Shown here: piece by piece, positions 1 to 57,797 of the stretch
Layout: every line of letters starts with the position of its first letter
How positions within the stretch are numbered: position 1 is the stretch's first letter
Source: Planctomycetota bacterium
Lineage (GTDB): Bacteria > Planctomycetota > Planctomycetia > Planctomycetales > Planctomycetaceae
Assembly (NCBI GenBank): GCA_003670925.1
Contig: QWQG01000070.1
Coordinates: 1-57,797, forward strand
Length of the DNA: 57,797 nucleotides
Reading direction: 5' to 3'
Made by a program: the position numbers and the translations under genes
The notes under the pieces: model-generated
Seen by the model: only the letters and a program-made list of their open reading frames with translations
What the model was told of the DNA's origin: nothing
Database searches by the model: none

Positions 1-1
1 C

Positions 2-427
2 ACCGGCTCTCAGTTGCAGCTTGCGAACACCGGGACCACTTACAACTACAATCAGCGTGCCGGGAATATTGGAATGTTCTATTCCAACAGTTCTGTCCGG
101 ATGGGCGATGTGAAAGACGGGACCACGCAAACCATCATGATCGCCGAAGCAGAGCGATTTGAAACCCTCAAATTGCTGCCGCAAAATAGAACGATCTGGC
201 AGATCGCAAGTGATGGTTGGGCTTGGGGCGGCCCGGCAACTCTGTTTTCAACTTTTGACGGACCAAACAAGCGACTGAACTATGCGTTTGCGGGTTCGCC
301 ACATGACGACGTCTGCTTGGTCGGTCTCGCTGACGGTTCGGCGCGCCCGGTGACACAAAGTATTGGACTGAATATCTGGCAGGCACTGGGAAATATCTCC
401 AGCGGGATTCCCGTCCAGAGCTTCTAA
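2..427 (+). CDS. DUF1559 family protein, C-terminal part (5' end outside window)
   Basis: The open frame runs in from the left edge, so only the C-terminal ~140 residues are visible. It carries the DUF1559 C-terminal pattern: a 'VRMGDVKDGTTQTIMIAE' block, an 'SPHDDVCLVGLADGSARPVT' block (the usual 'HPGGVNVAFADGSVR' position), and a hydrophobic 'IWQALGNISSGIPV' tail. DUF1559 proteins are type II secretion/pilin-like proteins, greatly expanded in planctomycetes and of unknown function. A strong intrinsic terminator follows about 60 bases after the stop. The in-frame TTG at 14 is not likely to be the true start because the frame stays open to the window edge. Confidence 0.88.
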   Translation, partial: TGSQLQLANTGTTYNYNQRAGNIGMFYSNSSVRMGDVKDGTTQTIMIAEAERFETLKLLPQNRTIWQIASDGWAWGGPATLFSTFDGPNKRLNYAFAGSPHDDVCLVGLADGSARPVTQSIGLNIWQALGNISSGIPVQSF

Positions 428-486
428 TTTTGCGTGGACTGGGTGAATTGGCATGCCGTCCGCATTGGGTTCGCTCGACAGATCAT

Positions 487-528
487 CGCTAGGTCCCCGA
501 TTTTTTCGCTGACCTAGCGTTTTTTTTC
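487..528 (+). terminator. Rho-independent terminator after the DUF1559 gene
   Basis: A 9-bp perfect stem (CGCTAGGTC at 487-495 pairing with GACCTAGCG at 511-519) has a 15-base loop and is followed directly by a run of eight T. It lies between the DUF1559 stop at 427 and the next gene at 645, so it should end the DUF1559 transcript. Confidence 0.85.
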
Positions 529-644
529 CCACGCTTCCGGGCAACAAGAGGCGGAGCCGCCTGTAAACTCTGGATATTGTTTTTCTATCATGACAGCCTG
601 TGGCTGTCTAAATTTGCATCTGGCGATTTCGTACGAGTAGCTGA

Positions 645-1589
645 ATGACCATCCGATACACCTGCCACGGTTGCGAATCCGTCCTGAAAATCAAGGATGA
701 AAAAGCGGGGACGAATGGCAGATGCCCCAAGTGCAAAATGGAATTCGTGGTGCCTTTTCCAGCCGATGATATTGACGGCGATGCGCACGGACATTCAAAA
801 CCTGTGATGGATGCACTCGTCGATGACGTGGACATGCCGATTGAATTGACGCCGGAAGTTGAAGACAGTCCGGACATTGATCCGCTAGAGATTCTGAGCG
901 GCCCGGCGACAACAGCACGCACGCCGGAAGCACGATCAGGATCCGTGGCCACCGAAAAGAAACCATCCGTTGCGGAGTTGATGCGCGAATTCGAAGCAGG
1001 AAAGAAGAAAGAACGCAAGAAGGATGCAGCGTCGGACGTCAGCGGGCCGGCCACTCCAGCATCTGCCGAACAGACTGCAGGCTCCGCTGCAAACGCATTA
1101 TCGCGAGCCTATCAGCAGAAGCGAGACTCTGCAAACGCTCCTCGAGTCAGTGCAAAAGACGCTGAGATTGCTGCGCAACGCGCGATGCTGATGGAATTCC
1201 TGAAAAAAAAAGCTGGGCCGGTAGCCGCCGCAGTCGTGATCTTGCTTTCAGGCTACTACTGGTACATGAACCGAGAAGTTTATTCTGGCTTGCCACTGTA
1301 TCCGGTCAACGGAAAAGTAATTTCTCAGGCTGGAGGCGTTGACGGACTGCGGATCCAGTTCATGCCTGTCAGTACAGGAACTGACGACACACGAAGTTCG
1401 GCCGAGGGTGTCACGACCGCAGACGGCAGTTTCTACTTGAGCTATATAGCTCCGTTCGAAGGTGCTCCTGCGGGAAAATACGAAATTATTGTCTACGGCA
1501 AAGCAGGCGCTCCACTGGTGCTGCCGGAGGGCACATCTATTGTGACGGTAACGGATTCCGGCAAGAACGACTTTGAAATTAAATTGTAA
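645..1589 (+). CDS. MJ0042-type zinc-finger, single-pass membrane protein
   Basis: A 314-residue protein. An N-terminal zinc ribbon has Cys7, Cys10, Cys27 and Cys30 in the arrangement of the MJ0042 finger domain (Y-x-C-x2-C ... G-R-C-P-x-C). A charged, Ala/Glu/Lys-rich linker follows. There is one transmembrane segment near residues 190-208 and then a C-terminal domain beginning 'YPVNGKV'. That domain has the 'G.t.aDGsF.l' pattern of carboxypeptidase-regulatory-like beta-sandwich domains found in planctomycete lipoproteins. The likely topology is finger in the cytoplasm and beta domain outside. It ends 3 bases before hisH, so the two are probably co-transcribed although no functional link is obvious. 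Function unknown. Confidence 0.75.
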   Translation: MTIRYTCHGCESVLKIKDEKAGTNGRCPKCKMEFVVPFPADDIDGDAHGHSKPVMDALVDDVDMPIELTPEVEDSPDIDPLEILSGPATTARTPEARSGSVATEKKPSVAELMREFEAGKKKERKKDAASDVSGPATPASAEQTAGSAANALSRAYQQKRDSANAPRVSAKDAEIAAQRAMLMEFLKKKAGPVAAAVVILLSGYYWYMNREVYSGLPLYPVNGKVISQAGGVDGLRIQFMPVSTGTDDTRSSAEGVTTADGSFYLSYIAPFEGAPAGKYEIIVYGKAGAPLVLPEGTSIVTVTDSGKNDFEIKL

Positions 1590-1592
1590 ATT

Positions 1593-2258
1593 ATGACGAC
1601 CATCATTATCGACTACGGAATGGGCAATCTTCGCAGTGTTCAAAAGGCATTCGAACGTATTGGAGAACCCGCAATCATCAGTTCTCACGCTGCCACGATT
1701 GCTGCAGCAACGCGCGTGGTGCTGCCCGGCGTCGGCGCATTTCAGGATGCGATTGCCGCGTTGCGGCAGCATGATCTGATCGGCGTGATCAAGGATCATA
1801 TTGACGCCGATCGACCGTTCCTTGGCATCTGTCTCGGCTTGCAGTTACTGATGGACATGTCACACGAAGATGGTGCACACGAAGGACTGGGTATTATCCC
1901 CGGCACTGTCCAGCGTTTTAAACTGCCCATGGAATACAAGATCCCACACATGGGCTGGAATCAACTAGAATGCGGTTCGCAGCCGGATCATGGATTGCTC
2001 CGGGGTCTTGGTCCTGAACCGTGGTTTTACTTTGTGCATAGCTATCACGTCGTTCCGGAGGATCAATCATGGATTGCCGCGACAACTGACTACGGCCGTC
2101 CATTTGTTTCCGTCGTCGCGCGACACAATGTCATGGCAACTCAATTTCATCCGGAAAAGAGTCAGGCATGCGGGATGCAGTTGCTGAAGAACTTTCTGGC
2201 GGTGACTGCGGCCTCGGCGGCGGCAAATGTGCATGGGCCCTCAAAATTGCCGTCATGA
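1593..2258 (+). CDS. hisH: Imidazole glycerol phosphate synthase, glutamine amidotransferase subunit
   Basis: HisH supplies ammonia from glutamine to HisF, which makes imidazole glycerol phosphate and AICAR in histidine biosynthesis. The 221-residue protein has the class I amidotransferase triad: Cys80 in 'GICLGLQLL', His186 and Glu188 in 'QFHPEKS'. It starts with the typical 'IIDYGMGNLRSV'. The last ~20 residues, Ala-rich, extend a little past the usual end. ATG lies 3 bases after the preceding stop. hisA follows after 44 bases, while hisF is not in the window. Confidence 0.96.
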   Translation: MTTIIIDYGMGNLRSVQKAFERIGEPAIISSHAATIAAATRVVLPGVGAFQDAIAALRQHDLIGVIKDHIDADRPFLGICLGLQLLMDMSHEDGAHEGLGIIPGTVQRFKLPMEYKIPHMGWNQLECGSQPDHGLLRGLGPEPWFYFVHSYHVVPEDQSWIAATTDYGRPFVSVVARHNVMATQFHPEKSQACGMQLLKNFLAVTAASAAANVHGPSKLPS

Positions 2259-2302
2259 ATCTCCCTGATCTTCCTTTGACAATTCAGACCTGAAGTTCCT
2301 GC

Positions 2303-3046
2303 ATGCTCCAACTTCTTCCCGCGATTGACCTCCTTGAAGGTCGATGTGTACGCCTCCGTCAGGGAAACTACGATGACAGCACCGTCTTTTCCGATGACCC
2401 GGTTGAGATGGCTTTGCGCTGGCGCGATGAAGGTGCGGAGCGGCTGCATCTGGTGGACCTAGATGGCGCGAAAGCTGGACGACCGGTGAATCAGGATGTG
2501 GTGCGGCGAATCGTCGCGGCCACAGGACTGCCGTGCCAATTGGGCGGGGGAATTCGCAATGAAGACAACGTCCGTTCTACGCTCGAAAACACCGGCGTTG
2601 ATCGTGTGATCATCGGCACAAAAGCTCTTCGCGAACCAGATTGGTTTGCTGAGATGTGTGCAAGATTCCCGCATCAACTGGCTCTTGGTCTCGACGCGCG
2701 GGATTCAATGGTCGCGACCGATGGCTGGCTAGAAGTTTCCAAAACTTCAGTGACAGAACTGGCACAGCGATTCGTCGGCGTACCACTTGCGGCTGTGATC
2801 TATACAAACATCGCGAATGACGGGATGATGCAGGGCATTGACGCACAGACTCTGAACGATTTTCGCACGCTCGCAGATATGGGTCTGCCAGTCATCGCAT
2901 CCGGAGGTGTCACGACGATGGACGACATTGCTGCCCTCAAGCAGATCGCTGCTGCGCATCAAAATCTGATTGGTGCCATCACGGGACGGGCGATTTATGA
3001 GGGCACCATCGGCGTTCGGGAAGCAATCGAGTTTCTGAAAGCATGA
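2303..3046 (+). CDS. hisA: Phosphoribosylformimino-5-aminoimidazole carboxamide ribotide isomerase
   Basis: HisA is a (beta/alpha)8 isomerase that converts ProFAR to PRFAR, the substrate of HisF/HisH. The 247-residue product has the acid/base aspartates Asp9 ('[15 protein letters not shown]') and Asp131 ('ALGLDARD'). It also has the phosphate-binding loops 'QLGGGIRN' and 'VIASGGVT' near the usual positions. Length matches the family. It follows hisH on the same strand and is 7 bases upstream of the dioxygenase gene, which suggests one transcript. Confidence 0.96.
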
Positions 3047-3053
3047 GGCACCA

Positions 3054-3848
3054 ATGAAGACCGGATTTCTGACTCTGGACGCCATCGAAGCGTTTGACCG
3101 CGACGGCTACATCGTTGTCGAAAATCTGCTGGACGAAGAAGAAACGGAGCTGCTCGGCACCATTGCCCGCCGAGACCATGCACTTGCGGCAGCGCGGGTA
3201 TCTCGTGCCGACGGTGAAGGTGGTTCGGTCGATCTCGTCGTAGAAAATGAGCTGCCGGCAGATTCGATCTACTCAGCCATTGTGCAGGCCGAACCCCTTG
3301 TGACGGCGATGGAGTCGTTGCTAGGAGATGAAGTCTATCACTACCACCACAAGATGATCTTGAAAGAACCGCGAATCGGCGGTGCATGGACGTGGCATCA
3401 AGATTATGGCTACTGGTACAACAATGGCTGTCTGTTACCGGATATGGCCAGTTGCATGTTTGCTGTCGATGGGGCAACCCGAGAAAATGGTTGCTTGCAG
3501 GTTTTGCGAGGCTCGCATCGCATGGGCCGGATTGATCACATTAAACGCGGTGATCAGACAGGCGCTGATCTGGAACGTGTCAACGTTGCCTTGCAACGCA
3601 TGGAGCTTGTGCACGTAGAAATGGCAGCGGGATCGGCAGTCCTGTTTCACGGCAACACGCTGCATCGCTCAGATCAAAACGTGAGTGAAAATCCACGCTG
3701 GGCTTTCATCTGCTGCTACAACGCCCGCAGTAACAATCCGTACAAAGAAGGCCGCCATCCGCACTATTCGCCCCTGCTGCGAGTTGCCGCAGATCATGTC
3801 GCAACAATCGGTCGCAGGCATCTGCACACTCTCCAGGCTGGACATTGA
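3054..3848 (+). CDS. Phytanoyl-CoA dioxygenase (PhyH) family protein
   Basis: A 264-residue Fe(II)/2-oxoglutarate-dependent oxygenase of the PhyH family. The iron-binding triad is visible as His115 and Asp117 in 'TWHQDYGYW' and His204 in 'NTLHRSDQN'; Arg215 ('ENPRW') is placed to bind 2-oxoglutarate. 'GCLQVLRGSHRMG' is also typical. The substrate cannot be told from sequence, and planctomycetes carry many paralogues. It begins 7 bases after hisA and its stop overlaps the TTG start of queG by three bases, so it sits within a likely hisH-hisA-phyH-queG operon. Confidence 0.88.
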   Translation: MKTGFLTLDAIEAFDRDGYIVVENLLDEEETELLGTIARRDHALAAARVSRADGEGGSVDLVVENELPADSIYSAIVQAEPLVTAMESLLGDEVYHYHHKMILKEPRIGGAWTWHQDYGYWYNNGCLLPDMASCMFAVDGATRENGCLQVLRGSHRMGRIDHIKRGDQTGADLERVNVALQRMELVHVEMAAGSAVLFHGNTLHRSDQNVSENPRWAFICCYNARSNNPYKEGRHPHYSPLLRVAADHVATIGRRHLHTLQAGH

Positions 3849-4867
3849 ACTCAATCTCCGAAAGACTGAAATCTCTTGGCCTTGCACTTGGCTTCGCACA
3901 GATCGGGATTGCCCCCGCCGTGACGCCAACGGGGTTTCATCGATTGCTCCAATGGATTGATAACGGTCATTCAGCGGATATGCAATGGGTCGAACGCCGC
4001 AGGGAGGCTTACCGCCATCCGGATGGCGTCATGCCGGGAACTCGCAGCGTCATCATGGCTGCGATGAATTACAATGATGGTGCCGAGCCTGCAGGCGGCG
4101 GACGCGTCGCTCGGTACGCATGGGGATCGGCAGACTACCATGACGTGCTGAAACCGCGATTGCTGAAGCTGGCAGATCTGCTGCGATCTGAAGTACCCAC
4201 GGCACGCACGCGAGTCGTCATCGACACCGCACCGCTCCTGGAACGGGACTTTGGTCGACTCGCCGGCATCGGCTGGTTTGGGAAAAACACGATGCTGATC
4301 AGTCGTACCATCGGCAGTTGGTTCGTTCTGGGTGCCGTACTTACCGACGTGGAACTTGCATACGACAAACCCGTCGAACAAAACTACTGTGGTTCATGTA
4401 CCCGCTGCCTCGACGCCTGCCCCACCGACGCATTCCCAGAACCCGGCGTGCTGGATGCGCGACGCTGCATCAGCTATCTGACAATTGAACTTCGTAAGGA
4501 ACCGATTCCAGTTGATCTGCGAAATGGTATCGGCGAATGGCTCTTCGGCTGTGACATTTGCCAAGACGTGTGTCCCTGGAACCGCTTCGCGCCTGAAGAC
4601 ACGCTGCCGGAATTTCGCCATCTTGTTTCAATGAATCCGATCGACTGTCGAGAACTGCTGACTCTCTCGGTAGAAGAGTTTCACGCCCGTTTCGATTCAA
4701 CACCGTTATCTCGACCGGGCAGGGCAGGGCTCTTGCGAAACGCCGCCATCGTCCTTGGAAACGCAAAGGATCGGACTGCCGAACCAGAATTGCTCGCCGC
4801 GTTGGACGACGAGGAACCTCTCATTCGCGAAGCCGCCGCATGGGCACTTGGCGAACTCGGCCAGTAA
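3845..4867 (+). CDS. queG: Epoxyqueuosine reductase
   Basis: QueG reduces epoxyqueuosine to queuosine in tRNA with a cobalamin cofactor and two [4Fe-4S] clusters. The 340-residue protein has the proposed acid Asp127 in 'VVIDTAPLLERD', the 'GWFGKNTMLI' block, cluster cysteines 182/185/188/192 ('CGSCTRCLDAC'), Cys208, and 236/239/243 ('CDICQDVC'). The C-terminus is a HEAT-like repeat ('EPELLAALDDEEPLIREAAAWALGELG'), as in many QueG proteins. TTG is taken as the start because the family N-terminus ('LKSLGLALGFAQIGIAPA') begins directly after it and it overlaps the preceding stop. Confidence 0.95.
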   Translation: MNSISERLKSLGLALGFAQIGIAPAVTPTGFHRLLQWIDNGHSADMQWVERRREAYRHPDGVMPGTRSVIMAAMNYNDGAEPAGGGRVARYAWGSADYHDVLKPRLLKLADLLRSEVPTARTRVVIDTAPLLERDFGRLAGIGWFGKNTMLISRTIGSWFVLGAVLTDVELAYDKPVEQNYCGSCTRCLDACPTDAFPEPGVLDARRCISYLTIELRKEPIPVDLRNGIGEWLFGCDICQDVCPWNRFAPEDTLPEFRHLVSMNPIDCRELLTLSVEEFHARFDSTPLSRPGRAGLLRNAAIVLGNAKDRTAEPELLAALDDEEPLIREAAAWALGELGQ

Positions 4868-4895
4868 TCGAGTCAGTGGCAATCCGAGTCTCCCG

Positions 4896-4921
4896 TTGCT
4901 TGACTCTGCAGAGTCGAGCAA
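4896..4921. repeat. Hairpin downstream of queG
   Basis: Two 11-base arms, TTGCTTGACTC and GAGTCGAGCAA, with one G-T position, are separated by TGCA. There is no T run, so it is not a classical terminator. It may protect the 3' end of the queG message or belong to the dispersed hairpins of this genome. Confidence 0.6.
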
Positions 4922-5031
4922 TCCTAGAGCGCGCCCGCGAATTCACGCGAACACTTGCATGATCGCTCAAACTCGTGCGACTTGGCTTATGTCCACGCCA
5001 ATGTGGCTCAGGTCGCAGGGACAACCAGTAG

Positions 5032-5052
5032 TGCGACCTGGCGCAGGTCGCA
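5032..5052. repeat. Perfect inverted repeat, 9-bp arms
   Basis: TGCGACCTG and CAGGTCGCA are separated by GCG. A related motif (CAGGTCGCA) also occurs about 20 bases upstream. It lies in non-coding DNA between queG and the IS110 element; function unknown. Confidence 0.6.
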
Positions 5053-5606
5053 AGGACCGCGAATCGTCACTTGAACTCCATTCGCGTCCATTCGCGGGCA
5101 AGACTTAGCCACCGACAGTCGCGGTTGCAGTCCCGCAAACCAACTGCGGCCTACGGGGAGATACCCTACCATGTCAACTGCTTACCGGAGGTGTTTTTTA
5201 CGAATTCCAGAAAATAAAATCACAATTCTCGACATCATCGTTTGACAATTTCCTCTAGGCGGATACTCCCGTAGCCCTAGACAGTTCTCCCGTTCTCCCG
5301 TTCTCAAAGCTGCCATGGGAGTTCATCAAAAAGAGGATAACGGGAAATCGGCGCGTACCGGAAACGGGTCCGTCTGAGAGCGGATTTTTGTGAGGAATCG
5401 GAGATCTGGAGCGAACCTGACGAGGGCGTCATCTTTGTCGGTTTTGTGAGTCGTGATCGCCAACCTGGTTTATGAGAGGCTCGAAGCCCCAAGCTGCCTT
5501 ATCCGGCGTTGGACTCGCGACAGAGCGCCATACTTTGAAAAACGACCTTGGCTGACATCCGGTGACAAGCACCTTCATCAGCACGACGGCCATGGGGACG
5601 ACGGCG

Positions 5607-7241
5607 TTATCGATCGCCCTTGTCAGAATCGGCTGCCGGAGCTTCGAGTGGAACAGATTGTAATGCTGGCGGTTGAATTGTCACTCCCAATCGGGCCAGC
5701 AGGCCGACCAGAAGAGTTCCCAGTTGCTGCGGTTCATTGCGACGACTTCGGAAGCTCTTACGCTGCACTTCCTGCAGCGGTTTTGCTTCATCAGCGTACG
5801 CATGTTTTGGCAATTGATCGGTCGCCGATTTCAGATCTGTCAGGATCTCAGCCATCGGCGTATCGTGTTCGCGGTGAAAGGTCAGCAGCTTGTCGAGGAT
5901 GTAGCTTCGATCAAGGCGACTGCGATGATTGAAGACTTTTCGTCCGGCCACCATTTGAAACACAGTACGTGTGAATCGATTGGCGATCCGAACCCGAATA
6001 TCTCGCGAATCATGTCCCTGGGTCTTCCAGAAGTTGAACTTTCCTCGCCAGTAGTCATTACACTTGAGCAGGCACTCCGCTGCCAACAGCCATGCGCCTC
6101 GCATCCTTGCATTTCGAAAGCGTGACAAGTTACCGCCACGATCGACGCCATCGCTTTGATAGCGGGATGGAAATAATCCTGCGCGACCTGTGATGGCCTT
6201 AGACGAGGCGTAATGTTCGATCGGCCCGGTTTCGGCAGCGAGTTCTGCCGCCGAGACCACGTTGATTCCGGGATGTGACATCAATAGCACCCACGGAGTC
6301 TGCACCAGCAGGCTGGCAATATCGCGTTCCAACGCAATAATTTGTTGTGTTTTCTGCTGCCAGTCGATCAACAGCGATTGCCAGATCCGCGTCATCATGG
6401 ACCGCATCGGATCTCCGACAACGGCGTTGCCTGCCCATGCGACAATGCGTCCCACCGATCGGGACTGGAAGGCCACGTTCTGCTGTTTCAGCCATTTTGA
6501 CACGCCCGGAATCCCAACGTCCAGCAGTGCCTGATGAGTTCCTCCATGCTCCGCGATGTATTGCAGGACCTTCAACGCGACCGGCTGCGTCCAGAGACTG
6601 TCGTCAGGAAAGGCGTTGGTGTATCCCGGCAGAGAGCGTTCGAGATGATGTCGAATCTGACACTGCAGCTTCGCGCGTTTGTTGACCAGATCGCGTCGAT
6701 GCCGCACAAGCATCTGCAGACATCGATAAACATCGTCCCACGGCTGATCCAACAGTCCGAAGCCATTCACCGCAGCGCGAAAGATGGCGACGAGATCATT
6801 GTCATCGGTCTTGATGTCGCCGTGCTCGGGGGCTCGATAATGACTCGACGCGAACGGATGCACGATGCGTGTGTCGTACCCGGCTGTGCGAAATGCACGC
6901 CAGATAATCTGGTGATACGTGCCGGTCATTTCGACTGCGACAATCGTGTCTTTGATGCCATGCTTTTCAACGGCCTGCTTCAGCGTGAGCAGCGCCAACT
7001 GAATCTCACTGCGTCGATGCTCAACGCTGGTTGGCGGGATGAGGACTCGTCCGTAAAAATCTGCGAGCATCCACTTCGATCGATCCTTCGCACAGTCCAC
7101 ACTGACGACACCGAAATGCTCCGGTCCCGCTTGCTTCACACGCTCCTGAATCTGCCCCGACGGCTTCCCCATCACGGCTGCCGCAAACGCTTTCGTGCGT
7201 CGCTTTGTTCTGCTTTTTCCGGTTTTGACTTTCGTAACCAT
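5607..7241 (-). mobile_element. IS110-family transposase (DEDD type) of an insertion sequence
   Basis: A 544-residue protein. The N-terminal RuvC-like domain has the DEDD acidic set: Asp49 ('VSVDCAKDRSKW'), Glu104 ('VAVEMTGTYH'), Asp146 and Asp149 ('KTDDNDLVAI'). The C-terminal Transposase_20 domain includes 'HPGINVVSAAELAAETG' and 'RAGLFPSRYQSDGVDRGG'. I chose the ATG at 7241, not 7286: an AAAGG lies just upstream of 7241, and the extra 15 codons overlap a hairpin. The protein is longer than most IS110 transposases (about 300-450 residues). Family members move through an RNA-guided mechanism with a non-coding bridge/seeker RNA encoded in one IS flank. Only about 80-100 bases separate this start from recognisable host-gene sequence, so any such RNA more likely lies 3' of the gene (below 5607). 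Confidence 0.9.
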
Positions 7242-7261
7242 TGTCACTGCCTTTCTGTAAA

Positions 7262-7282
7262 GAAATGTTCTGCAAACATTTC
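7262..7282 (-). repeat. Hairpin just upstream of the IS110 transposase
   Basis: Perfect 8-bp arms GAAATGTT and AACATTTC flank a CTGCA loop. It lies about 20 bases upstream of the chosen transposase start, between that start and the end of the element. It could be a regulatory hairpin or part of the IS terminus. Confidence 0.55.
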
Positions 7283-7329
7283 CCAAAAAAGCAGCTGGCG
7301 CAGTCCTATTGTTTTTTATTTTTCAGGGG

Positions 7330-7596
7330 CTACTTACCAGGCTTCCCGCTCCGTTCGTCAAAGGCCAGCCTGAGATTGTCAGCGAGGACGGACTGCGCGG
7401 GCCGCAACCCGGCTGGTATGCAGTGAGTGTCTGCATGCTCAAGGGTGTGCATTCCAGTGTTCCGGAAGGCGATGGCGAATGGACACCGTCGACCGAGAAC
7501 TTCACGTATTTTCTCAATAACTTTGAACCCGTGGACATGATCGGATATTCGATCTACATCTATCACATCACGGAGGAAGATGCGGCTCGGGTGCGG
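7330..7596 (+). pseudogene. C-terminal remnant of a GT39-type membrane glycosyltransferase
   Basis: The frame encodes a typical C-terminal tail of planctomycete ArnT/PMT-like (GT39) glycosyltransferases: 'GLRGPQPGWYAVSV', an acidic loop, then 'FEPVDMIGYSIYIYHITEEDAARVR'. The membrane-spanning N-terminal part is missing. The IS110 element lies directly upstream and no GT39 coding sequence appears on its far side, so more than a simple insertion happened. The frame continues without a stop into DUF1559 coding sequence near 7597, giving an in-frame chimera by deletion. Unlikely to be functional. Confidence 0.65.
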
Positions 7597-8566
7597 GCGA
7601 GGGAATCGGCACAGCGGATTGAGTGTGGAAACAAAGCGAAGAACATCGCCCTGGCAATGACCAATTTTGGCACCACGCAAAACCGATTGCCTGCCGCAGG
7701 GTATTGGGGCGGCGGTCCGAATCCTGACAAAAATAATCCGATCCCTCATCACAACTGGGTCGTGGATTTACTTCCCTAGCTGGATCGGAGAGACCTGGCG
7801 GATCGCTGGAATTCCGACGAAGCACTCACCTCGCCGAATAATCGACAAATCGCGGAAACGCATCTGAGCGTGTTGGCCTGTTCCTCGGACATGACCGTGG
7901 AAGGAGCTGGGGATCTGAGTTATGCCGTGAACGGTGGCATCGGCGATACGTTTTTTAACAACGGTGTCCATGACTGCGTGGCCGATCCGTTCTACCAGCC
8001 ACTGGATCTGAATGGGAACGGTATCTCGTCAGCCCCGTCCGAAGACGTCGATGGCAGTCCGATCGGGAGATTTATTGTCGACTTGGAATGTTCTTCAGCG
8101 AGAACTGGAAGTTCGCGGGGACGCCCGGGTTTCAAGGGGTGACGCGACATCATACGACAGCGACCATCATAGACGAGATGTCCAATACGATTCTGCTGGG
8201 TGAAAACGTACGCACTGGTTATGACCCCGGTTCGACCGGAGGTCAATTGGGCAACCGCTTGGGGCGGTCAGACTCGAATTTATTTTAATCATGAGATTTG
8301 CCAGAACCATTCCTGCGGTGTCGGTGCTGTGAGTTTTCTGGCAGCCAATGGAGGCGATCAATGCAGGCCGTTTTCTCGCGGAAGGTGAATCGCCATTTCT
8401 GAATGGTTTTCATCCGGGTGGAGCAACTGTTGCTTTCGCGGATGGGCGAGTTCAGGTTCTTTCGGAATCTGTCGATGGCCGCGTCTCTTACAATCTGTTT
8501 ACGCCGCAGGGGACTCGCCTGATCGGTACGCCTTTGGATGCAGGAGTGACGGGTGATGACTTTTGA
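7597..8566 (+). pseudogene. Frameshifted DUF1559 pseudogene
   Basis: DUF1559 blocks can be read through four segments. Frame 1 to 7779 gives 'ARESAQRIECGNKAKNIALAMTNF...NRLPA...VVDLLP'. A TAG at 7777-7779 stands where 'LPYLDRRDL' would need a Tyr codon, and frame 1 goes on ('LDRRDLADRWN') to about 8085. Frame 3 gives 'MFFSENWKFAGTPGFQG...MSNTILLGENVRTGYDPGST'. Frame 1 returns near 8237 ('VNWATAWGGQTRIYFNHEICQNHSC'). Frame 2 from about 8348 gives 'AINAGRFLAEGESPFLNGFHPGGATVAFADGRV' and ends at 8566. This fits one nonsense mutation plus three 1-base indels. The pilin-like N-terminus is absent, replaced by the GT39 tail. Confidence 0.85.
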
Positions 8567-8840
8567 TTCGCAGGAACCGATCCTGTCCGTTGTGCTTCCC
8601 GCCTTCAATGAGGCTGGTCGAGTATCTGTAACAATTCAAGATGCCGCAGCCACGTTCACTGCAATTCACGGTGATGCGTGGGAACTGATCGTAGTGGACG
8701 ATGGAAGTACCGACAAGACAGTTGATGTGGTCCGGAGTCTGTCGGCCATGGTTCCTTCGCTGCAACTGATTTCGCATGTCGGAAATCTGGGCAAAGGAGC
8801 GGCAGTGCGAACCGGCGTGCTGGATTCCGGCCCGGAGTGA
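8556..8840 (+). pseudogene. N-terminal fragment of a GT2-family glycosyltransferase
   Basis: A 94-residue ORF with a clear GT2 start: 'LSVVLPAFNEAGRVSVTI', the nucleotide-binding 'LIVVDDGSTDKTVDVVR', and 'NLGKGAAVRTGVL', the pattern of dolichyl-phosphate-glucose/mannose synthase-like enzymes. The ORF stops just after this. The DxD catalytic region and membrane C-terminus are missing, so it is a truncated gene. It overlaps the end of the DUF1559 pseudogene by 11 bases. An in-frame GTG lies at 8553. Confidence 0.8.
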
Positions 8841-8844
8841 CGTT

Positions 8845-9072
8845 ATGAGCCAATGGATACTAAAATCAGCACTTGATTCCATTCCTGTCTCGTTCGAACA
8901 ACTGGCTCAATTGCTGGCTGATGGCGGGATCTGCGAAACGGACTTGGTGCGGGCCGAGAACAATGAAAACTGGCAGTACGTGGATTCCGTGGTGGGTTGG
9001 AATTGTTGGATGGTGTGGCTGGTTGTATTGGTTCGAATCGAACCGATTTCCAAAACCGGCACATATGTCTAA
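8845..9072 (+). CDS. Short GYF_2-like domain ORF, probably a gene remnant
   Basis: A 75-residue ORF. The first ~50 residues ('MSQWILKSALDSIPVSFEQLAQLLADGG', then 'ETDLVRAENNENWQYVDSVVG') resemble the GYF_2 domain at the N-terminus of several planctomycete proteins ('GPVSFEQL...G.I...DLVR......W..A.SV.GL'). The rest, Trp/Val-rich, does not look like a domain. A second small ORF, 9066-9175 (36 residues, 'MSKNSELFTLPWIGAVTSFE...'), overlaps its end. The setting, among truncated genes, suggests the C-terminal part was lost. Confidence 0.45.
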   Translation: MSQWILKSALDSIPVSFEQLAQLLADGGICETDLVRAENNENWQYVDSVVGWNCWMVWLVVLVRIEPISKTGTYV

Positions 9073-9175
9073 GAACTCTGAGCTATTTACGCTGCCCTGG
9101 ATTGGTGCCGTGACCTCCTTCGAAGCGATCTTGGTTGGAGTGGATACGGTCGCGATTGTCACATTCGCCGTGTGA

Positions 9176-9483
9176 TGGTTTCGATGGAGACAGCGAGCGA
9201 AGTGACGATTTATCCTCAATACTTGAGATTGCAAGCGATCCAAAATTACAACTGGAGACGGCGATGAGTTGATCATAGTCTCAGCAGCGGCACGGATCGA
9301 GAGAATCACGATTACGGTGATGCCCCGGAATTCTCGATCGCACGGCTCGCCCTGACTTAACGTGGGATAAGCTTTCAGCTTGTCACGTTCCCCAAGGAGC
9401 ATTACGTTTTTATTCAGCGAGGGCAAGCTGAAAGCTTATTCCACGTAGAAATACAGGCTGCATCAACAGTCTGACCGCGCCGC
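9176..9483. other. Intergenic stretch with one large hairpin
   Basis: No gene found between the small ORFs and the kinase gene. The only clear structure is the hairpin repeat at 9361-9445. Confidence 0.5.
9361..9445. repeat. Hairpin repeat, 22-bp arms (AAGCTTTCAGCTT type)
   Basis: Arms at 9361-9382 (core GATAAGCTTTCAGCTTG) and 9424-9445 (core CAAGCTGAAAGCTTATT) pair over 22 positions with one G-T pair and a 41-base spacer. It lies just 3' of the kinase gene (minus strand stop at 9484). It may act as a terminator/stabiliser, or be a miniature mobile repeat. There is no T run. Confidence 0.8.
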
Positions 9484-11184
9484 TCACATCAACGCATATC
9501 CGATTGCCGCAGCAGTCAGCACGCAGATCCCGGCGATCACCCAATACAGAACCGGAACCTTTGTGGTGCTCTTCGATGTTCTGGCCTTGATTGTTCTGGG
9601 AGGCAACTCGGTCGGTTTGTGCAGTGGAACAAGGGATTCGCTGGTCAATCGCCCACGGACCAATTTCATGCCATGCCGCAGGTCTTTCATCATGAGTTTG
9701 CTGCTAAATTCTGTGGCGATCGCGACTGGAACCTCGCGCGGATTGGATCGAACATTAACCACTGCAATTTCAGGAAAAACCTTATCTACCGCAGCCTCGG
9801 CGAGCAGTTCCTGCGCGAATGCCAGCAATGTTGCAGACCGCAAATCTTCGCTGAGCGGACCGTGGACAGCGCACTCGGCTTCAATCCGCTTCAGCAGCAT
9901 CGTAAATTCCGGCAACAATTTTCCAGCAGTAGCCACAACTGAACTTTTTGAATTCTCAGCTTGAAGACCGGACGGCGATGAATCGCCGCTGGCGTGGATT
10001 GCGGTTTCGGCAGCAAGCAGCATTCCCGCGTCCCTTGGAACAGCACAAGCGTGTTCAACAATACCTACGCGGCTCTCCACAGGTGCCACCCGCTTCAAGA
10101 GAATCGGGACGGCATCCAATTCCGGTCGCGTTGCTGTTATTCTTAGGAAATGGCTGAGTTGGGCAACCACATCACCCGCCGTTGAGGTTCGGGCGTCGCG
10201 ATTCCTCGCCATCATTTTCAGGAGAATCTGGATGAGTTCATCCGGCACATCCCTGCGAAACTCGGCGACTGCCGGCGGCGTTTTCGTCTGATGCGAGATC
10301 AGCCGCTGAACCAGCGTTCCTTCCGTAAAGGGTGGCTGTCCCGTCAGCAGAAAATACAGCGAACATCCGAGGCTGTAGATGTCCGCCCGAGTGTCCACAG
10401 TATGGCTGTCAGCAGCTTGCTCTGGTGCCAGATAATCGGCGGTTCCAAGCACACGTTCGTTGAAATCCCGTGTCAGGTTTTCTTCGCTGTCAAAATCCTG
10501 AGCTAGTCCAAGATCCAGGATGCGAACAGTTTGATCGTCGGATAAAAAGAGATTGCCCGGTTTAATATCGCGATGCACAAGCCCTGCTTGATGAGCGTAC
10601 TCAAGCCCGAGTGCCGCCTGCCGGATAAATTCGACCGCTTTGCGACACGGCATGGGACCGTCTGCGTTAACGACTTCAAACAGATCGCGGCCCTGCAGCA
10701 GCTCCATCGCCATGAAATGGACTTCCGTCTGCCCGTCTGTTCCTGAAAAAATCCCAAACACGCGCACAATGTTTGGGTGATTCAAGCGTTGGGTGATTGT
10801 TGCTTCGCGTTGAAATCGCAGCAGGTAAGACGCTTTGTCGGTCTTCGATAACGGCAGAACCTTCAGTGCGTGAATTTTGCCCGACTGTTTGTCTTCGGCC
10901 GCATAAATGGTGCTCATCCCCCCCCGTGCAATGCGGTTGAGCAGTTTGTAATCGCCCAAAAAAAACCCGCGAAAGCGGCCCTGAATCAATTTCTCTGCAT
11001 GCCACGGCGTAATGAGTTTTCGCTTCAGCAACCAGACCACGATTTCCTGAGCGAACACAGTAGAGGGAGCGTTGCCGACAGATGCCGAAAATTGCTTTTG
11101 AACACTCGTCATCTGCTTGCTACTCAGCAAGCCGCTCGCCGCGAGCATTTGCAAAAAAGAATCCGATGAAAGCTGAATCGTCAT
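9484..11184 (-). CDS. Membrane-anchored serine/threonine protein kinase
   Basis: A 566-residue Hanks-type kinase. Residues 1-75 form the small N-terminal domain common in planctomycete kinases ('LAASGLLSSKQM ... VVWLLKRKLITPWHAEKLIQGRFRGFFLGDYKLL'). The kinase domain (about 79-350) has a glycine loop 'IARGGMSTIY', Lys108 ('HALKVLP'), the catalytic loop 'HRDIKPGN' (Asp206), 'DLGLAQ' (Asp224, DLG in place of DFG) and 'APEQ'. A variable region follows and then a C-terminal transmembrane segment at about 543-564 with no extracellular domain, so it should be tail-anchored with the kinase in the cytoplasm. Substrates unknown. It is divergent from the gene at 11469. Confidence 0.92.
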   Translation of the reverse strand: MTIQLSSDSFLQMLAASGLLSSKQMTSVQKQFSASVGNAPSTVFAQEIVVWLLKRKLITPWHAEKLIQGRFRGFFLGDYKLLNRIARGGMSTIYAAEDKQSGKIHALKVLPLSKTDKASYLLRFQREATITQRLNHPNIVRVFGIFSGTDGQTEVHFMAMELLQGRDLFEVVNADGPMPCRKAVEFIRQAALGLEYAHQAGLVHRDIKPGNLFLSDDQTVRILDLGLAQDFDSEENLTRDFNERVLGTADYLAPEQAADSHTVDTRADIYSLGCSLYFLLTGQPPFTEGTLVQRLISHQTKTPPAVAEFRRDVPDELIQILLKMMARNRDARTSTAGDVVAQLSHFLRITATRPELDAVPILLKRVAPVESRVGIVEHACAVPRDAGMLLAAETAIHASGDSSPSGLQAENSKSSVVATAGKLLPEFTMLLKRIEAECAVHGPLSEDLRSATLLAFAQELLAEAAVDKVFPEIAVVNVRSNPREVPVAIATEFSSKLMMKDLRHGMKLVRGRLTSESLVPLHKPTELPPRTIKARTSKSTTKVPVLYWVIAGICVLTAAAIGYALM

Positions 11185-11468
11185 GCGAAAATCAATAACT
11201 CTGACGGATCGAAGAAGTTTGTGTTCACTGACATGCTGTTACCTGCCGCCGCAAACGACGCATCTCCACTAATATTTCCAGCTTTCAGTATTATGAACCA
11301 AAACGGTACCTGTCGCTAGACAATAGGCAGTCTGAATTTTCCAAATTCAGCCTCATCAGATTTGCCGTGTGGTTCAATGCTGGCTAAACTCGAGCCCGTT
11401 GTGTGCAGCGCAAGAGGCGCTTTGGGTGATCATGGGATTTCGTATTCCTCAACTCCCCCCGAAGTGTT

Positions 11469-13670
11469 ATGAATCAATCTTCCGACAGCCAGCCGGCTCC
11501 GCAGACTCCCGAACAGTTTGGGGAGTTTCTTAGAAAACGAGTGCAGGAAGCCATCTCGGCATCTGTGCATCACGCTTCACTTTCGCAGCAATATCTATCA
11601 TTGTCGCAGCGATTTTCGGCACTGGCAGAACAGGCGTCGTCTGGAAATGCGGCGCTTGCATTTCAATCTGTCCACCAACTTGAGCGTGAAGCGCAAACTG
11701 GAATTCCTGCCGCTCCCATCGCTACGACGATGTCGTCGGGCGTGTCGCCACCTGCTGCTGCTGTTACTCATCCGCCTGCAACGGCTCCGCGTTCGGAGCT
11801 CGAATTTACTGAAGCTCCTGACAGGGCCCTGCACGGACCGGCGTTTTATTCCCCTTCTGCTAGATTTATGGCAGCGGAAATCGGAGCAGACCCAACAACA
11901 ACAAAGGCCACTCTATTTCCGGACGCGACAATTCATCCGATGTCATCGTCAGGAGGGCACAAGGCACAGGACGATTCATCTATTGCTGGGGTCAGTCTCG
12001 CACCCCGCCGGAAAACAAATCGTCCAGTTTCCGTAAGATCTGTGCTTGAACGCGCGCGACTGGTTGGGCTTGAGAACGCAGAAAAAGTTCGCGTGAAGGC
12101 GAAAAAAGGCGACCTCAAGCCTCAGTTGCGTTCAACGACCGAAGAACTGACGCTGGAATTAAAACGTAGCAGCAAACCTGCCGTCATCAGTCTTGTGCTC
12201 ACCAGCCTAGTTTTAGGCATGCTGGCATTGAGACAAATGGAATTCTTTGAAGACGTTCCCGTGCCGCCAATCATCGCTAGCATTTCAGCTTCAATCGAAG
12301 CGGTTGAAGAATCAATTCCAATTGAACCACCGGCAGAAGAAATAGGCGAACAACTCGAGCAGCCAGTCGCAGAGATAATTGAAGAGCCCGAGCCAGTTTC
12401 CGAACCGCTGCCTGAACCCATTACCGAACCCATGCCTGAACCGATCCCTGAACCGATGCCGGCAGTCGAAATGGCTGATGCTGTACTCCCCGAAACGCCG
12501 GAGGGAACAGCACCATCGTCGCCAGAAGCAACGACCGGCACCGACCTCGGAGCGATCGACAATCGAAGTGAAGCTGGGCGCAAGGTGCTGTTGGAAAAAT
12601 TTGGTGGTTCAGCCGCCAGCGAATCTGCTGTTGGCTTCGCTCTTGAATGGCTGGCCGCGAGACAGCGCGGCAACGGAACATGGGATTTTATTGACGTGGG
12701 ACCATGCACTCATAAGGGTACGGTCAACAATCCGATTGGCGGCACGGCCTATGCGTTACTGCCGTTTTTGGCTGCCGGACAAACCCATAAAGAAGGACAG
12801 TACCAGAAACAGGTGCAGGCCGGACTGGCGTTCCTCACGAGCATCGGCGTAGTAGCTCCGGCCGGATACGATTTGCGGGGCGTAGTGAACAAAGCAGACG
12901 ACGACACTGATCCCAACTATGCCTATTACGTTCATGGTGCAGCGACATTGGCACTTTGTGAAGCATATGGCATGACGAAGGATCGCAAGTTGAAGCCGGC
13001 CGCAGAGGGGGCAGTCGCGTTTCTGATCAGGTCACAAGACCCGCGTGGCGGCGGTTGGCGTTACAATCCCCAAGAGGGCGGTTCTACCTCGGCCACAGCC
13101 ATTCAGGTCATGGCACTCAAGGCGGCGGAAAAAGCCGGCATCAAAATTCCGGATGCGACATGGAAAGGCATTTCCTTCTATCTGGACAGTGTTTCGATCG
13201 ATGGTGCAGGTCGATACGGTTACGAAGTTGAAAAGAAAACATATGCCATGTCCGTCACGTCCATGTCGCTCCTAAGTAGGATGTATCTCGGCTGGGGCCG
13301 TGATGACGGCGATCTGCGCTCCGGTATCGCGTTGCTGGACAAAAGCACGGCCACAGAAAACTACTACACCAACTACTTTGCGACTCAAGTGCTCAAGAAC
13401 TGGAGCGGCCCGGAATGGGAACGCTGGAATGGTCGCATGCGGGATGAGTTGATTGCCCGTCAGGAAACCGACGGTCCCGGAAAGGGCAGCTGGATTCCAC
13501 GTGATCGAGCCGACTACAGCCTGTCTGGAGGTCGCCTGCTCACCACCTGTCTTGCGACACTGACACTTGAAGTCTACTACCGCAACAAACCTCTTCTGCC
13601 GGAAATTGCAACACCCCTGTCGCTTGAAAATCCTGCGTCAATTAAATCGCCAGCACCTGCCCAAAAATAA
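11469..13670 (+). CDS. Membrane protein with prenyltransferase/squalene-cyclase-like repeats
   Basis: A 733-residue protein in four parts: a soluble N-terminus (1-235) with no recognised domain; one transmembrane segment (about 237-253); a Pro/Glu-rich stretch (about 288-333) of repeated 'PEP' units resembling a TonB linker; and a C-terminal alpha/alpha-toroid domain from about residue 370. The toroid has prenyltransferase/squalene-oxidase repeat signatures ('ALEWLAARQRGNGTWDF', 'AVAFLIRSQDPRGGGWRYNPQ'). The cyclase catalytic DxDD is not apparent, so it is probably a binding or structural domain outside the cytoplasm. The family is widespread in planctomycetes and uncharacterised. ATG at 11469 is preceded by a weak GAAG. 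Confidence 0.75.
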   Translation: MNQSSDSQPAPQTPEQFGEFLRKRVQEAISASVHHASLSQQYLSLSQRFSALAEQASSGNAALAFQSVHQLEREAQTGIPAAPIATTMSSGVSPPAAAVTHPPATAPRSELEFTEAPDRALHGPAFYSPSARFMAAEIGADPTTTKATLFPDATIHPMSSSGGHKAQDDSSIAGVSLAPRRKTNRPVSVRSVLERARLVGLENAEKVRVKAKKGDLKPQLRSTTEELTLELKRSSKPAVISLVLTSLVLGMLALRQMEFFEDVPVPPIIASISASIEAVEESIPIEPPAEEIGEQLEQPVAEIIEEPEPVSEPLPEPITEPMPEPIPEPMPAVEMADAVLPETPEGTAPSSPEATTGTDLGAIDNRSEAGRKVLLEKFGGSAASESAVGFALEWLAARQRGNGTWDFIDVGPCTHKGTVNNPIGGTAYALLPFLAAGQTHKEGQYQKQVQAGLAFLTSIGVVAPAGYDLRGVVNKADDDTDPNYAYYVHGAATLALCEAYGMTKDRKLKPAAEGAVAFLIRSQDPRGGGWRYNPQEGGSTSATAIQVMALKAAEKAGIKIPDATWKGISFYLDSVSIDGAGRYGYEVEKKTYAMSVTSMSLLSRMYLGWGRDDGDLRSGIALLDKSTATENYYTNYFATQVLKNWSGPEWERWNGRMRDELIARQETDGPGKGSWIPRDRADYSLSGGRLLTTCLATLTLEVYYRNKPLLPEIATPLSLENPASIKSPAPAQK

Positions 13671-13765
13671 GGAAGGGCAGGGCAAGGATCATGTCAGCAA
13701 CGAACGAAGGCTACGTCTGAAACACACCCAGAGCAGAACCACACCCAGTGCACAATATCGCTGCC

Positions 13766-13891
13766 TAGGCGAGCGGCAGAAATGAAACTACCGTAGCTGA
13801 ATTCGCAAGAATTCAGTCCTCTTGCTCGAACAACTGAATTCTTGCGAATTCAGCTACAACTCTGGTAAGAAACTTCCTGCCGCTCGCCCTA
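13766..13891. repeat. Composite nested inverted repeat A
   Basis: Outer arms (core GGCGAGCGGCAG near 13768-13779 and CTGCCGCTCGCC near 13877-13888) enclose a perfect 24-bp inverted repeat at 13793-13816 and 13834-13857 (core GCTGAATTCGCAAGAATTCA). Each inner arm is itself largely palindromic. The layout, short terminal repeats around a structured core with no coding capacity, resembles a MITE or REP-type element. Confidence 0.75.
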
Positions 13892-14021
13892 GTGCTCTGT
13901 CAAGGCTCAATTTTCGGGTACGACGGACTTCCAGTCCGTCGACCAAGGTTACCGCCGACGGACTGGAAGTCCGTCGTACAAATACAATTCAAACCCAACT
14001 TTAAAGGTTGACAGAGCCCTA
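13889..14021. repeat. Composite nested inverted repeat B
   Basis: Outer arms GCTCTGTCAA (13894-13903) and TTGACAGAGC (14008-14017), each with CTAG just outside, enclose a perfect 24-bp inverted repeat at 13918-13941 and 13956-13979 (core ACGACGGACTTCCAGTCCGT). The inner arm is nearly self-complementary. It directly abuts element A. Confidence 0.8.
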
Positions 14022-14034
14022 GAACAATTGCTGA

Positions 14035-16140
14035 TTAAGGTGACTCGGTGACTGTTTTGAGTGCCTTGATGACAGCTTCTTGCACCCGAGGATCTGCATC
14101 ATTCTGAGCAGCTTCGAGAGCAGACCGGACTTCCTTGGATCCGGCTCCGATTGTGCCCAGAGTGACGGCCGTTTCGATCCGTACAAAGGGACTCGGATGG
14201 TGCAACTCTGTCAGCAGCAGCGGAATGACAACCTGTGTATTCTCCTTCGATGGTTCCACATGCACCAGAGCCCATGCTGAGAGAACTCGATCGAGTTCAG
14301 CTCCGCGACGAAGTGTCTCACGAAGCAATGGAGCAGCGGCGCCGGCCTCTTCTCCCAGCATCCCCAGCAAATAGCGCGCGGCATTTCGCACCTTCGCGTC
14401 TGGGTCATCCAACGATGCGATGGCGACAGGCAGAGCTTGCGAAGGTGGAGCCTGAATATCCGCAAGGCCATGCAGAGACTCCATCCGGACCGATGCGTCC
14501 GGATCACTTGAGGCATGCTCAACAAGATATGGTAGGGCAGCAATGGCTGCTGGCCCCAAACTCGTTAAGGCTGAGATGGCTTCCCTTCGGGCGAGTGGGA
14601 TGTCAGAGGAGGTTGCATTCAGTAAATGCGGGATCGCAAGTTTAACGCTTTCGGCATTCTGCGGATCAAGGGTTACCAACGCCCATGCTGCTGAACGCTG
14701 AACCCGTTGGTCTTTAGCCACTTTGATTAACTCACGCAAAACCGGCAAAGCCTTTTTTTCTCCGATGCGGGCGAGCACATGCGTAGCGCCGGCCTGTGCT
14801 GCGTCAGTCGTAGGATTCTGAAGAATTTCCATCATAGCGGGAGTCGCTGCTGTTGCCTGTGGACCAATGGACGCCAGCGCAATAAAGATCTCACGCCCCA
14901 AATCTGCATCATCGCCGACATGGCTCAGCAGTTCGACCAGAGCCGGGACTGCAGATTCAGCACCCCCGCCAATTTCCCCGAGAACCTCAATCACCAACCT
15001 CCGATAACTCTTGTCCTCAAGCTTTTCTAGCAGGGCGGGCACCGCAGGTGCGCCTATGTGCGACAACGCATTTGCAGCATTTAGAGTCACCGCAGCGTTG
15101 CCGTCCGACAAGGCCTTCACTAAAGCCTCGATGACCTCGCCACGTTGATCTCCGGTTTCTCCCAGAGCATCGGCTGCAGAGGCGCGAACCATGATGCTCT
15201 TATCGGAAAGGAGCGTGAGCAATCTCGATGCAGAATCCCCTGCCTCCGGGCCATAATCAGCAATCGCCCGCACGGCGACGATCCGCACAGCAGCAGATTT
15301 CTGCTTCAGCAGAGCGTTCAGAGCAGGCAGCACGGTTGTGGGTTGAGCATGGATTTCTCCCAGTGCTGTGATGGCAGCCCGCACAACCAATTCGTCGGCA
15401 TCCTGCAGGTGCTTTAAGAGATCAGGCACTGTCAAGGCCGCATCAGAACCAAGCTCTCCCAGAATTTCACATGCCTTCAATTGCACACGCGTATCATTGC
15501 CAGACAGAGTAGCGGCGACCGCAGGTACAACATGAGCGCCGATCTCAACAAGTGTCACAGACGCTTCGTTACGAACATCATCGCGGTCATCTCCGAGGGC
15601 CGTCACCAGCCGAGGGATGGAATTCTGCACGAGTGGATTGTCTTGACCCGCAATCATCACCAGACAGCGAATTGCTGAAATGGCGAGGGAGTCATTCGGA
15701 TTCTGGCACAAATGCCGAATCTGAATTTGCGCTTCCGGCGATGCCGTTCCTATCCGTCGCAAGCTTTCGAGCGCAGCGGACTGCAACATCTCAAGATCAG
15801 ACGTCAGAAAACCAGTCAGCCTGTCCGCAGAATCATGTGCCAATGGCCCAATATGGCCAAGCGCTAGGATACATTCGTGGCACAGCACGGGGTTTTCAAT
15901 TCGCAACAATTCCACCAACGGATCAATTGCAGATTGAGCGTAAGGCCCTAACGCGCCAAGTTGCACGGCTGCTTCGATCTGCTCTTTGGCTTTTCCCGTT
16001 CGCAGGCGATCCAGCAATAACTTCATTTCAGGGCTGTCAGATGACGCATCCTGAGCACAGGCAAACGCGCAAAATTGCAGATGAGGCCAAGCCCACGCGA
16101 ACAACAGACTGAACAGCGAAATACGAAAAAACACTATCAT
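14035..16140 (-). CDS. Secreted HEAT-repeat protein
   Basis: A 701-residue protein with an N-terminal signal peptide (hydrophobic 'FFRISLFSLLFAWAW', probable cleavage near 'AFACAQ|DAS'). Almost all of the rest is a tandem array of HEAT/PBS-lyase-type repeats of about 35 residues ('VPALVELLSHVGDDADLGREIFIALASIGPQA', for example), so it should form an alpha-solenoid for protein binding outside the cytoplasm. The ATG at 16140 was chosen because AGGAGG stands 7 bases upstream and it overlaps the stop of the preceding gene (ATGA). The upstream in-frame start at 16200 would add 20 charged residues before the signal peptide. Confidence 0.88.
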   Translation of the reverse strand: MIVFFRISLFSLLFAWAWPHLQFCAFACAQDASSDSPEMKLLLDRLRTGKAKEQIEAAVQLGALGPYAQSAIDPLVELLRIENPVLCHECILALGHIGPLAHDSADRLTGFLTSDLEMLQSAALESLRRIGTASPEAQIQIRHLCQNPNDSLAISAIRCLVMIAGQDNPLVQNSIPRLVTALGDDRDDVRNEASVTLVEIGAHVVPAVAATLSGNDTRVQLKACEILGELGSDAALTVPDLLKHLQDADELVVRAAITALGEIHAQPTTVLPALNALLKQKSAAVRIVAVRAIADYGPEAGDSASRLLTLLSDKSIMVRASAADALGETGDQRGEVIEALVKALSDGNAAVTLNAANALSHIGAPAVPALLEKLEDKSYRRLVIEVLGEIGGGAESAVPALVELLSHVGDDADLGREIFIALASIGPQATAATPAMMEILQNPTTDAAQAGATHVLARIGEKKALPVLRELIKVAKDQRVQRSAAWALVTLDPQNAESVKLAIPHLLNATSSDIPLARREAISALTSLGPAAIAALPYLVEHASSDPDASVRMESLHGLADIQAPPSQALPVAIASLDDPDAKVRNAARYLLGMLGEEAGAAAPLLRETLRRGAELDRVLSAWALVHVEPSKENTQVVIPLLLTELHHPSPFVRIETAVTLGTIGAGSKEVRSALEAAQNDADPRVQEAVIKALKTVTESP

Positions 16141-16799
16141 TTCAGTGCCTCCTGGGCATGATCGCCTTCGACGGACAGGCTCGTGAGGAATTTTCGACAC
16201 GGCGCATAGCCTACCGGCCCCAAGACGGCATAGTTACCGCTCAGAGAATGCATCATCCGCCCAGATGCATCCTTAATTATTTTTTCAGTCCGGTCGTTCG
16301 GACCATATTCAGCCTGAGTCCGAAGCGCGTCTTCGACAGACTTTCGGTCGGCCGCATAACCGCTACCCGTTAAACAGCCGGGCCAGTGAATCTCACCGGT
16401 GAGCGGATCGATTTGATCTGATGACAGCCGAGGATAAAGTGCGGTGACCGGCCTCGGCGGGGGACGCAGCGCGGCTCTTGCTTTTTGCTCTTGCTTTTTT
16501 TCCGCTGCCCTTGCGTCCTTCTCATCCCGATTTTCACGTCGGAGCTGAATGAACTTGGTCTCATTATCGAGGTAACGACTCCGAGCTTCTTCTCTTGAGA
16601 TGGCTGCCTTGCCAAGACTCTCGACCTCAGCCCCCTGAGCCATCATCATCTCTGCTTGGCCTCGGGCAGCAGCGGAGTACGGCGTCCCGACTTCCCCATA
16701 TCCACCACCCCCACCATATCCACCATACCATTGCGCATGACAATCCGCACCATTCAGCGCTGCGATCACGCTTGCTAACATGAAATACCCGCGACTCAT
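16137..16799 (-). CDS. Small secreted protein of unknown function, coupled to the HEAT-repeat protein
   Basis: A 220-residue protein with a signal peptide (probable cleavage near 'DCHAQ|WYGG'), a Gly/Tyr-rich segment ('YGGYGGGGGYGEVG'), a strongly charged helical region of about residues 60-110 (Glu/Lys/Arg-rich, coiled-coil-like) and a C-terminal domain with 'DPLTGEIHWPGCL'. I do not recognise the family. Its stop overlaps the start of the HEAT-repeat gene by 4 bases, so the two products are probably made together and may interact outside the cytoplasm. Confidence 0.7.
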   Translation of the reverse strand: MSRGYFMLASVIAALNGADCHAQWYGGYGGGGGYGEVGTPYSAAARGQAEMMMAQGAEVESLGKAAISREEARSRYLDNETKFIQLRRENRDEKDARAAEKKQEQKARAALRPPPRPVTALYPRLSSDQIDPLTGEIHWPGCLTGSGYAADRKSVEDALRTQAEYGPNDRTEKIIKDASGRMMHSLSGNYAVLGPVGYAPCRKFLTSLSVEGDHAQEALK

Positions 16800-16965
16800 T
16801 TGAATTCTCCAATTGCAGCGCCCAGCCTACAGCAGGAAGCCATAACCAATGTCCGTCACATCCCGGTATGCTACAAGGATCAACTTGAATTTCCAGTCAC
16901 TAATGCAGTGGGCACCAACGGGGTGCCAGTCGTGATGATTAGCATTGGGCAGTCACAAATCTTGT

Positions 16966-17814
16966 CTACCCGAATTCCAAACGCTGACGTAATTCACGTC
17001 CTGAAATCCCACGCGATCTCAGCGAACGCAGAGTTTCAGCATCGTCGCGCTTTGCGAGGCGCTTTCCCTCCGGATCACAAATCAATGGATGGTGATGGTA
17101 TTCAGGTGTCGGCAGGCTGAGCAGCGATTGCAACAATCGCTGGACATGCGTGGCCTCAAACAAGTCTTCGCCGCGCGTGATGCGTGTAATACCCTGCAGT
17201 CCATCATCCATCACAACCGCCAGATGATAACTGCAGCCAATGTCTTTTCGGACAAGGACCACATCGCCGAGAATTTCTGGTTGCGCTTTCTGAGGGCCGC
17301 GTTGCAGATCGTTCCATTCCAGATCTCCATCCACTTCAGCAAGCGCTCGGTTCAAATCCAGACGCATGGCGAAAGACTCACCATTGGCAATCCTTCCGTG
17401 GCGTTCGTCTGCGGATAAACTGCGACATAAGCCGGGATACAACGGCCCCTCCGGTCCATGTGGCGCAGCGCCCGCGGCTTCAATTTCGCGCTGGATATCT
17501 TTGCGTGTGCAGAAGCATGGATACAACAATCCCCGAACTCGAAGTTGTTCGGCCGCCGCAGCATATTCGTGCAGATGATCCGACTGACGGCGCACAGACG
17601 GCTCCCATTCGATGCCCAACCATGCGAGATCATCCAAAATTTCTACTTCAAATTCACGACGGCAGCGGGTGAAATCGATATCTTCGATCCGGAGTACGAA
17701 GCGGCCGCCATTCCTGCTTGCCGCCTCAAACGCAAATAACGCTGAATACGCATGCCCCAAATGCAGCAAACCTGTCGGGCTGGGAGCGAAGCGCGTAACG
17801 ATGACAGACGACAT
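16966..17814 (-). CDS. gluQ: Glutamyl-queuosine tRNA(Asp) synthetase
   Basis: GluQ is a truncated glutamyl-tRNA synthetase paralogue that attaches glutamate to the queuosine base of tRNA(Asp). The 282-residue protein has the class I motifs 'HLGH' (18-21) and 'KRLAKR' (the KMSKS equivalent), the adenylate-side 'FAPSPTG', and zinc-ligand candidates Cys100, Cys102, Tyr126 and Cys130 ('PCFC...YPGLC'). It lacks the anticodon-binding domain, as expected. With queG about 12 kb away, the window carries two steps of queuosine tRNA modification. Confidence 0.93.
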   Translation of the reverse strand: MSSVIVTRFAPSPTGLLHLGHAYSALFAFEAASRNGGRFVLRIEDIDFTRCRREFEVEILDDLAWLGIEWEPSVRRQSDHLHEYAAAAEQLRVRGLLYPCFCTRKDIQREIEAAGAAPHGPEGPLYPGLCRSLSADERHGRIANGESFAMRLDLNRALAEVDGDLEWNDLQRGPQKAQPEILGDVVLVRKDIGCSYHLAVVMDDGLQGITRITRGEDLFEATHVQRLLQSLLSLPTPEYHHHPLICDPEGKRLAKRDDAETLRSLRSRGISGRELRQRLEFG

Positions 17815-17906
17815 TAAGATTTGGCACCAGAAAAATCAACGGCGACGAACTCCTGTCAACCGAGTTTAGCAAGGCGAGGCCGAGCGGAGTCTGCTGGAAT
17901 CGAGCC

Positions 17907-19052
17907 TTAGAAATCGCGGTCACTCAGGATAGCTTGGGCGACAACGCTACTGGAATTTAGGCGACTTCCGGCCGGGGTAACGATGCGTTTGTAGACCAAC
18001 AAATCAATGTCTTGGCTCACAAATTTTGTGGATCCGTCGCAGAATGCGGCACACACGCCGCCGGGGTGATTCGAACTCGGCCACGGACTACGGCCTTCAT
18101 TGCCAAAGCGTGCGCCGTTAATGACACACCCCGGAAAATTTGGATCAAGTGGAGGGTTTGCAAAGTAGGCTGGACCAGCTCGACTGATGCGCCGGATCGG
18201 GAGCACGAACGTGCAACTCCGAGCATCGGGATCGCCCCACATCTGAGCCGGACTTTCCAAGCCGCCCGCATGCAGATTTTCCGTCATCATCAATGTCTGA
18301 CTTTGACCGTCATAAATTTCCTTGAGCGACAAACTCTGATTTCGTTCAGCCTTGAAATTGCCCTTCAAACGATGTACCACTTCGCGCCAGAGCACACCGG
18401 AACGCCGCGTCAGTTCATTGTCTTCTTTATCACCCACCGTGCCATTACTGTTCCAATCGATTTTGACGTTGTCAAATTTGTGGTAATTGCCGTTCTGATT
18501 TCCCCAGCCAGTTGTACGATTGAGTTCAATCACAGAATCAATCCCTGCATACCCAGCATTCACCACAAAACTCAGTGCCCCCGAACGCTCGTTAGCACTT
18601 TCGTCGTCGGGACATGTCAGAATCTTGATATTGAACGTCCGAATCAGAGTCGCATTCGTCCCGTTGCTGTGTCGCGAATTAAAATTCCAGCGGTCATACA
18701 GATCGCGACGATCAATGAATGGTAGGATCTCGACCACCCAGCTCCATAAGGCAGCGGGTTGAGTTGATGTTGCGGATGTCGCGGCATCGTCCCCCCAAAC
18801 ACCATAGGCCGGCAGTTGACCGGTGGCACTTCTTGAAGCCGCACCATGCATGCCAAGACACAGTTGACGCATGTGGCTCAAACACTGCGTGCGCCGCGCT
18901 GCTTCCCGTGCGGATTGAATGGCCGGCAAAATGAGGGCCATGAGCAACGAAATGATGGATATCACCACGAGGAGTTCAATCAGCGTGAATGCCGATTCAT
19001 GCGGCGCGGCGGTATGGCAACCTGATCTCAGCGGTGGAGTTCGTCTTCGCAT
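17907..19052 (-). CDS. DUF1559 family pilin-like protein, full length
   Basis: A 381-residue DUF1559 protein. The N-terminus has the type IV prepilin/pseudopilin pattern '[37 protein letters not shown]', with Phe22 at +1 and Glu26 at +5. The residue before the predicted cut is Ala21 where Gly is usual. Then come '[15 protein letters not shown]', '[13 protein letters not shown]' and '[25 protein letters not shown]', all family blocks. The likely fate is processing by a prepilin peptidase and export. Function unknown; the other two DUF1559 copies in the window are a partial gene and a pseudogene. Confidence 0.92.
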
Positions 19053-19373
19053 GGCAATGCATCCTGAAGGATGACCGCGAAAATTCCATTCAAGGCCCTA
19101 CCGCGATTATGCACAACGCAACAGCCGACTACCATCTGTCGAATTGGAAACTTGTCCATCTTTGAAAAATAGTGAGTCAGTCGATTTAACCTAATTTACC
19201 TGTCTTAGCCCCGACGGGTGTGTTCCGCTGGCTCTGCGCACGCCCTTTGGGAATCACGGGCAAATTTTGCCCGCTAACGGACAGCAGTGCTGCGGAGGCA
19301 GATCAGCGTGCCAAGCCTACCGGGCCAGACTCCACCGTTCCCCCAAACCGCATCTGGCCCCGGTCTGAAATCA
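19053..19373. other. Intergenic region between DUF1559 and ELM1-like genes
   Basis: No gene found. It would contain the DUF1559 promoter and the 3' end of the ELM1 transcript. A short palindrome (CGGGCAAATTTTGCCCG, 19257-19273) lies inside and has no T run on either side. The 3' part is AT-richer and free of ORFs. Confidence 0.45.
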
Positions 19374-20336
19374 TCAACTGTTTCCGTGGAGGCGTCGACA
19401 GTGAACTCGAAAGCCTGAGCAGGCGATCCACCACGATTGCGGAGCAGCGATCGGATTCCGAGAACTGTCGCTCAGCGTCGGCAGTCTGCGTCCAGCAAGC
19501 CATTGACGACTCGTAACGCCCCAGCCCATTCCGCACAGCCGCTGGATGTTGCGTGTAATCCGATCACGACGGATTATTGGCAGTTCGAGCAACCCGACAT
19601 GCGTACCCGTCGTCATCGCTTCATAAATCATCGACATACTGTCACAGGTGACCCATACGACGCCGGACTGTGCCAGCTGTTCCGGCAGCCATTCCGATGA
19701 GCACTCCAGCGCTGTCACCAGCGGAATCCCGGGAGACTCGACCCGCCAGCGGCTGATGAAGCTGTCCGGAGTTCTTTCCGACGTCGCCACGGTCCAGTGC
19801 ACGCTGCTCTGTTGCACAACTTGCCGGACCTGATCCATGACAGCATCATCGGACCACTGGAAATGTTTCGAAGGCCCGCCAATGAGGAACAGCCCTTTGC
19901 TGGAATCATGCTCTGCAGAGGGTTCAATACGATTCAAAGCCCCTTCGGTGCGGATCACATTGTGAGGTTGAAAGATCAAGTTATCATGAGCTGGGATCAG
20001 ACATAAATTAAACAGTGCAGTCGGCAGACTCGGCTTCATGACCACAACTGTTTGTCCGCCAAATTGTTTTTGACAGGTTAGTAACGGCAGGTGAGTGGCA
20101 TGTCCGGCACCAATCAGCAAGTCGGGTGCAGGCAGGCTTTTTGCGAAAGACAGTCGCCCCGGAATCAGACTCCGTAGACCTCTCAGGCTTTGAGCAATGG
20201 TGATATCAAACGCCTGAACTGAAACGCGACGGGCGATCGCTTCCGTGAGTCCGATCACCTGATTCTCATGGCCGGATCGGCCATCCAGCAGACGCCAGAT
20301 CACGACTGACTCAGCCGGGCTTTCGGTTGATCGCAT
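19374..20336 (-). CDS. ELM1-like (DUF1022) protein
   Basis: A 320-residue protein of the mitochondrial fission ELM1-like family, which has a GT-B-like fold and occurs in bacterial LPS loci. Family signs: 'WRLLDGRSGHENQVIGLTEAI' at the start, 'PDLLIGAGHATHLPLL', 'LIPAHDNL', 'FLIGGPSKHFQW' and 'VWVTCDSMSMIYEAMTTG'. The start at 20336 was chosen because the in-frame extension to 20423 would run 58 bases into the upstream ABC transporter gene. It lies 29 bases after the MsbA-like gene, likely the same transcript. Some homologues are annotated as sugar epimerases, which the sequence does not support. Confidence 0.75.
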   Translation of the reverse strand: MRSTESPAESVVIWRLLDGRSGHENQVIGLTEAIARRVSVQAFDITIAQSLRGLRSLIPGRLSFAKSLPAPDLLIGAGHATHLPLLTCQKQFGGQTVVVMKPSLPTALFNLCLIPAHDNLIFQPHNVIRTEGALNRIEPSAEHDSSKGLFLIGGPSKHFQWSDDAVMDQVRQVVQQSSVHWTVATSERTPDSFISRWRVESPGIPLVTALECSSEWLPEQLAQSGVVWVTCDSMSMIYEAMTTGTHVGLLELPIIRRDRITRNIQRLCGMGWGVTSRQWLAGRRLPTLSDSSRNPIAAPQSWWIACSGFRVHCRRLHGNS

Positions 20337-20365
20337 AGTGTACCCGAGCTTCCTGCAATCCTGTT

Positions 20366-22363
20366 TCAGGCGGCATCTCGCATGCGCAGTTGAGACTGGT
20401 TCAGCGCGCGATAGGCGGCACACGAGTCCAGCAGTTCATCGTGACTGCCAGTCGCCAGAATTCTTCCCTGATCCATGACCACGATGCGCGTGACGAGATC
20501 AAGGAATGTCCGATTCAGCACATGACTGATAATGAAGACCGTCCGATTCTTCGCAAACTCTTTGAGAACCGCGTGAATCACTTCTTCACTTTGTGAATCG
20601 ACGGCTGACGTGGCTTCATCCAGAATCAGGATGGAAGGATCTCGCAGAATCGCGCGTGCCAGTGCGATCCGCTGACGTTGCCCGCCGGAGAGTTTCCCGC
20701 CTTTGTCGCCCACGATCGTTTCGAAACCATCGGGCAACTGTTGGATGAAGCCCGCAGCCTGCGCCTGCATCGCAGCTTCTAAAACCATCTCACGACTAGC
20801 TCCAGAGTTTCCGTAGCGAATATTTTCGAAGATCGAGTCATTAAACAGCAGTGTTTCCTGAGTCACAAACCCGATTTGACTTCGCAGGTCACGAGTCCGA
20901 AGTTCTCGAATATCTACGCCATCGATCAGGACCCGACCTTCGCCGGGGTCCATGAATCTCGGCAGCAGGCTGAGGAGCGTGGATTTTCCCGATCCGTTTC
21001 CGCCGACGACGGCGATGACTTCACCGAACCGGACATCCAGCGAGACGCCTTTCAGCGCCAGCGGTCGCTGATTGCCTTCCGCTTCCGTGCCTTCATATCG
21101 GAATGAGACATCCTGCATGGAAATCATCGAGGAGTGTCGAATCATCATGCGCGGAGACTTTGGCTCAGGCACGATGGACGCTTCATCGATCAGGTCAAAG
21201 ACACGTTCACTGCCTGCCATGCCTCTTTTGACTTGTTCAAAGATGCCCGAGAGTTTTCGCACAGGATCCATCGTCCCGGCGAGTAACGCATAAATCGTCG
21301 CAAGTTCGGCGATCCCCATCGGCTCAGCGGCCAATTTGATTCCAAGGATCGAATCTGTATTCCGCAGCACCAGATAGGCTCCCGGGGCAAGCGCGGCAAA
21401 GACGGCAAGCACTCCCATGATCTCGGTGATCGGGCGCACCAAGGCACCGAGCTTCACGATTTTCATGGAGCCCGTGTAATAGTCCCGATTGGCTTTCAGA
21501 AACTGCTTACGGTGTTTTCGAAAGCCGGAAAATGCGATCACGATTCTCGCTGATCCAAATGTTTCCGCGATGCATTCATAAATTCGTGCCATGCTTTCCA
21601 TCGTGCGATGAGACGCGCGTCGCAGACGTTTTCCAAAAAGACTGAAGATCAGCCCCATCAGCGGAACAACTGTGATCGCCAGCAGAGTCAGTCGCCAGTT
21701 CACATAGAACGCCATGGCCGTGCAAGCTCCGGCCTTCAACGGTTCACGGACAAGCGTGACCCCGAACACGCGAATGGCCGATGTCATCTGTTCAATGTCG
21801 TTCGTCATCCGCGACATCAGCGACGAGGTTCCAATGCGATGCAGTGACTGATAATCGAGTCGCAGGGCCGCTCGGAAGCAATCCTGGCGGATGGAGTTGA
21901 CGGTCAGTTGCACGACGCTGCCCACCAGCATTTCCTGAAAATAGGTAAACAGGCCTTTCAGAAAGGTAGCGGCCAGAAGCACGCCGAGAATCATGGCCAT
22001 CGTGTCAAATTTGTCACGCGGAATATATGGCAGAAATGAGTGGCGAACTTTCGTCAGTAGCAAAAGGCTGCGCGACTGTTCGCTGACGCGGTATTGAATC
22101 TGAGCACGGGACTTCACTTGCTCCGCAGGGATCTCTTCCAGCCGCGCCGTGTCTACCCGAATTGAGGATTCGAGAGTCTGGATCTCAGTATCGACATATC
22201 CGTGCAGGCTGTCGTTCTGGAACAGGATTTTAACAACCGGAAATGCGAACGACAGATTCATGGCCCAAAACAAAGACACAATGACCGCGCAGACGACCGA
22301 CAGCACGAACAGCCGCCGGTACGGCCAGACATACGACCCGATTCGAACGAAATCCTGCATCAT
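20366..22363 (-). CDS. Lipid A/LPS export ABC transporter, MsbA-like
   Basis: A 665-residue half-transporter with a six-helix membrane domain and a C-terminal ATPase. It shows Walker A 'GGNGSGKSTL' (about 450-460), the signature 'LSGGQRQRIALARA' (about 555), Walker B 'SILILDEATS' and the switch His in 'FIISHVLNRT'. A long periplasm-facing insertion with acidic and Gln-rich helices lies between the first two membrane helices, as in several planctomycete MsbA-type proteins. Next to the ELM1-like gene and a glycosyltransferase, export of lipid A-core or another glycolipid is the best guess. msbA assignment is by family only. Confidence 0.82.
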   Translation of the reverse strand: MMQDFVRIGSYVWPYRRLFVLSVVCAVIVSLFWAMNLSFAFPVVKILFQNDSLHGYVDTEIQTLESSIRVDTARLEEIPAEQVKSRAQIQYRVSEQSRSLLLLTKVRHSFLPYIPRDKFDTMAMILGVLLAATFLKGLFTYFQEMLVGSVVQLTVNSIRQDCFRAALRLDYQSLHRIGTSSLMSRMTNDIEQMTSAIRVFGVTLVREPLKAGACTAMAFYVNWRLTLLAITVVPLMGLIFSLFGKRLRRASHRTMESMARIYECIAETFGSARIVIAFSGFRKHRKQFLKANRDYYTGSMKIVKLGALVRPITEIMGVLAVFAALAPGAYLVLRNTDSILGIKLAAEPMGIAELATIYALLAGTMDPVRKLSGIFEQVKRGMAGSERVFDLIDEASIVPEPKSPRMMIRHSSMISMQDVSFRYEGTEAEGNQRPLALKGVSLDVRFGEVIAVVGGNGSGKSTLLSLLPRFMDPGEGRVLIDGVDIRELRTRDLRSQIGFVTQETLLFNDSIFENIRYGNSGASREMVLEAAMQAQAAGFIQQLPDGFETIVGDKGGKLSGGQRQRIALARAILRDPSILILDEATSAVDSQSEEVIHAVLKEFAKNRTVFIISHVLNRTFLDLVTRIVVMDQGRILATGSHDELLDSCAAYRALNQSQLRMRDAA

Positions 22364-22402
22364 GCAATCCTTTGCGGTGTCGTTCCTTCAACACCTTGGC
22401 TT

Positions 22403-22475
22403 TAAAAAAGGGTCAGGAACCAATCGCCAAATGGCCTAGAGGGTGCTCCGCACTATTGGTTTCTGACCCTTTTTA
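22403..22475. repeat. Hairpin repeat of AAAGGGTCAGGAACC type
   Basis: Arms at 22403-22424 (core AAAAAGGGTCAGGAACCAAT) and 22455-22475 (core ATTGGTTTCTGACCCTTTTT) pair almost perfectly around a 30-base spacer. The motif looks like REP-type repeats that are often associated with RAYT (TnpA_REP) transposases. No such transposase is in the window. Confidence 0.75.
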
Positions 22476-22650
22476 GAATGCCCTTTTAGCCCAGGTCCCG
22501 GGAACCGGTCAAGGTCAATGAAATCTGCCCTCTGGCCCTGTCTGAGGACACTCATTCTGCCGTTGACGGATTTTGACAAAATCCGATAAACTCCGCCCGG
22601 GAAATGCCAATGGGATCGTCTAACCGTTTGCCCAGCGGGCCGCGATTGTT

Positions 22651-22676
22651 CTATTTGAAATTTGAAATTTGAAATA
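22651..22676. repeat. AAATTTGA tandem repeat, copy 1
   Basis: A tract of (TTTGAAA)n, 'CTATTTGAAATTTGAAATTTGA', just upstream of the GT4 gene. Related tracts lie at 47071-47101 and 50078-50137 inside the nuo run. Confidence 0.6.
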
Positions 22677-22752
22677 CGGAGCGTTGCCCACGCGGTTCAG
22701 CGAATGTGCCATCCTCAACGGCGCGCGGTATGATCGGAATGGATTCGCAGTG

Positions 22753-23811
22753 ATGGCCGAAGATGACATGAATCTAATTGTGACGGACATGCATCCCCGC
22801 ATTACTGGCGTGGGCTCAACAATCAGGACGCTCGCCCCGCATATCCATTCCATCGAACGACTCGCCATGGTGTCATCAAGGACACTGCCGGGAATTCAGT
22901 CGGTCAACATCTGGGGAGCAATCAAGGCCTGCCTGAAACGGCCAAAAAACAAACCATTTCGCATCTGGCACGCACGCCGAAATAAAGAAATGCTGCTGGG
23001 ACTGATCATCAAGCATCTGCTGCGCGGTCGAATTCGCTTGGTGATGACCTCCTGCGCGCTGCGGCGGCATTCGTGGTTTCCCAGACAATTATTGGCTTCG
23101 ATGGATGCCATCATTGCGACCAGCGACCAGGCGGCGGGCTATGTCGATAACGTGGTGGCCACGATCCCGCATGGCGTCGATTGTGATCGTTTCCAGCCTG
23201 CGCTCGATCGAGCTGCCGTCCTGCAGGCGCTTGGAATCCCCGGGAAATACGGAATTTCGGTGGTGGGACGCATCAGGCCGGAAAAAGGCACGGATCTGTT
23301 CGTTGATGCCATGATTCGTCTCCTGCCGCAGTATCCTGCGTTCACGGCGTGCATTGCCGGGAAAGCCACGGCGGAACATGAGCTGTTTCGACGGCAGCTC
23401 GTTGCTAGGATCGAAAAAGCGGGGCTCACGCAGCGTTTTGTCTGGCTGGGTGAAGTCGAATACGAGCGGATGCCTCAATTTCATTCCGCCATGTCGCTGT
23501 GCGTGGCTCCGGCCCGTTACGAAGGATTCGGACTTGTTCCATTGGAAGCGATGGCCTGTGCCGTGCCTGTTGTGGCCACTCACACGGGCTGCTACCGGGA
23601 CGTGATCATACCCGGTGTTCATGGAAGTCTGGTTCCCTGCGACGATGTTGAGTCCCTGACATCTGCGATCGATCAGTTCATGGCAACTCCAGATCGATTA
23701 GCCGAAATGGGTAAATCTGGTCGTAAACGCGTTGAACAATCCTATTCTGCCAACTTGGAAGCAGCCCGAATTGTGAGTGTTTATCGCGACTTGTGGTCAA
23801 AGGCTGCCTGA
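22753..23811 (+). CDS. Glycosyltransferase family 4 protein
   Basis: A ~352-residue GT-B enzyme. It has 'MHPRITGVGSTIRTLAPH' near the N-terminus, the central 'GISVVGRIRPEKGTDLFVDAMIRLL' (start of the donor-binding domain), and the C-terminal EX7E-type motif 'APARYEGFGLVPLEAMACAVPVVATHTG'. This is the GT4 pattern seen in LPS mannosyl- and glucosyltransferases. Donor and acceptor cannot be told. Start choice is uncertain: ATG at 22753 or 22768 fits the family N-terminus, while the longer in-frame start at 22669 runs into the AAATTTGA repeat. No strong ribosome-binding site is visible. Divergent from the MsbA-like gene. Confidence 0.87.
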   Translation: MAEDDMNLIVTDMHPRITGVGSTIRTLAPHIHSIERLAMVSSRTLPGIQSVNIWGAIKACLKRPKNKPFRIWHARRNKEMLLGLIIKHLLRGRIRLVMTSCALRRHSWFPRQLLASMDAIIATSDQAAGYVDNVVATIPHGVDCDRFQPALDRAAVLQALGIPGKYGISVVGRIRPEKGTDLFVDAMIRLLPQYPAFTACIAGKATAEHELFRRQLVARIEKAGLTQRFVWLGEVEYERMPQFHSAMSLCVAPARYEGFGLVPLEAMACAVPVVATHTGCYRDVIIPGVHGSLVPCDDVESLTSAIDQFMATPDRLAEMGKSGRKRVEQSYSANLEAARIVSVYRDLWSKAA

Positions 23812-24117
23812 TTCGCCTGTCCAAGGATCGCTTGTCTTTCCAGCTTGATGCTCGAGATCGGACGCAGCGCAGTTCCGGCCTCCCCTAAAATCGGACATTC
23901 ATCCTGCACTCTGGAAACAAGGCCCATTTATTCGAGATTGCTGATCCAGCCGCGGCACCCGAAAGCATGATGATTCGAAATTGGTTCTACGACGAACTCG
24001 ATATTGACCCAATTCGGCCTATTTCTGTATGACCCCGAAAGCAAAAATACCGGTTTCAAGCCGCTCGCTCTGGTGTGACCCCGCTAAGCTCGCTAGGCGT
24101 TTAGAGAAGGACTACTC
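23812..24117. other. Intergenic region between GT4 and FkbM genes
   Basis: No clear gene. A 21-codon ORF near 23969-24031 ('MMIRNWFYDELDIDPIRPISV') is seen but has no supporting context. The region may carry a promoter for the FkbM-GT10 pair. Confidence 0.4.
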
Positions 24118-24978
24118 ATGTTCAAAAAAATTCTGGCCGAGTTCAATTTTCGCAGCGGTCGACGCCACCATGATTCCGCAAAACTGGCACTGGCTGCGCG
24201 ACAGGACCGATACAACATCCGCGCTGCGATTGAGCTGAGCCGAATGGGTTCCCCGAACGCCATTTGTCAATCTCTGATGTTGACTCTGGCCGGCCTACGG
24301 GATTTCGCCATCCGGAATAAGATGGAAGTCGCCGCAAAGGATTTCATGGAACTCGCAATGCAGCAACTTGAATGTAGTCGCGGGCAATGTTTTCAGGACA
24401 TTGCGGCGCTGTATTTTTCGGGAAAGAAGCAGTCCGGCTTCTTTGTTGAAGTTGGAACAGGAAATGGTGAAGTCCTGTCCAACACGTTCATGCTGGAAAA
24501 GAACTTTCATTGGAAGGGCATTCTCTTTGAGCCGGACCGCCGATTTCATGATTCGATTAGCAGTCTGAGGACCGCAATCTTAGATCGTCGGCCGGTCTAT
24601 TCCACCGACGATGAAGTCATGGAGTTTCTTGAGGTGTCAGGTTCCGGCGAACTGTCAACGCTCAATAAATTCCGCCGTGCGGACGGACGTTTCCGGACGG
24701 GCTCACGACACGAAGTCAAGACCACGACTCTCAATTCAGCTTTAAGGCTGCATGACGCTCCTCGCAAGATTGATTATATCTCAATCGACACCGAAGGCTC
24801 TGAACTGGAAGTGCTGCAGGGGCTGGACTTAAATCACTACAACGTTGGATTTCTGACGATTGAGCATAACTTTGAAATGGAAAAGAAGCATGCGATCACA
24901 GAGTATCTCGCGCCATTCGGATTCAAGCCAGTTCTTGAAGAGTTTTCATATCAGGATATTTGGCTCGTCCGGGACTGA
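24118..24978 (+). CDS. FkbM-family methyltransferase
   Basis: A 286-residue protein with a Rossmann methyltransferase domain of the FkbM family in its C-terminal half: SAM motif I 'GFFVEVGTGNGEVLSNTFMLE', 'WKGILFEPDRRF', 'TLNSALRLHDAPRKIDYISIDTEGSELEVLQGLD' and 'NVGFLTIEHNFE'. The first ~90 residues are a helical extension without clear family match. In surface-glycan loci such enzymes usually O-methylate sugars. A good ribosome-binding site (GAAGGA) lies 7 bases upstream. The GT10 gene follows after 27 bases, so the products probably act on the same glycan. Confidence 0.87.
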   Translation: MFKKILAEFNFRSGRRHHDSAKLALAARQDRYNIRAAIELSRMGSPNAICQSLMLTLAGLRDFAIRNKMEVAAKDFMELAMQQLECSRGQCFQDIAALYFSGKKQSGFFVEVGTGNGEVLSNTFMLEKNFHWKGILFEPDRRFHDSISSLRTAILDRRPVYSTDDEVMEFLEVSGSGELSTLNKFRRADGRFRTGSRHEVKTTTLNSALRLHDAPRKIDYISIDTEGSELEVLQGLDLNHYNVGFLTIEHNFEMEKKHAITEYLAPFGFKPVLEEFSYQDIWLVRD

Positions 24979-25005
24979 TTTTTTGTGATGGCGGGATAAA
25001 GCCCA

Positions 25006-26016
25006 GTGACACCAATCCACGTCTTCTACGGATCTCAATCCGCTCCGTTGTTTCGGCGCATGGCAGGTGAGTTTCCGTTTGGTGCTCCAAGCGCCTGCCT
25101 TGACGAAGAATTCACATCGGACGACGGATGGCTGGTGCTTTGTGAACCGAATCCTTCGCCGCTCAACACCAAGATTCCATACGGTCGCCGGGGCATCTGC
25201 GTCAACGAACCTGCCGTCATGAATGCGCTGCCAGTCAGCTACTTAAACCAGTTTGGGTTATTGGTTTCCCCCTTCCGAATGGCCGGTTATCGTGGTGCGT
25301 GGTATCAAACGCACACCGGTTTGCCGTGGTTTTTTGGAGCCACAATGGAGGGAAAATCACTGACCCCCGTTCTTTCTCGACAGCAACTGTTGAATCTGAA
25401 ACCGCCTGAAAAGTCAAACACGGTTTCAGTTGTTCTATCGCGAAAAGTTTTCCATGAAGGTCACCGCAAGCGGTTACGCCTGTTGGCGTTGTTAAAGGAG
25501 CAACTTGGAGACAGATTACTCATCTACGGGCGAGGAATTCGGGAGATTCAAGACAAAGCCGAAGCCATCATGCCGTCAGCGTTGCACCTTGCCCTTGAGA
25601 ATTCGATCGAGCCCTCGTACTGGTCTGAGAAGTTGGCCGATGCTTTCTTGGGTTACGCCCTTCCGGTCTACGGAGGATGCCCGGACATTCATACATGGTT
25701 TTCCAAAGATGCTCTTCTGATCATTGATCCAGACAATGCAGAGCAAGCATGCTCGATTATCTGCGAGGCTCTGGACAACCAACTCTACAACCAACGCTTG
25801 CCAGCGATCTGTGATGCACGAAACAAAATTCTGTCGCAGGAATCTGCTTTCAATGTCATCATGCGGGCGATCACCGCTAATCCGTGCACGGCTGCCACTC
25901 TGTCTCATCTCGAAATTCTCAAGCCGCCGCAGCGAGGCAGTTTGTCGGAACGTGTGCGCCGTGAAGCAAGACGAATCTTTTATCAACTGACTTTTCGGAG
26001 TCGACTTGGCAAGTAA
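25006..26016 (+). CDS. GT10-type fucosyltransferase
   Basis: A 336-residue protein whose C-terminal half carries the GT10 (alpha-1,3/4-fucosyltransferase) pattern: 'RLLIYGRGI' followed by 'ALENSIEPSYWSEKLADAFLGYALPVYGGCPDI', close to the family's 'ENS...dYvTEK...A...g.vPVy.G.p'. 'SVVLSRKVFHEGHRKRLRLL' matches the N-terminal edge of the donor domain. It should transfer L-fucose from GDP-fucose to a surface glycan. A GTG start is inferred because no ATG is available at the right place. GT11 and a GDP-fucose-synthase homologue lie nearby on the other strand. Confidence 0.75.
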   Translation: MTPIHVFYGSQSAPLFRRMAGEFPFGAPSACLDEEFTSDDGWLVLCEPNPSPLNTKIPYGRRGICVNEPAVMNALPVSYLNQFGLLVSPFRMAGYRGAWYQTHTGLPWFFGATMEGKSLTPVLSRQQLLNLKPPEKSNTVSVVLSRKVFHEGHRKRLRLLALLKEQLGDRLLIYGRGIREIQDKAEAIMPSALHLALENSIEPSYWSEKLADAFLGYALPVYGGCPDIHTWFSKDALLIIDPDNAEQACSIICEALDNQLYNQRLPAICDARNKILSQESAFNVIMRAITANPCTAATLSHLEILKPPQRGSLSERVRREARRIFYQLTFRSRLGK

Positions 26017-26048
26017 TTCGGCAACGTGGCGGAGGCTTTCAGACCTAT

Positions 26049-26798
26049 TTATTTGGCCGACGCCTGCTGAGAAACCTGAAGCGCGCGGTACCAGATCTGC
26101 GTGCGATAGATCGGGCGGAGTATTTCTCGCGTGAACTTCTCCATCCATGGTTTTTTGCGACCGCCTAATGTGCTGCCGCCTAGGTTCTGAGAAATTTCCT
26201 GAATTACGCGTGGTAAGAGCATCTTCACTGGAACCCCGGTAATCCAAGTCATCTGTAAAAACGTATCAACTGGGCGGTCGATGCACCGCGTAACTTCAAG
26301 TAAACGACTTGCTGCCTCTCGGGTCACCAACTGCGCTGTCGTTCGCAGAATGACGGGGCATGGTTGCACAATGGAATGTTGTCCTGCCTGCGCTAACGGT
26401 GGAAAGGAGTTTTCAATTTCTCTGACCTGAAACTGGATGTAATCGTTCGGCTGCACGTAATCCCGAAGAAAATTTAGAGCCTGTCGCAGATCGTCTGGAT
26501 TAAAACTTACGTCGTCTTCAAGGATGACTGCCGCCTCAAGTCCACGATCCACAATTTCCTGCCAGGCCTTTCTGTGACTTAGAAAACATCCGATCTCGCC
26601 GCGTCGAAGCGCGTGCGGATATCGAGGGCTGAAGATCTGCCGCTGGTAGATTTGCGTCACGTCGCCTTCAGTCATTGCAACGCCATCCACTGCGTTCAGC
26701 GGCTCGCATTCAAATGGCGCGTTCGCGAGAATCCAGTCTCTTTGCGGACGTCTTTCAACTGCCCGCTCCAGCGTAATCACAAATCCTGCAATGTTCAT
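26049..26798 (-). CDS. Glycosyltransferase family 25 (LPS) protein
   Basis: A 249-residue GT25 enzyme. The family signs are 'IAGFVITLERAVERRPQRDWIL', 'LRRGEIGCFLSHRKAWQEIVDRGLEAAVILEDDVSF' (the DD carries the metal-binding role) and a short C-terminal helix-rich tail. GT25 members are usually beta-1,4-galactosyltransferase-like LPS enzymes; the donor cannot be told. It lies 65 bases downstream of the GT11 gene on the same strand and converges on the GT10 gene. Confidence 0.85.
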   Translation of the reverse strand: MNIAGFVITLERAVERRPQRDWILANAPFECEPLNAVDGVAMTEGDVTQIYQRQIFSPRYPHALRRGEIGCFLSHRKAWQEIVDRGLEAAVILEDDVSFNPDDLRQALNFLRDYVQPNDYIQFQVREIENSFPPLAQAGQHSIVQPCPVILRTTAQLVTREAASRLLEVTRCIDRPVDTFLQMTWITGVPVKMLLPRVIQEISQNLGGSTLGGRKKPWMEKFTREILRPIYRTQIWYRALQVSQQASAK

Positions 26799-26863
26799 AG
26801 AGCTTTACCTCTAATCGGGTCATTCTTTCAGAGCCCGTTAAGTCGCTGATTATTGATGTGTTT

Positions 26864-27727
26864 CTAAATACGATGCCATGTCCTCGGAACGATATCCGTC
26901 TCATCATTTTTTGCCGTGCGGAACCATCGAGCAGGAGCACAAACTGTCTTTTCGACAGATGTTGAGAGCCATGCGCCCCACCAACTGAACGAACTATTGG
27001 CAACCACAAAATGTCGCGCGTGACTCATCACCCGCAAGTCTTCGCAATTGCGTTGTGTATCATTGTGGTCCACAAAAACCGTTGGATGCCCTAACCGAAG
27101 ATTGTCACGGCACCAAGCGGGATCATCAGAAAACACAAATAGCTTGAGCGGTCCATACTGATCTGCCAGCAGTGTAACGGACCTTTGATAATATGCGGAA
27201 TCACATGTTCCATGCACAAGATTCGTAGCGGCATTGCTGACATAGTCGCCGCGTCGCACATGCACCGCCACCGACGTCGTGGAACGCATTTCATCAATGA
27301 TCTCAGCGTCTCGACCGTCAGCCGATTCAGTCAGCGTCAGTTCCTGCAGAAGTTGCGGTCGCATCGTCGCAAAGTAGCTTTCCGACTGCCAATAACCTAC
27401 CAGATAGGAATTGTCTGCAGCGTTCGCAAGCAGAGCCTGCCATGCAAGCCCTTTTTCACGCACCAACTTTAGCGGAGGACAACCGGAGCAGAAGAGTCGC
27501 TTCCACAATTGGCCGCCAAACCGCAGCGGTCTGTGCGTCGCCATTTCAGCCGACATTTCTGCCGATTTCAGCGGAAAGCGATGAATCGCATAATCATGCA
27601 ACTTGTAAGTCTGAAACTGAGTCACATCAAGCAAAAGGTCTGTGCCTAGCCGCGTCGCAAGCTGACGTGCAGAGGCGTACTGGAACATTTGATTTCCAAG
27701 GCCGCCATAGATTCGACTGACAATCAC
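26864..27727 (-). CDS. GT11-type (alpha-1,2-fucosyl)transferase
   Basis: A 287-residue GT11 protein. The start 'MIVSRIYGGLGNQMFQYASARQLA' and the 'SVAVHVRRGDYVS' motif (GDP-fucose binding) are diagnostic; 'FVVANSSFSWWGAWLS' is the third conserved block. Bacterial GT11 enzymes mostly add alpha-1,2-fucose to galactose, as in H-antigen-like structures. Gap of 24 bases to the upstream DegT-fold gene on the same strand. Confidence 0.92.
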   Translation of the reverse strand: MIVSRIYGGLGNQMFQYASARQLATRLGTDLLLDVTQFQTYKLHDYAIHRFPLKSAEMSAEMATHRPLRFGGQLWKRLFCSGCPPLKLVREKGLAWQALLANAADNSYLVGYWQSESYFATMRPQLLQELTLTESADGRDAEIIDEMRSTTSVAVHVRRGDYVSNAATNLVHGTCDSAYYQRSVTLLADQYGPLKLFVFSDDPAWCRDNLRLGHPTVFVDHNDTQRNCEDLRVMSHARHFVVANSSFSWWGAWLSTSVEKTVCAPARWFRTAKNDETDIVPRTWHRI

Positions 27728-27751
27728 GGATGAGTCCTTTTCGAGTCAGCG

Positions 27752-29068
27752 TTACGCTGCCCTGCGATTTGATCTCTGACCGCTGAGTTCAGCGATACAG
27801 GACTCGAAAACACTGATCAATCTGGCAATGTGTTCTTGGTTGTATCCGGGTGACAAGCCAAGATACATTCCGAAATCGTGAACTTGGTCGGCTCCCGGCA
27901 AGTGTCCCGTGTGAAGCTGAGGAAACAGTTGCGTTGCAGGCTGTCGCGCCAGATTACCTGTCACGATCGCACGTGTTTCAACACCCGCCGCTTCAAGGGC
28001 AGTCGCCAGCTGATCGCGGGAAAAAGGCGCATCATTCCGGACGAGGAGCGGCAGTGAGAACCAGGAAGACTGAGCTTTCCCGGGAATTGCTGGACGACTC
28101 AGCCAAGGTGTTGAATCGACATAGTCATGGAACTGTTTTGCCAGCTGATTTCTTCGCTCGTTAAATGTCGGCAGACGATTGAGTTGATGCAGCCCAAAAC
28201 TCGCTTGCACTTCGGTTGGACGAACGTTGAAGCCCCAGTTTAGGAACAGATAGCGAGGATCACAACGGTATTGGTCCGCCAAATCTCGGCTGTTGACCGC
28301 ATCGCGCGCCCAGCCGTGCGCTCGAAGCGACTTGAGCTGACTGGCTGTTTGCTCGTCTTGGCAAGTGATCATCCCGCCTTCCATCGTTGTCATGTGATGG
28401 GAGAAGAAAAAGGAAAATGTACCGGCGAGGCCGAATGTGCCAACGGCCTGACCATCCCATGTCGCCCCCAGCGATTCGCAGCAGTCTTCGAGAATAATCA
28501 AGCCATATTCGTCTGCCAATTCCTGAATAACATCCATATCCATGGGGCAGCCCATCAGATGCACCACGAAGATTGCTTTTGTTTTCGAAGTAATCTTGGC
28601 CCGAAGATCATCAGGATCCATATTTAGAGTCTGGGGATCAACATCCACAAGGCAACCGTTGAATCCAGCCATCAGGATTGACCAGATCTGCGTCGGCCAT
28701 GTGACGGCCGGCAGGAGGACTTCGTCGCCCGGCTGCAGCAGCGGCTTTGCTGGATTATTGAGGAGAAAAGCGGCAAGGAGATCTGCTGACGAGCCGCTGT
28801 TGACCATGATCGCGTCGGTTGAGCCTGACATCTCGGCAAACGCACGCTCAAATTGCCGTGTCTTCGTACCCATGGAGGTGCGGAATCTACACATCGAATC
28901 CAATGCTTCCGTGATTTCAAGCGCGTCGTAGGCCGGCACACTCAGTGGATACCAATAACGGGAGAGGACGGTTGGCTCAGCAGCAAAACGCTCAATCCAC
29001 GACTGCACCGTCGATTGCATCTCACCCGATAATTGGGGGTCAGATTCTTCATGTAAATCCGGCTTCAT
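27752..29068 (-). CDS. DegT/DnrJ-fold protein with His in place of the PLP lysine (RfbH/ColD-like dehydratase)
   Basis: A 438-residue DegT/DnrJ/EryC1-family protein. It has 'NSGSSADLLAA', 'PAVTWPTQIWSILMAGF' and 'LIILEDCCESLGATW' (PLP-contacting Asp195). At the Schiff-base site it reads 'SFFFSHHMTTMEGGM', so His224 stands where aminotransferases have Lys (compare arnB below, '[15 protein letters not shown]'). A His there is the mark of ColD and RfbH, which remove the C3 hydroxyl of 4-keto-6-deoxy sugars. 'GNLARQPA' also recalls RfbH 'GNLTRQP'. The cysteines that bind the RfbH iron-sulfur cluster are not apparent, which favours a ColD-like mechanism. It overlaps the fcl-like gene by 4 bases. 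The sugar substrate is not proven. Confidence 0.8.
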   Translation of the reverse strand: MKPDLHEESDPQLSGEMQSTVQSWIERFAAEPTVLSRYWYPLSVPAYDALEITEALDSMCRFRTSMGTKTRQFERAFAEMSGSTDAIMVNSGSSADLLAAFLLNNPAKPLLQPGDEVLLPAVTWPTQIWSILMAGFNGCLVDVDPQTLNMDPDDLRAKITSKTKAIFVVHLMGCPMDMDVIQELADEYGLIILEDCCESLGATWDGQAVGTFGLAGTFSFFFSHHMTTMEGGMITCQDEQTASQLKSLRAHGWARDAVNSRDLADQYRCDPRYLFLNWGFNVRPTEVQASFGLHQLNRLPTFNERRNQLAKQFHDYVDSTPWLSRPAIPGKAQSSWFSLPLLVRNDAPFSRDQLATALEAAGVETRAIVTGNLARQPATQLFPQLHTGHLPGADQVHDFGMYLGLSPGYNQEHIARLISVFESCIAELSGQRSNRRAA

Positions 29069-30057
29069 GCTGCGATTTTTCCTCGATCCTTGAGGTATTT
29101 ATATTCGACGATTGTACGTTCGATGCCAAGGTCAAGATTCACCTGTGCCGTGAAACCGAGCGTTGTGAGTTGACTACAGTCCAGACACTTGCGCGCCATG
29201 CCATCCGGTTTTGTCGCATCCCAGTTAATGATGCCCTGAAACCCGCTCGCTTGTGAGATTTTTTCGGCTAGCTGACGAATAGATACGTCAACTCCTGTTC
29301 CAAGATTAACAATGTCTGGCGCGTTCTTCCGATCCATCAGAAACAACATCCCTGCGACAACGTCATCGACATGCATGAACTCTCGTCGAGCAGTACCGGT
29401 GCCCCATAATGTCACAGCGTCCAATCCATTGGCACAGGCATCGCAGAATCGCCGCACCAGTGACGACAGCACATGTGAGCGTTGCAAATCAAAATGGTCA
29501 CCAGTGCCATAGATATTGCAAGGCATAGGACAGACAATCTGCATGCCATATTGACGGTGGTAATAGGCCGCCAACTTTAACGCCGCAATTTTTGCGAGAG
29601 CGTAACCCTCGTTCGTGGGTTCAGGCGGGCCAGTCAACAGATATTCCTCACGCATCGGTTGCGGGCAAGCGCAAGGATAAATACAGGAACTGCCAAGGAG
29701 CAGCGTCTTTTTCACTCCAAAACGCTGGCAGGCTGCAAGTCCATTCACCGTCATCTGCAGATTGTCAGCAAGAAAACCAACCGGATCTGCAATGTTGGCT
29801 GCAATCCCACCAACTTTCGCAGCCAGCAGAAAAACGTACTCAGGTCGGTGTCTTTGAAAATAAGTTTCCACGGAAGATGTTTCGCAGAGGTTCAACTCCG
29901 CACGCGGAGGGCTGACAATGCGCGAAAACCCGTGGTCTCGCAGCGCGCGAACAAGACTTCCGCCAACCATGCCAGTGGCACCTGTCACAAGAATGACGGC
30001 ATTCTTTTCCAGCGTGCTTTGTGCCATGTCTCGGGGAAAATTCAAGGCATGTTCCAT
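29065..30057 (-). CDS. GDP-L-fucose synthase / ColC-like epimerase-reductase
   Basis: A 330-residue extended SDR. It has the NADP-binding 'VTGATGMVGGSLVRAL', 'FLLAAKVGGIAANIADP', 'GSSCIYP', the catalytic Tyr-x3-Lys ('EGYALAKIAALK') and 'RREFMHVDDVV', all as in GDP-L-fucose synthase (Fcl), which epimerises and reduces GDP-4-keto-6-deoxymannose. ColC, which makes GDP-colitose, belongs to the same family. The next gene is an RfbH/ColD-like dehydratase, so either GDP-fucose or a GDP-3,6-dideoxyhexose product is possible. No GDP-mannose dehydratase (gmd) is in the window. An alternative start is ATG at 30027. Confidence 0.85.
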   Translation of the reverse strand: MEHALNFPRDMAQSTLEKNAVILVTGATGMVGGSLVRALRDHGFSRIVSPPRAELNLCETSSVETYFQRHRPEYVFLLAAKVGGIAANIADPVGFLADNLQMTVNGLAACQRFGVKKTLLLGSSCIYPCACPQPMREEYLLTGPPEPTNEGYALAKIAALKLAAYYHRQYGMQIVCPMPCNIYGTGDHFDLQRSHVLSSLVRRFCDACANGLDAVTLWGTGTARREFMHVDDVVAGMLFLMDRKNAPDIVNLGTGVDVSIRQLAEKISQASGFQGIINWDATKPDGMARKCLDCSQLTTLGFTAQVNLDLGIERTIVEYKYLKDRGKIAA

Positions 30058-30155
30058 GGATGCAAGTCAATCGAATGTGAGCCGTCAGTGCAGTCGGATG
30101 CCCATAGTTTTCATGCGATTCTCTTTTGAGGGTACGGGCGACGCACTATGTTCGA

Positions 30156-30172
30156 CAAAAATACGATTTTTG
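30156..30172. promoter_or_regulatory. Palindrome in AT-rich divergent region
   Basis: CAAAAAT-ACG-ATTTTTG, a perfect 7-bp inverted repeat, lies in the AT-rich spacer between the divergent fcl-like and FkbM genes. The size and place fit a regulator-binding site, but no cognate regulator is known. It could equally be incidental. Confidence 0.35.
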
Positions 30173-30355
30173 GTCAAGGCCAATGTCATTCATGCAAACA
30201 ATAAAAATAGACCAAAAAAGGAACCTAAATAACGTGAACCTGCGATCAAAACTGATCTCCCGGCAATCGCGGCTTGTTGCTAGCATTTGTCGAGAATCGC
30301 GGTGATTTTTTAGGCAAATATTTTAAATCCGGAATGACCCAGCGAGAAAATTGGG

Positions 30356-31015
30356 ATGCGGTATTTCAACAAGCTTCGACGGCGTCTACAGAAGACCTTC
30401 TTTCCGAGCGCGTGGGACATTGTGATTCGCCGATGGAAGACTGATAAAGGTGATCAGACTCTGCGTTTGAACTACGATCTCAAGCGAGATTCAGTGGTTC
30501 TGGATCTCGGTGGTTACCGTGGCGAGTGGGCTGATAATATTCATGCTCGATATGGATGCAAAATCCATGTCTTTGAGCCAGTCGCATCCTTCGCCAATGG
30601 AATTGCAACTCGGTTCCGGAGTCACGATGCGATCGAAGTCCACCAGTTCGGCTTGGGAAGCAGTACCCGTGCAGAATCCATTGGACTCTCAGCGGACGGC
30701 AGTTCGGTGTTTCAACGCAATGGTCGGACAGAATCCATCCAGATTGTGGATGTCGCCGACTGGATTCAACAGCAAGCGACGTCACAGTTTGGCCTGATGA
30801 AGATCAACATTGAAGGCGGCGAATATGAGGTTCTGGAACGCCTGCTCGAGACTGGGTTAGCATCCAGAATGGACAATATTCAGGTGCAGTTCCATAACAT
30901 TGCGCCGGACTCCGAATCTCGAATGAACTCAATTCTGAAACGGCTGGAGGCTTCCCATGAGCCGACGTATCAGTATCCGTTCGTCTGGGAAAACTGGCGA
31001 CGTGGTGCGGCTTAA
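30356..31015 (+). CDS. FkbM-family methyltransferase (second copy)
   Basis: A 219-residue protein with the FkbM methyltransferase core: 'SVVLDLGGYRGEWADNI' (SAM motif I), 'IHVFEPVASFANGIATRF', 'GLMKINIEGGEYEVLERLLETG' and 'IQVQFHNI'. It is shorter than the copy at 24118 and lacks that copy's N-terminal helical part, so the two are not close paralogues. Probably methylates a sugar of the surface glycan. Divergent from the fcl-like gene. Confidence 0.85.
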   Translation: MRYFNKLRRRLQKTFFPSAWDIVIRRWKTDKGDQTLRLNYDLKRDSVVLDLGGYRGEWADNIHARYGCKIHVFEPVASFANGIATRFRSHDAIEVHQFGLGSSTRAESIGLSADGSSVFQRNGRTESIQIVDVADWIQQQATSQFGLMKINIEGGEYEVLERLLETGLASRMDNIQVQFHNIAPDSESRMNSILKRLEASHEPTYQYPFVWENWRRGAA

Positions 31016-31135
31016 TCACTGAAGATTAAGACTCAGCATCACGGTGACGATGAGCCAAGTTGAGTGGAGCCATCGCAAGGCCGATAATTTCTGAGCGCCA
31101 AGGCTTCCACCTGTGATCAAAGGTCATTGAAGAAC

Positions 31136-32281
31136 ATGCGAACCAATGCGGGAGTCGCTATCTGGGGAAGCCTGTTCACGATTTGTGTGGCTCTGCTCCT
31201 AATCGATCAACGCGATGATCCTGAATTCATATTTCCCATATCATTTGCTGCTCCCGAACACCGCGCTCCAGACACCAATCCGAAGTTCGAGGCGGCCTTT
31301 GTTGGATCTCACGCAGAAACGCCTTCCGTTCATGCCGGAACTCTGACGTATCTCAAGAATGGTAGCCTGCTGGCTGCATGGTTCGGCGGGACTCGCGAAG
31401 GCGCCAAAGATGTCAGCATTTATTTCGCCCGGCGAGAATCTGATTCGCAACAGTGGTCCGCTCCTGTCGTAGTCGCTTCGCGTGAGCAGACAACGCAAGA
31501 GCTCAATCGCTTTATCGCGAAACTCGGCAATCCGATCCTGTTCGCCGATTCTCGAGGACGCGTCTGGCTGTTCTATGTGACCGTGTCTTTTGGAGGCTGG
31601 TCAGGTAGCAGCATCACGTTTCGCTACTCGGACGATGACGGAGAATCTTGGTCTGGGGCGGAACGGTTAGTCACATCGCCATTTTTAAATGTCAGCACGC
31701 TAGTGAAAGGTTGTCCGCTCGAATGTAAATCGGGCCATATTCTTCTGCCCGTCTACCACGAATTCCTCCGAAAGTGTGGCGAATTACTGACGATCAGTCC
31801 GGATGGAAAACTTGTTTCAAAGACACGCCTGAGTGCTACCCACCGGGCAATTCAGCCGTGCGTCGTTCCTCTGAATGAAAAAGCGGTCCGGGTGTTTTAT
31901 CGCCAGAATGGCTTTGCCGACCGCATGGTGCTGACGCAGCAGATTCCCAATGTGTTCGCTCCGGACAACACCGCCCTTGTGGCCACAAATATTGCAAATC
32001 CAGATGCCGCAGTCTCGGTCATTCGTCGCAACAATAAGGGGTTCCTCATGGTGTGCAACCCCCTCGATTCAGGACGGCATAAGCTGTCGCTCGCGACCTC
32101 GAATGACGGTCTTTCATGGCAGGTGATCCACGAGATCGAGAACAGTGCATCTCCCAATGAGTTTTCCTATCCGTATCTGATTCAGGGAAGGCCGGGTGAA
32201 TACCATCTGATTTACACTTGGAATCGAACCAAAATGCGGTACGCCTTCTTCAATGAACGTTGGCTGGAGAACGCACCGTGA
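31136..32281 (+). CDS. Sialidase-like (BNR-repeat) exported protein
   Basis: A ~381-residue protein with an N-terminal hydrophobic anchor (about residues 6-22) and a six-bladed-propeller sialidase domain: 'TPSVHAGTLTYLKNGSLLAAWFGGTREGAKDVSIYFARR', Asp-box-like 'YSDDDGESWSGAERL', 'GSGHILLPVYHE'-type segment and 'SYPYLIQGRPGEYHLIYTWNR'. This is the 'predicted neuraminidase' (BNR_2) group often found in exopolysaccharide loci. The substrate need not be sialic acid. ATG at 31136 was chosen over the TTG at 31127. Its stop overlaps the start of the next gene (GTGA), so they are translationally coupled. Confidence 0.8.
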   Translation: MRTNAGVAIWGSLFTICVALLLIDQRDDPEFIFPISFAAPEHRAPDTNPKFEAAFVGSHAETPSVHAGTLTYLKNGSLLAAWFGGTREGAKDVSIYFARRESDSQQWSAPVVVASREQTTQELNRFIAKLGNPILFADSRGRVWLFYVTVSFGGWSGSSITFRYSDDDGESWSGAERLVTSPFLNVSTLVKGCPLECKSGHILLPVYHEFLRKCGELLTISPDGKLVSKTRLSATHRAIQPCVVPLNEKAVRVFYRQNGFADRMVLTQQIPNVFAPDNTALVATNIANPDAAVSVIRRNNKGFLMVCNPLDSGRHKLSLATSNDGLSWQVIHEIENSASPNEFSYPYLIQGRPGEYHLIYTWNRTKMRYAFFNERWLENAP

Positions 32282-32925
32282 GTTCCGCCTTTTGGATTTG
32301 GTCCCACCTTTCCTTTGTGCTGCTGGCAGCCAACTTTCTCCTGCTGATGCAACGGGGGCGCAGGGGACCGCGGGCAAGGTGGGCATCCCTTTCGGTCCTC
32401 GCTTTCCTCGGGCTTTTGCCGGTAGGCCACACCGATGTCTCCGGCTTTATGCTAGCGCATACGGGGACACTCTGTGTGCCGATTCTCATCCTGATGCTCC
32501 GAGAACTGCTCGCCGCCGAGGGATTGGTACTATCTCAGCCGCCGCAGATTCAGAGGAACACAAACCTGTTCTGGCTGGCCTGTGGAGTGCTCCTCTATCC
32601 CGCCGCACTGGGATTTGTGGCACACGACACTTATTACTTCGGCTATAACAGCTCGATGGGGTGGTGCGTGCTTGGATTGTCCTGCGTGGCGATGCTGTGT
32701 CGCCACCAAGTTCTGGGCATCTGTTTGGCAGCGGCTGTCCTCGCTCACCAACTGGGGCTGCAGGAGTCGCCCAACTTATGGGATTACCTCATTGATCCCT
32801 GGTTGTGGATTGCGGCGGCTTCTCACCTGATCTGGATGCGCTTCAAACCACAGCCACAGCAGATCCGATCTAACAGTGTGACAAATGGGCTGCCAGCAAT
32901 GGCCATCCTTCCCCAGCATCGGTAG
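32278..32925 (+). CDS. Multi-pass membrane protein coupled to the sialidase-like gene
   Basis: A 215-residue hydrophobic protein with about six membrane helices ('FWIWSHLSFVLLAANFLLLM', 'LACGVLLYPAALGFV' and others). It contains 'GFVAHDTYYFGYNSSMGW', with charged/polar residues between helices. I do not recognise a named family, but similar proteins occur next to BNR_2 sialidase-like genes in surface glycan loci. A GTG start is inferred from the 4-base overlap with the preceding stop. Confidence 0.65.
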   Translation: MSSAFWIWSHLSFVLLAANFLLLMQRGRRGPRARWASLSVLAFLGLLPVGHTDVSGFMLAHTGTLCVPILILMLRELLAAEGLVLSQPPQIQRNTNLFWLACGVLLYPAALGFVAHDTYYFGYNSSMGWCVLGLSCVAMLCRHQVLGICLAAAVLAHQLGLQESPNLWDYLIDPWLWIAAASHLIWMRFKPQPQQIRSNSVTNGLPAMAILPQHR

Positions 32926-33072
32926 ACATTGCGGAGGAAGTGAGGAATCATTGACAAATGAAGTGCGCGGCACATATTGATCGCCACACATGTGACTCAT
33001 CCTGAAAGAATGGCAGAAACGCGAATCTGGCCATCGACAGCACGCGCACATATGATTTGTCACTGAACCGGA

Positions 33073-33972
33073 TTACGCAACCGACGGAAGCGACTCTTGA
33101 AAGGCAATCCAACCTTCGCGACCGGGAAGCTGGCGTGGGGCGATGCGGTCAGAAGGGTACGGGACGGAAGCGTGCAGGAGGTCACCCGTTGGCACAACCT
33201 CGATGTTTCGTTCCGCAGCCTTCCGCAGAAAATCGTCGAACAGTTGATGGCAAGCGATACCTTCCACCTCGGCGTGGATGGTGAGCAAATTCAAATGGTG
33301 CGGTTGGATTAGGGAAAACAGATGTTCGTTGTAGTTCGAATTGGTGATACCATCGCGACCGATAATTTCATCGTACGTCGGGAGGTTGACCGGAATCTGC
33401 GGTTGAGTTAGACGCTGGCCATGCACTTCGGGGATAAACACACTGTGGCCACGACAATCGCTGTTAAATTTGAACGCGAATCGTTCCTTCTGCAGCAACA
33501 TCGCATCGTTGGCTTTCCAGCCGGGTGCCGCTGAACAGGTCGGTGGCCTTCCGCAGATTTGGGTGAGCGATTGAACTCCTCGTGCGAGATGTTGGTAAAT
33601 CGCTTCAGCATCCATCGCATCGATGCGGGCCTGCCACGCATGGTGGTCCCACGCATGCAAGCCAATCTCGTGCCCTTCGTCGGCGGTGCGGCGAATTGGT
33701 TCCGCCAGATTTTTGCCGATGAGTGGGCCGGGATAAAAAGTGCCGCGTAGCAGAATATCCCAACCATACAGGCTAGCAGCATTGCTCCGCAACATTTTCA
33801 CGAGGAAGGCTGGCTTCAGCAAACGCCAAAGGTGCCGCCCCATGTTGTCGGGACCAACCGAAAAGAAGAACGAACCCTTGACGCCAAATTTTGCAAGGCT
33901 GTCGCACAACGCCGGGACACCAAGTTTGGTGCCCCGGTATGTATCAACATCAATTCGTAACCCCAATTTCAT
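33073..33972 (-). CDS. arnD: 4-deoxy-4-formamido-L-arabinose-phosphoundecaprenol deformylase
   Basis: ArnD removes the formyl group from undecaprenyl-phosphate-linked L-Ara4FN at the periplasmic side, which drives the pathway to L-Ara4N. The 299-residue protein is a NodB-type polysaccharide deacetylase with metal-binding 'RIDVD' (Asp8/Asp10) and '[13 protein letters not shown]'. It matches the E. coli enzyme over long stretches ('[16 protein letters not shown]', '[16 protein letters not shown]', 'IHAEVEG'). ATGA overlap with arnA. Last gene of the arn run. Confidence 0.96.
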
Positions 33973-36008
33973 GCCGCGTATCGCTTAGCAATGGCCTCAA
34001 CAGGCGAACTGTTGTCTTCATACCTAAACAAGCCTGAATCGACAGCCTGCTGCAGGAAGAAATCGAGCGTCTTAGCAATGGAAACTTCGAACGCGATGCT
34101 CGGTTCCCAGTCAATGTACCGCTTCGCATTTCGAATACTCGGCACACGTCGTTGCATGTCCTGATATCCTTTACCGTAGAAGGCGCTGCTTTCCACGTCG
34201 ATGCAACCTGCGGATGGCGGGAACTGGCTCCGCAATGGATGCTCGTCAAATTTTCTCGTCAGAATCTCAGCGAGTTCACGGATACTGGCTTCGTTCTCAG
34301 GGTAGCCAATATTGACGATCTTCCCGTCGCAAAGACCGTCCTTGTTTTCAACAATCCGATAGAGCGCCTCGATCGCATCCTCCACGTCGATGAATGAGCG
34401 CTTCTGTTCGCCACCATCGACAAGCTGGATTGGCGTGCCCTGACACAGGTTGAGAATCAGCTGCGTGATCGCCCGAGACGACCCCACGCGGGCGGACATG
34501 AGCGTATCCAAACGCGGCCCGATCCAGTTGAACGGTCGGAACAAAGTAAACTTCAAATTCTCTTTCTCGCCGTAGGCCCAAATCACTCGATCGAGCAGTT
34601 GTTTTATACTGGAATAAATCCAGCGTTGGTTCTTGATCGGCCCGGTGACGAGCGTCGATGATTCTTCATCGAAGTTTTCATCTGGGCACATCCCGTAGAC
34701 TTCCGAAGTCGAAGGGAAAATGATCCGTTTTCCGTATTTAACGCAAGCGCGGATCGTACGCAGATTTTCTTCGAAATCCAGTGAGAAGACACCCAATGGA
34801 TTGCGTGCATATTCCATCGGCGTCGCAATTGCGACCAGCGGAAGAACCACGTCGCATTTGCGAATGTGGTACTCCGTCCATTCATTGTGAATGGAAATAT
34901 CCCCCTCACGGAAATGGAAATTCGGGTGGTGGAGCAGGTGCTGAATATAATTTGAGTTCAGGTCAAGTCCGTAGACATCATACTTTCCGCTGGCAGTGAG
35001 CTTGTCGCTCAGATGGCTTCCAATGAAGCCGTTCACTCCTAGGATGAGTACGCTCTTTTTTCGCTCTGCCTGAAACTTAGCAATGAGGTGCGGGCCAAAC
35101 TTCATGTTGGGTTGGAGCAGGGCATCTTTGGCAAACTGCCGACCCGAACAAATTACACCAGTTTCGAGCTGTGCCGATTCCACGCGGACACTGCCGGACC
35201 CGCAGGCAACAGTCAGCGGATCGACGGAAATGATCGTTCCCGGAGCGACTCCTGGAGCATCACCTTTCGCTGTGACTTGCCAGATGAGAGTTTTACGGTC
35301 ACTGATATATGTAAAAGCACCGGGATAAGGTTTTGTGACGGCGCGAACGAGGTTACGTACTTCTTCCGCACTTCTGGTCCAATCAATCTCGCCATCCTTT
35401 GGACGGCGGCCACCATAGTAGGATGCTTTTGAATTGTCCTGCGCTACGCTTGGGGCTGAGCCATCTTTAATGAGTGGCAGCGTATCCGCGAGCATCCCGG
35501 TGGCTTCGGTAATAGTTCTCTGAAACAGCGTCTTCGCCGTATCGAAATAGGAGATTGCGATACTGCGTTGGGCAATGATGTCGCCCGCGTCTGCACTCGG
35601 CGTCATGTAATGCAACGTCACACCAGTCTCGGTTTCGCCATTCACCAAAACCCAATTAATCGGACTGCGACCACGGTAGGCAGGGAGCAGTGAACCGTGC
35701 AGGTTGATACATCCAAACTTTGGAATGTCCAGAATCTGGCTCTTGACCATGTTCCGATAGTAAAAAGAAAAGATCAGATCGGGCTCCATCTCGCGAATAC
35801 GTTTTTCCCAGACAGGATGATTGATATCCTCCGGTGCATAGACAGGAATGCCTTTCTCCGCGGCAAGCTCAGCCACGGAGTCGAACCAGATATTTTCGTG
35901 CGCATCGTCGACATGCGTGAACACAGCTGCAATTTCAAAGTCGTTGGCAAGTAGAGCTTCTATTCCAACACAGCCAATCGAATGGTAACCAAGTACGACA
36001 ACCTTCAT
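33969..36008 (-). CDS. arnA: Bifunctional UDP-L-Ara4N formyltransferase / UDP-glucuronic acid decarboxylase
   Basis: A 679-residue two-domain enzyme. The N-terminal formyltransferase (1-~300) has Asn102, His104 and Asp140 ('[19 protein letters not shown]', 'PSADAGDI'). The C-terminal SDR (from ~315, '[14 protein letters not shown]') oxidises and decarboxylates UDP-glucuronate and has 'STSEVYG' (Ser/Glu), 'IYSSIKQ' (Tyr-x3-Lys) and 'EQKRSF' (the arginine proposed as general acid). Residue numbers of the first triad equal those of E. coli ArnA. A strong AAAGGAG lies upstream. Between arnC and arnD in an arn operon. Confidence 0.97.
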
Positions 36009-36038
36009 AACTTTAGCACTCCTTTGCTCTGTTGTTCG

Positions 36039-36989
36039 CTAACTGTCCAGTCCAACGACGGATCGAACAAAGTAGCGGGGCCGATCGCGGACATCTTGGT
36101 AGATGCGACCGATATACTCCCCAAGTAAGCCAAGACCGATAAACTGGGCACCAATGAGCACGAACAAGATGGCAAACAGGGTAAACACCCCCTGCGCAGC
36201 CCACTCCGAGCCCCACACAACTCTCAAGATGAGAATCAACAAACCAAGCCCGATGCCAAACGCTGAAATAACCCCACCAATCACACTCAGCAGACGCAGC
36301 GGAAACGTTGTAATACTTGTTAACAAATCAAATTGAAGATTAATAAGTTTCCAAAAACTGTATTTTGAATCCCCTATCAGGCGTTCGCTGTGCCCGACCG
36401 GGATTTCAATAACCTTGTGCGCAAAAGCATTCGCCAAGACCGGAATGAATGTGCTGCGTTCCGGACACTGCAACATCGCCTGCACAATTTCACGAGTGTA
36501 ACCTCGCAGCATACAGCCATAATCATGCATTAGAACGCCGGTTGACTTCTGCACAATCCAATTGACAATTTTCGAAGGCATCCGCCGCAGAAACGAATCC
36601 TGTCTGTTTTGGCGAACGGTTCCCACAACATCATAGCCTTCCTGCATTTTTGCCACAATATGGATAATTTCCTCGGGTGGGTTCTGCAGATCGGCATCAA
36701 GTGTCACCACAAAACCGCCCCTCGCTTGCGCAAAACCAGCCATTACTGCCGCATGTTGCCCGTAGTTGCGGTTGAGTAGCACCCCGATCACTTTGCCACG
36801 ATGGGCTTCAGCGGCAGCCGTAATCATTTCCACGGAACGATCCCGGCTACCGTCGTCGATCAGAATCAATTCATACGGCAGTTCCAGCGTGTCACACGTT
36901 GTAAGACAGCGGCGGATAAGCTCATCCAGATTGCCTTGCTCATTGAAGACCGGGATCACGACAGAGACCATGTTTGTTTCATTGATCAT
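36039..36989 (-). CDS. arnC: Undecaprenyl-phosphate 4-deoxy-4-formamido-L-arabinose transferase
   Basis: A GT2 enzyme of the inner membrane that transfers L-Ara4FN from UDP to undecaprenyl phosphate. The 316-residue protein has the GT2 domain ('[18 protein letters not shown]', '[12 protein letters not shown]', '[14 protein letters not shown]' with DxD) and two C-terminal membrane helices ('[23 protein letters not shown]', '[30 protein letters not shown]'). It ends with '[10 protein letters not shown]', typical of ArnC. Starts 2 bases after arnB. Confidence 0.95.
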
Positions 36990-36991
36990 GC

Positions 36992-38149
36992 TTAATGTTT
37001 CCCAGCCAATGTGTCTTGCATCGCATCGATGACATCATCCACGTCCGCTGTCGACATCGCTGGGCACAGCGGCAACGACAAAATGCGATCGGAGTTCCAT
37101 TCGGTGTTGGGCAACATGCCTTTTTTTAGACCGAATGTTTCAGCATAGTATTTTTGAAGATGCACGGCACGGAAGTGAAGACCTGTTCCGATATTTCTTT
37201 CCTTGAGTCCGGCCATGAATTGATTCCGATCCATGCCCGTTTTGTCGCTGTCGACCCGCACAATAAAGAGATGCCACGCATGCGTGTGCGGATAATCCGG
37301 CGTTGCCAGCGGGATAATTTCGGAAATCCCACGGAGGCGAGTTTGATAATGCTCAGCTAATTCCTGACGTTTGGCATTGAATACGTCCAGTTGGGCAAGT
37401 TGCCCGAGTCCGAGGCTCGCCGAGATATCGGTCAGATTGTATTTATAGCCGGGCTGCATGACTTGAGCCTGCGGAGTTCGCCCCTGTGCCTGGCGGTCAA
37501 AGGAATCGACTGCGAGGCCATGAAACTTAAGAGATTTCACCTTCGTCAGCAGGTCTTGATCATCCGAGCAAACCATGCCACCCTCACCTGTGGTCATGTT
37601 TTTGATGGGGTGGAAGGAAAAAACAGACGTTCCCTGTTTTCCGACAAAGCTCCCTTTGTACTTTGTTCCGGCCGCGTGCGCAGCATCCTCTATCAAAGCA
37701 ATTCCACGCTCGCTGGCCAACTCGCGAATCGAATCCAAGTCAACTGGGGCACCGGCAAAGTGCACAGGGATAATTAATCGCGTCTTATCGGTAATCAGCG
37801 GTTCAATTGTTTCTCGTGTGACGAGCAGTGTGTCGCGATCGACATCAGCAAAGACCGGAGTGGCGCCTTGGAGGCAGATGAGGTTAACGGTGGAGACCCA
37901 AGTCATTGCTGGGGTGATGACTTCATCGCCAAGGCCGATTCCAAGTGCCTGCAGAAGGCAATGCATGCCCCCCGTCGCAGAACAGACAGCCACGGAACCC
38001 GCGGCGCCGGTATACTCAGAAAACGCATCCTCGAACCGACCGCACTTTGCCCCGGTCGTGATCCAGCCGGAACGAAGGACATCGACCACATCACGGATTT
38101 CTTCTTCAGAAATACTCGGTGTAGAAAAAGGTAGGAATTGGCTTCGCAT
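36992..38149 (-). CDS. arnB: UDP-4-amino-4-deoxy-L-arabinose aminotransferase
   Basis: PLP enzyme that aminates UDP-4-keto-arabinose with glutamate. The 385-residue DegT-family protein has the Schiff-base lysine Lys183 in '[15 protein letters not shown]', '[11 protein letters not shown]' (PLP Asp) and an N-terminus '[14 protein letters not shown]' as in ArnB. Gap of 27 bases after arnT with GGAGAG about 11 bases upstream. The lysine here contrasts with the His224 variant in the neighbouring DegT gene at 27752. Confidence 0.95.
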
Positions 38150-38176
38150 TCAGGGATCTCTCCGTGGATTAACGAT

Positions 38177-39838
38177 TCATTTTTCGACGAGAGGCTCATA
38201 CACGGCAAACCAAATTTTCCGCCACTGCCGTTGATATGTTGGCAGGGGCAGCTGGTCCCTTAGCGGGTCACCACGCTGCGATTCCATGACCACAACCACG
38301 CGTTGAGGACCACGCTGCGTCACCATGGCATGCAATTCCAAAACGTCAAGGAAGCGATGCTCAGCTTCCGGATAAGACAAGCCGTAAGCCACCTCGCCTT
38401 GGTCCATGCACAGATAAACATCCTCGCGTTGATACACATAGCAAACCGCGTGCATCGTCTTGGTATTTGCGACGACCAGCGTATTCGGCTGAAGATGCTG
38501 CTTTTCTGATTCAAGAAACCCTTGGATCCCCAGACTGCTAGAAATCTCCGTTGGACTACAGAGCGTACCGGTGACAAAGATCGCAGCCACGGGAAGCCCC
38601 AGCATGATGGTTTTTTGCAAACCGTCACGATCACGGGAAGCCCTCCACACCAACGCGAACGCGGTGGATAGTCCAATGAGCCAACCGATGGCCTTAGCCA
38701 GAAAATTCTCATCTAACTTAGGAATTTTATCAAAGGCAAACAGCCCAAGAACCACCAACGTAGCGATCAGCGACACGCCAATGATCGCCCCAATCAAAGA
38801 GACTCCAACTTGGAGGAAACGATTCTCTTGGCTGCGTTCAAACCTATCAATCAAGGCGATAGCCAACAGCAGGGCGAACGGGGCGAAGCAAGGAAGAATA
38901 TAGGTTCCCAATTTCCCCGACGAACATGAAAAGAAAAGAAATGGCATGATCATCCAAACCAGAGCGAACTGAATGAGTGGCTCCGATTTTCGCTGGCGGA
39001 TCAGATCTCGCAGCGGCAGAGGCCCGATCAACGACCAAGGCAATGTGCCCCCTAAAAAAACGGGAACAAAAAACCAGAACGGGAATTTGTGTTGGCCACC
39101 CCCAGGTTCTAAGTACCGATTGATATGCTCTTCCCAAAAGAAATATCGCCAGAAATCCGGTTCCTTTGACGCAATCGCCAGAGCCCACGGCAGTGACACG
39201 ACGCCAGCCACCGCAAGCGGAATCCACGGCATTGTGAAAAGGTCTTTCCACTGCCTCCGAAACACAAGGAATGGGACAATCACCACTACCGGCACAGCAA
39301 ACGCAATAAAGCCTTTTACTAAGAAGGCGCCCCCGGCGAAAACTCCTGACAGTGCCAACCATCCGATGCGTTTTTTCCCTCCAGCCGTGAGTGCTGGATA
39401 GAAACTACAGAGCGAGAGGGTCACGCAACACGAGAGCATGCTATCGAGCACACTGAAGGTCCCAACGCCCATAACTTCGGCGCAAGTGAGGAAAATAAAT
39501 GCGGCAAGCGCTGCGGTTTGCTGAGAACTGTCACGTTTCAATAAAAGGTAGAGACCCACAGCAGACAATGCAATCGCTAATGCCGACATCAGGCGAACGG
39601 CAAAATTTGTCTCGCCAAAAATGGCCATCGCAGCAGCGTTCAAAATATGGCCGCCAGCCGGTTTTTCGAAATAGCGCAACCCGTTAAGCCGCGGCACAAT
39701 AAAGTCGCCGGTTGCCAGCATTTCCCGCGAAATCTCGCCGTACCGCATCTCGTCGGGAATCGCGAGTTGACGCGAATTGAGTGGCAAAAGATAGACGAAA
39801 AAAAAGAGACCGACGAGGCCGAACATTACACCCCGCAT
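38177..39838 (-). CDS. arnT: 4-amino-4-deoxy-L-arabinose lipid A transferase
   Basis: ArnT moves L-Ara4N from undecaprenyl phosphate to lipid A phosphates in the periplasm, lowering the negative charge and giving resistance to cationic peptides such as polymyxin. The 553-residue GT39-type protein has about twelve membrane helices and the ArnT core: 'IPDEMRYGEISREMLATGDFIVPRLNGLRYFEKP', 'FWRYFFWEEHINRY', 'SCSSGKLGTYILPCF' and the C-terminal 'YGLSYPEAEHRF'. In E. coli arnT comes after arnD; here it is the first enzyme gene. It overlaps the small ORF at 39826 by 13 bases. Confidence 0.93.
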   Translation of the reverse strand: MRGVMFGLVGLFFFVYLLPLNSRQLAIPDEMRYGEISREMLATGDFIVPRLNGLRYFEKPAGGHILNAAAMAIFGETNFAVRLMSALAIALSAVGLYLLLKRDSSQQTAALAAFIFLTCAEVMGVGTFSVLDSMLSCCVTLSLCSFYPALTAGGKKRIGWLALSGVFAGGAFLVKGFIAFAVPVVVIVPFLVFRRQWKDLFTMPWIPLAVAGVVSLPWALAIASKEPDFWRYFFWEEHINRYLEPGGGQHKFPFWFFVPVFLGGTLPWSLIGPLPLRDLIRQRKSEPLIQFALVWMIMPFLFFSCSSGKLGTYILPCFAPFALLLAIALIDRFERSQENRFLQVGVSLIGAIIGVSLIATLVVLGLFAFDKIPKLDENFLAKAIGWLIGLSTAFALVWRASRDRDGLQKTIMLGLPVAAIFVTGTLCSPTEISSSLGIQGFLESEKQHLQPNTLVVANTKTMHAVCYVYQREDVYLCMDQGEVAYGLSYPEAEHRFLDVLELHAMVTQRGPQRVVVVMESQRGDPLRDQLPLPTYQRQWRKIWFAVYEPLVEK

Positions 39839-40149
39839 GACAGCCCCCGAACGCGATGCCCGTGGTGAGCCACGATGAGCCGCTCCGCTAATTCAGCTTG
39901 TGCTTGCTGCCTTCGAACTTCACAACGGCCTTGCGACGATGGAGTGAGGTACAAGCATCCCGAAGTTCTAAGCTTCAGAATAAACGCCGCGGGTTGTTCC
40001 CACAGCGATTTTCGCAGTTGCAATAGTTGGCTGGAACGAGTCGCCTTCACGCAATTCCGCGGATCAGCAACCTGACATTGAGATACAACAAGCTGCCTCC
40101 TCAGATCCACGAGCCGCGCAGCAAGCGAAACTTTATTTAGCACATCCAT
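39826..40149 (-). CDS. 107-residue protein of unknown function at the head of the arn operon
   Basis: The ATG at 40149 has an AAGGAG 7 bases upstream, one of the best ribosome-binding sites in this part of the window. Its stop lies inside the first codons of arnT (13-base overlap), so translation is probably coupled. The product is basic ('MDVLNKVSLAARLVDLRRQLVVSQCQ' at its start, many Arg and Gln), with cysteines at three or four places, no signal peptide and no membrane segment. I do not recognise a family. The six-gene order (this ORF, arnT, B, C, A, D) suggests a role in the same pathway, though this is inference. Confidence 0.6.
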   Translation of the reverse strand: MDVLNKVSLAARLVDLRRQLVVSQCQVADPRNCVKATRSSQLLQLRKSLWEQPAAFILKLRTSGCLYLTPSSQGRCEVRRQQAQAELAERLIVAHHGHRVRGLSCGV

Positions 40150-40667
40150 GCTGTTTCTCCTTAACTTCCCTGACGCCTGAGTTTTAAGCAATCCCTAGAA
40201 TTTGTCAATCCTGCCGGCGTGATTCCCGGTGGCTGTCAACAAACGGCGCGCGAATCACGAATTTTCGTGCTCGTTCAATTCTTACCCAACAACCACACAC
40301 GGAACCTGATGCCAGACCGTCTTTCCAGAATTCAGAATGCCGTTCAACGCCATCGTCGGATTGTTCTGTCGCGGCAAGACCCGCGAAGGCAGTTGGGGAA
40401 TTGCGCAACACCAAATTTCTCATGCAATTTTCGCGAAAGCGAGATGATTTGGAGTGAGTTGGACGTTGGGCTTGATTCAAGCGATGTTTGGACGTATCCC
40501 ACGGGGCTCGCGCTCAAATTGTTGACTCTTTGAGTGGAACGCCGCGAGCGGATTGAAGATTCAGTCAGCAAATTGGGTTATTTTGTTGCCTCCCCCAAGG
40601 CGAAGGTTCCTTGGAACGCCGTCGCCTGCGGCTGGGGGATCAATGACTAAAACGAAAAGGTTGTTTT
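40150..40667. promoter_or_regulatory. Divergent intergenic region between arn and nuo operons
   Basis: No gene found in about 520 bases. It must carry the promoters for both the arn run (minus) and nuo (plus). A hairpin at 40591-40640 is annotated separately. I see no clear -10/-35 pair or two-component regulator site that I would trust. Confidence 0.5.
40591..40640 (+). repeat. Imperfect hairpin in the nuoA leader region
   Basis: TCCCCCAAGGCGA pairs with TCGCC..GGGGGA, and an inner GGTTCC/GGAAC hairpin lies within. It sits about 30 bases before the nuoA start. It may be a repeat or influence nuoA expression. Confidence 0.45.
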
Positions 40668-41048
40668 GTGGATCTCCCAAATCTTCCGCCGCTTTTCGTC
40701 TATGGGGCGATTCTTGTTGGGTTTGTGGTGACCAACCTCCTGTTGGCTCACACCTTGGGCCCGCGCAAGCATACGCCCGTTAAGGATATGCCTTACGAAT
40801 CCGGCATGGACCCGATCGGCGACGCGCGGCAGCCATTCGACGTCCGGTTTTACCTTGTGGCGATCTTGTTTCTTGTCTTTGACGTGGAACTGTTGTTTTT
40901 GTACCCATGGGCTGTGAGCGCCTATAGTGAGCTTGGTATTCCGCCGGAGCTCCGCGACACGGTGTTTGGAGTCATGCTTGTTTTCATGGCAACTCTGGCA
41001 TTGGCGTGGGTTTATGCTTGGCGGAAGGGAGTGTTTCGATGGCGGTAG
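40668..41048 (+). CDS. nuoA: NADH-quinone oxidoreductase subunit A
   Basis: A 126-residue membrane subunit with three helices. It has 'PYESGMDPIGDARQPFDVRFYLVAILFLVFDVELLFLYPWA', the conserved signature of NuoA/ND3, on the loop near the quinone channel. Start GTG with AAAAGG 7-8 bases upstream. First gene of the complex I run; overlaps nuoB by 10 bases. Confidence 0.96.
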   Translation: MDLPNLPPLFVYGAILVGFVVTNLLLAHTLGPRKHTPVKDMPYESGMDPIGDARQPFDVRFYLVAILFLVFDVELLFLYPWAVSAYSELGIPPELRDTVFGVMLVFMATLALAWVYAWRKGVFRWR

Positions 41049-41662
41049 GTCTCCCCGAAAATGTCTTTATGACAAAGTTGGACGCGGCGGCGAGCTGGGC
41101 GCGTTCCAACAGTTTGTGGCCCATGCCTTTTGCCACAGCCTGCTGCGGGATCGAGCTGATGGCGACAGCGGCGTCGCGACATGACCTTGCTCGATTTGGC
41201 GCGGAAGTGATGCGCTTCAGTCCACGGCAGTGTGATCTGTTGATCGTGGCTGGTCGAGTCGTCATGAAGATGCTGCCCGTGCTGCAGCGCATCTGGTTGC
41301 AAATGCCCGAACCCAAATGGTGTATTTCCATGGGAGCTTGTGCATGCTCGGGCGGCGTGTTCGATACGTACGCCGTCGTGCAGGGCGTGGATCGATTCAT
41401 CCCTGTTGATATGTACGTTCCAGGTTGTCCTCCGCGTCCCGAACAATTGCTCGCTGCGGTCATCGACATGCAAGCCAAGGTTCGCCGCACAGGGACAGTC
41501 ATGGGTAAAGAATTCATGGCGCGTGACACGCCGATGGGACCTGAACCGTTCGAATCCGAGGAACGCTACCGCATTCAGGACGCAAACCTAGTGCAGCTCG
41601 GCGGCTTCTCAGCGGCGATGACTTCGGCTGGGATGAAGCGAGGAGCTGGGAATCATGGTTGA
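41039..41662 (+). CDS. nuoB: NADH-quinone oxidoreductase subunit B
   Basis: A 207-residue peripheral-arm subunit that carries the terminal [4Fe-4S] cluster N2. Cluster ligands are Cys35/Cys36 ('TACCGIE'), Cys101 or 103 ('GACACSGG') and Cys130 ('PGCPPRPE'). ATG at 41039 was chosen because the longer in-frame start at 41006 would overlap nuoA by more than 40 bases. The last ~40 residues extend beyond the NuoB core, as in many bacteria. Confidence 0.96.
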
Positions 41663-42146
41663 ACTCTCCGTCTTGCAGCAGCGGTTTGGGATCGAATTGG
41701 TCGAGAGTACTTTTCGCGACAATCGTCGGATTGATGTGCCTGCCGCGAAGCTGTTTGATCTTCTGAGCTGCCTGAAATCTGATCACGGTTTTAACACGCT
41801 GATCGATATGACGGCCGTGGATTATCTGGAATACGAAGGCGCCACAGACCGATTCGGTGTCGTTTACATGCTGTTAGATGTGTTTGGCGGCGAACGTGTG
41901 ATTGTGCGAACAGCCGTGAACCTGCCGGATCCAAAGTTGCCATCGGTTTATTCGCTCTGGCGTGGGGCCGACTGGATGGAGCGTGAAGTGTTCGACATGT
42001 TCGGAATCGTCTTCGACGGCCATCCGGATCTGCGTCGCATCCTGATGCCAGAAGAGTTCGCCGCATTTCCCTTGCGAAAAGATTATCCGCTGAAAGGACG
42101 CGGCGAGCGGCACAATTTCCCAGTAATTACGCGGGCTGGCAGCTAG
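41655..42146 (+). CDS. nuoC: NADH-quinone oxidoreductase subunit C
   Basis: A 163-residue peripheral subunit. '[41 protein letters not shown]' and '[15 protein letters not shown]' are the NuoC core. NuoC and NuoD are separate here, unlike the fused NuoCD of E. coli. Overlaps nuoB by 8 bases. The usual next gene, nuoD, is displaced by apbE. Confidence 0.95.
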
Positions 42147-42477
42147 CTCGTCGGTTAACATATTCTTCACGCAGTCAGGAATGAGGCCCTGCGACAGCAG
42201 CCGGAACGCGCTAGCGGGCTGTTGACTTAATGGGTTTATCAGCCGATGGGCGCTAGCGAGCAATGCCACTTCCTTTGGTTCCGGACTCAACAACCCGAAG
42301 CGTCAGCGAGGGAATTCTCGCTGAAAATAAACAGCCTCAGCCCCTCGCTGACGCTTCGGGTTACAAAGTGAGTGCCATTGGGCTAGCGCACTTCGGCTGG
42401 TACCGCGTGAAGTATATTCTGAAATCCATGCAGGCTAGGCTTCCTAGTTTGGACGACGAACGATCGTGCAGGCCCTT
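42147..42477. other. Intergenic stretch between nuoC and apbE with hairpin repeats
   Basis: No gene found. An imperfect hairpin around CGCTAGCG lies near 42208-42257, and a perfect 21-bp inverted repeat at 42292-42362. This break of the nuo run by 331 bases is much longer than other gaps within it. Confidence 0.5.
42292..42362. repeat. Perfect 21-bp inverted repeat (CCCGAAGCGTCAGCGAGGG type)
   Basis: Arms at 42292-42312 (core CCCGAAGCGTCAGCGAGGG) and 42342-42362 pair perfectly across 21 bases, with a 29-base spacer. It lies between nuoC and apbE. It may be a mobile hairpin repeat, or slow transcription so that downstream genes are expressed less. Confidence 0.85.
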
Positions 42478-43632
42478 ATGAAGTCTCTCGTCAACATCAT
42501 CGCAGCCGCCATTCAGTGCTCGACGATTGTCCTGGCAGTCGGTTCATCAGCCAACGCCGAGACGCTGAAACTCAACGGCAAAACGATGGGATCGTACTAC
42601 GCGATCGCGATTGACGGGGCGGCCGAATCCAATGCCGCAGAGATCCAGACAAAGATGGAAGCGGTCCTTGCAGACGTCAATCGCCAGATGTCAACGTGGG
42701 ATCCGGAATCAGAAATCTCTCGATTCAATCAGTCCGTGAGTACTGACTGGTATCCCGTGAGTCCCGGCTTCGCTCAAGTGGTGTTGGAGTCGATCCGACT
42801 TCACAAGGTCACGAGTGGCGCTTTTGATCCAACGATCGCCCCGCTCATTGACCTTTGGGGATTTGGTGCAAGGCGACCTAAGTCATTTCCGAGTCAGGAA
42901 GCGATCGACACGGCCCGCAGTAAGACAGGCATGCAATTCATCGAAGCGAAACAGGATCCGCCGGCTCTTCGCAAAACACGTTCAGACGTCACGTTGAATC
43001 TTTCCGCAATCGCGCCAGGTCATGGTACTGATCGATTGTCTGAGCAATTGACAAAGTTGGGTTATCCGTCGCATGTAGTGGATATCGGGGGTGAAGTCCG
43101 GACTGGAACCCTAAAAGCCAACGGCGAACACTGGCGATTGGGTGTTGAATCACCGTTCGGCGAGATTCAGCGGGTGATTGAATGCTCGAAAAACTCGGTT
43201 TCCACATCGGGAAACTATCGGAATTACTTCGATTACAAAGGCGTGCGGTATTCTCACACGATTGACCCGGCAACGGGTAAGCCCTTGATGAATCCTCCAG
43301 CCTCGGTGTCGGTGCTCAGCGATTCGTGCATGACGAGCGATGGTCTGGCGACAGGCTTAATGGTGATGGGGATCGAGCGGGGTTTACTGTTCGCGAAGCA
43401 GCAGGGCTTGTCGGTTTTGTATCTGGAGGTGGTCGAGGAAAGGACCATTATTGAACACGCGACAGGCGAATTTCTGGCGGTTGCTTTGTCGTCATCGATT
43501 TTAAGATCAAAAGAACAGGGTGCCGGAAATACGATTTCATTGACCGTAATTCTGGCTGTCTTGCTGTTGGCTGTGACAGCCATGGGAATCGTTATTTGTC
43601 GATCCACAGGATCCGAAACAATTCGTGATTGA
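42478..43632 (+). CDS. ApbE-like FAD:protein FMN transferase
   Basis: A 384-residue protein with a signal peptide ('VLAVGSSANAE'), the ApbE domain ('MGSYYAIAI', 'DVNRQMSTWDPESEISRFN', 'SGAFDPTIAPLIDLWGFG', 'SHTIDPATGKPL', 'TSDGLATGLMVMG') and an added C-terminal membrane helix ('ISLTVILAVLLLAVTAMG'). ApbE covalently attaches FMN to Thr/Ser in subunits of Na+-NQR, Rnf and related complexes. Complex I is not a known target, so its presence inside nuo is odd. The conserved 'LGAIAKGYAVD' motif reads 'LSAIAPGHGTD', a changed Lys position. Start ATG at 42478, with an in-frame GTG at 42466. Confidence 0.82.
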   Translation: MKSLVNIIAAAIQCSTIVLAVGSSANAETLKLNGKTMGSYYAIAIDGAAESNAAEIQTKMEAVLADVNRQMSTWDPESEISRFNQSVSTDWYPVSPGFAQVVLESIRLHKVTSGAFDPTIAPLIDLWGFGARRPKSFPSQEAIDTARSKTGMQFIEAKQDPPALRKTRSDVTLNLSAIAPGHGTDRLSEQLTKLGYPSHVVDIGGEVRTGTLKANGEHWRLGVESPFGEIQRVIECSKNSVSTSGNYRNYFDYKGVRYSHTIDPATGKPLMNPPASVSVLSDSCMTSDGLATGLMVMGIERGLLFAKQQGLSVLYLEVVEERTIIEHATGEFLAVALSSSILRSKEQGAGNTISLTVILAVLLLAVTAMGIVICRSTGSETIRD

Positions 43633-43655
43633 CGCAAGCGACAGCGATTTACAGT

Positions 43656-43685
43656 CAAATCGCCAGAGCTATCTATGGCGATTTG
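43656..43685 (+). repeat. Hairpin after apbE
   Basis: Perfect 10-bp arms CAAATCGCCA (43656-43665) and TGGCGATTTG (43676-43685) with a 10-base loop, 24 bases after the apbE stop. Without a T run; possible rho-independent-like stop or stabiliser. Confidence 0.65.
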
Positions 43686-43916
43686 CTAGCAAGTTCTGTC
43701 AAATGCGAGACGAGATTTCTCTGAGAATTCTCAGTGAAGCGACGCCCTGAGAACGTGTCTGGTTCTTTTCGCTGCCTCTGCAAGAATGCGGTGAATGGGA
43801 AAAATCGTTTCTGGGCGTGCTGCCCTGTTCGTTTTGGATCAGAGTGTTCATTATACCGCGTCCAATTCTTTATCGTGGCAGTTGCAAGTTTCCACCCTTT
43901 CCATCGGTGTTTTTCG

Positions 43917-45137
43917 ATGCCCTTAACTGCTGTTGATAACTTGGAAGCTGAATCGGCAGAGCGTGAATATGTCTGGACGCTGAATTTCGGGCCTCAGCAC
44001 CCGGCAACGCATACGACGCTGCGACTGGTCTTGACGTTAGACGGTGAGCGCGTCCTCAAGGCTGTGCCGTACATCGGCTACCTGCACAGCGGATTTGAAA
44101 AGCTCGGCGAACATCTGGATTTCAACCAGTATGTCACTATCGTGGATCGCATGAATTATCTGTCGCCGTTGGCGAATGAGATTTCGTGGCATCACGCGGT
44201 TGAGAAGCTGTTGAACATTGAACTGACGCCTCGCTGCAAGTATTTAAGGACCATCCTTGCTGAACTGATGCGGATGCACGATCACCTGTTGAACGTCGGC
44301 ACCACGGCCCTAGACTTGGGCGGTTTTACAGCGTTCCTCTACTTTTTCCAGCAGCGCGAACACATTTACGACATTGTGGAAATGGCCTCAGGCCAGCGGT
44401 TCCACACCAGTTACACGCGTGTCGGCGGCGTGCTGTTTGACGTGAACATGGACTGGATCAACAGTGTTCGCAAGTTCATCAAAGAGTTCCCAAAGGTCTA
44501 TGACGAAGTTGATCGGCTGCTGACAAAAAATCGCATATTCGTCGATCGCACGAAGGGCGTTGGCTACTTGAGCACTGAAGATGCAGTGAACTTGAGTGCC
44601 AGCGGTCCGATCGCTCGCGCAAGCGGGATTGAGCGTGACCTGCGGCGCGATGAACCGTATCTCGCTTATGAAGATCTTGATTTTGACGTCGTCTGTTCAA
44701 AAAACGGTGACTGCTACGCCCGGTATTTGGTACGGATGGGTGAATTGCTGCAAAGCCTAAAAATTATCGAACAGGCGATTGAGAACATTCCGGGGGGACC
44801 CGTCAATATTGCGGTCGACAGCGACATGGTGCTGCCCGCGAAGCCGTCGGTCTATCGCAGTATCGAAGGGCTCATTCAGCACTTTGAAGTCATCATGCCG
44901 AACAAGGGCTACGCTGTACCTCGGGAGCAGGTCTACGCGGCGACGGAATCGCCGAACGGCGAGTTGGGATTCTTTATCGTGGGCAACGCCGAAACCCGTG
45001 CGTATCGCGCGAGGACGCGCCCGCCATCGTACATCCACTTCTCCATGTTTCCGCACATGATCAAGGATCATCAGCTCAGCGACGTAGTGGCGGTCTTGGG
45101 AAGTCTCAACATTATTGCAGCGGAACTTGATCGCTAA
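43917..45137 (+). CDS. nuoD: NADH-quinone oxidoreductase subunit D
   Basis: A 406-residue subunit that forms the quinone-binding pocket with NuoB. 'LNFGPQHPATHTTLRLVLTLDGE', 'YIGYLHSGFEKLGEH', 'MNYLSPLANEISW' and 'GELGFFIVGNAETRAYRARTRPPSYIHF' are all conserved; it ends 'ELDR' like NuoD in general. ATG at 43917 was chosen over the in-frame ATG-like start at 43734, whose 61-residue extension is Cys/Phe-rich and unlike the family. The 284 bases before it include the hairpin after apbE. Confidence 0.96.
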   Translation: MPLTAVDNLEAESAEREYVWTLNFGPQHPATHTTLRLVLTLDGERVLKAVPYIGYLHSGFEKLGEHLDFNQYVTIVDRMNYLSPLANEISWHHAVEKLLNIELTPRCKYLRTILAELMRMHDHLLNVGTTALDLGGFTAFLYFFQQREHIYDIVEMASGQRFHTSYTRVGGVLFDVNMDWINSVRKFIKEFPKVYDEVDRLLTKNRIFVDRTKGVGYLSTEDAVNLSASGPIARASGIERDLRRDEPYLAYEDLDFDVVCSKNGDCYARYLVRMGELLQSLKIIEQAIENIPGGPVNIAVDSDMVLPAKPSVYRSIEGLIQHFEVIMPNKGYAVPREQVYAATESPNGELGFFIVGNAETRAYRARTRPPSYIHFSMFPHMIKDHQLSDVVAVLGSLNIIAAELDR

Positions 45138-45155
45138 GGCAGAGGCAGTTCATCC

Positions 45156-45629
45156 ATGAGTGCACTAAGTGAAGAAATCCGGGAGCGGATTCGGCAGGAG
45201 TTCCCCAAGTATCCGAATAAACGCGCAGTAACGCTTCCGGCATTGCACATCGTGCATGATGCCATGCGTGCGGTCTCGACGGATGCCATCATCGGGATCG
45301 CCGAGTTACTGGAGTTGCACCCCGCAGAAGTTCACGACACGATGTCGTTTTACAATTTCTTTAAAGATGAAAAACACGCTCTCGGAAATCATCGGATCTG
45401 GGTTTGTCGCAGTATTTCATGCATGTTGCGTGGTGGCGAAGAAGTTCTGGAAAAAGTCTGTAACAAGTTTCACGTGCATCCTGGCCAAACGTCAGCAAAT
45501 GGCAAGGTGACATTGGAGTTTGCCGAGTGCTTGGGTGCCTGTGAAGGGGCTCCCTGCATTCTAGTGGATGACGAATGTCATATGGACATGAATGCGGAAT
45601 CCGTATCGGCGTTGATTGAGAAACTGTAG
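45156..45629 (+). CDS. nuoE: NADH-quinone oxidoreductase subunit E
   Basis: A 157-residue thioredoxin-fold subunit of the NADH-oxidising tip with [2Fe-2S] cluster N1a. Ligands lie in 'VCRSISCML' and 'ECLGACEGAPC'. Helical N-terminus with 'LHPAEVHDTMSFYNFF', family-typical. 18 bases after nuoD; nuoF follows after 94 bases that hold a small hairpin. Confidence 0.95.
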   Translation: MSALSEEIRERIRQEFPKYPNKRAVTLPALHIVHDAMRAVSTDAIIGIAELLELHPAEVHDTMSFYNFFKDEKHALGNHRIWVCRSISCMLRGGEEVLEKVCNKFHVHPGQTSANGKVTLEFAECLGACEGAPCILVDDECHMDMNAESVSALIEKL

Positions 45630-45683
45630 GGATTCGCAGTCGTCTTGAGTTCGCTGACCGGGTCTCTAGGCCTTAGTTTTATG

Positions 45684-45706
45684 GGACAGGTCCTATGACC
45701 TGTACT
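45684..45706 (+). repeat. Small hairpin between nuoE and nuoF
   Basis: ACAGGTC (45686-45692) and GACCTGT (45697-45703) flank a CTAT loop. It matches a common dispersed form, with GGG before and AC after the arms. It sits about 20 bases before the nuoF start. Confidence 0.5.
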
Positions 45707-45723
45707 GCGTTGAGAGGACCGTT

Positions 45724-47058
45724 GTGGCAAAGTTCGAACCTGTTTTGTTCGCACGAATCAACAAGCCGGACAGTACGTCACTCACGACGTACAAGGCTGA
45801 TGGTGGTTACGCGCGGATCAAAGAATTCCTGAGCATGGCACCGGGCGATGTGACGAACCTCGTCAAAGACGCCGGGCTCCGTGGTCGCGGCGGTGCTGGG
45901 TTTCCGTGCGGGCTCAAATGGACGTTTCTGCCCAAGGATCATCCGGGTCCAATTTATCTGTGCATCAACGCCGACGAGAGCGAACCGGGGACTTTCAACA
46001 ATCGCATTCTGATGGAGAAGGATCCGCATCAGCTGATCGAGGGCATTATCATTGCCTGCCATGCGATTCGATCGAGCAACGCATACCTGTATCTGCGATA
46101 CGAATATGGGCGCAGTTACCGAGTCTTGGACGCGGCAATCAAGGAATGTTACGCGGCTGGATTGCTCGGAAAAAACTTGCTTGGCACAGGCGTTAATCTG
46201 GACATCGTGCTGCATCGTGGAGCGGGCGCTTACATCTGCGGTGAAGAAACGGGGCTGATTGAAAGTCTCGAAGGCAAACGCGCATGGCCTCGTATTAAGC
46301 CGCCCTTTCCGGCGATCGAAGGATTATTTCGCCAGCCGACGATTGTGAACAATGTCGAAACGCTGTGCTGCGTCACTCAGATTCTCTATCGCGGTGGAGC
46401 GTGGTTTAAGTCGATTGGTGTTCCGCCTGACCCCAGCAATCCGCGTGATCCAGGAAGTTACGGCCCGAAGCTGTATTGCATCAGCGGACATGTCAACAAA
46501 CCGTGCTGCGTGGAGTTGCCATTAGGCGTGACGGCTCGCGAACTGATTGAAGAACATGCGGGTGGAGTCTGGAAAGGCCGCAAGGCCAAGGCTGTTGTTC
46601 CGGGCGGGATCAGTATGGGATTTCTGTCAGACAAAGAACTGGACACGAAGCTGGATTTTGCGGGCCCGGGCAAGGTTGGTTGTTTAGGACTTGGAACGGC
46701 GGCGGTGGTCGTCATCGACGATCAGACGAGCATGGTTGATGTGTTGTTCAATTGCTGCAGATTCATGTCCCATGAATCCTGTGGCCAGTGCACTCCGTGT
46801 CGTGAAGGCACGGCATGGATGACGAAAATCCTGACGCGCATCCGCATCGGTCAGGGGCGGATTGAAGATCTCGATTTATTGATGGAAGTTGCGGGCTCGA
46901 TGGGCATTATTCCGGGGACGACGATTTGCGGGCTTTCCGACGGAGCTGCCTGGCCGGTGAAGAACGCAATCAGCAAATTTCGTGGCGATTTTGAAGAATA
47001 CATCATTAGCAAGCGAGCCACCGAAACATCGGCTCAGAAGCTGATGGAAGTGCATTAG
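45724..47058 (+). CDS. nuoF: NADH-quinone oxidoreductase subunit F
   Basis: The NADH- and FMN-binding subunit, 444 residues. 'GRGGAGFPCGLKW' is the NADH-binding glycine-rich loop, 'CINADESEPGTFNNRILME' and 'YICGEETGLIESLEG' the FMN region, and 'SCGQCTPCREG' ligates cluster N3. Start GTG with GAGAGGA 6 bases upstream. Followed by an AAATTTGA repeat tract before nuoG. Confidence 0.97.
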   Translation: MAKFEPVLFARINKPDSTSLTTYKADGGYARIKEFLSMAPGDVTNLVKDAGLRGRGGAGFPCGLKWTFLPKDHPGPIYLCINADESEPGTFNNRILMEKDPHQLIEGIIIACHAIRSSNAYLYLRYEYGRSYRVLDAAIKECYAAGLLGKNLLGTGVNLDIVLHRGAGAYICGEETGLIESLEGKRAWPRIKPPFPAIEGLFRQPTIVNNVETLCCVTQILYRGGAWFKSIGVPPDPSNPRDPGSYGPKLYCISGHVNKPCCVELPLGVTARELIEEHAGGVWKGRKAKAVVPGGISMGFLSDKELDTKLDFAGPGKVGCLGLGTAAVVVIDDQTSMVDVLFNCCRFMSHESCGQCTPCREGTAWMTKILTRIRIGQGRIEDLDLLMEVAGSMGIIPGTTICGLSDGAAWPVKNAISKFRGDFEEYIISKRATETSAQKLMEVH

Positions 47059-47070
47059 AAATTGAAACCA

Positions 47071-47101
47071 AAAATTTGAGATTTCAAATTTCAAATTTGA
47101 T
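47071..47101. repeat. AAATTTGA repeat, copy 2 (between nuoF and nuoG)
   Basis: A tract 'AAAAATTTGAGATTTC' followed by repeated TCAAATT units fills most of the 63-base gap before nuoG. It can also fold on itself. Confidence 0.6.
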
Positions 47102-47121
47102 ATCTATGGTCAGGTAACGGC

Positions 47122-48783
47122 ATGGCAACGGTTTTAGTAAATGGTCAAGAAGTTGAAATCGGCGCAAGCGAGCGGCTGAACTGTATCCAAGCGGCGGCGA
47201 AGGTCGGCGTGGAGATTCCGGCGTACTGCTGGCATCCGGAGCTGTCGGTCGTCGCCAGCTGTCGGATGTGCCTTGTCGAAGTCGGCGATAAGAAACCTGA
47301 CGGCACGGTGGCGATGCAGCCCAAGTTGGTACCTGGCTGCCAGACGCCGGCAAAGGACGGCACAGTCATTATTTCTGACAGTCCAAAAGTCAAAGAGGCT
47401 CGAAAAGCCACGCTGGAATATCTATTACTGAATCACCCACTCGATTGCCCAACCTGCGACCAAGCTGGTGAGTGTTATCTTCAGGACTACAGCTTCAACT
47501 ATGGTCGTGGCTACAGTCGTCTGAACGAACCGAAAAACATTAAGCCTGACAAGACTAATATCGGTGATCAGATCACGCTGTTTACCGATCGGTGCATCAT
47601 GTGCACCCGCTGCGTCCGGTTCACGCGTGAGATCAGCGGATCGGCTGAGCTGCAAGTTGTGAGTCGTGGGTCGCATGAGGAGATTGATATCTTTCCGGGA
47701 TTTCCCGTCAACAACCCGCTCGCCGGCAACGTCGTCGACATTTGTCCGGTCGGAGCGTTGTGCAGCAAAGATTTCTTGTATCAGCAGCGCGTCTGGTGGC
47801 TCAAGAGTGCATCGTCTGTTTGTCCGGGTTGCAGCACGGGTTGCAGCATCACCGTGGATCAGAATGAAGAGCGCGTTTACCGGTTGCATCCACGTCCCAA
47901 CGAAAAGGCTCAGGGGCACTTCATGTGCGACGCGGGTCGTTTCGGCTGGAAATATACGCATTCAGATCAGCGGCTGATGTCGCCTGAAACGAGAACCAAC
48001 GGGCATGTAACGCCCACAGATTTTGATACCGTGTTGAATTCCGTCCGAGCGGCGTTGATTAAAGCGGCTCAAGGCGGCAAGGGCAAAATTGCGGCAGTCC
48101 TTTCTCCATGGATGACTGTGGAAGAAGCTTATTTATTGAGCAGCTTCCTGAAGGGCCTCTCAACTGACGTCACGCTCGCCATCGGTCCCGTGAGAATTGA
48201 GGGACACGACGATCAGTTTCCGAAAGATGTCAAGGGCCACGTTGTGGCACCTGTCAAGTTCACGATCCGCGCGGAAAAGTGTCCAAACCGCGCGGGCGTG
48301 GAAGCGGTGTTGACGCATTTTGCAGGCGACGTGATGCCGTTCGAAGAATTACTGCGTCTGGCGTCCGCCAGTCAATTCAAGGCGGTCTATCTGGTGGGCG
48401 GCGATCCCGAGGGCTGGATGACGGATATCCAAGCTGAAGCGTTCAGTAAAGTAGAAACGGTGATTGTGCAAGATATTCTGCCGTCACCCGTCTTAAAACA
48501 CGCGACGCATGTACTGCCGTCGGGGACATTTGTCGAACGTGAAGGCGTATTCGTGAATCATAATGGGCTCGCGCAGTTGATTCATCGTTCAGTGCGGGGC
48601 CCGGATGGAACGCGTCCCGACGGTCGATTGCTGTGGGATCTGGCGCAACGGCTAGGGCTGATTCAGACAGAAGCCCTGCGAAGAGAAATTGCAGGGGCGA
48701 TTCCGGCACTGGCGGCCATCGCCAGTCCCGAACTCAAAGGGCAGGGCGTGTTCTTAGGAGAGGCAGTCGCTGCCCCTGTATAG
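47122..48783 (+). CDS. nuoG: NADH-quinone oxidoreductase subunit G
   Basis: A 553-residue iron-sulfur subunit. In order: an N-terminal [2Fe-2S] domain ('YCWHPELSVVASCRMCLVEV'), His-Cys cluster ('HPLDCPTCDQAGECYLQD'), two [4Fe-4S] sets ('DRCIMCTRCVRFTREI', 'VDICPVGALCS'), then 'SSVCPGCSTGCSI ... FMCDAGR', the N7-type C-x2-C-x3-C...C motif. The molybdopterin-like C-terminal domain is short, so the protein is well below the ~700-900 residues of many NuoG. 'KHATHVLPSGTFVEREGVFVNHNGLAQ' marks its end domain. Confidence 0.93.
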   Translation: MATVLVNGQEVEIGASERLNCIQAAAKVGVEIPAYCWHPELSVVASCRMCLVEVGDKKPDGTVAMQPKLVPGCQTPAKDGTVIISDSPKVKEARKATLEYLLLNHPLDCPTCDQAGECYLQDYSFNYGRGYSRLNEPKNIKPDKTNIGDQITLFTDRCIMCTRCVRFTREISGSAELQVVSRGSHEEIDIFPGFPVNNPLAGNVVDICPVGALCSKDFLYQQRVWWLKSASSVCPGCSTGCSITVDQNEERVYRLHPRPNEKAQGHFMCDAGRFGWKYTHSDQRLMSPETRTNGHVTPTDFDTVLNSVRAALIKAAQGGKGKIAAVLSPWMTVEEAYLLSSFLKGLSTDVTLAIGPVRIEGHDDQFPKDVKGHVVAPVKFTIRAEKCPNRAGVEAVLTHFAGDVMPFEELLRLASASQFKAVYLVGGDPEGWMTDIQAEAFSKVETVIVQDILPSPVLKHATHVLPSGTFVEREGVFVNHNGLAQLIHRSVRGPDGTRPDGRLLWDLAQRLGLIQTEALRREIAGAIPALAAIASPELKGQGVFLGEAVAAPV

Positions 48784-48864
48784 GTGAGCGGCATGCGTCA
48801 GCTTGCCGGTACAGGAATGCATAGAGCGACGATCGACCAGAGGGCTGACGCCCAACCGCTCGCC
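48783..48864. repeat. Imperfect hairpin between nuoG and nuoH
   Basis: GAGCGGCATGCGTCAGC and GCTGACGCCCAACCGCTC pair with a bulge over a 40-base spacer. It fills the space between the nuoG stop and the chosen nuoH start; the in-frame extension of nuoH to 48784 would translate this repeat. Confidence 0.65.
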
Positions 48865-48885
48865 AAATCAGGATACCCAAGACTT

Positions 48886-50079
48886 ATGCCAGAACTTTTG
48901 ATCACTCTTTTGACCATCAGCGTCGTCGTCGGGGCGATTCCAGGGGTCTGCAACTATCTCATTCTGCTCGAACGCAAGCTGTCGGCATGGATGCAGGATC
49001 GCATCGGCCCCAACCGTGTCGGGCCGATGGGATTATTTCAGCCTTTGGCTGACGGCATCAAGCTGCTTCTGAAGGAAGACGTGATTCCGCCGCATGTTGA
49101 CAAGGTCCTGTTTCTGATTGCCCCGGCGATTTCAGTATTCACGGCCATGCTGGCGTTTGCTGTAGTGCCCTTCGGCCCTGTCAATGATGCGACAGTGCCG
49201 GCGTTTATCCGTTTCATTATCGCACCAAACATCGATATCGGTTTGATCTTTATTTTCGCGATCGGGAGTTTGGGAGTTTACGGAGTCGTACTCGGCGGTT
49301 GGGCATCGAACAACAAATACAGCGCCTTAGGCGCGATGCGGGCGAGTGCGCAAGTGGTGAGTTATGAAATTCCGCTCGGGATGTCTGTGCTGGGAATTGC
49401 CTTGTTGTCCGGCACACTCAACCTCGAAAAAATCATGCAACTGCAGACCGACGGAGGTTTATTGAGCTGGAATATCTGGTTTCAGCCACTTGCTGCAATT
49501 ATGTTTTTTACTGCATCACTAGCTGAAGCAAACCGCCTGCCGTTTGACCTTGCGGAATGCGAACAGGAACTCATCGGCGGCTGGCATACAGAATACAGTG
49601 CCTTGAAATGGGCCTTATTTTTCCTTGGCGAATACACACATATGATCACGATCAGTTTCCTGACGTCGATCCTGTTTCTTGGCGGCTGGAGCTTTCCATT
49701 CATCGCCGAAGCGAGCAGCGCCTATCCGGGTTTGTGGCTCGTCAAGTTGCTGATTCTGTCGGGAAAAGCCTTCTTCTTTCTGTGCATGATGATCATGCTT
49801 CGCTGGACAATTCCTCGCTTTCGCTTTGACCAGCTCATGGAGTTGGCATGGAAAGTGATGATTCCTCTGTCACTGGCGAATCTGGTGATGGTTATGTTCT
49901 GCAAACATTTTGGTTTCAGCCAGTGGTGGCTCCTGGTCGGCTCGATCGCCTTGTTCGCCGCATGGGGCACCATCAGTGCCCGCCTCCGGGAAGCGGAATT
50001 AGCGGAGCGACCGGGTTATGTCAAAAGAAAAAAGGTTGTCCCGGCAGCGGTTCACGCGGGGCATGGCGCACATCATTGA
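48886..50079 (+). CDS. nuoH: NADH-quinone oxidoreductase subunit H
   Basis: Membrane subunit next to the quinone site, 397 residues, eight or more helices. 'LLERKLSAWMQDRIGPNRVGPMGLFQPLADGIKLLLKED' and 'AEANRLPFDLAECEQELIGGWHTEYSALKWALFFLGEY' are the ND1/NuoH signatures. ATG at 48886 is used because the longer in-frame start at 48784 translates a hairpin repeat. Confidence 0.96.
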   Translation: MPELLITLLTISVVVGAIPGVCNYLILLERKLSAWMQDRIGPNRVGPMGLFQPLADGIKLLLKEDVIPPHVDKVLFLIAPAISVFTAMLAFAVVPFGPVNDATVPAFIRFIIAPNIDIGLIFIFAIGSLGVYGVVLGGWASNNKYSALGAMRASAQVVSYEIPLGMSVLGIALLSGTLNLEKIMQLQTDGGLLSWNIWFQPLAAIMFFTASLAEANRLPFDLAECEQELIGGWHTEYSALKWALFFLGEYTHMITISFLTSILFLGGWSFPFIAEASSAYPGLWLVKLLILSGKAFFFLCMMIMLRWTIPRFRFDQLMELAWKVMIPLSLANLVMVMFCKHFGFSQWWLLVGSIALFAAWGTISARLREAELAERPGYVKRKKVVPAAVHAGHGAHH

Positions 50080-50137
50080 TTTGAAATTTGAGATCTCAAA
50101 TTTGAGATCTCAAATTTGAAGTTTGAAATTTGAAAAC
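50078..50137. repeat. AAATTTGA repeat, copy 3 (between nuoH and nuoI)
   Basis: Several TTTGAAATTTGA and TTTGAGATCTCAAA units in a row fill the 77-base gap before nuoI. GAGATCTC centres make it self-complementary, so it can form a long hairpin. Confidence 0.7.
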
Positions 50138-50156
50138 TGACTACTGAAAACACTTT

Positions 50157-50828
50157 ATGTCTGAAACAAAAACAAAGCCGAAGAAAACGGTGACGTGGGT
50201 GGAGGAGCCGGAAATGGGCTTCTGGGAATCCACGTTCGTACCGGCCATCATGAAGGGTCTGAAAACGACTCTGAAGCATGTGACCGATCGCAAAACTGTG
50301 ACTCAACAGTATCCTGAAGTGAAGCCCGATCTTCCGCTGCATTATCGCGGTGTGCATCGTCTGAATCGCGATGAAAAGGACCGCGTCAAATGTGTCGCCT
50401 GCATGATGTGCGCGACGGCCTGTCCGGCAAACTGCATTTCGATTGAAGCTCAGGCGGCTCCGCCCGAATGGCCGGATCGTGACAAGTTCCCTAAGTCGTT
50501 CGTGCTGGATGAACTTCGTTGTATCTACTGCGGCATGTGTGAGGAAGCGTGTCCTGTGGACGCGATTGAGCTAACACATATTTACGACCTCACCGGCGAA
50601 ACTCGTGAGTCATTGATGTACGATCGCGAGAAGTTGCTCGGTGTCTATGACCAGACCAAAGATAATCCTCGCGATCCTGTGCGCACGAAACGCGGCATTC
50701 TTGGACCAGCCGCAGAATTTCATTCGTTACCGACACTTGGACCGGCGACTGTTGTGCCGGATTCTGACCGATCCGCGAAAAACCCAACTGCGGGCGTGAT
50801 CAAATCCAAACAGGAGTCACACTCATGA
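50157..50828 (+). CDS. nuoI: NADH-quinone oxidoreductase subunit I
   Basis: A 223-residue ferredoxin-like subunit with the two [4Fe-4S] clusters N6a/N6b: 'CVACMMCATACPANC' and 'CIYCGMCEEACPVDAIEL'. The C-terminal ~50 residues extend beyond E. coli NuoI. Its stop overlaps nuoJ by 4 bases. Confidence 0.96.
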   Translation: MSETKTKPKKTVTWVEEPEMGFWESTFVPAIMKGLKTTLKHVTDRKTVTQQYPEVKPDLPLHYRGVHRLNRDEKDRVKCVACMMCATACPANCISIEAQAAPPEWPDRDKFPKSFVLDELRCIYCGMCEEACPVDAIELTHIYDLTGETRESLMYDREKLLGVYDQTKDNPRDPVRTKRGILGPAAEFHSLPTLGPATVVPDSDRSAKNPTAGVIKSKQESHS

Positions 50829-51634
50829 TGATGTGGATACAAGCACATCCGCTGACGCTCGTCGGTCTCGTCCTATGGGCCATTGGAATTCTGTGGCTGA
50901 TACCCGGAAAAAAAGCAAGCAAGCCACGACCACACATGCTTGGTGTGTTGATCGTCGCTGTGGGACTCGTCACCTTTTGCCTGTCCTGTGGCAAGGCTCA
51001 GTCCGAACTTGCAGATGACGTCATGTTCTGGGTCTTTGCCATTGGCGCACTCATGAGCGGCGTCTTGATGATTACGGCTCGCAACCCAGTTTATGCCGCC
51101 TTGTGGTTCGCACTGGCGACATTGAGCACCTGCGGCCTGTTTTTACTGCAACATGCTCCGTTTTTGGCTGCGGCGACAATTATCGTGTACGCCGGAGCGG
51201 TGATCGTCACATTTCTCTTCGTTATCATGCTGGCGCAACAAAGCGGAGCGGCAGGATATGACCAACGGTCGAGTCAGTCGCTGCTAGCAACGATCTCGGC
51301 CTTCGTATTACTGGGGGCGATCTCGCTGACACTGCAGTCAGAAAAGATCGATATTGCTCGGCCGGTGGTTGCTGCCGAATCCCAGGCTGCGACGGGAGGC
51401 ATGTCAATCTTATCATTGAACGTGTCGGCGGAGCCCGTTGACATCGTGCCTCTTCTCCCGGGAAATCTCATGAGCAAAGCCGATGCGAAACATCCGGTCG
51501 GGGATCTTCAGGGACTCGGAAAGTCTCTGTTTGGTGATTATCTATTTGCGGTGGAACTTGCTGGTACACTGTTGCTGGTCGCTAGCATCGGAGCTATTGC
51601 CATCGCGCCGCGTAGAGAGCAGGGTGCCATATGA
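50825..51634 (+). CDS. nuoJ: NADH-quinone oxidoreductase subunit J
   Basis: A 269-residue membrane subunit. 'VFAIGALMSGVLMITARNPVYAALWFALATLSTCGLFLLQHAPFLAAATIIVYAGAVIVTFLFVIML' is the NuoJ/ND6 core, with a helix pair added at the N-terminus and a C-terminal helix. ATGA overlap with both neighbours (nuoI and nuoK). Confidence 0.93.
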   Translation: MMMWIQAHPLTLVGLVLWAIGILWLIPGKKASKPRPHMLGVLIVAVGLVTFCLSCGKAQSELADDVMFWVFAIGALMSGVLMITARNPVYAALWFALATLSTCGLFLLQHAPFLAAATIIVYAGAVIVTFLFVIMLAQQSGAAGYDQRSSQSLLATISAFVLLGAISLTLQSEKIDIARPVVAAESQAATGGMSILSLNVSAEPVDIVPLLPGNLMSKADAKHPVGDLQGLGKSLFGDYLFAVELAGTLLLVASIGAIAIAPRREQGAI

Positions 51635-52089
51635 CACCGGAAGAACAAAGATTTTTGTTAGTTGGCGCTGGACTGTTTGTGCTTGGTGCCATTGGTTTTG
51701 TGACGCGCCGCAATCTGATCCTGATGGTTCTCTCTGCCGAACTGATGCTGCATGGTGTTTCCCTGACCTTGGTCACATTTGGGCGGATGCATCAGACAAA
51801 CGAAGGTCAGGCTTTCACAATTTTCACGCTGACCGTCGCGGCCTGCGAAGCTGGACTGGCGTTGTCGCTAGTCTTGTCGCTGTATCGCAAGTCGCATTCA
51901 TTGGATATTCGGTTGTGGTCTGAGTTGCGGGAATCCGATATGTCGGGGCCGGCTCTCGATTCATCCGGAGACCGTGGAAAATTATCGTCGTATGAAGACA
52001 TTCCAACGCTGACACCGGCTGGCATTGTTCCTCAGAATCCGCCGCGCGCGGCAGCTGCGGAGAATGTGCCGACGTCTAATCGAATTTAG
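51631..52089 (+). CDS. nuoK: NADH-quinone oxidoreductase subunit K, with C-terminal extension
   Basis: A three-helix subunit, 'FLLVGAGLFVLGAIGFVTRRNLILMVLSAELMLHGVSLTL' and 'FTIFTLTVAACEAGLALSLVLSLYR', with two conserved membrane glutamates (in 'SAELML' and 'ACEAGL'). At 152 residues it is about 50 longer than usual. The extra C-terminus is Ser/Pro/Asp-rich and probably disordered in the cytoplasm. A 135-base gap follows before nuoL. Confidence 0.93.
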   Translation: MTPEEQRFLLVGAGLFVLGAIGFVTRRNLILMVLSAELMLHGVSLTLVTFGRMHQTNEGQAFTIFTLTVAACEAGLALSLVLSLYRKSHSLDIRLWSELRESDMSGPALDSSGDRGKLSSYEDIPTLTPAGIVPQNPPRAAAAENVPTSNRI

Positions 52090-52127
52090 AACATATGTGA
52101 CGCGCATTTTAAGGCAGAAAAATTAAC

Positions 52128-52164
52128 GGAGGCCGGACCCATTGCTCCGCTGAGTAGGGCCTCC
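52128..52164 (+). repeat. Hairpin between nuoK and nuoL
   Basis: GGAGGCC (52128-52134) and GGCCTCC (52158-52164) with a 23-base loop. A short T-rich stretch follows about 15 bases on. It could reduce transcription into nuoL-M-N or process the message. Evidence is weak. Confidence 0.4.
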
Positions 52165-52224
52165 TCAAGATCCGCATTGTTTTTGATACTTTTCATTCAA
52201 CCGTAATGGTTTGAGTTGTCTGCT

Positions 52225-54231
52225 ATGTCTGAAGATCTTCAACAGATAGTCCTCTGGCTGATTCCGGCGGCTCCGCTGGTCGCAGCAATCGTCACCGCAG
52301 TGCTGGGACCAAAACTGCTGCGTTACAAGAGTCATCTGCCGTGTTGGTCAGCGTTGGCGGTGTCGTTTGTGTGTTCGTTGATTCTGCTGCTGAAGATTCT
52401 GCCGTCAGTTGAGCAGGCGGCCCCGCCAGAGGAAGTTGGAGTAGCAATTTCACAGACGGCAACTGGGCCGCAGGTGATTGCGTCTGGTTTCGAATGGTTC
52501 AATGTTGGTTCACTGCACGCGAACATTGAACTTCGCGCTGACTCAATCACGGCCATTATGCTCACCATGGTGACGGGTGTGAGTCTCCTGGTCGCCATGT
52601 TTGGTTCAGGTTACATGAGCCATGACCCGGGTTATCCGCGATTTTTTGCGGCAGTATCACTCTTTGTGTTTTCGATGTGCATGCTGGTATTGTCTGGCAG
52701 CTTCATTCTGCTCTTCGTGTTCTGGGAAGCTGTGGGACTTTGCAGCTATCTGCTCATTGGATTCTGGTTTCAGAAGCCTTCGGCAGCGGCAGCGGCAAAG
52801 AAAGCGTTTGTCGTCAATCGCATTGGCGACTTTGGTCTGATCATGGGCATCTTTTTAATCTGGAAGCATTTTGGGTCCCTAGATTTCGTGACGGTGCTTG
52901 GTAATGCTGCTCGGATTGCCGAAGTTGATGCCCAAAATCCAGGCGTGATTCAGCTCATTTGCTTCTGTCTGTTCCTCGGAGCCATGGGCAAGTCAGCTCA
53001 ATTTCCTTTGCAGGTCTGGTTGCCGGACGCAATGGAGGGGCCAACACCCGTCAGCGCATTGATTCATGCGGCGACGATGGTGACCGCGGGCGTTTATCTG
53101 GTTGCCAGATGCACGCCGCTGTTTGTAATGGCACCGCATGCTCAGATGGCAGTCTCCGGAATCGGAGCCGCCACGGCGGCGATTGCCGCCTTGATTGCCT
53201 TAACTCAAACGGACCTGAAACGCGTCCTTGCGTATTCAACCGTGAGTCAATTGGGATTCATGTTCATGGCACTCGGCTGTGGCGCCGCCAGCGCTGAGCT
53301 CGTGACACCGGCCGTGACGGCCGGTATGTTTCATTTGTTCACACACGCTTTCTTCAAGGCCTTGCTGTTCCTTGCAGCGGGAAGTGTGATGCACGCGATG
53401 GGCGATGTCATCGATATGCGACGTTTTAGCGGACTGAAACACGCTTTGCCGATCACGCACTGGACATTCCTTGTCGGGGCAGCCGCGTTGGCGGGCGTTC
53501 CGTTACTGGCTGGCTTCTGGAGCAAGGACGATATTCTTGCCGTGCTGCAGGAAGCCTCGCGCAGCGAAACACATGGCCTGTACTTTGGTGTAATCCGAGT
53601 CATTGCGATTGGAGCCGCGTTCCTCACCGCGTTCTATACTTTTCGCGCGTATTTTATGACGTTCTGGGGACCCGAAAAATTCCCAGAGGAAGCTGGTCAT
53701 CATCCTCACGAAGTCACACCGATCATGGCCTGGCCACTCAGAACGCTTGCCGTCTGTGCCGCTGGGATTGGTCTCCTTGTCGGGCCGACGCATCTGTTTG
53801 GCGATTACCTGCAAAAGACGATGGGGTTGACGCCAGAGCACGAGCATCATCTGCACTGGGGCGTGATGTTAATGAGCAGCATCATTGCCGTTGCCGGGAT
53901 CGGTTTTGCATGGATGTTTTATGTTGCATCACCCACCATTCCAGCCGCCATCGCTAGGACGATGAAGCCGTTTTACGTGATTTCGCAGGGCAAGTTCTTT
54001 TTAGACGAAATTTTTATGGGCCTGATTGTATTCCCCCTGCTTGGCATCGCGAAGCTGGCGACGCTCGTAGATAAGTACTTCATTGATGGCATCGTGGATA
54101 CCGTCGGCAAAGTACCGAAAGCCTTGAGCATTATTCCTCGCCAGTTGCACGGCGGTGTCGTTTCATCCTATGCGAGTGTCATGTGGGTTGGTGTTGTGAC
54201 GGCAGTGGTTTTAGTGCTGACAATGTTTTGA
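52225..54231 (+). CDS. nuoL: NADH-quinone oxidoreductase subunit L
   Basis: A 668-residue antiporter-like proton-pumping subunit. 'FWEAVGLCSYLLIGFWF', 'GDFGLIMGIFLIW', 'LPDAMEGPTPVSALIHAATMVTAGVYLV' and 'DLKRVLAYSTVSQLGFMFMALG' are family marks, with Lys in 'KSAQFPLQVW' and a C-terminal long-helix region. ATG at 52225 is preferred to the TTG at 52216. Confidence 0.96.
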   Translation: MSEDLQQIVLWLIPAAPLVAAIVTAVLGPKLLRYKSHLPCWSALAVSFVCSLILLLKILPSVEQAAPPEEVGVAISQTATGPQVIASGFEWFNVGSLHANIELRADSITAIMLTMVTGVSLLVAMFGSGYMSHDPGYPRFFAAVSLFVFSMCMLVLSGSFILLFVFWEAVGLCSYLLIGFWFQKPSAAAAAKKAFVVNRIGDFGLIMGIFLIWKHFGSLDFVTVLGNAARIAEVDAQNPGVIQLICFCLFLGAMGKSAQFPLQVWLPDAMEGPTPVSALIHAATMVTAGVYLVARCTPLFVMAPHAQMAVSGIGAATAAIAALIALTQTDLKRVLAYSTVSQLGFMFMALGCGAASAELVTPAVTAGMFHLFTHAFFKALLFLAAGSVMHAMGDVIDMRRFSGLKHALPITHWTFLVGAAALAGVPLLAGFWSKDDILAVLQEASRSETHGLYFGVIRVIAIGAAFLTAFYTFRAYFMTFWGPEKFPEEAGHHPHEVTPIMAWPLRTLAVCAAGIGLLVGPTHLFGDYLQKTMGLTPEHEHHLHWGVMLMSSIIAVAGIGFAWMFYVASPTIPAAIARTMKPFYVISQGKFFLDEIFMGLIVFPLLGIAKLATLVDKYFIDGIVDTVGKVPKALSIIPRQLHGGVVSSYASVMWVGVVTAVVLVLTMF

Positions 54232-54240
54232 TTCACTTCT

Positions 54241-54305
54241 GAGCGGAATGGCGCTAGCCACCGGTAACTGTTCCTGACAAACCGGCGGCTAGCGCCCTGC
54301 CGCTC
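54241..54305. repeat. Hairpin repeat of GGCGCTAGCC type
   Basis: Arms GAGCGG..TGGCGCTAGCC..CCGGT (54241-54265) and ACCGG..GGCTAGCGCC..CCGCTC (54281-54305) pair over 25 positions with three mismatches and a 15-base loop. It fills most of the gap between nuoL and nuoM. Confidence 0.8.
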
Positions 54306-54330
54306 ACGAATTCTGGATTTCGGGTTTTCT

Positions 54331-55989
54331 ATGATCGCTCTTCTGTTTATCTCACTGTTAATCCCAGCCGCGACGGCGTTGTTGTTGATGCTGTTTCGCA
54401 CGTCGCTCAATCAATCCAGTGCCCGCTGGGTTGCGTGTTGCGGCAGTATTGCAGCATTGTTGTTTTCCGTGCTGCTGCTAGTTCAGTATCGGGTCCAGGT
54501 TGTGGATCCATTCGGATCAGGGGTGATGCCGGTGGCGTCGAGTGTTGATCCGGCATCGGCCATTCAACCGCGCGTTGAGTACCGGCAGCCATGGTTGAAG
54601 ACCGGCGAACGCATGCAGCTGGAAATGTACTTCGGCCTCGACGGCATCAGCGTCACTATGATCGCTCTCACGACGTTGCTGACCGTTTGTAGTGTCCTGA
54701 TTTCGTGGGAAGCCATTCAGGATCGAGCCTCGGAATTCTATGCGGCGGTATTGATTCTGGAGACGGGACTCATCGGCGTCTTCTGTGCGTTCGACCTTGT
54801 GCTGTTCTACGTCTTCTTTGAGATGACGCTGATTCCGTTGTTCTTTATGATCGCGATCTGGGGCGGGCCAGAACGAAAATGGGCAGCGATCAAGTTTTTT
54901 CTGTACACCTTGGCAGGCAGTCTGGTAACGTTGTCCGGCCTGATTTATGTCGTTGTGCATACGTCGCACGAAGGACTGACCAACCCCACGTCGCTCCCGG
55001 CGCTCTCTGCCTGGCTGGCGACTCATCCGCTGCCTGAATCAATGCAAATGACGCTGTTTCTGGCAGTAGCGGCCGGATTTCTCATCAAGGTCCCCGTGTT
55101 TCCGTTCCATACATGGTTGCCGCTGGCACACGTGGAAGCCCCAACGGCCGGCAGCGTATTGCTTGCGGGAGTTCTGCTGAAGCTGGGAAGCTACGGCTTC
55201 CTGCGAATCTGTCTACCGCTGTTTCCAGCCGCATGTCTGGAACTGGGACTCCCCATCATCGGACTGCTCTCGGTCATCGGGATTATCTACGGTTCATTGT
55301 GTGCACTGGCGCAGCGGGATATTAAGAAGCTCGTGGCCTACAGCTCGGTGGCGCACCTGGGATTCTGTATGTTGGGCCTGTTTGCACTCAACACCGAAGG
55401 TATCACCGGGAGTGTCTTGCAGATGATCAATCACGGTTTATCAACCGGAGCCCTCTTCATCATCGTCGGTATGATTTACGAACGATATCACACCCGCATG
55501 ATGGACGATCTGGGTGGCCTAGCCTCAAAGCTGCCCATGATCGCATGCAGTATGGTCTTTATTTCGATGTCCAGCATCGGCCTGCCGGGCTTGAACGGAT
55601 TCATCGGCGAATTTCTGTCACTCGCCGGGATGTTCAAAGCAAACCCGCTTTATGGTGTTCTAGGAACGACCGGAGTTGTCTTAGGCGCTTGGTATCTGCT
55701 GACAGCCGTCCAACGTGTGTTTTTTGGGACTCTCAAAGAACCGCATCACGCTGGACATGATGCGGTTGAAATCACCGATATGAATCCTCGTGAATTCCTC
55801 GCGCTGGCCCCGCTCATTGTGATGTGTCTGTGGATTGGCGTACGTCCAGCTGGGCTGATTGCGATCATTGAACCGGATATTAAAGCCGTCGCAGGCTTGT
55901 TCGAAAATCAGGACGACAGTCCAACCGAGGCGTTCGTGCAAAACACCACAAACATCCTGAACCACAACGCTCAAATCTCCATTCCCTAA
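54331..55989 (+). CDS. nuoM: NADH-quinone oxidoreductase subunit M
   Basis: A 552-residue antiporter-like subunit. 'YVFFEMTLIPLFFMIAIWGG' (membrane Glu), 'KVPVFPFHTWLPLAHVEAPTAGSVLLAGVLLKLGSYGFLRI' and 'DIKKLVAYSSVAHLGFCMLGL' are NuoM hallmarks. The gap to nuoN is 35 bases. Confidence 0.96.
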   Translation: MIALLFISLLIPAATALLLMLFRTSLNQSSARWVACCGSIAALLFSVLLLVQYRVQVVDPFGSGVMPVASSVDPASAIQPRVEYRQPWLKTGERMQLEMYFGLDGISVTMIALTTLLTVCSVLISWEAIQDRASEFYAAVLILETGLIGVFCAFDLVLFYVFFEMTLIPLFFMIAIWGGPERKWAAIKFFLYTLAGSLVTLSGLIYVVVHTSHEGLTNPTSLPALSAWLATHPLPESMQMTLFLAVAAGFLIKVPVFPFHTWLPLAHVEAPTAGSVLLAGVLLKLGSYGFLRICLPLFPAACLELGLPIIGLLSVIGIIYGSLCALAQRDIKKLVAYSSVAHLGFCMLGLFALNTEGITGSVLQMINHGLSTGALFIIVGMIYERYHTRMMDDLGGLASKLPMIACSMVFISMSSIGLPGLNGFIGEFLSLAGMFKANPLYGVLGTTGVVLGAWYLLTAVQRVFFGTLKEPHHAGHDAVEITDMNPREFLALAPLIVMCLWIGVRPAGLIAIIEPDIKAVAGLFENQDDSPTEAFVQNTTNILNHNAQISIP

Positions 55990-56024
55990 TTTGCCCTCAC
56001 TTAATTCTCCGGGGATTTTTCCCA

Positions 56025-57530
56025 GTGCCTCCATATCAAGCCATCAATCAGGCTGCAGGTCTGATTATTCCTGAGATCATTCTGTTGGCGACGGTCTGCG
56101 TCATGTTCCTCGCAGGACCATTTCTTGTGAGTGAAACAGGCAAGGCACCGGCAGGCTTGCGACACCGCTGGGGAATTCTGTCGTTGCTGGCTCTGGGAGC
56201 AGCCATGTTTGCGTGGACCAAAGCTCCCATTCTGGAAGCCGGGGCAGGGCCGTTTCGACCGGATGAATTCGTCTGGTTCGTACGGGGCGTCTCATTGGTC
56301 TGCGGCATGTTGCTCACGCTGGTGCTGTGGGATCAAATTGACGATGGCCACGCCGCCGAAGCTCATGCTTGTCTGCTGGCCATTCTTGCCGGCGTTAACT
56401 TTGTCGCCCTCTCGAACGACCTTGTGGGCATTTTTCTAGGACTGGAACTCGTCAGTATCCCGACCTACATCCTGTTGTTTCTTGCCCGGCGAGACTGGAT
56501 GACCCATGAGGCGACGATCAAATATTTCTTGCTTAGCATCTTTTCATCCGCTTTCGTGCTGTACGGTTTGAGCTGGGTGTTCGGCATCGCCGGAACCACC
56601 AATCTCACTGCGATCACCGAAAAAATATCGGCTGCTTCCGCAACGACAAATCTTGGTATGTTTCGCTTGGCGATGGTTCTGATCATTGGCGGACTCAGTT
56701 TTCGACTCACCGCTGTTCCGTTTCACTTTTATGCCCCGGATGTGTTTCAGGGCGTCACGCCGTCCTCAGCCGCGATGTTGTCGTTCGTGCCCAAAGTCGT
56801 CGGTTTTACGGCGTTGCTAAGACTGCTTCCCGTCTGTTTTGGGGAAGCCAACTTTACGGACTGGATGCCGGTTGGTGCCGTCCGCGTCGTGCTGATGGTT
56901 CTTGCGATTCTGACCATGTTTGTCGGCAACCTGCTGGCATTGCGGCAGACCAGTTTGATGCGCCTTCTGGCTTATTCTAGCATCGCTCATGCAGGTTATA
57001 TGCTGGTCGGACTGACTGTTGGAAATTCGTCCGCAGGAACCAGCGGAGTCGCCGCCTTGCTGTTCTATTTAGCGATGTACGGCATCATGACCATTGGCCT
57101 CTTTGCGCTCATCTCCGCCGCCGGCACATTTACTAGGCCCCTGCGTTCTTTGGCAGATCTGTCGGGACTCAGCAAAAGCCAGCCTGCGATCGCGTTGATG
57201 ATGGCCGTCTGTCTGATCGGACTCAGCGGCTTGCCACCGACCGGAGGCTTTCTGGCAAAGCTCAACCTGTTTCTGGCAGCATGGTCTGAAGGCACCACTG
57301 ACGGTCGCATTCTGGCAATCACACTTGCCGTCAACGCTGTGATTGCGGCAACATATTACTTGCGGCTGATCTCGGTCATGTACTTCGAACAGTCGACTGT
57401 CGTCCTTGAAACTTCCCGGCAACCCGCCGCTTGGATCGCCGGTTGCCTCTGCGCCATCGCGACGCTGGCGCTGTTCCTGATGCCACAACCGCTCTGGAAT
57501 GCTGCGGTCCACGCGCTGAGTCATTCATGA
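56025..57530 (+). CDS. nuoN: NADH-quinone oxidoreductase subunit N
   Basis: A 501-residue antiporter-like subunit, last of the nuo run. 'NDLVGIFLGLELVSIPTYILL', 'KYFLLSIFSSAFVLYGLSWVFG', 'AVPFHFYAPDVFQGVTPSSAAMLSFVPKVVGF' and 'LMRLLAYSSIAHAGYMLVGL' are family marks. GTG start inferred, with GGGGA upstream. Confidence 0.95.
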   Translation: MPPYQAINQAAGLIIPEIILLATVCVMFLAGPFLVSETGKAPAGLRHRWGILSLLALGAAMFAWTKAPILEAGAGPFRPDEFVWFVRGVSLVCGMLLTLVLWDQIDDGHAAEAHACLLAILAGVNFVALSNDLVGIFLGLELVSIPTYILLFLARRDWMTHEATIKYFLLSIFSSAFVLYGLSWVFGIAGTTNLTAITEKISAASATTNLGMFRLAMVLIIGGLSFRLTAVPFHFYAPDVFQGVTPSSAAMLSFVPKVVGFTALLRLLPVCFGEANFTDWMPVGAVRVVLMVLAILTMFVGNLLALRQTSLMRLLAYSSIAHAGYMLVGLTVGNSSAGTSGVAALLFYLAMYGIMTIGLFALISAAGTFTRPLRSLADLSGLSKSQPAIALMMAVCLIGLSGLPPTGGFLAKLNLFLAAWSEGTTDGRILAITLAVNAVIAATYYLRLISVMYFEQSTVVLETSRQPAAWIAGCLCAIATLALFLMPQPLWNAAVHALSHS

Positions 57531-57628
57531 CATCGATTCACCACTAAATCGACAATCACTGGTGGCTGTGCGATGGCTGGTTGAGTAGAATTCAGCATGT
57601 CCGAGTTCCCGGAAGAGGTGCTAAAGTC

Positions 57629-57797
57629 ATGAGTTCGGTGACCATCCAGAACGAAATTGAATACCCGGAATCCGATGGAAAACCCATGGGTGAGACAGAT
57701 CTGCATCGAGACTGGATGGTTCGCATTCTGGAGATCTTCCGACAGCGTTACGCTGGCCAGCGCGTGTATATTGCCAGTGATCTGTTGGTCTACTACG
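57629..57797 (+). CDS. Uma2-family (DUF820) restriction-endonuclease-like protein, 5' part
   Basis: The first ~56 codons of a gene cut by the window edge. 'YPESDGKPMGETDLHRDWMVRILEIFRQRYAGQRVYIASDLLVYY' is the N-terminal pattern of Uma2/DUF820 nuclease-fold proteins, abundant in planctomycetes and cyanobacteria, of unknown role. A strong ribosome-binding site (GGAAGAGG) lies about 10 bases upstream. Confidence 0.85.
   Translation, partial: MSSVTIQNEIEYPESDGKPMGETDLHRDWMVRILEIFRQRYAGQRVYIASDLLVYY

Follow-up and report, generated by a model that had tools for sequence, protein, structure and literature searches.

The closest described system to the locus analysed here is arnBCADTEF (pmrHFIJKLM) of E. 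coli K-12. Passages of a study of ArnT from Burkholderia and Salmonella report that a Tyr, a Lys, an Arg and a Glu are needed in that enzyme (PMC5377068). For planctomycetes, lipid A and lipopolysaccharide (LPS) are already described in passages of three papers (PMC3422733, PMC10632474, PMC5394234), and polymyxin B resistance is tied to ornithine lipids in one species, according to an excerpt of PMC12493201. We found no report of arn genes in Planctomycetes among open-licence (CC) PMC papers, inside which a passing mention is possible; arnA is not assigned to Planctomycetes in the excerpted passages of PMC9036809, and 'arnt' in an excerpt of PMC7038595 is an author name.

A compact arn operon on a planctomycete contig

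The window, that is, the whole stretch of 57,797 nucleotides analysed, carries arnT-arnB-arnC-arnA-arnD on its minus strand, running from 39838 to 33073, with all five ORFs at full length (Table 1). As with the E. coli operon, the locus holds the same five enzymes, a fused ArnA, a B-C-A-D block and most of the residues tested, but it lies in another phylum, lacks arnE and arnF, and places arnT at the head of the operon instead of after arnD. The coordinates confirm this leading position, which the original prediction had noted as a departure from enterobacteria, and also the compact run that it described, with 27 bases between arnT and arnB, 2 between arnB and arnC, 30 between arnC and arnA, and a 4-base overlap of arnA and arnD. 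The right limit does shift: arnT starts at 39838 and not at 40149, the latter marking the ATG of another, small ORF described below.

Table 1 Features of the arn locus and its flanks in the window
Feature	Coordinates	Strand	Description
arnT	38177..39838	-	553 aa; lipid IV(A) 4-amino-4-deoxy-L-arabinosyltransferase (PMT/GT-C type); first operon gene
arnB	36992..38149	-	385 aa; UDP-Ara4O aminotransferase
arnC	36039..36989	-	316 aa; undecaprenyl-phosphate Ara4FN transferase (GT2)
arnA	33969..36008	-	679 aa; fused formyltransferase and UDP-glucuronate decarboxylase/dehydrogenase
arnD	33073..33972	-	299 aa; Und-P-Ara4FN deformylase
nuoA, nuoB, nuoC and further complex I genes (ApbE gene inserted)	40668..57530	+	Pfam; right flank, divergent from arnT
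Left flank	19374..31015	.	Pfam: ELM1-like, MsbA-like ABC transporter, Glycos_transf_1, GT11 and GT25 glycosyltransferases, FkbM methyltransferases, DegT aminotransferase, epimerase

The presence of the five Arn genes stands on family matches: for each product, the top NCBIfam hit is the Arn equivalog of that name, aligned along almost the full protein. ArnA (NF005998, E 0, 1037 bits against a curated cut-off of 777) and ArnD (NF011923, E 1.1e-120, 402 bits against 382) exceed their cut-offs, and ArnT (NF009784, E 8.7e-140, 467 bits), ArnB (NF008658, E 8.6e-176, 584 bits) and ArnC (NF007986, E 7.6e-149, 495 bits) fall under theirs of 567, 631 and 529 bits, respectively. Each product also matches PDB structures: ArnT 5ezm (E 3.3e-37), ArnB the ArnB structures 8sng and 1mdo (E about 1e-137), ArnC 9hwj (E 1.6e-130), ArnA 8gjh and 1z7e (E about 1e-262) and ArnD 8t0j (E 8.2e-90). 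Identity to the E. coli K-12 proteins is 37% for ArnT, 58% for ArnB, 61% for ArnC, 58% for ArnA and 50% for ArnD. Chance is no serious alternative for the gene identities predicted from these matches, with an E value of 0 for ArnA.

The catalytic residues, described earlier as intact, are nearly all kept among those tested, with a single substitution in ArnA. There, 10 of 11 residues that we take to be functional, in choice and in role, are retained (N102, H104, D140, T432, S433, E434, Y463, K467, N492 and R619, E. coli numbering), the sole exception being K526, which is Q. The Lys at E. coli position 188 of ArnB is conserved. ArnT carries the motifs RYG (32-34) and YFEKP (56-60), the Arg of HINRY (238-242) and the Glu of GEVAYGL (481-487), so that all four residues named in the published work (Tyr, Lys, Arg and Glu) are present. 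The RYG stands in place of RYA with its Tyr retained, and is also found in 9 of the 22 other ArnT rows compared.

The operon lies between nuoA on the right and, on the left, a variable surface-glycan region of glycosyltransferase and msbA-like genes, whose MsbA-like protein scores 423 bits against TIGR02203, under the 602-bit cut-off. A genome of the same genus has this glycosyltransferase and msbA-like region without arn. NuoD of the window is 93% identical to that of a same-genus genome, so the contig is planctomycete. The arn genes have a GC content of 0.50-0.55 and the flanking genes 0.51-0.58; a recent transfer visible in base composition was therefore rejected. Scans returned 6 promoter-like sites (mean 5.6 in shuffled sequences) and 15 terminator-like sites (9.5 in shuffled sequences, sd 3.0).

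Relationship to Kiritimatiellota operons

The arnT-first order is not peculiar to the window. It recurs in HKST-UBA72 (L003), a second Planctomycetaceae MAG, and in two Kiritimatiellales (L005 and L008), as well as in a further one, L006, whose operon contains two additional PMT-type genes. HKST-UBA72 shares 89% ArnA identity and an adjacent nuoA with the window, but its whole operon is reversed relative to nuoA, and a palindromic element lies between its arnB and arnC. Pontiella and other Kiritimatiellales (L004-L008), although hosts of another phylum, show 71-82% ArnA identity and join the window in trees. Among them, L004, which of the Pontiella rows lies closest to the window in the ArnA tree, has arnC-A-D with no arnB or arnT match within 7.2 kb upstream, and the contig of L007 ends inside arnB. 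Another Kiritimatiellae MAG (L025) has B-C-A-D, with its complete ArnT copies lying 4.5 kb downstream, and takes a different position in the ArnA tree. Gene order thus varies within the supposed donor group. Other Planctomycetota (L104-L118 and L028) have homologues of ArnA, B, C and D, but their ArnA is 51-65% identical, they take other places in the trees, and arnT is mostly after arnD or distant.

Trees were built from 22 of 80 loci retained out of 117 relatives, 15 loci of the phylum, E. coli and the window; after too-short matches were dropped, 37 ArnA, 23 ArnT, 33 ArnB, 36 ArnC and 36 ArnD rows were kept, 31 with all of B, C and D. The ArnA tree was also built by a careful procedure, and those of ArnT and the combined ArnBCD are quick ones. 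In these trees, ArnA, ArnT and ArnBCD of the window group with Pontiella-type Kiritimatiellota, apart from other planctomycete copies, a point missed by the original prediction, which had proposed a phylogeny against proteobacterial Arn proteins. In the ArnA tree, the window and HKST-UBA72 are nested among Kiritimatiellales, with bootstrap/SH-aLRT support of 99/93 for the fork with Pontiella GMC10 and of 99/99 and 93/89 at the two forks that follow. A Kiritimatiellales-only clade excluding the window, tested after the trees had been inspected, is rejected for ArnA (p-AU 1.15e-7) and ArnT (p-AU 0.0024) and not quite rejected for ArnBCD (p-AU 0.0504), which leaves the direction of transfer less sure. 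As for a plasmid source, no near one was found for ArnA; the 120 plasmid records at E <= 1e-100, 93 of them from Pantoea, reach about 60% identity at best.

Probably (about 80%, in our estimate), this is a working L-Ara4N operon that entered the planctomycete genus horizontally from Pontiella-type Kiritimatiellota, or through a pool shared with them. A well-known pathway for modifying outer-membrane charge is thereby extended to a planctomycete genus, with evidence of a move between phyla as a unit.

Predicted pathway and flippase

By analogy with the protein families, ArnA would oxidize and decarboxylate UDP-glucuronate, ArnB would aminate the product and ArnA would formylate the aminated sugar, after which ArnC would load Ara4FN onto undecaprenyl phosphate and ArnD would remove the formyl group. 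Und-P-Ara4N would then cross the inner membrane through a flippase, the one step for which no gene was found, and ArnT would place Ara4N on lipid A phosphates, presumably making the outer membrane less negatively charged. The same genome, which is 99.5% complete, carries lpxA, lpxB, lpxC, lpxD, lpxK and waaA, the lpx genes being those for which a search had been suggested with the original prediction, and two UDP-sugar dehydrogenase matches above cut-off; both substrate and acceptor are therefore plausible. No LptD match was obtained in the genome with PF04453, a profile that also misses a Bacteroides control. The operon had been thought to bear on a debated planctomycete envelope, but lipid A being already shown by the published work cited above, it leaves that question where it was and is instead a concrete case of predicted lipid A modification in Planctomycetota.

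The reported lack of arnE and arnF nearby agrees with tblastn, which gave no match in the window with an E value below 2.1. Genome-wide, the best match to SMR (PF00893) has an E value of 0.14, under the cut-off, and the EamA matches are ORFs of 219-400 aa, not of ArnE or ArnF size, except for a single 69-aa frame truncated at the end of a contig. In controls, Pfam detected E. coli ArnE, and ArnF weakly and by EamA only, so a diverged arnE or arnF gene could escape this search. The examined stretches of the Kiritimatiellales L004-L008 likewise contain no arnE or arnF match, and absence of these genes nearby thus looks normal for the lineage. These searches point to some other flippase. We tentatively suggest, as a possibility that we would not rank as probable, that a compact five-gene Ara4N module without ArnE and ArnF moves as one block between PVC phyla into surface-glycan loci, and that it depends either on another flippase for Und-P-Ara4N, for instance an EamA protein with two domains or a carrier of the DedA type, or on an ArnT that has adapted to a lipid A or core acceptor specific to planctomycetes.

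Alternative origins and roles

The scatter of arn genes could also reflect vertical inheritance from a planctomycete or PVC ancestor with many losses and no transfer, and homologues do occur in several other planctomycete families, in some Kiritimatiellota and in a Victivallis MAG. ArnA above the NCBIfam cut-off is present in 15 of 392 sampled genomes of the phylum, from 9 family groups (14 of 391 without the window genome), and is thus not peculiar to this planctomycete. This history is nevertheless highly improbable: within the family of the window, such an ArnA occurs in just 2 of 170 genomes, both of the window's genus; planctomycete rows lie dispersed over the ArnA tree, where a single clade is rejected with all 17 rows (p-AU 9.5e-96) and with 16, the long-branched row omitted (p-AU 3.0e-183); and the copy in the window falls inside the Kiritimatiellales, several of which have the same gene order. 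That a Kiritimatiellota fragment was joined to a planctomycete contig during assembly or binning is barely credible, even though the genome is in 259 contigs and the nearest named isolates with an operon of this type are Kiritimatiellota, because a single contig holds the operon together with both of its flanks and the planctomycete NuoD, and a different MAG, HKST-UBA72, has a diverged copy beside the same nuoA.

Horizontal acquisition of a working operon also has to be weighed against loss or change of function. Want of a flippase might have left the genes decayed or non-functional, which the failure to find an arnE or arnF-type gene would suit; we consider this improbable, given five open frames with every tested residue but one kept, relatives that show the same lack of matches, and proteins with two matched EamA domains in the genome. 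A rather unlikely course would be that Ara4N is made and then attached elsewhere than lipid A, for example to an LPS core sugar or to another glycan of the surface built by the adjacent glycosyltransferases, with ArnT the same kind of enzyme acting on another acceptor. Of the five proteins, ArnT shows the lowest conservation, both to E. coli and to HKST-UBA72 (74%, versus 89% for ArnA), it falls under its NCBIfam cut-off, the operon adjoins a glycosyltransferase-rich region, and an inner-core sugar also carries L-Ara4N in Burkholderia, as stated in a passage of PMC5377068. Against this, all four needed ArnT residues are retained and lpx genes are present, and the faster change of ArnT could simply mirror a different lipid A structure. 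Throughout, each reaction, the acceptor, the effect on charge, and the transfer with its direction are read from protein families and trees.

A small ORF upstream of arnT

The small ORF at 39826-40149 encodes 107 aa, or 121 aa in a longer form that begins with TTG and extends to 40191. It has no NCBIfam or Pfam match and no relative among the arn loci compared, and either form was on these grounds rejected as ArnE or ArnF; no counterpart was seen in the 515 bases compared upstream of the HKST-UBA72 arnT. The ORF is preceded by a purine-rich stretch ahead of its ATG, and it overlaps the start of arnT.

The arn operon and its residues

The five arn genes are arranged in the order arnT, arnB, arnC, arnA, arnD, and the top NCBIfam match of each in a profile search is its own Arn equivalog, nearly full length, with ArnA and ArnD above the curated cut-offs and ArnT, ArnB and ArnC under them. 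The nearest solved structures are 5ezm (ArnT), 8sng/1mdo (ArnB), 9hwj (ArnC), 8gjh/1z7e (ArnA) and 8t0j (ArnD), and identities to the E. coli K-12 proteins are 37, 58, 61, 58 and 50%, respectively. In gene order, spacers of 27, 2 and 30 bases separate the first four genes, while arnA and arnD share 4 bases. The core operon is real and complete, as the original prediction held in describing a compact five-gene run with gaps of at most 30 bases and arnT leading, but the proposed right-hand limit, 40149, falls on the start codon (ATG) of a small, unrelated ORF. This ORF has no family match, and no relative of it was found in the 515 bases upstream of arnT in HKST-UBA72, a Planctomycetaceae MAG of the same genus.

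The claim that catalytic residues are intact holds for the residues tested, with one exception. Burkholderia ArnT requires Tyr-43, Lys-69, Arg-254 and Glu-493, according to PMC5377068; all four are kept in the window, since RYG, YFEKP, HINRY and GEVAYGL align at these places. The RYA motif of ArnT is RYG here, as in 9 of 22 other rows. In ArnB, the lysine corresponding to E. coli position 188 is retained. In ArnA, N102, H104, D140, T432, S433, E434, Y463, K467, N492 and R619 (E. coli numbering), chosen as functional sites, are conserved; K526 is replaced by Q. From sequence, the operon is probably working.

Coordinates of features at and around the arn loci
Feature	Source	Position	Strand	Remark
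arn operon	window	33073-39838	minus
107-aa ORF	window	39826-40149		overlaps arnT start by 13 bases
BNR-repeat gene and ORF without family match	window	31127-32925		left of operon
arn-nuoA block	window	33073-40668
arn-nuoA block	HKST-UBA72	534-7735 (of locus L003)		arn reversed
ApbE-family gene	window	42466-43632		between nuoC and nuoD
IS110-type transposase	window	5607-7286		559 aa
Palindrome	window	22405-22480		upstream of MsbA-like gene; RNA fold -36.7 kcal/mol
Palindrome copy, 83%	HKST-UBA72	3371-3435 (of locus L003)		between arnB and arnC
ArnT-like genes	Kiritimatiellae MAG (L025)	12912-20725		short piece right after arnD; two full-length tandem genes from 4.5 kb downstream

Proposed pathway, acceptor and flippase

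Judged by their families, ArnA and ArnB would convert UDP-glucuronate to UDP-Ara4N, which ArnA would formylate; ArnC would load the formylated sugar onto Und-P, ArnD would take the formyl group off, some carrier outside the five Arn proteins would do the flipping, and ArnT would make the final transfer. The window is the entire contig C120 of a 5.78-Mb genome, 99.5% complete, with two UDP-sugar dehydrogenase matches above cut-off. The lpx genes, whose absence the original prediction had set against itself, are present in this genome, which encodes LpxB, LpxC, LpxD, LpxK and WaaA, with LpxA adjoining LpxC. PF04453 found no LptD there, but this model picks up just 2 of 14 controls and misses Bacteroides.

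The suggested bearing on the planctomycete envelope debate falls away, as lipid A in planctomycetes is already in print (PMC3422733 and PMC5394234; PMC10632474 gives nearly all of lpxABCDKL as essential in Planctopirus and cites a report of LPS in Gemmata). The added value lies in the evidence of cross-phylum block transfer and in the absent ArnE/F; a search of CC-licensed PMC papers, as far as their available text goes, brought up no account of arn genes in Planctomycetes. Polymyxin tolerance through arn is possible. An ornithine-lipid mutant of the planctomycete S. acidiphila lost polymyxin B resistance (PMC12493201), so a tolerant phenotype would not by itself show that arn works.

As predicted, arnE and arnF are not seen nearby (tblastn of the window, best E 2.1). 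At E <= 0.01, tblastn with E. coli ArnE/F matched 6 of 35 sources (L002, L011, L013, L014, L015 and L016) and none among the window, HKST-UBA72 and the Pontiella-type Kiritimatiellales loci L004-L008. Across the window's genome, PF00893 gave nothing above cut-off (best E 0.143), and EamA gave 8 matches, 7 above cut-off, all in ORFs of 219-400 aa but for a 69-aa frame truncated where its contig stops. E. coli ArnE is recognised by both models and ArnF by EamA only, weakly, so a diverged ArnF may be missed.

Relatives and origin of the arn block

The nearest named ArnA relative is that of HKST-UBA72 (89%), followed by Pontiella-type Kiritimatiellota (82, 78, 75, 72 and 71%), a Victivallis MAG (68%), one Planctomycetota MAG and one Kiritimatiellae MAG (65% each), Desulfobacteraceae (64-65%), enterobacteria (59-61%) and Geobacteraceae (about 49-57%, best segment). 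A careful ArnA tree of 37 rows pairs the window with HKST-UBA72 (100/99); Pontiella GMC10 (99/93), B1224 (99/99) and Tobar (93/89) join this pair one after another, inside a clade of all five Kiritimatiellales rows, L004-L008 (100/99), whereas L025 branches elsewhere. In quick ArnT and ArnBCD trees, which take up the phylogeny proposed as a check, the neighbours are the same. With groups chosen after the trees were viewed, a single clade of the 17 planctomycete ArnA rows was rejected (p-AU 9.5e-96), as was one of 16 leaving out a long-branched row (3.0e-183); a Kiritimatiellales clade without the window was rejected for ArnA (1.15e-7) and ArnT (0.0024) and was borderline for ArnBCD (0.0504). 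These trees suggest that the whole block was transferred, most likely from Kiritimatiellota, the direction being less certain than the kinship. Since the rival readings can overlap with one another, their odds and those of the main reading do not add up to one.

The ArnA model is above cut-off in 15 of 392 phylum genomes from 9 family groups; one of these genomes (G345) has two stops within the match. In the window's family only 2 of 170 genomes are positive, its own and that of HKST-UBA72, both of them within the 18 listed for its genus. To the right of the operon, nuoD codes for a product that shares 93% identity over residues 60-467 with that of a same-genus genome, the next-best match being 83% (61 family genomes searched). 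The operon adjoins nuoA on the right; farther left lie an ELM1-like gene, an MsbA-like ABC transporter (TIGR02203, 423 bits, under cut-off), glycosyltransferases and FkbM methyltransferases. In G429, a same-genus genome, the nuo genes give way to FkbM, GT11 and GT25 genes, beyond which come MsbA-like and ELM1-like genes (53% each). The 39 kb covered around this region gave no arn match, and a genome-wide search at a strict 1e-150 threshold gave no ArnA; by coordinates, nuoA lies about 7.6 kb from the MsbA-like gene, versus about 18 kb in the window. In HKST-UBA72, arn adjoins the same nuoA; relative to that gene, the operon points in opposite directions in the window's species and in this congener. 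An assembly or binning artefact is unlikely, because two MAGs have diverged arn copies beside nuoA.

Gene order and minor observations

The T-B-C-A-D order is common to the window, HKST-UBA72, L005 and L008, and L006 has it too, interrupted by two extra PMT-type genes. Not every member of the Kiritimatiellales group shows this order: L004, the Pontiella row closest to the window in the ArnA tree, carries arnC-A-D, and the 7.2 kb upstream gave no match to arnB or arnT at E <= 1e-3. The L007 contig ends inside arnB, the Victivallis locus (L009) contains arnA and a partial arnD only, and L025 has B-C-A-D. Among other planctomycete clusters, arnT follows arnD in L108, L111, L112, L113, L115, L116 and L118, lies 1.8 kb upstream in L117 and on the other strand in L109, and was not seen at the L114 cluster. 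One family group (f46) has arn genes in five genomes (L104-L107 and L110, where arnD falls beyond the contig end), with a weak ArnT-like protein (27-28% identity) 2-3 kb upstream of arnB; by the ArnA tree, its arn genes represent an acquisition separate from the window's.

The exact arm motif of the strong palindrome (GGGTCAGGAACC-type) was absent from 13 other loci checked; the palindrome is REP-like and mobile-looking. At the site of the ApbE-family gene, nuoC and nuoD are adjacent in G429, and an NqrA gene follows nuoC in HKST-UBA72.
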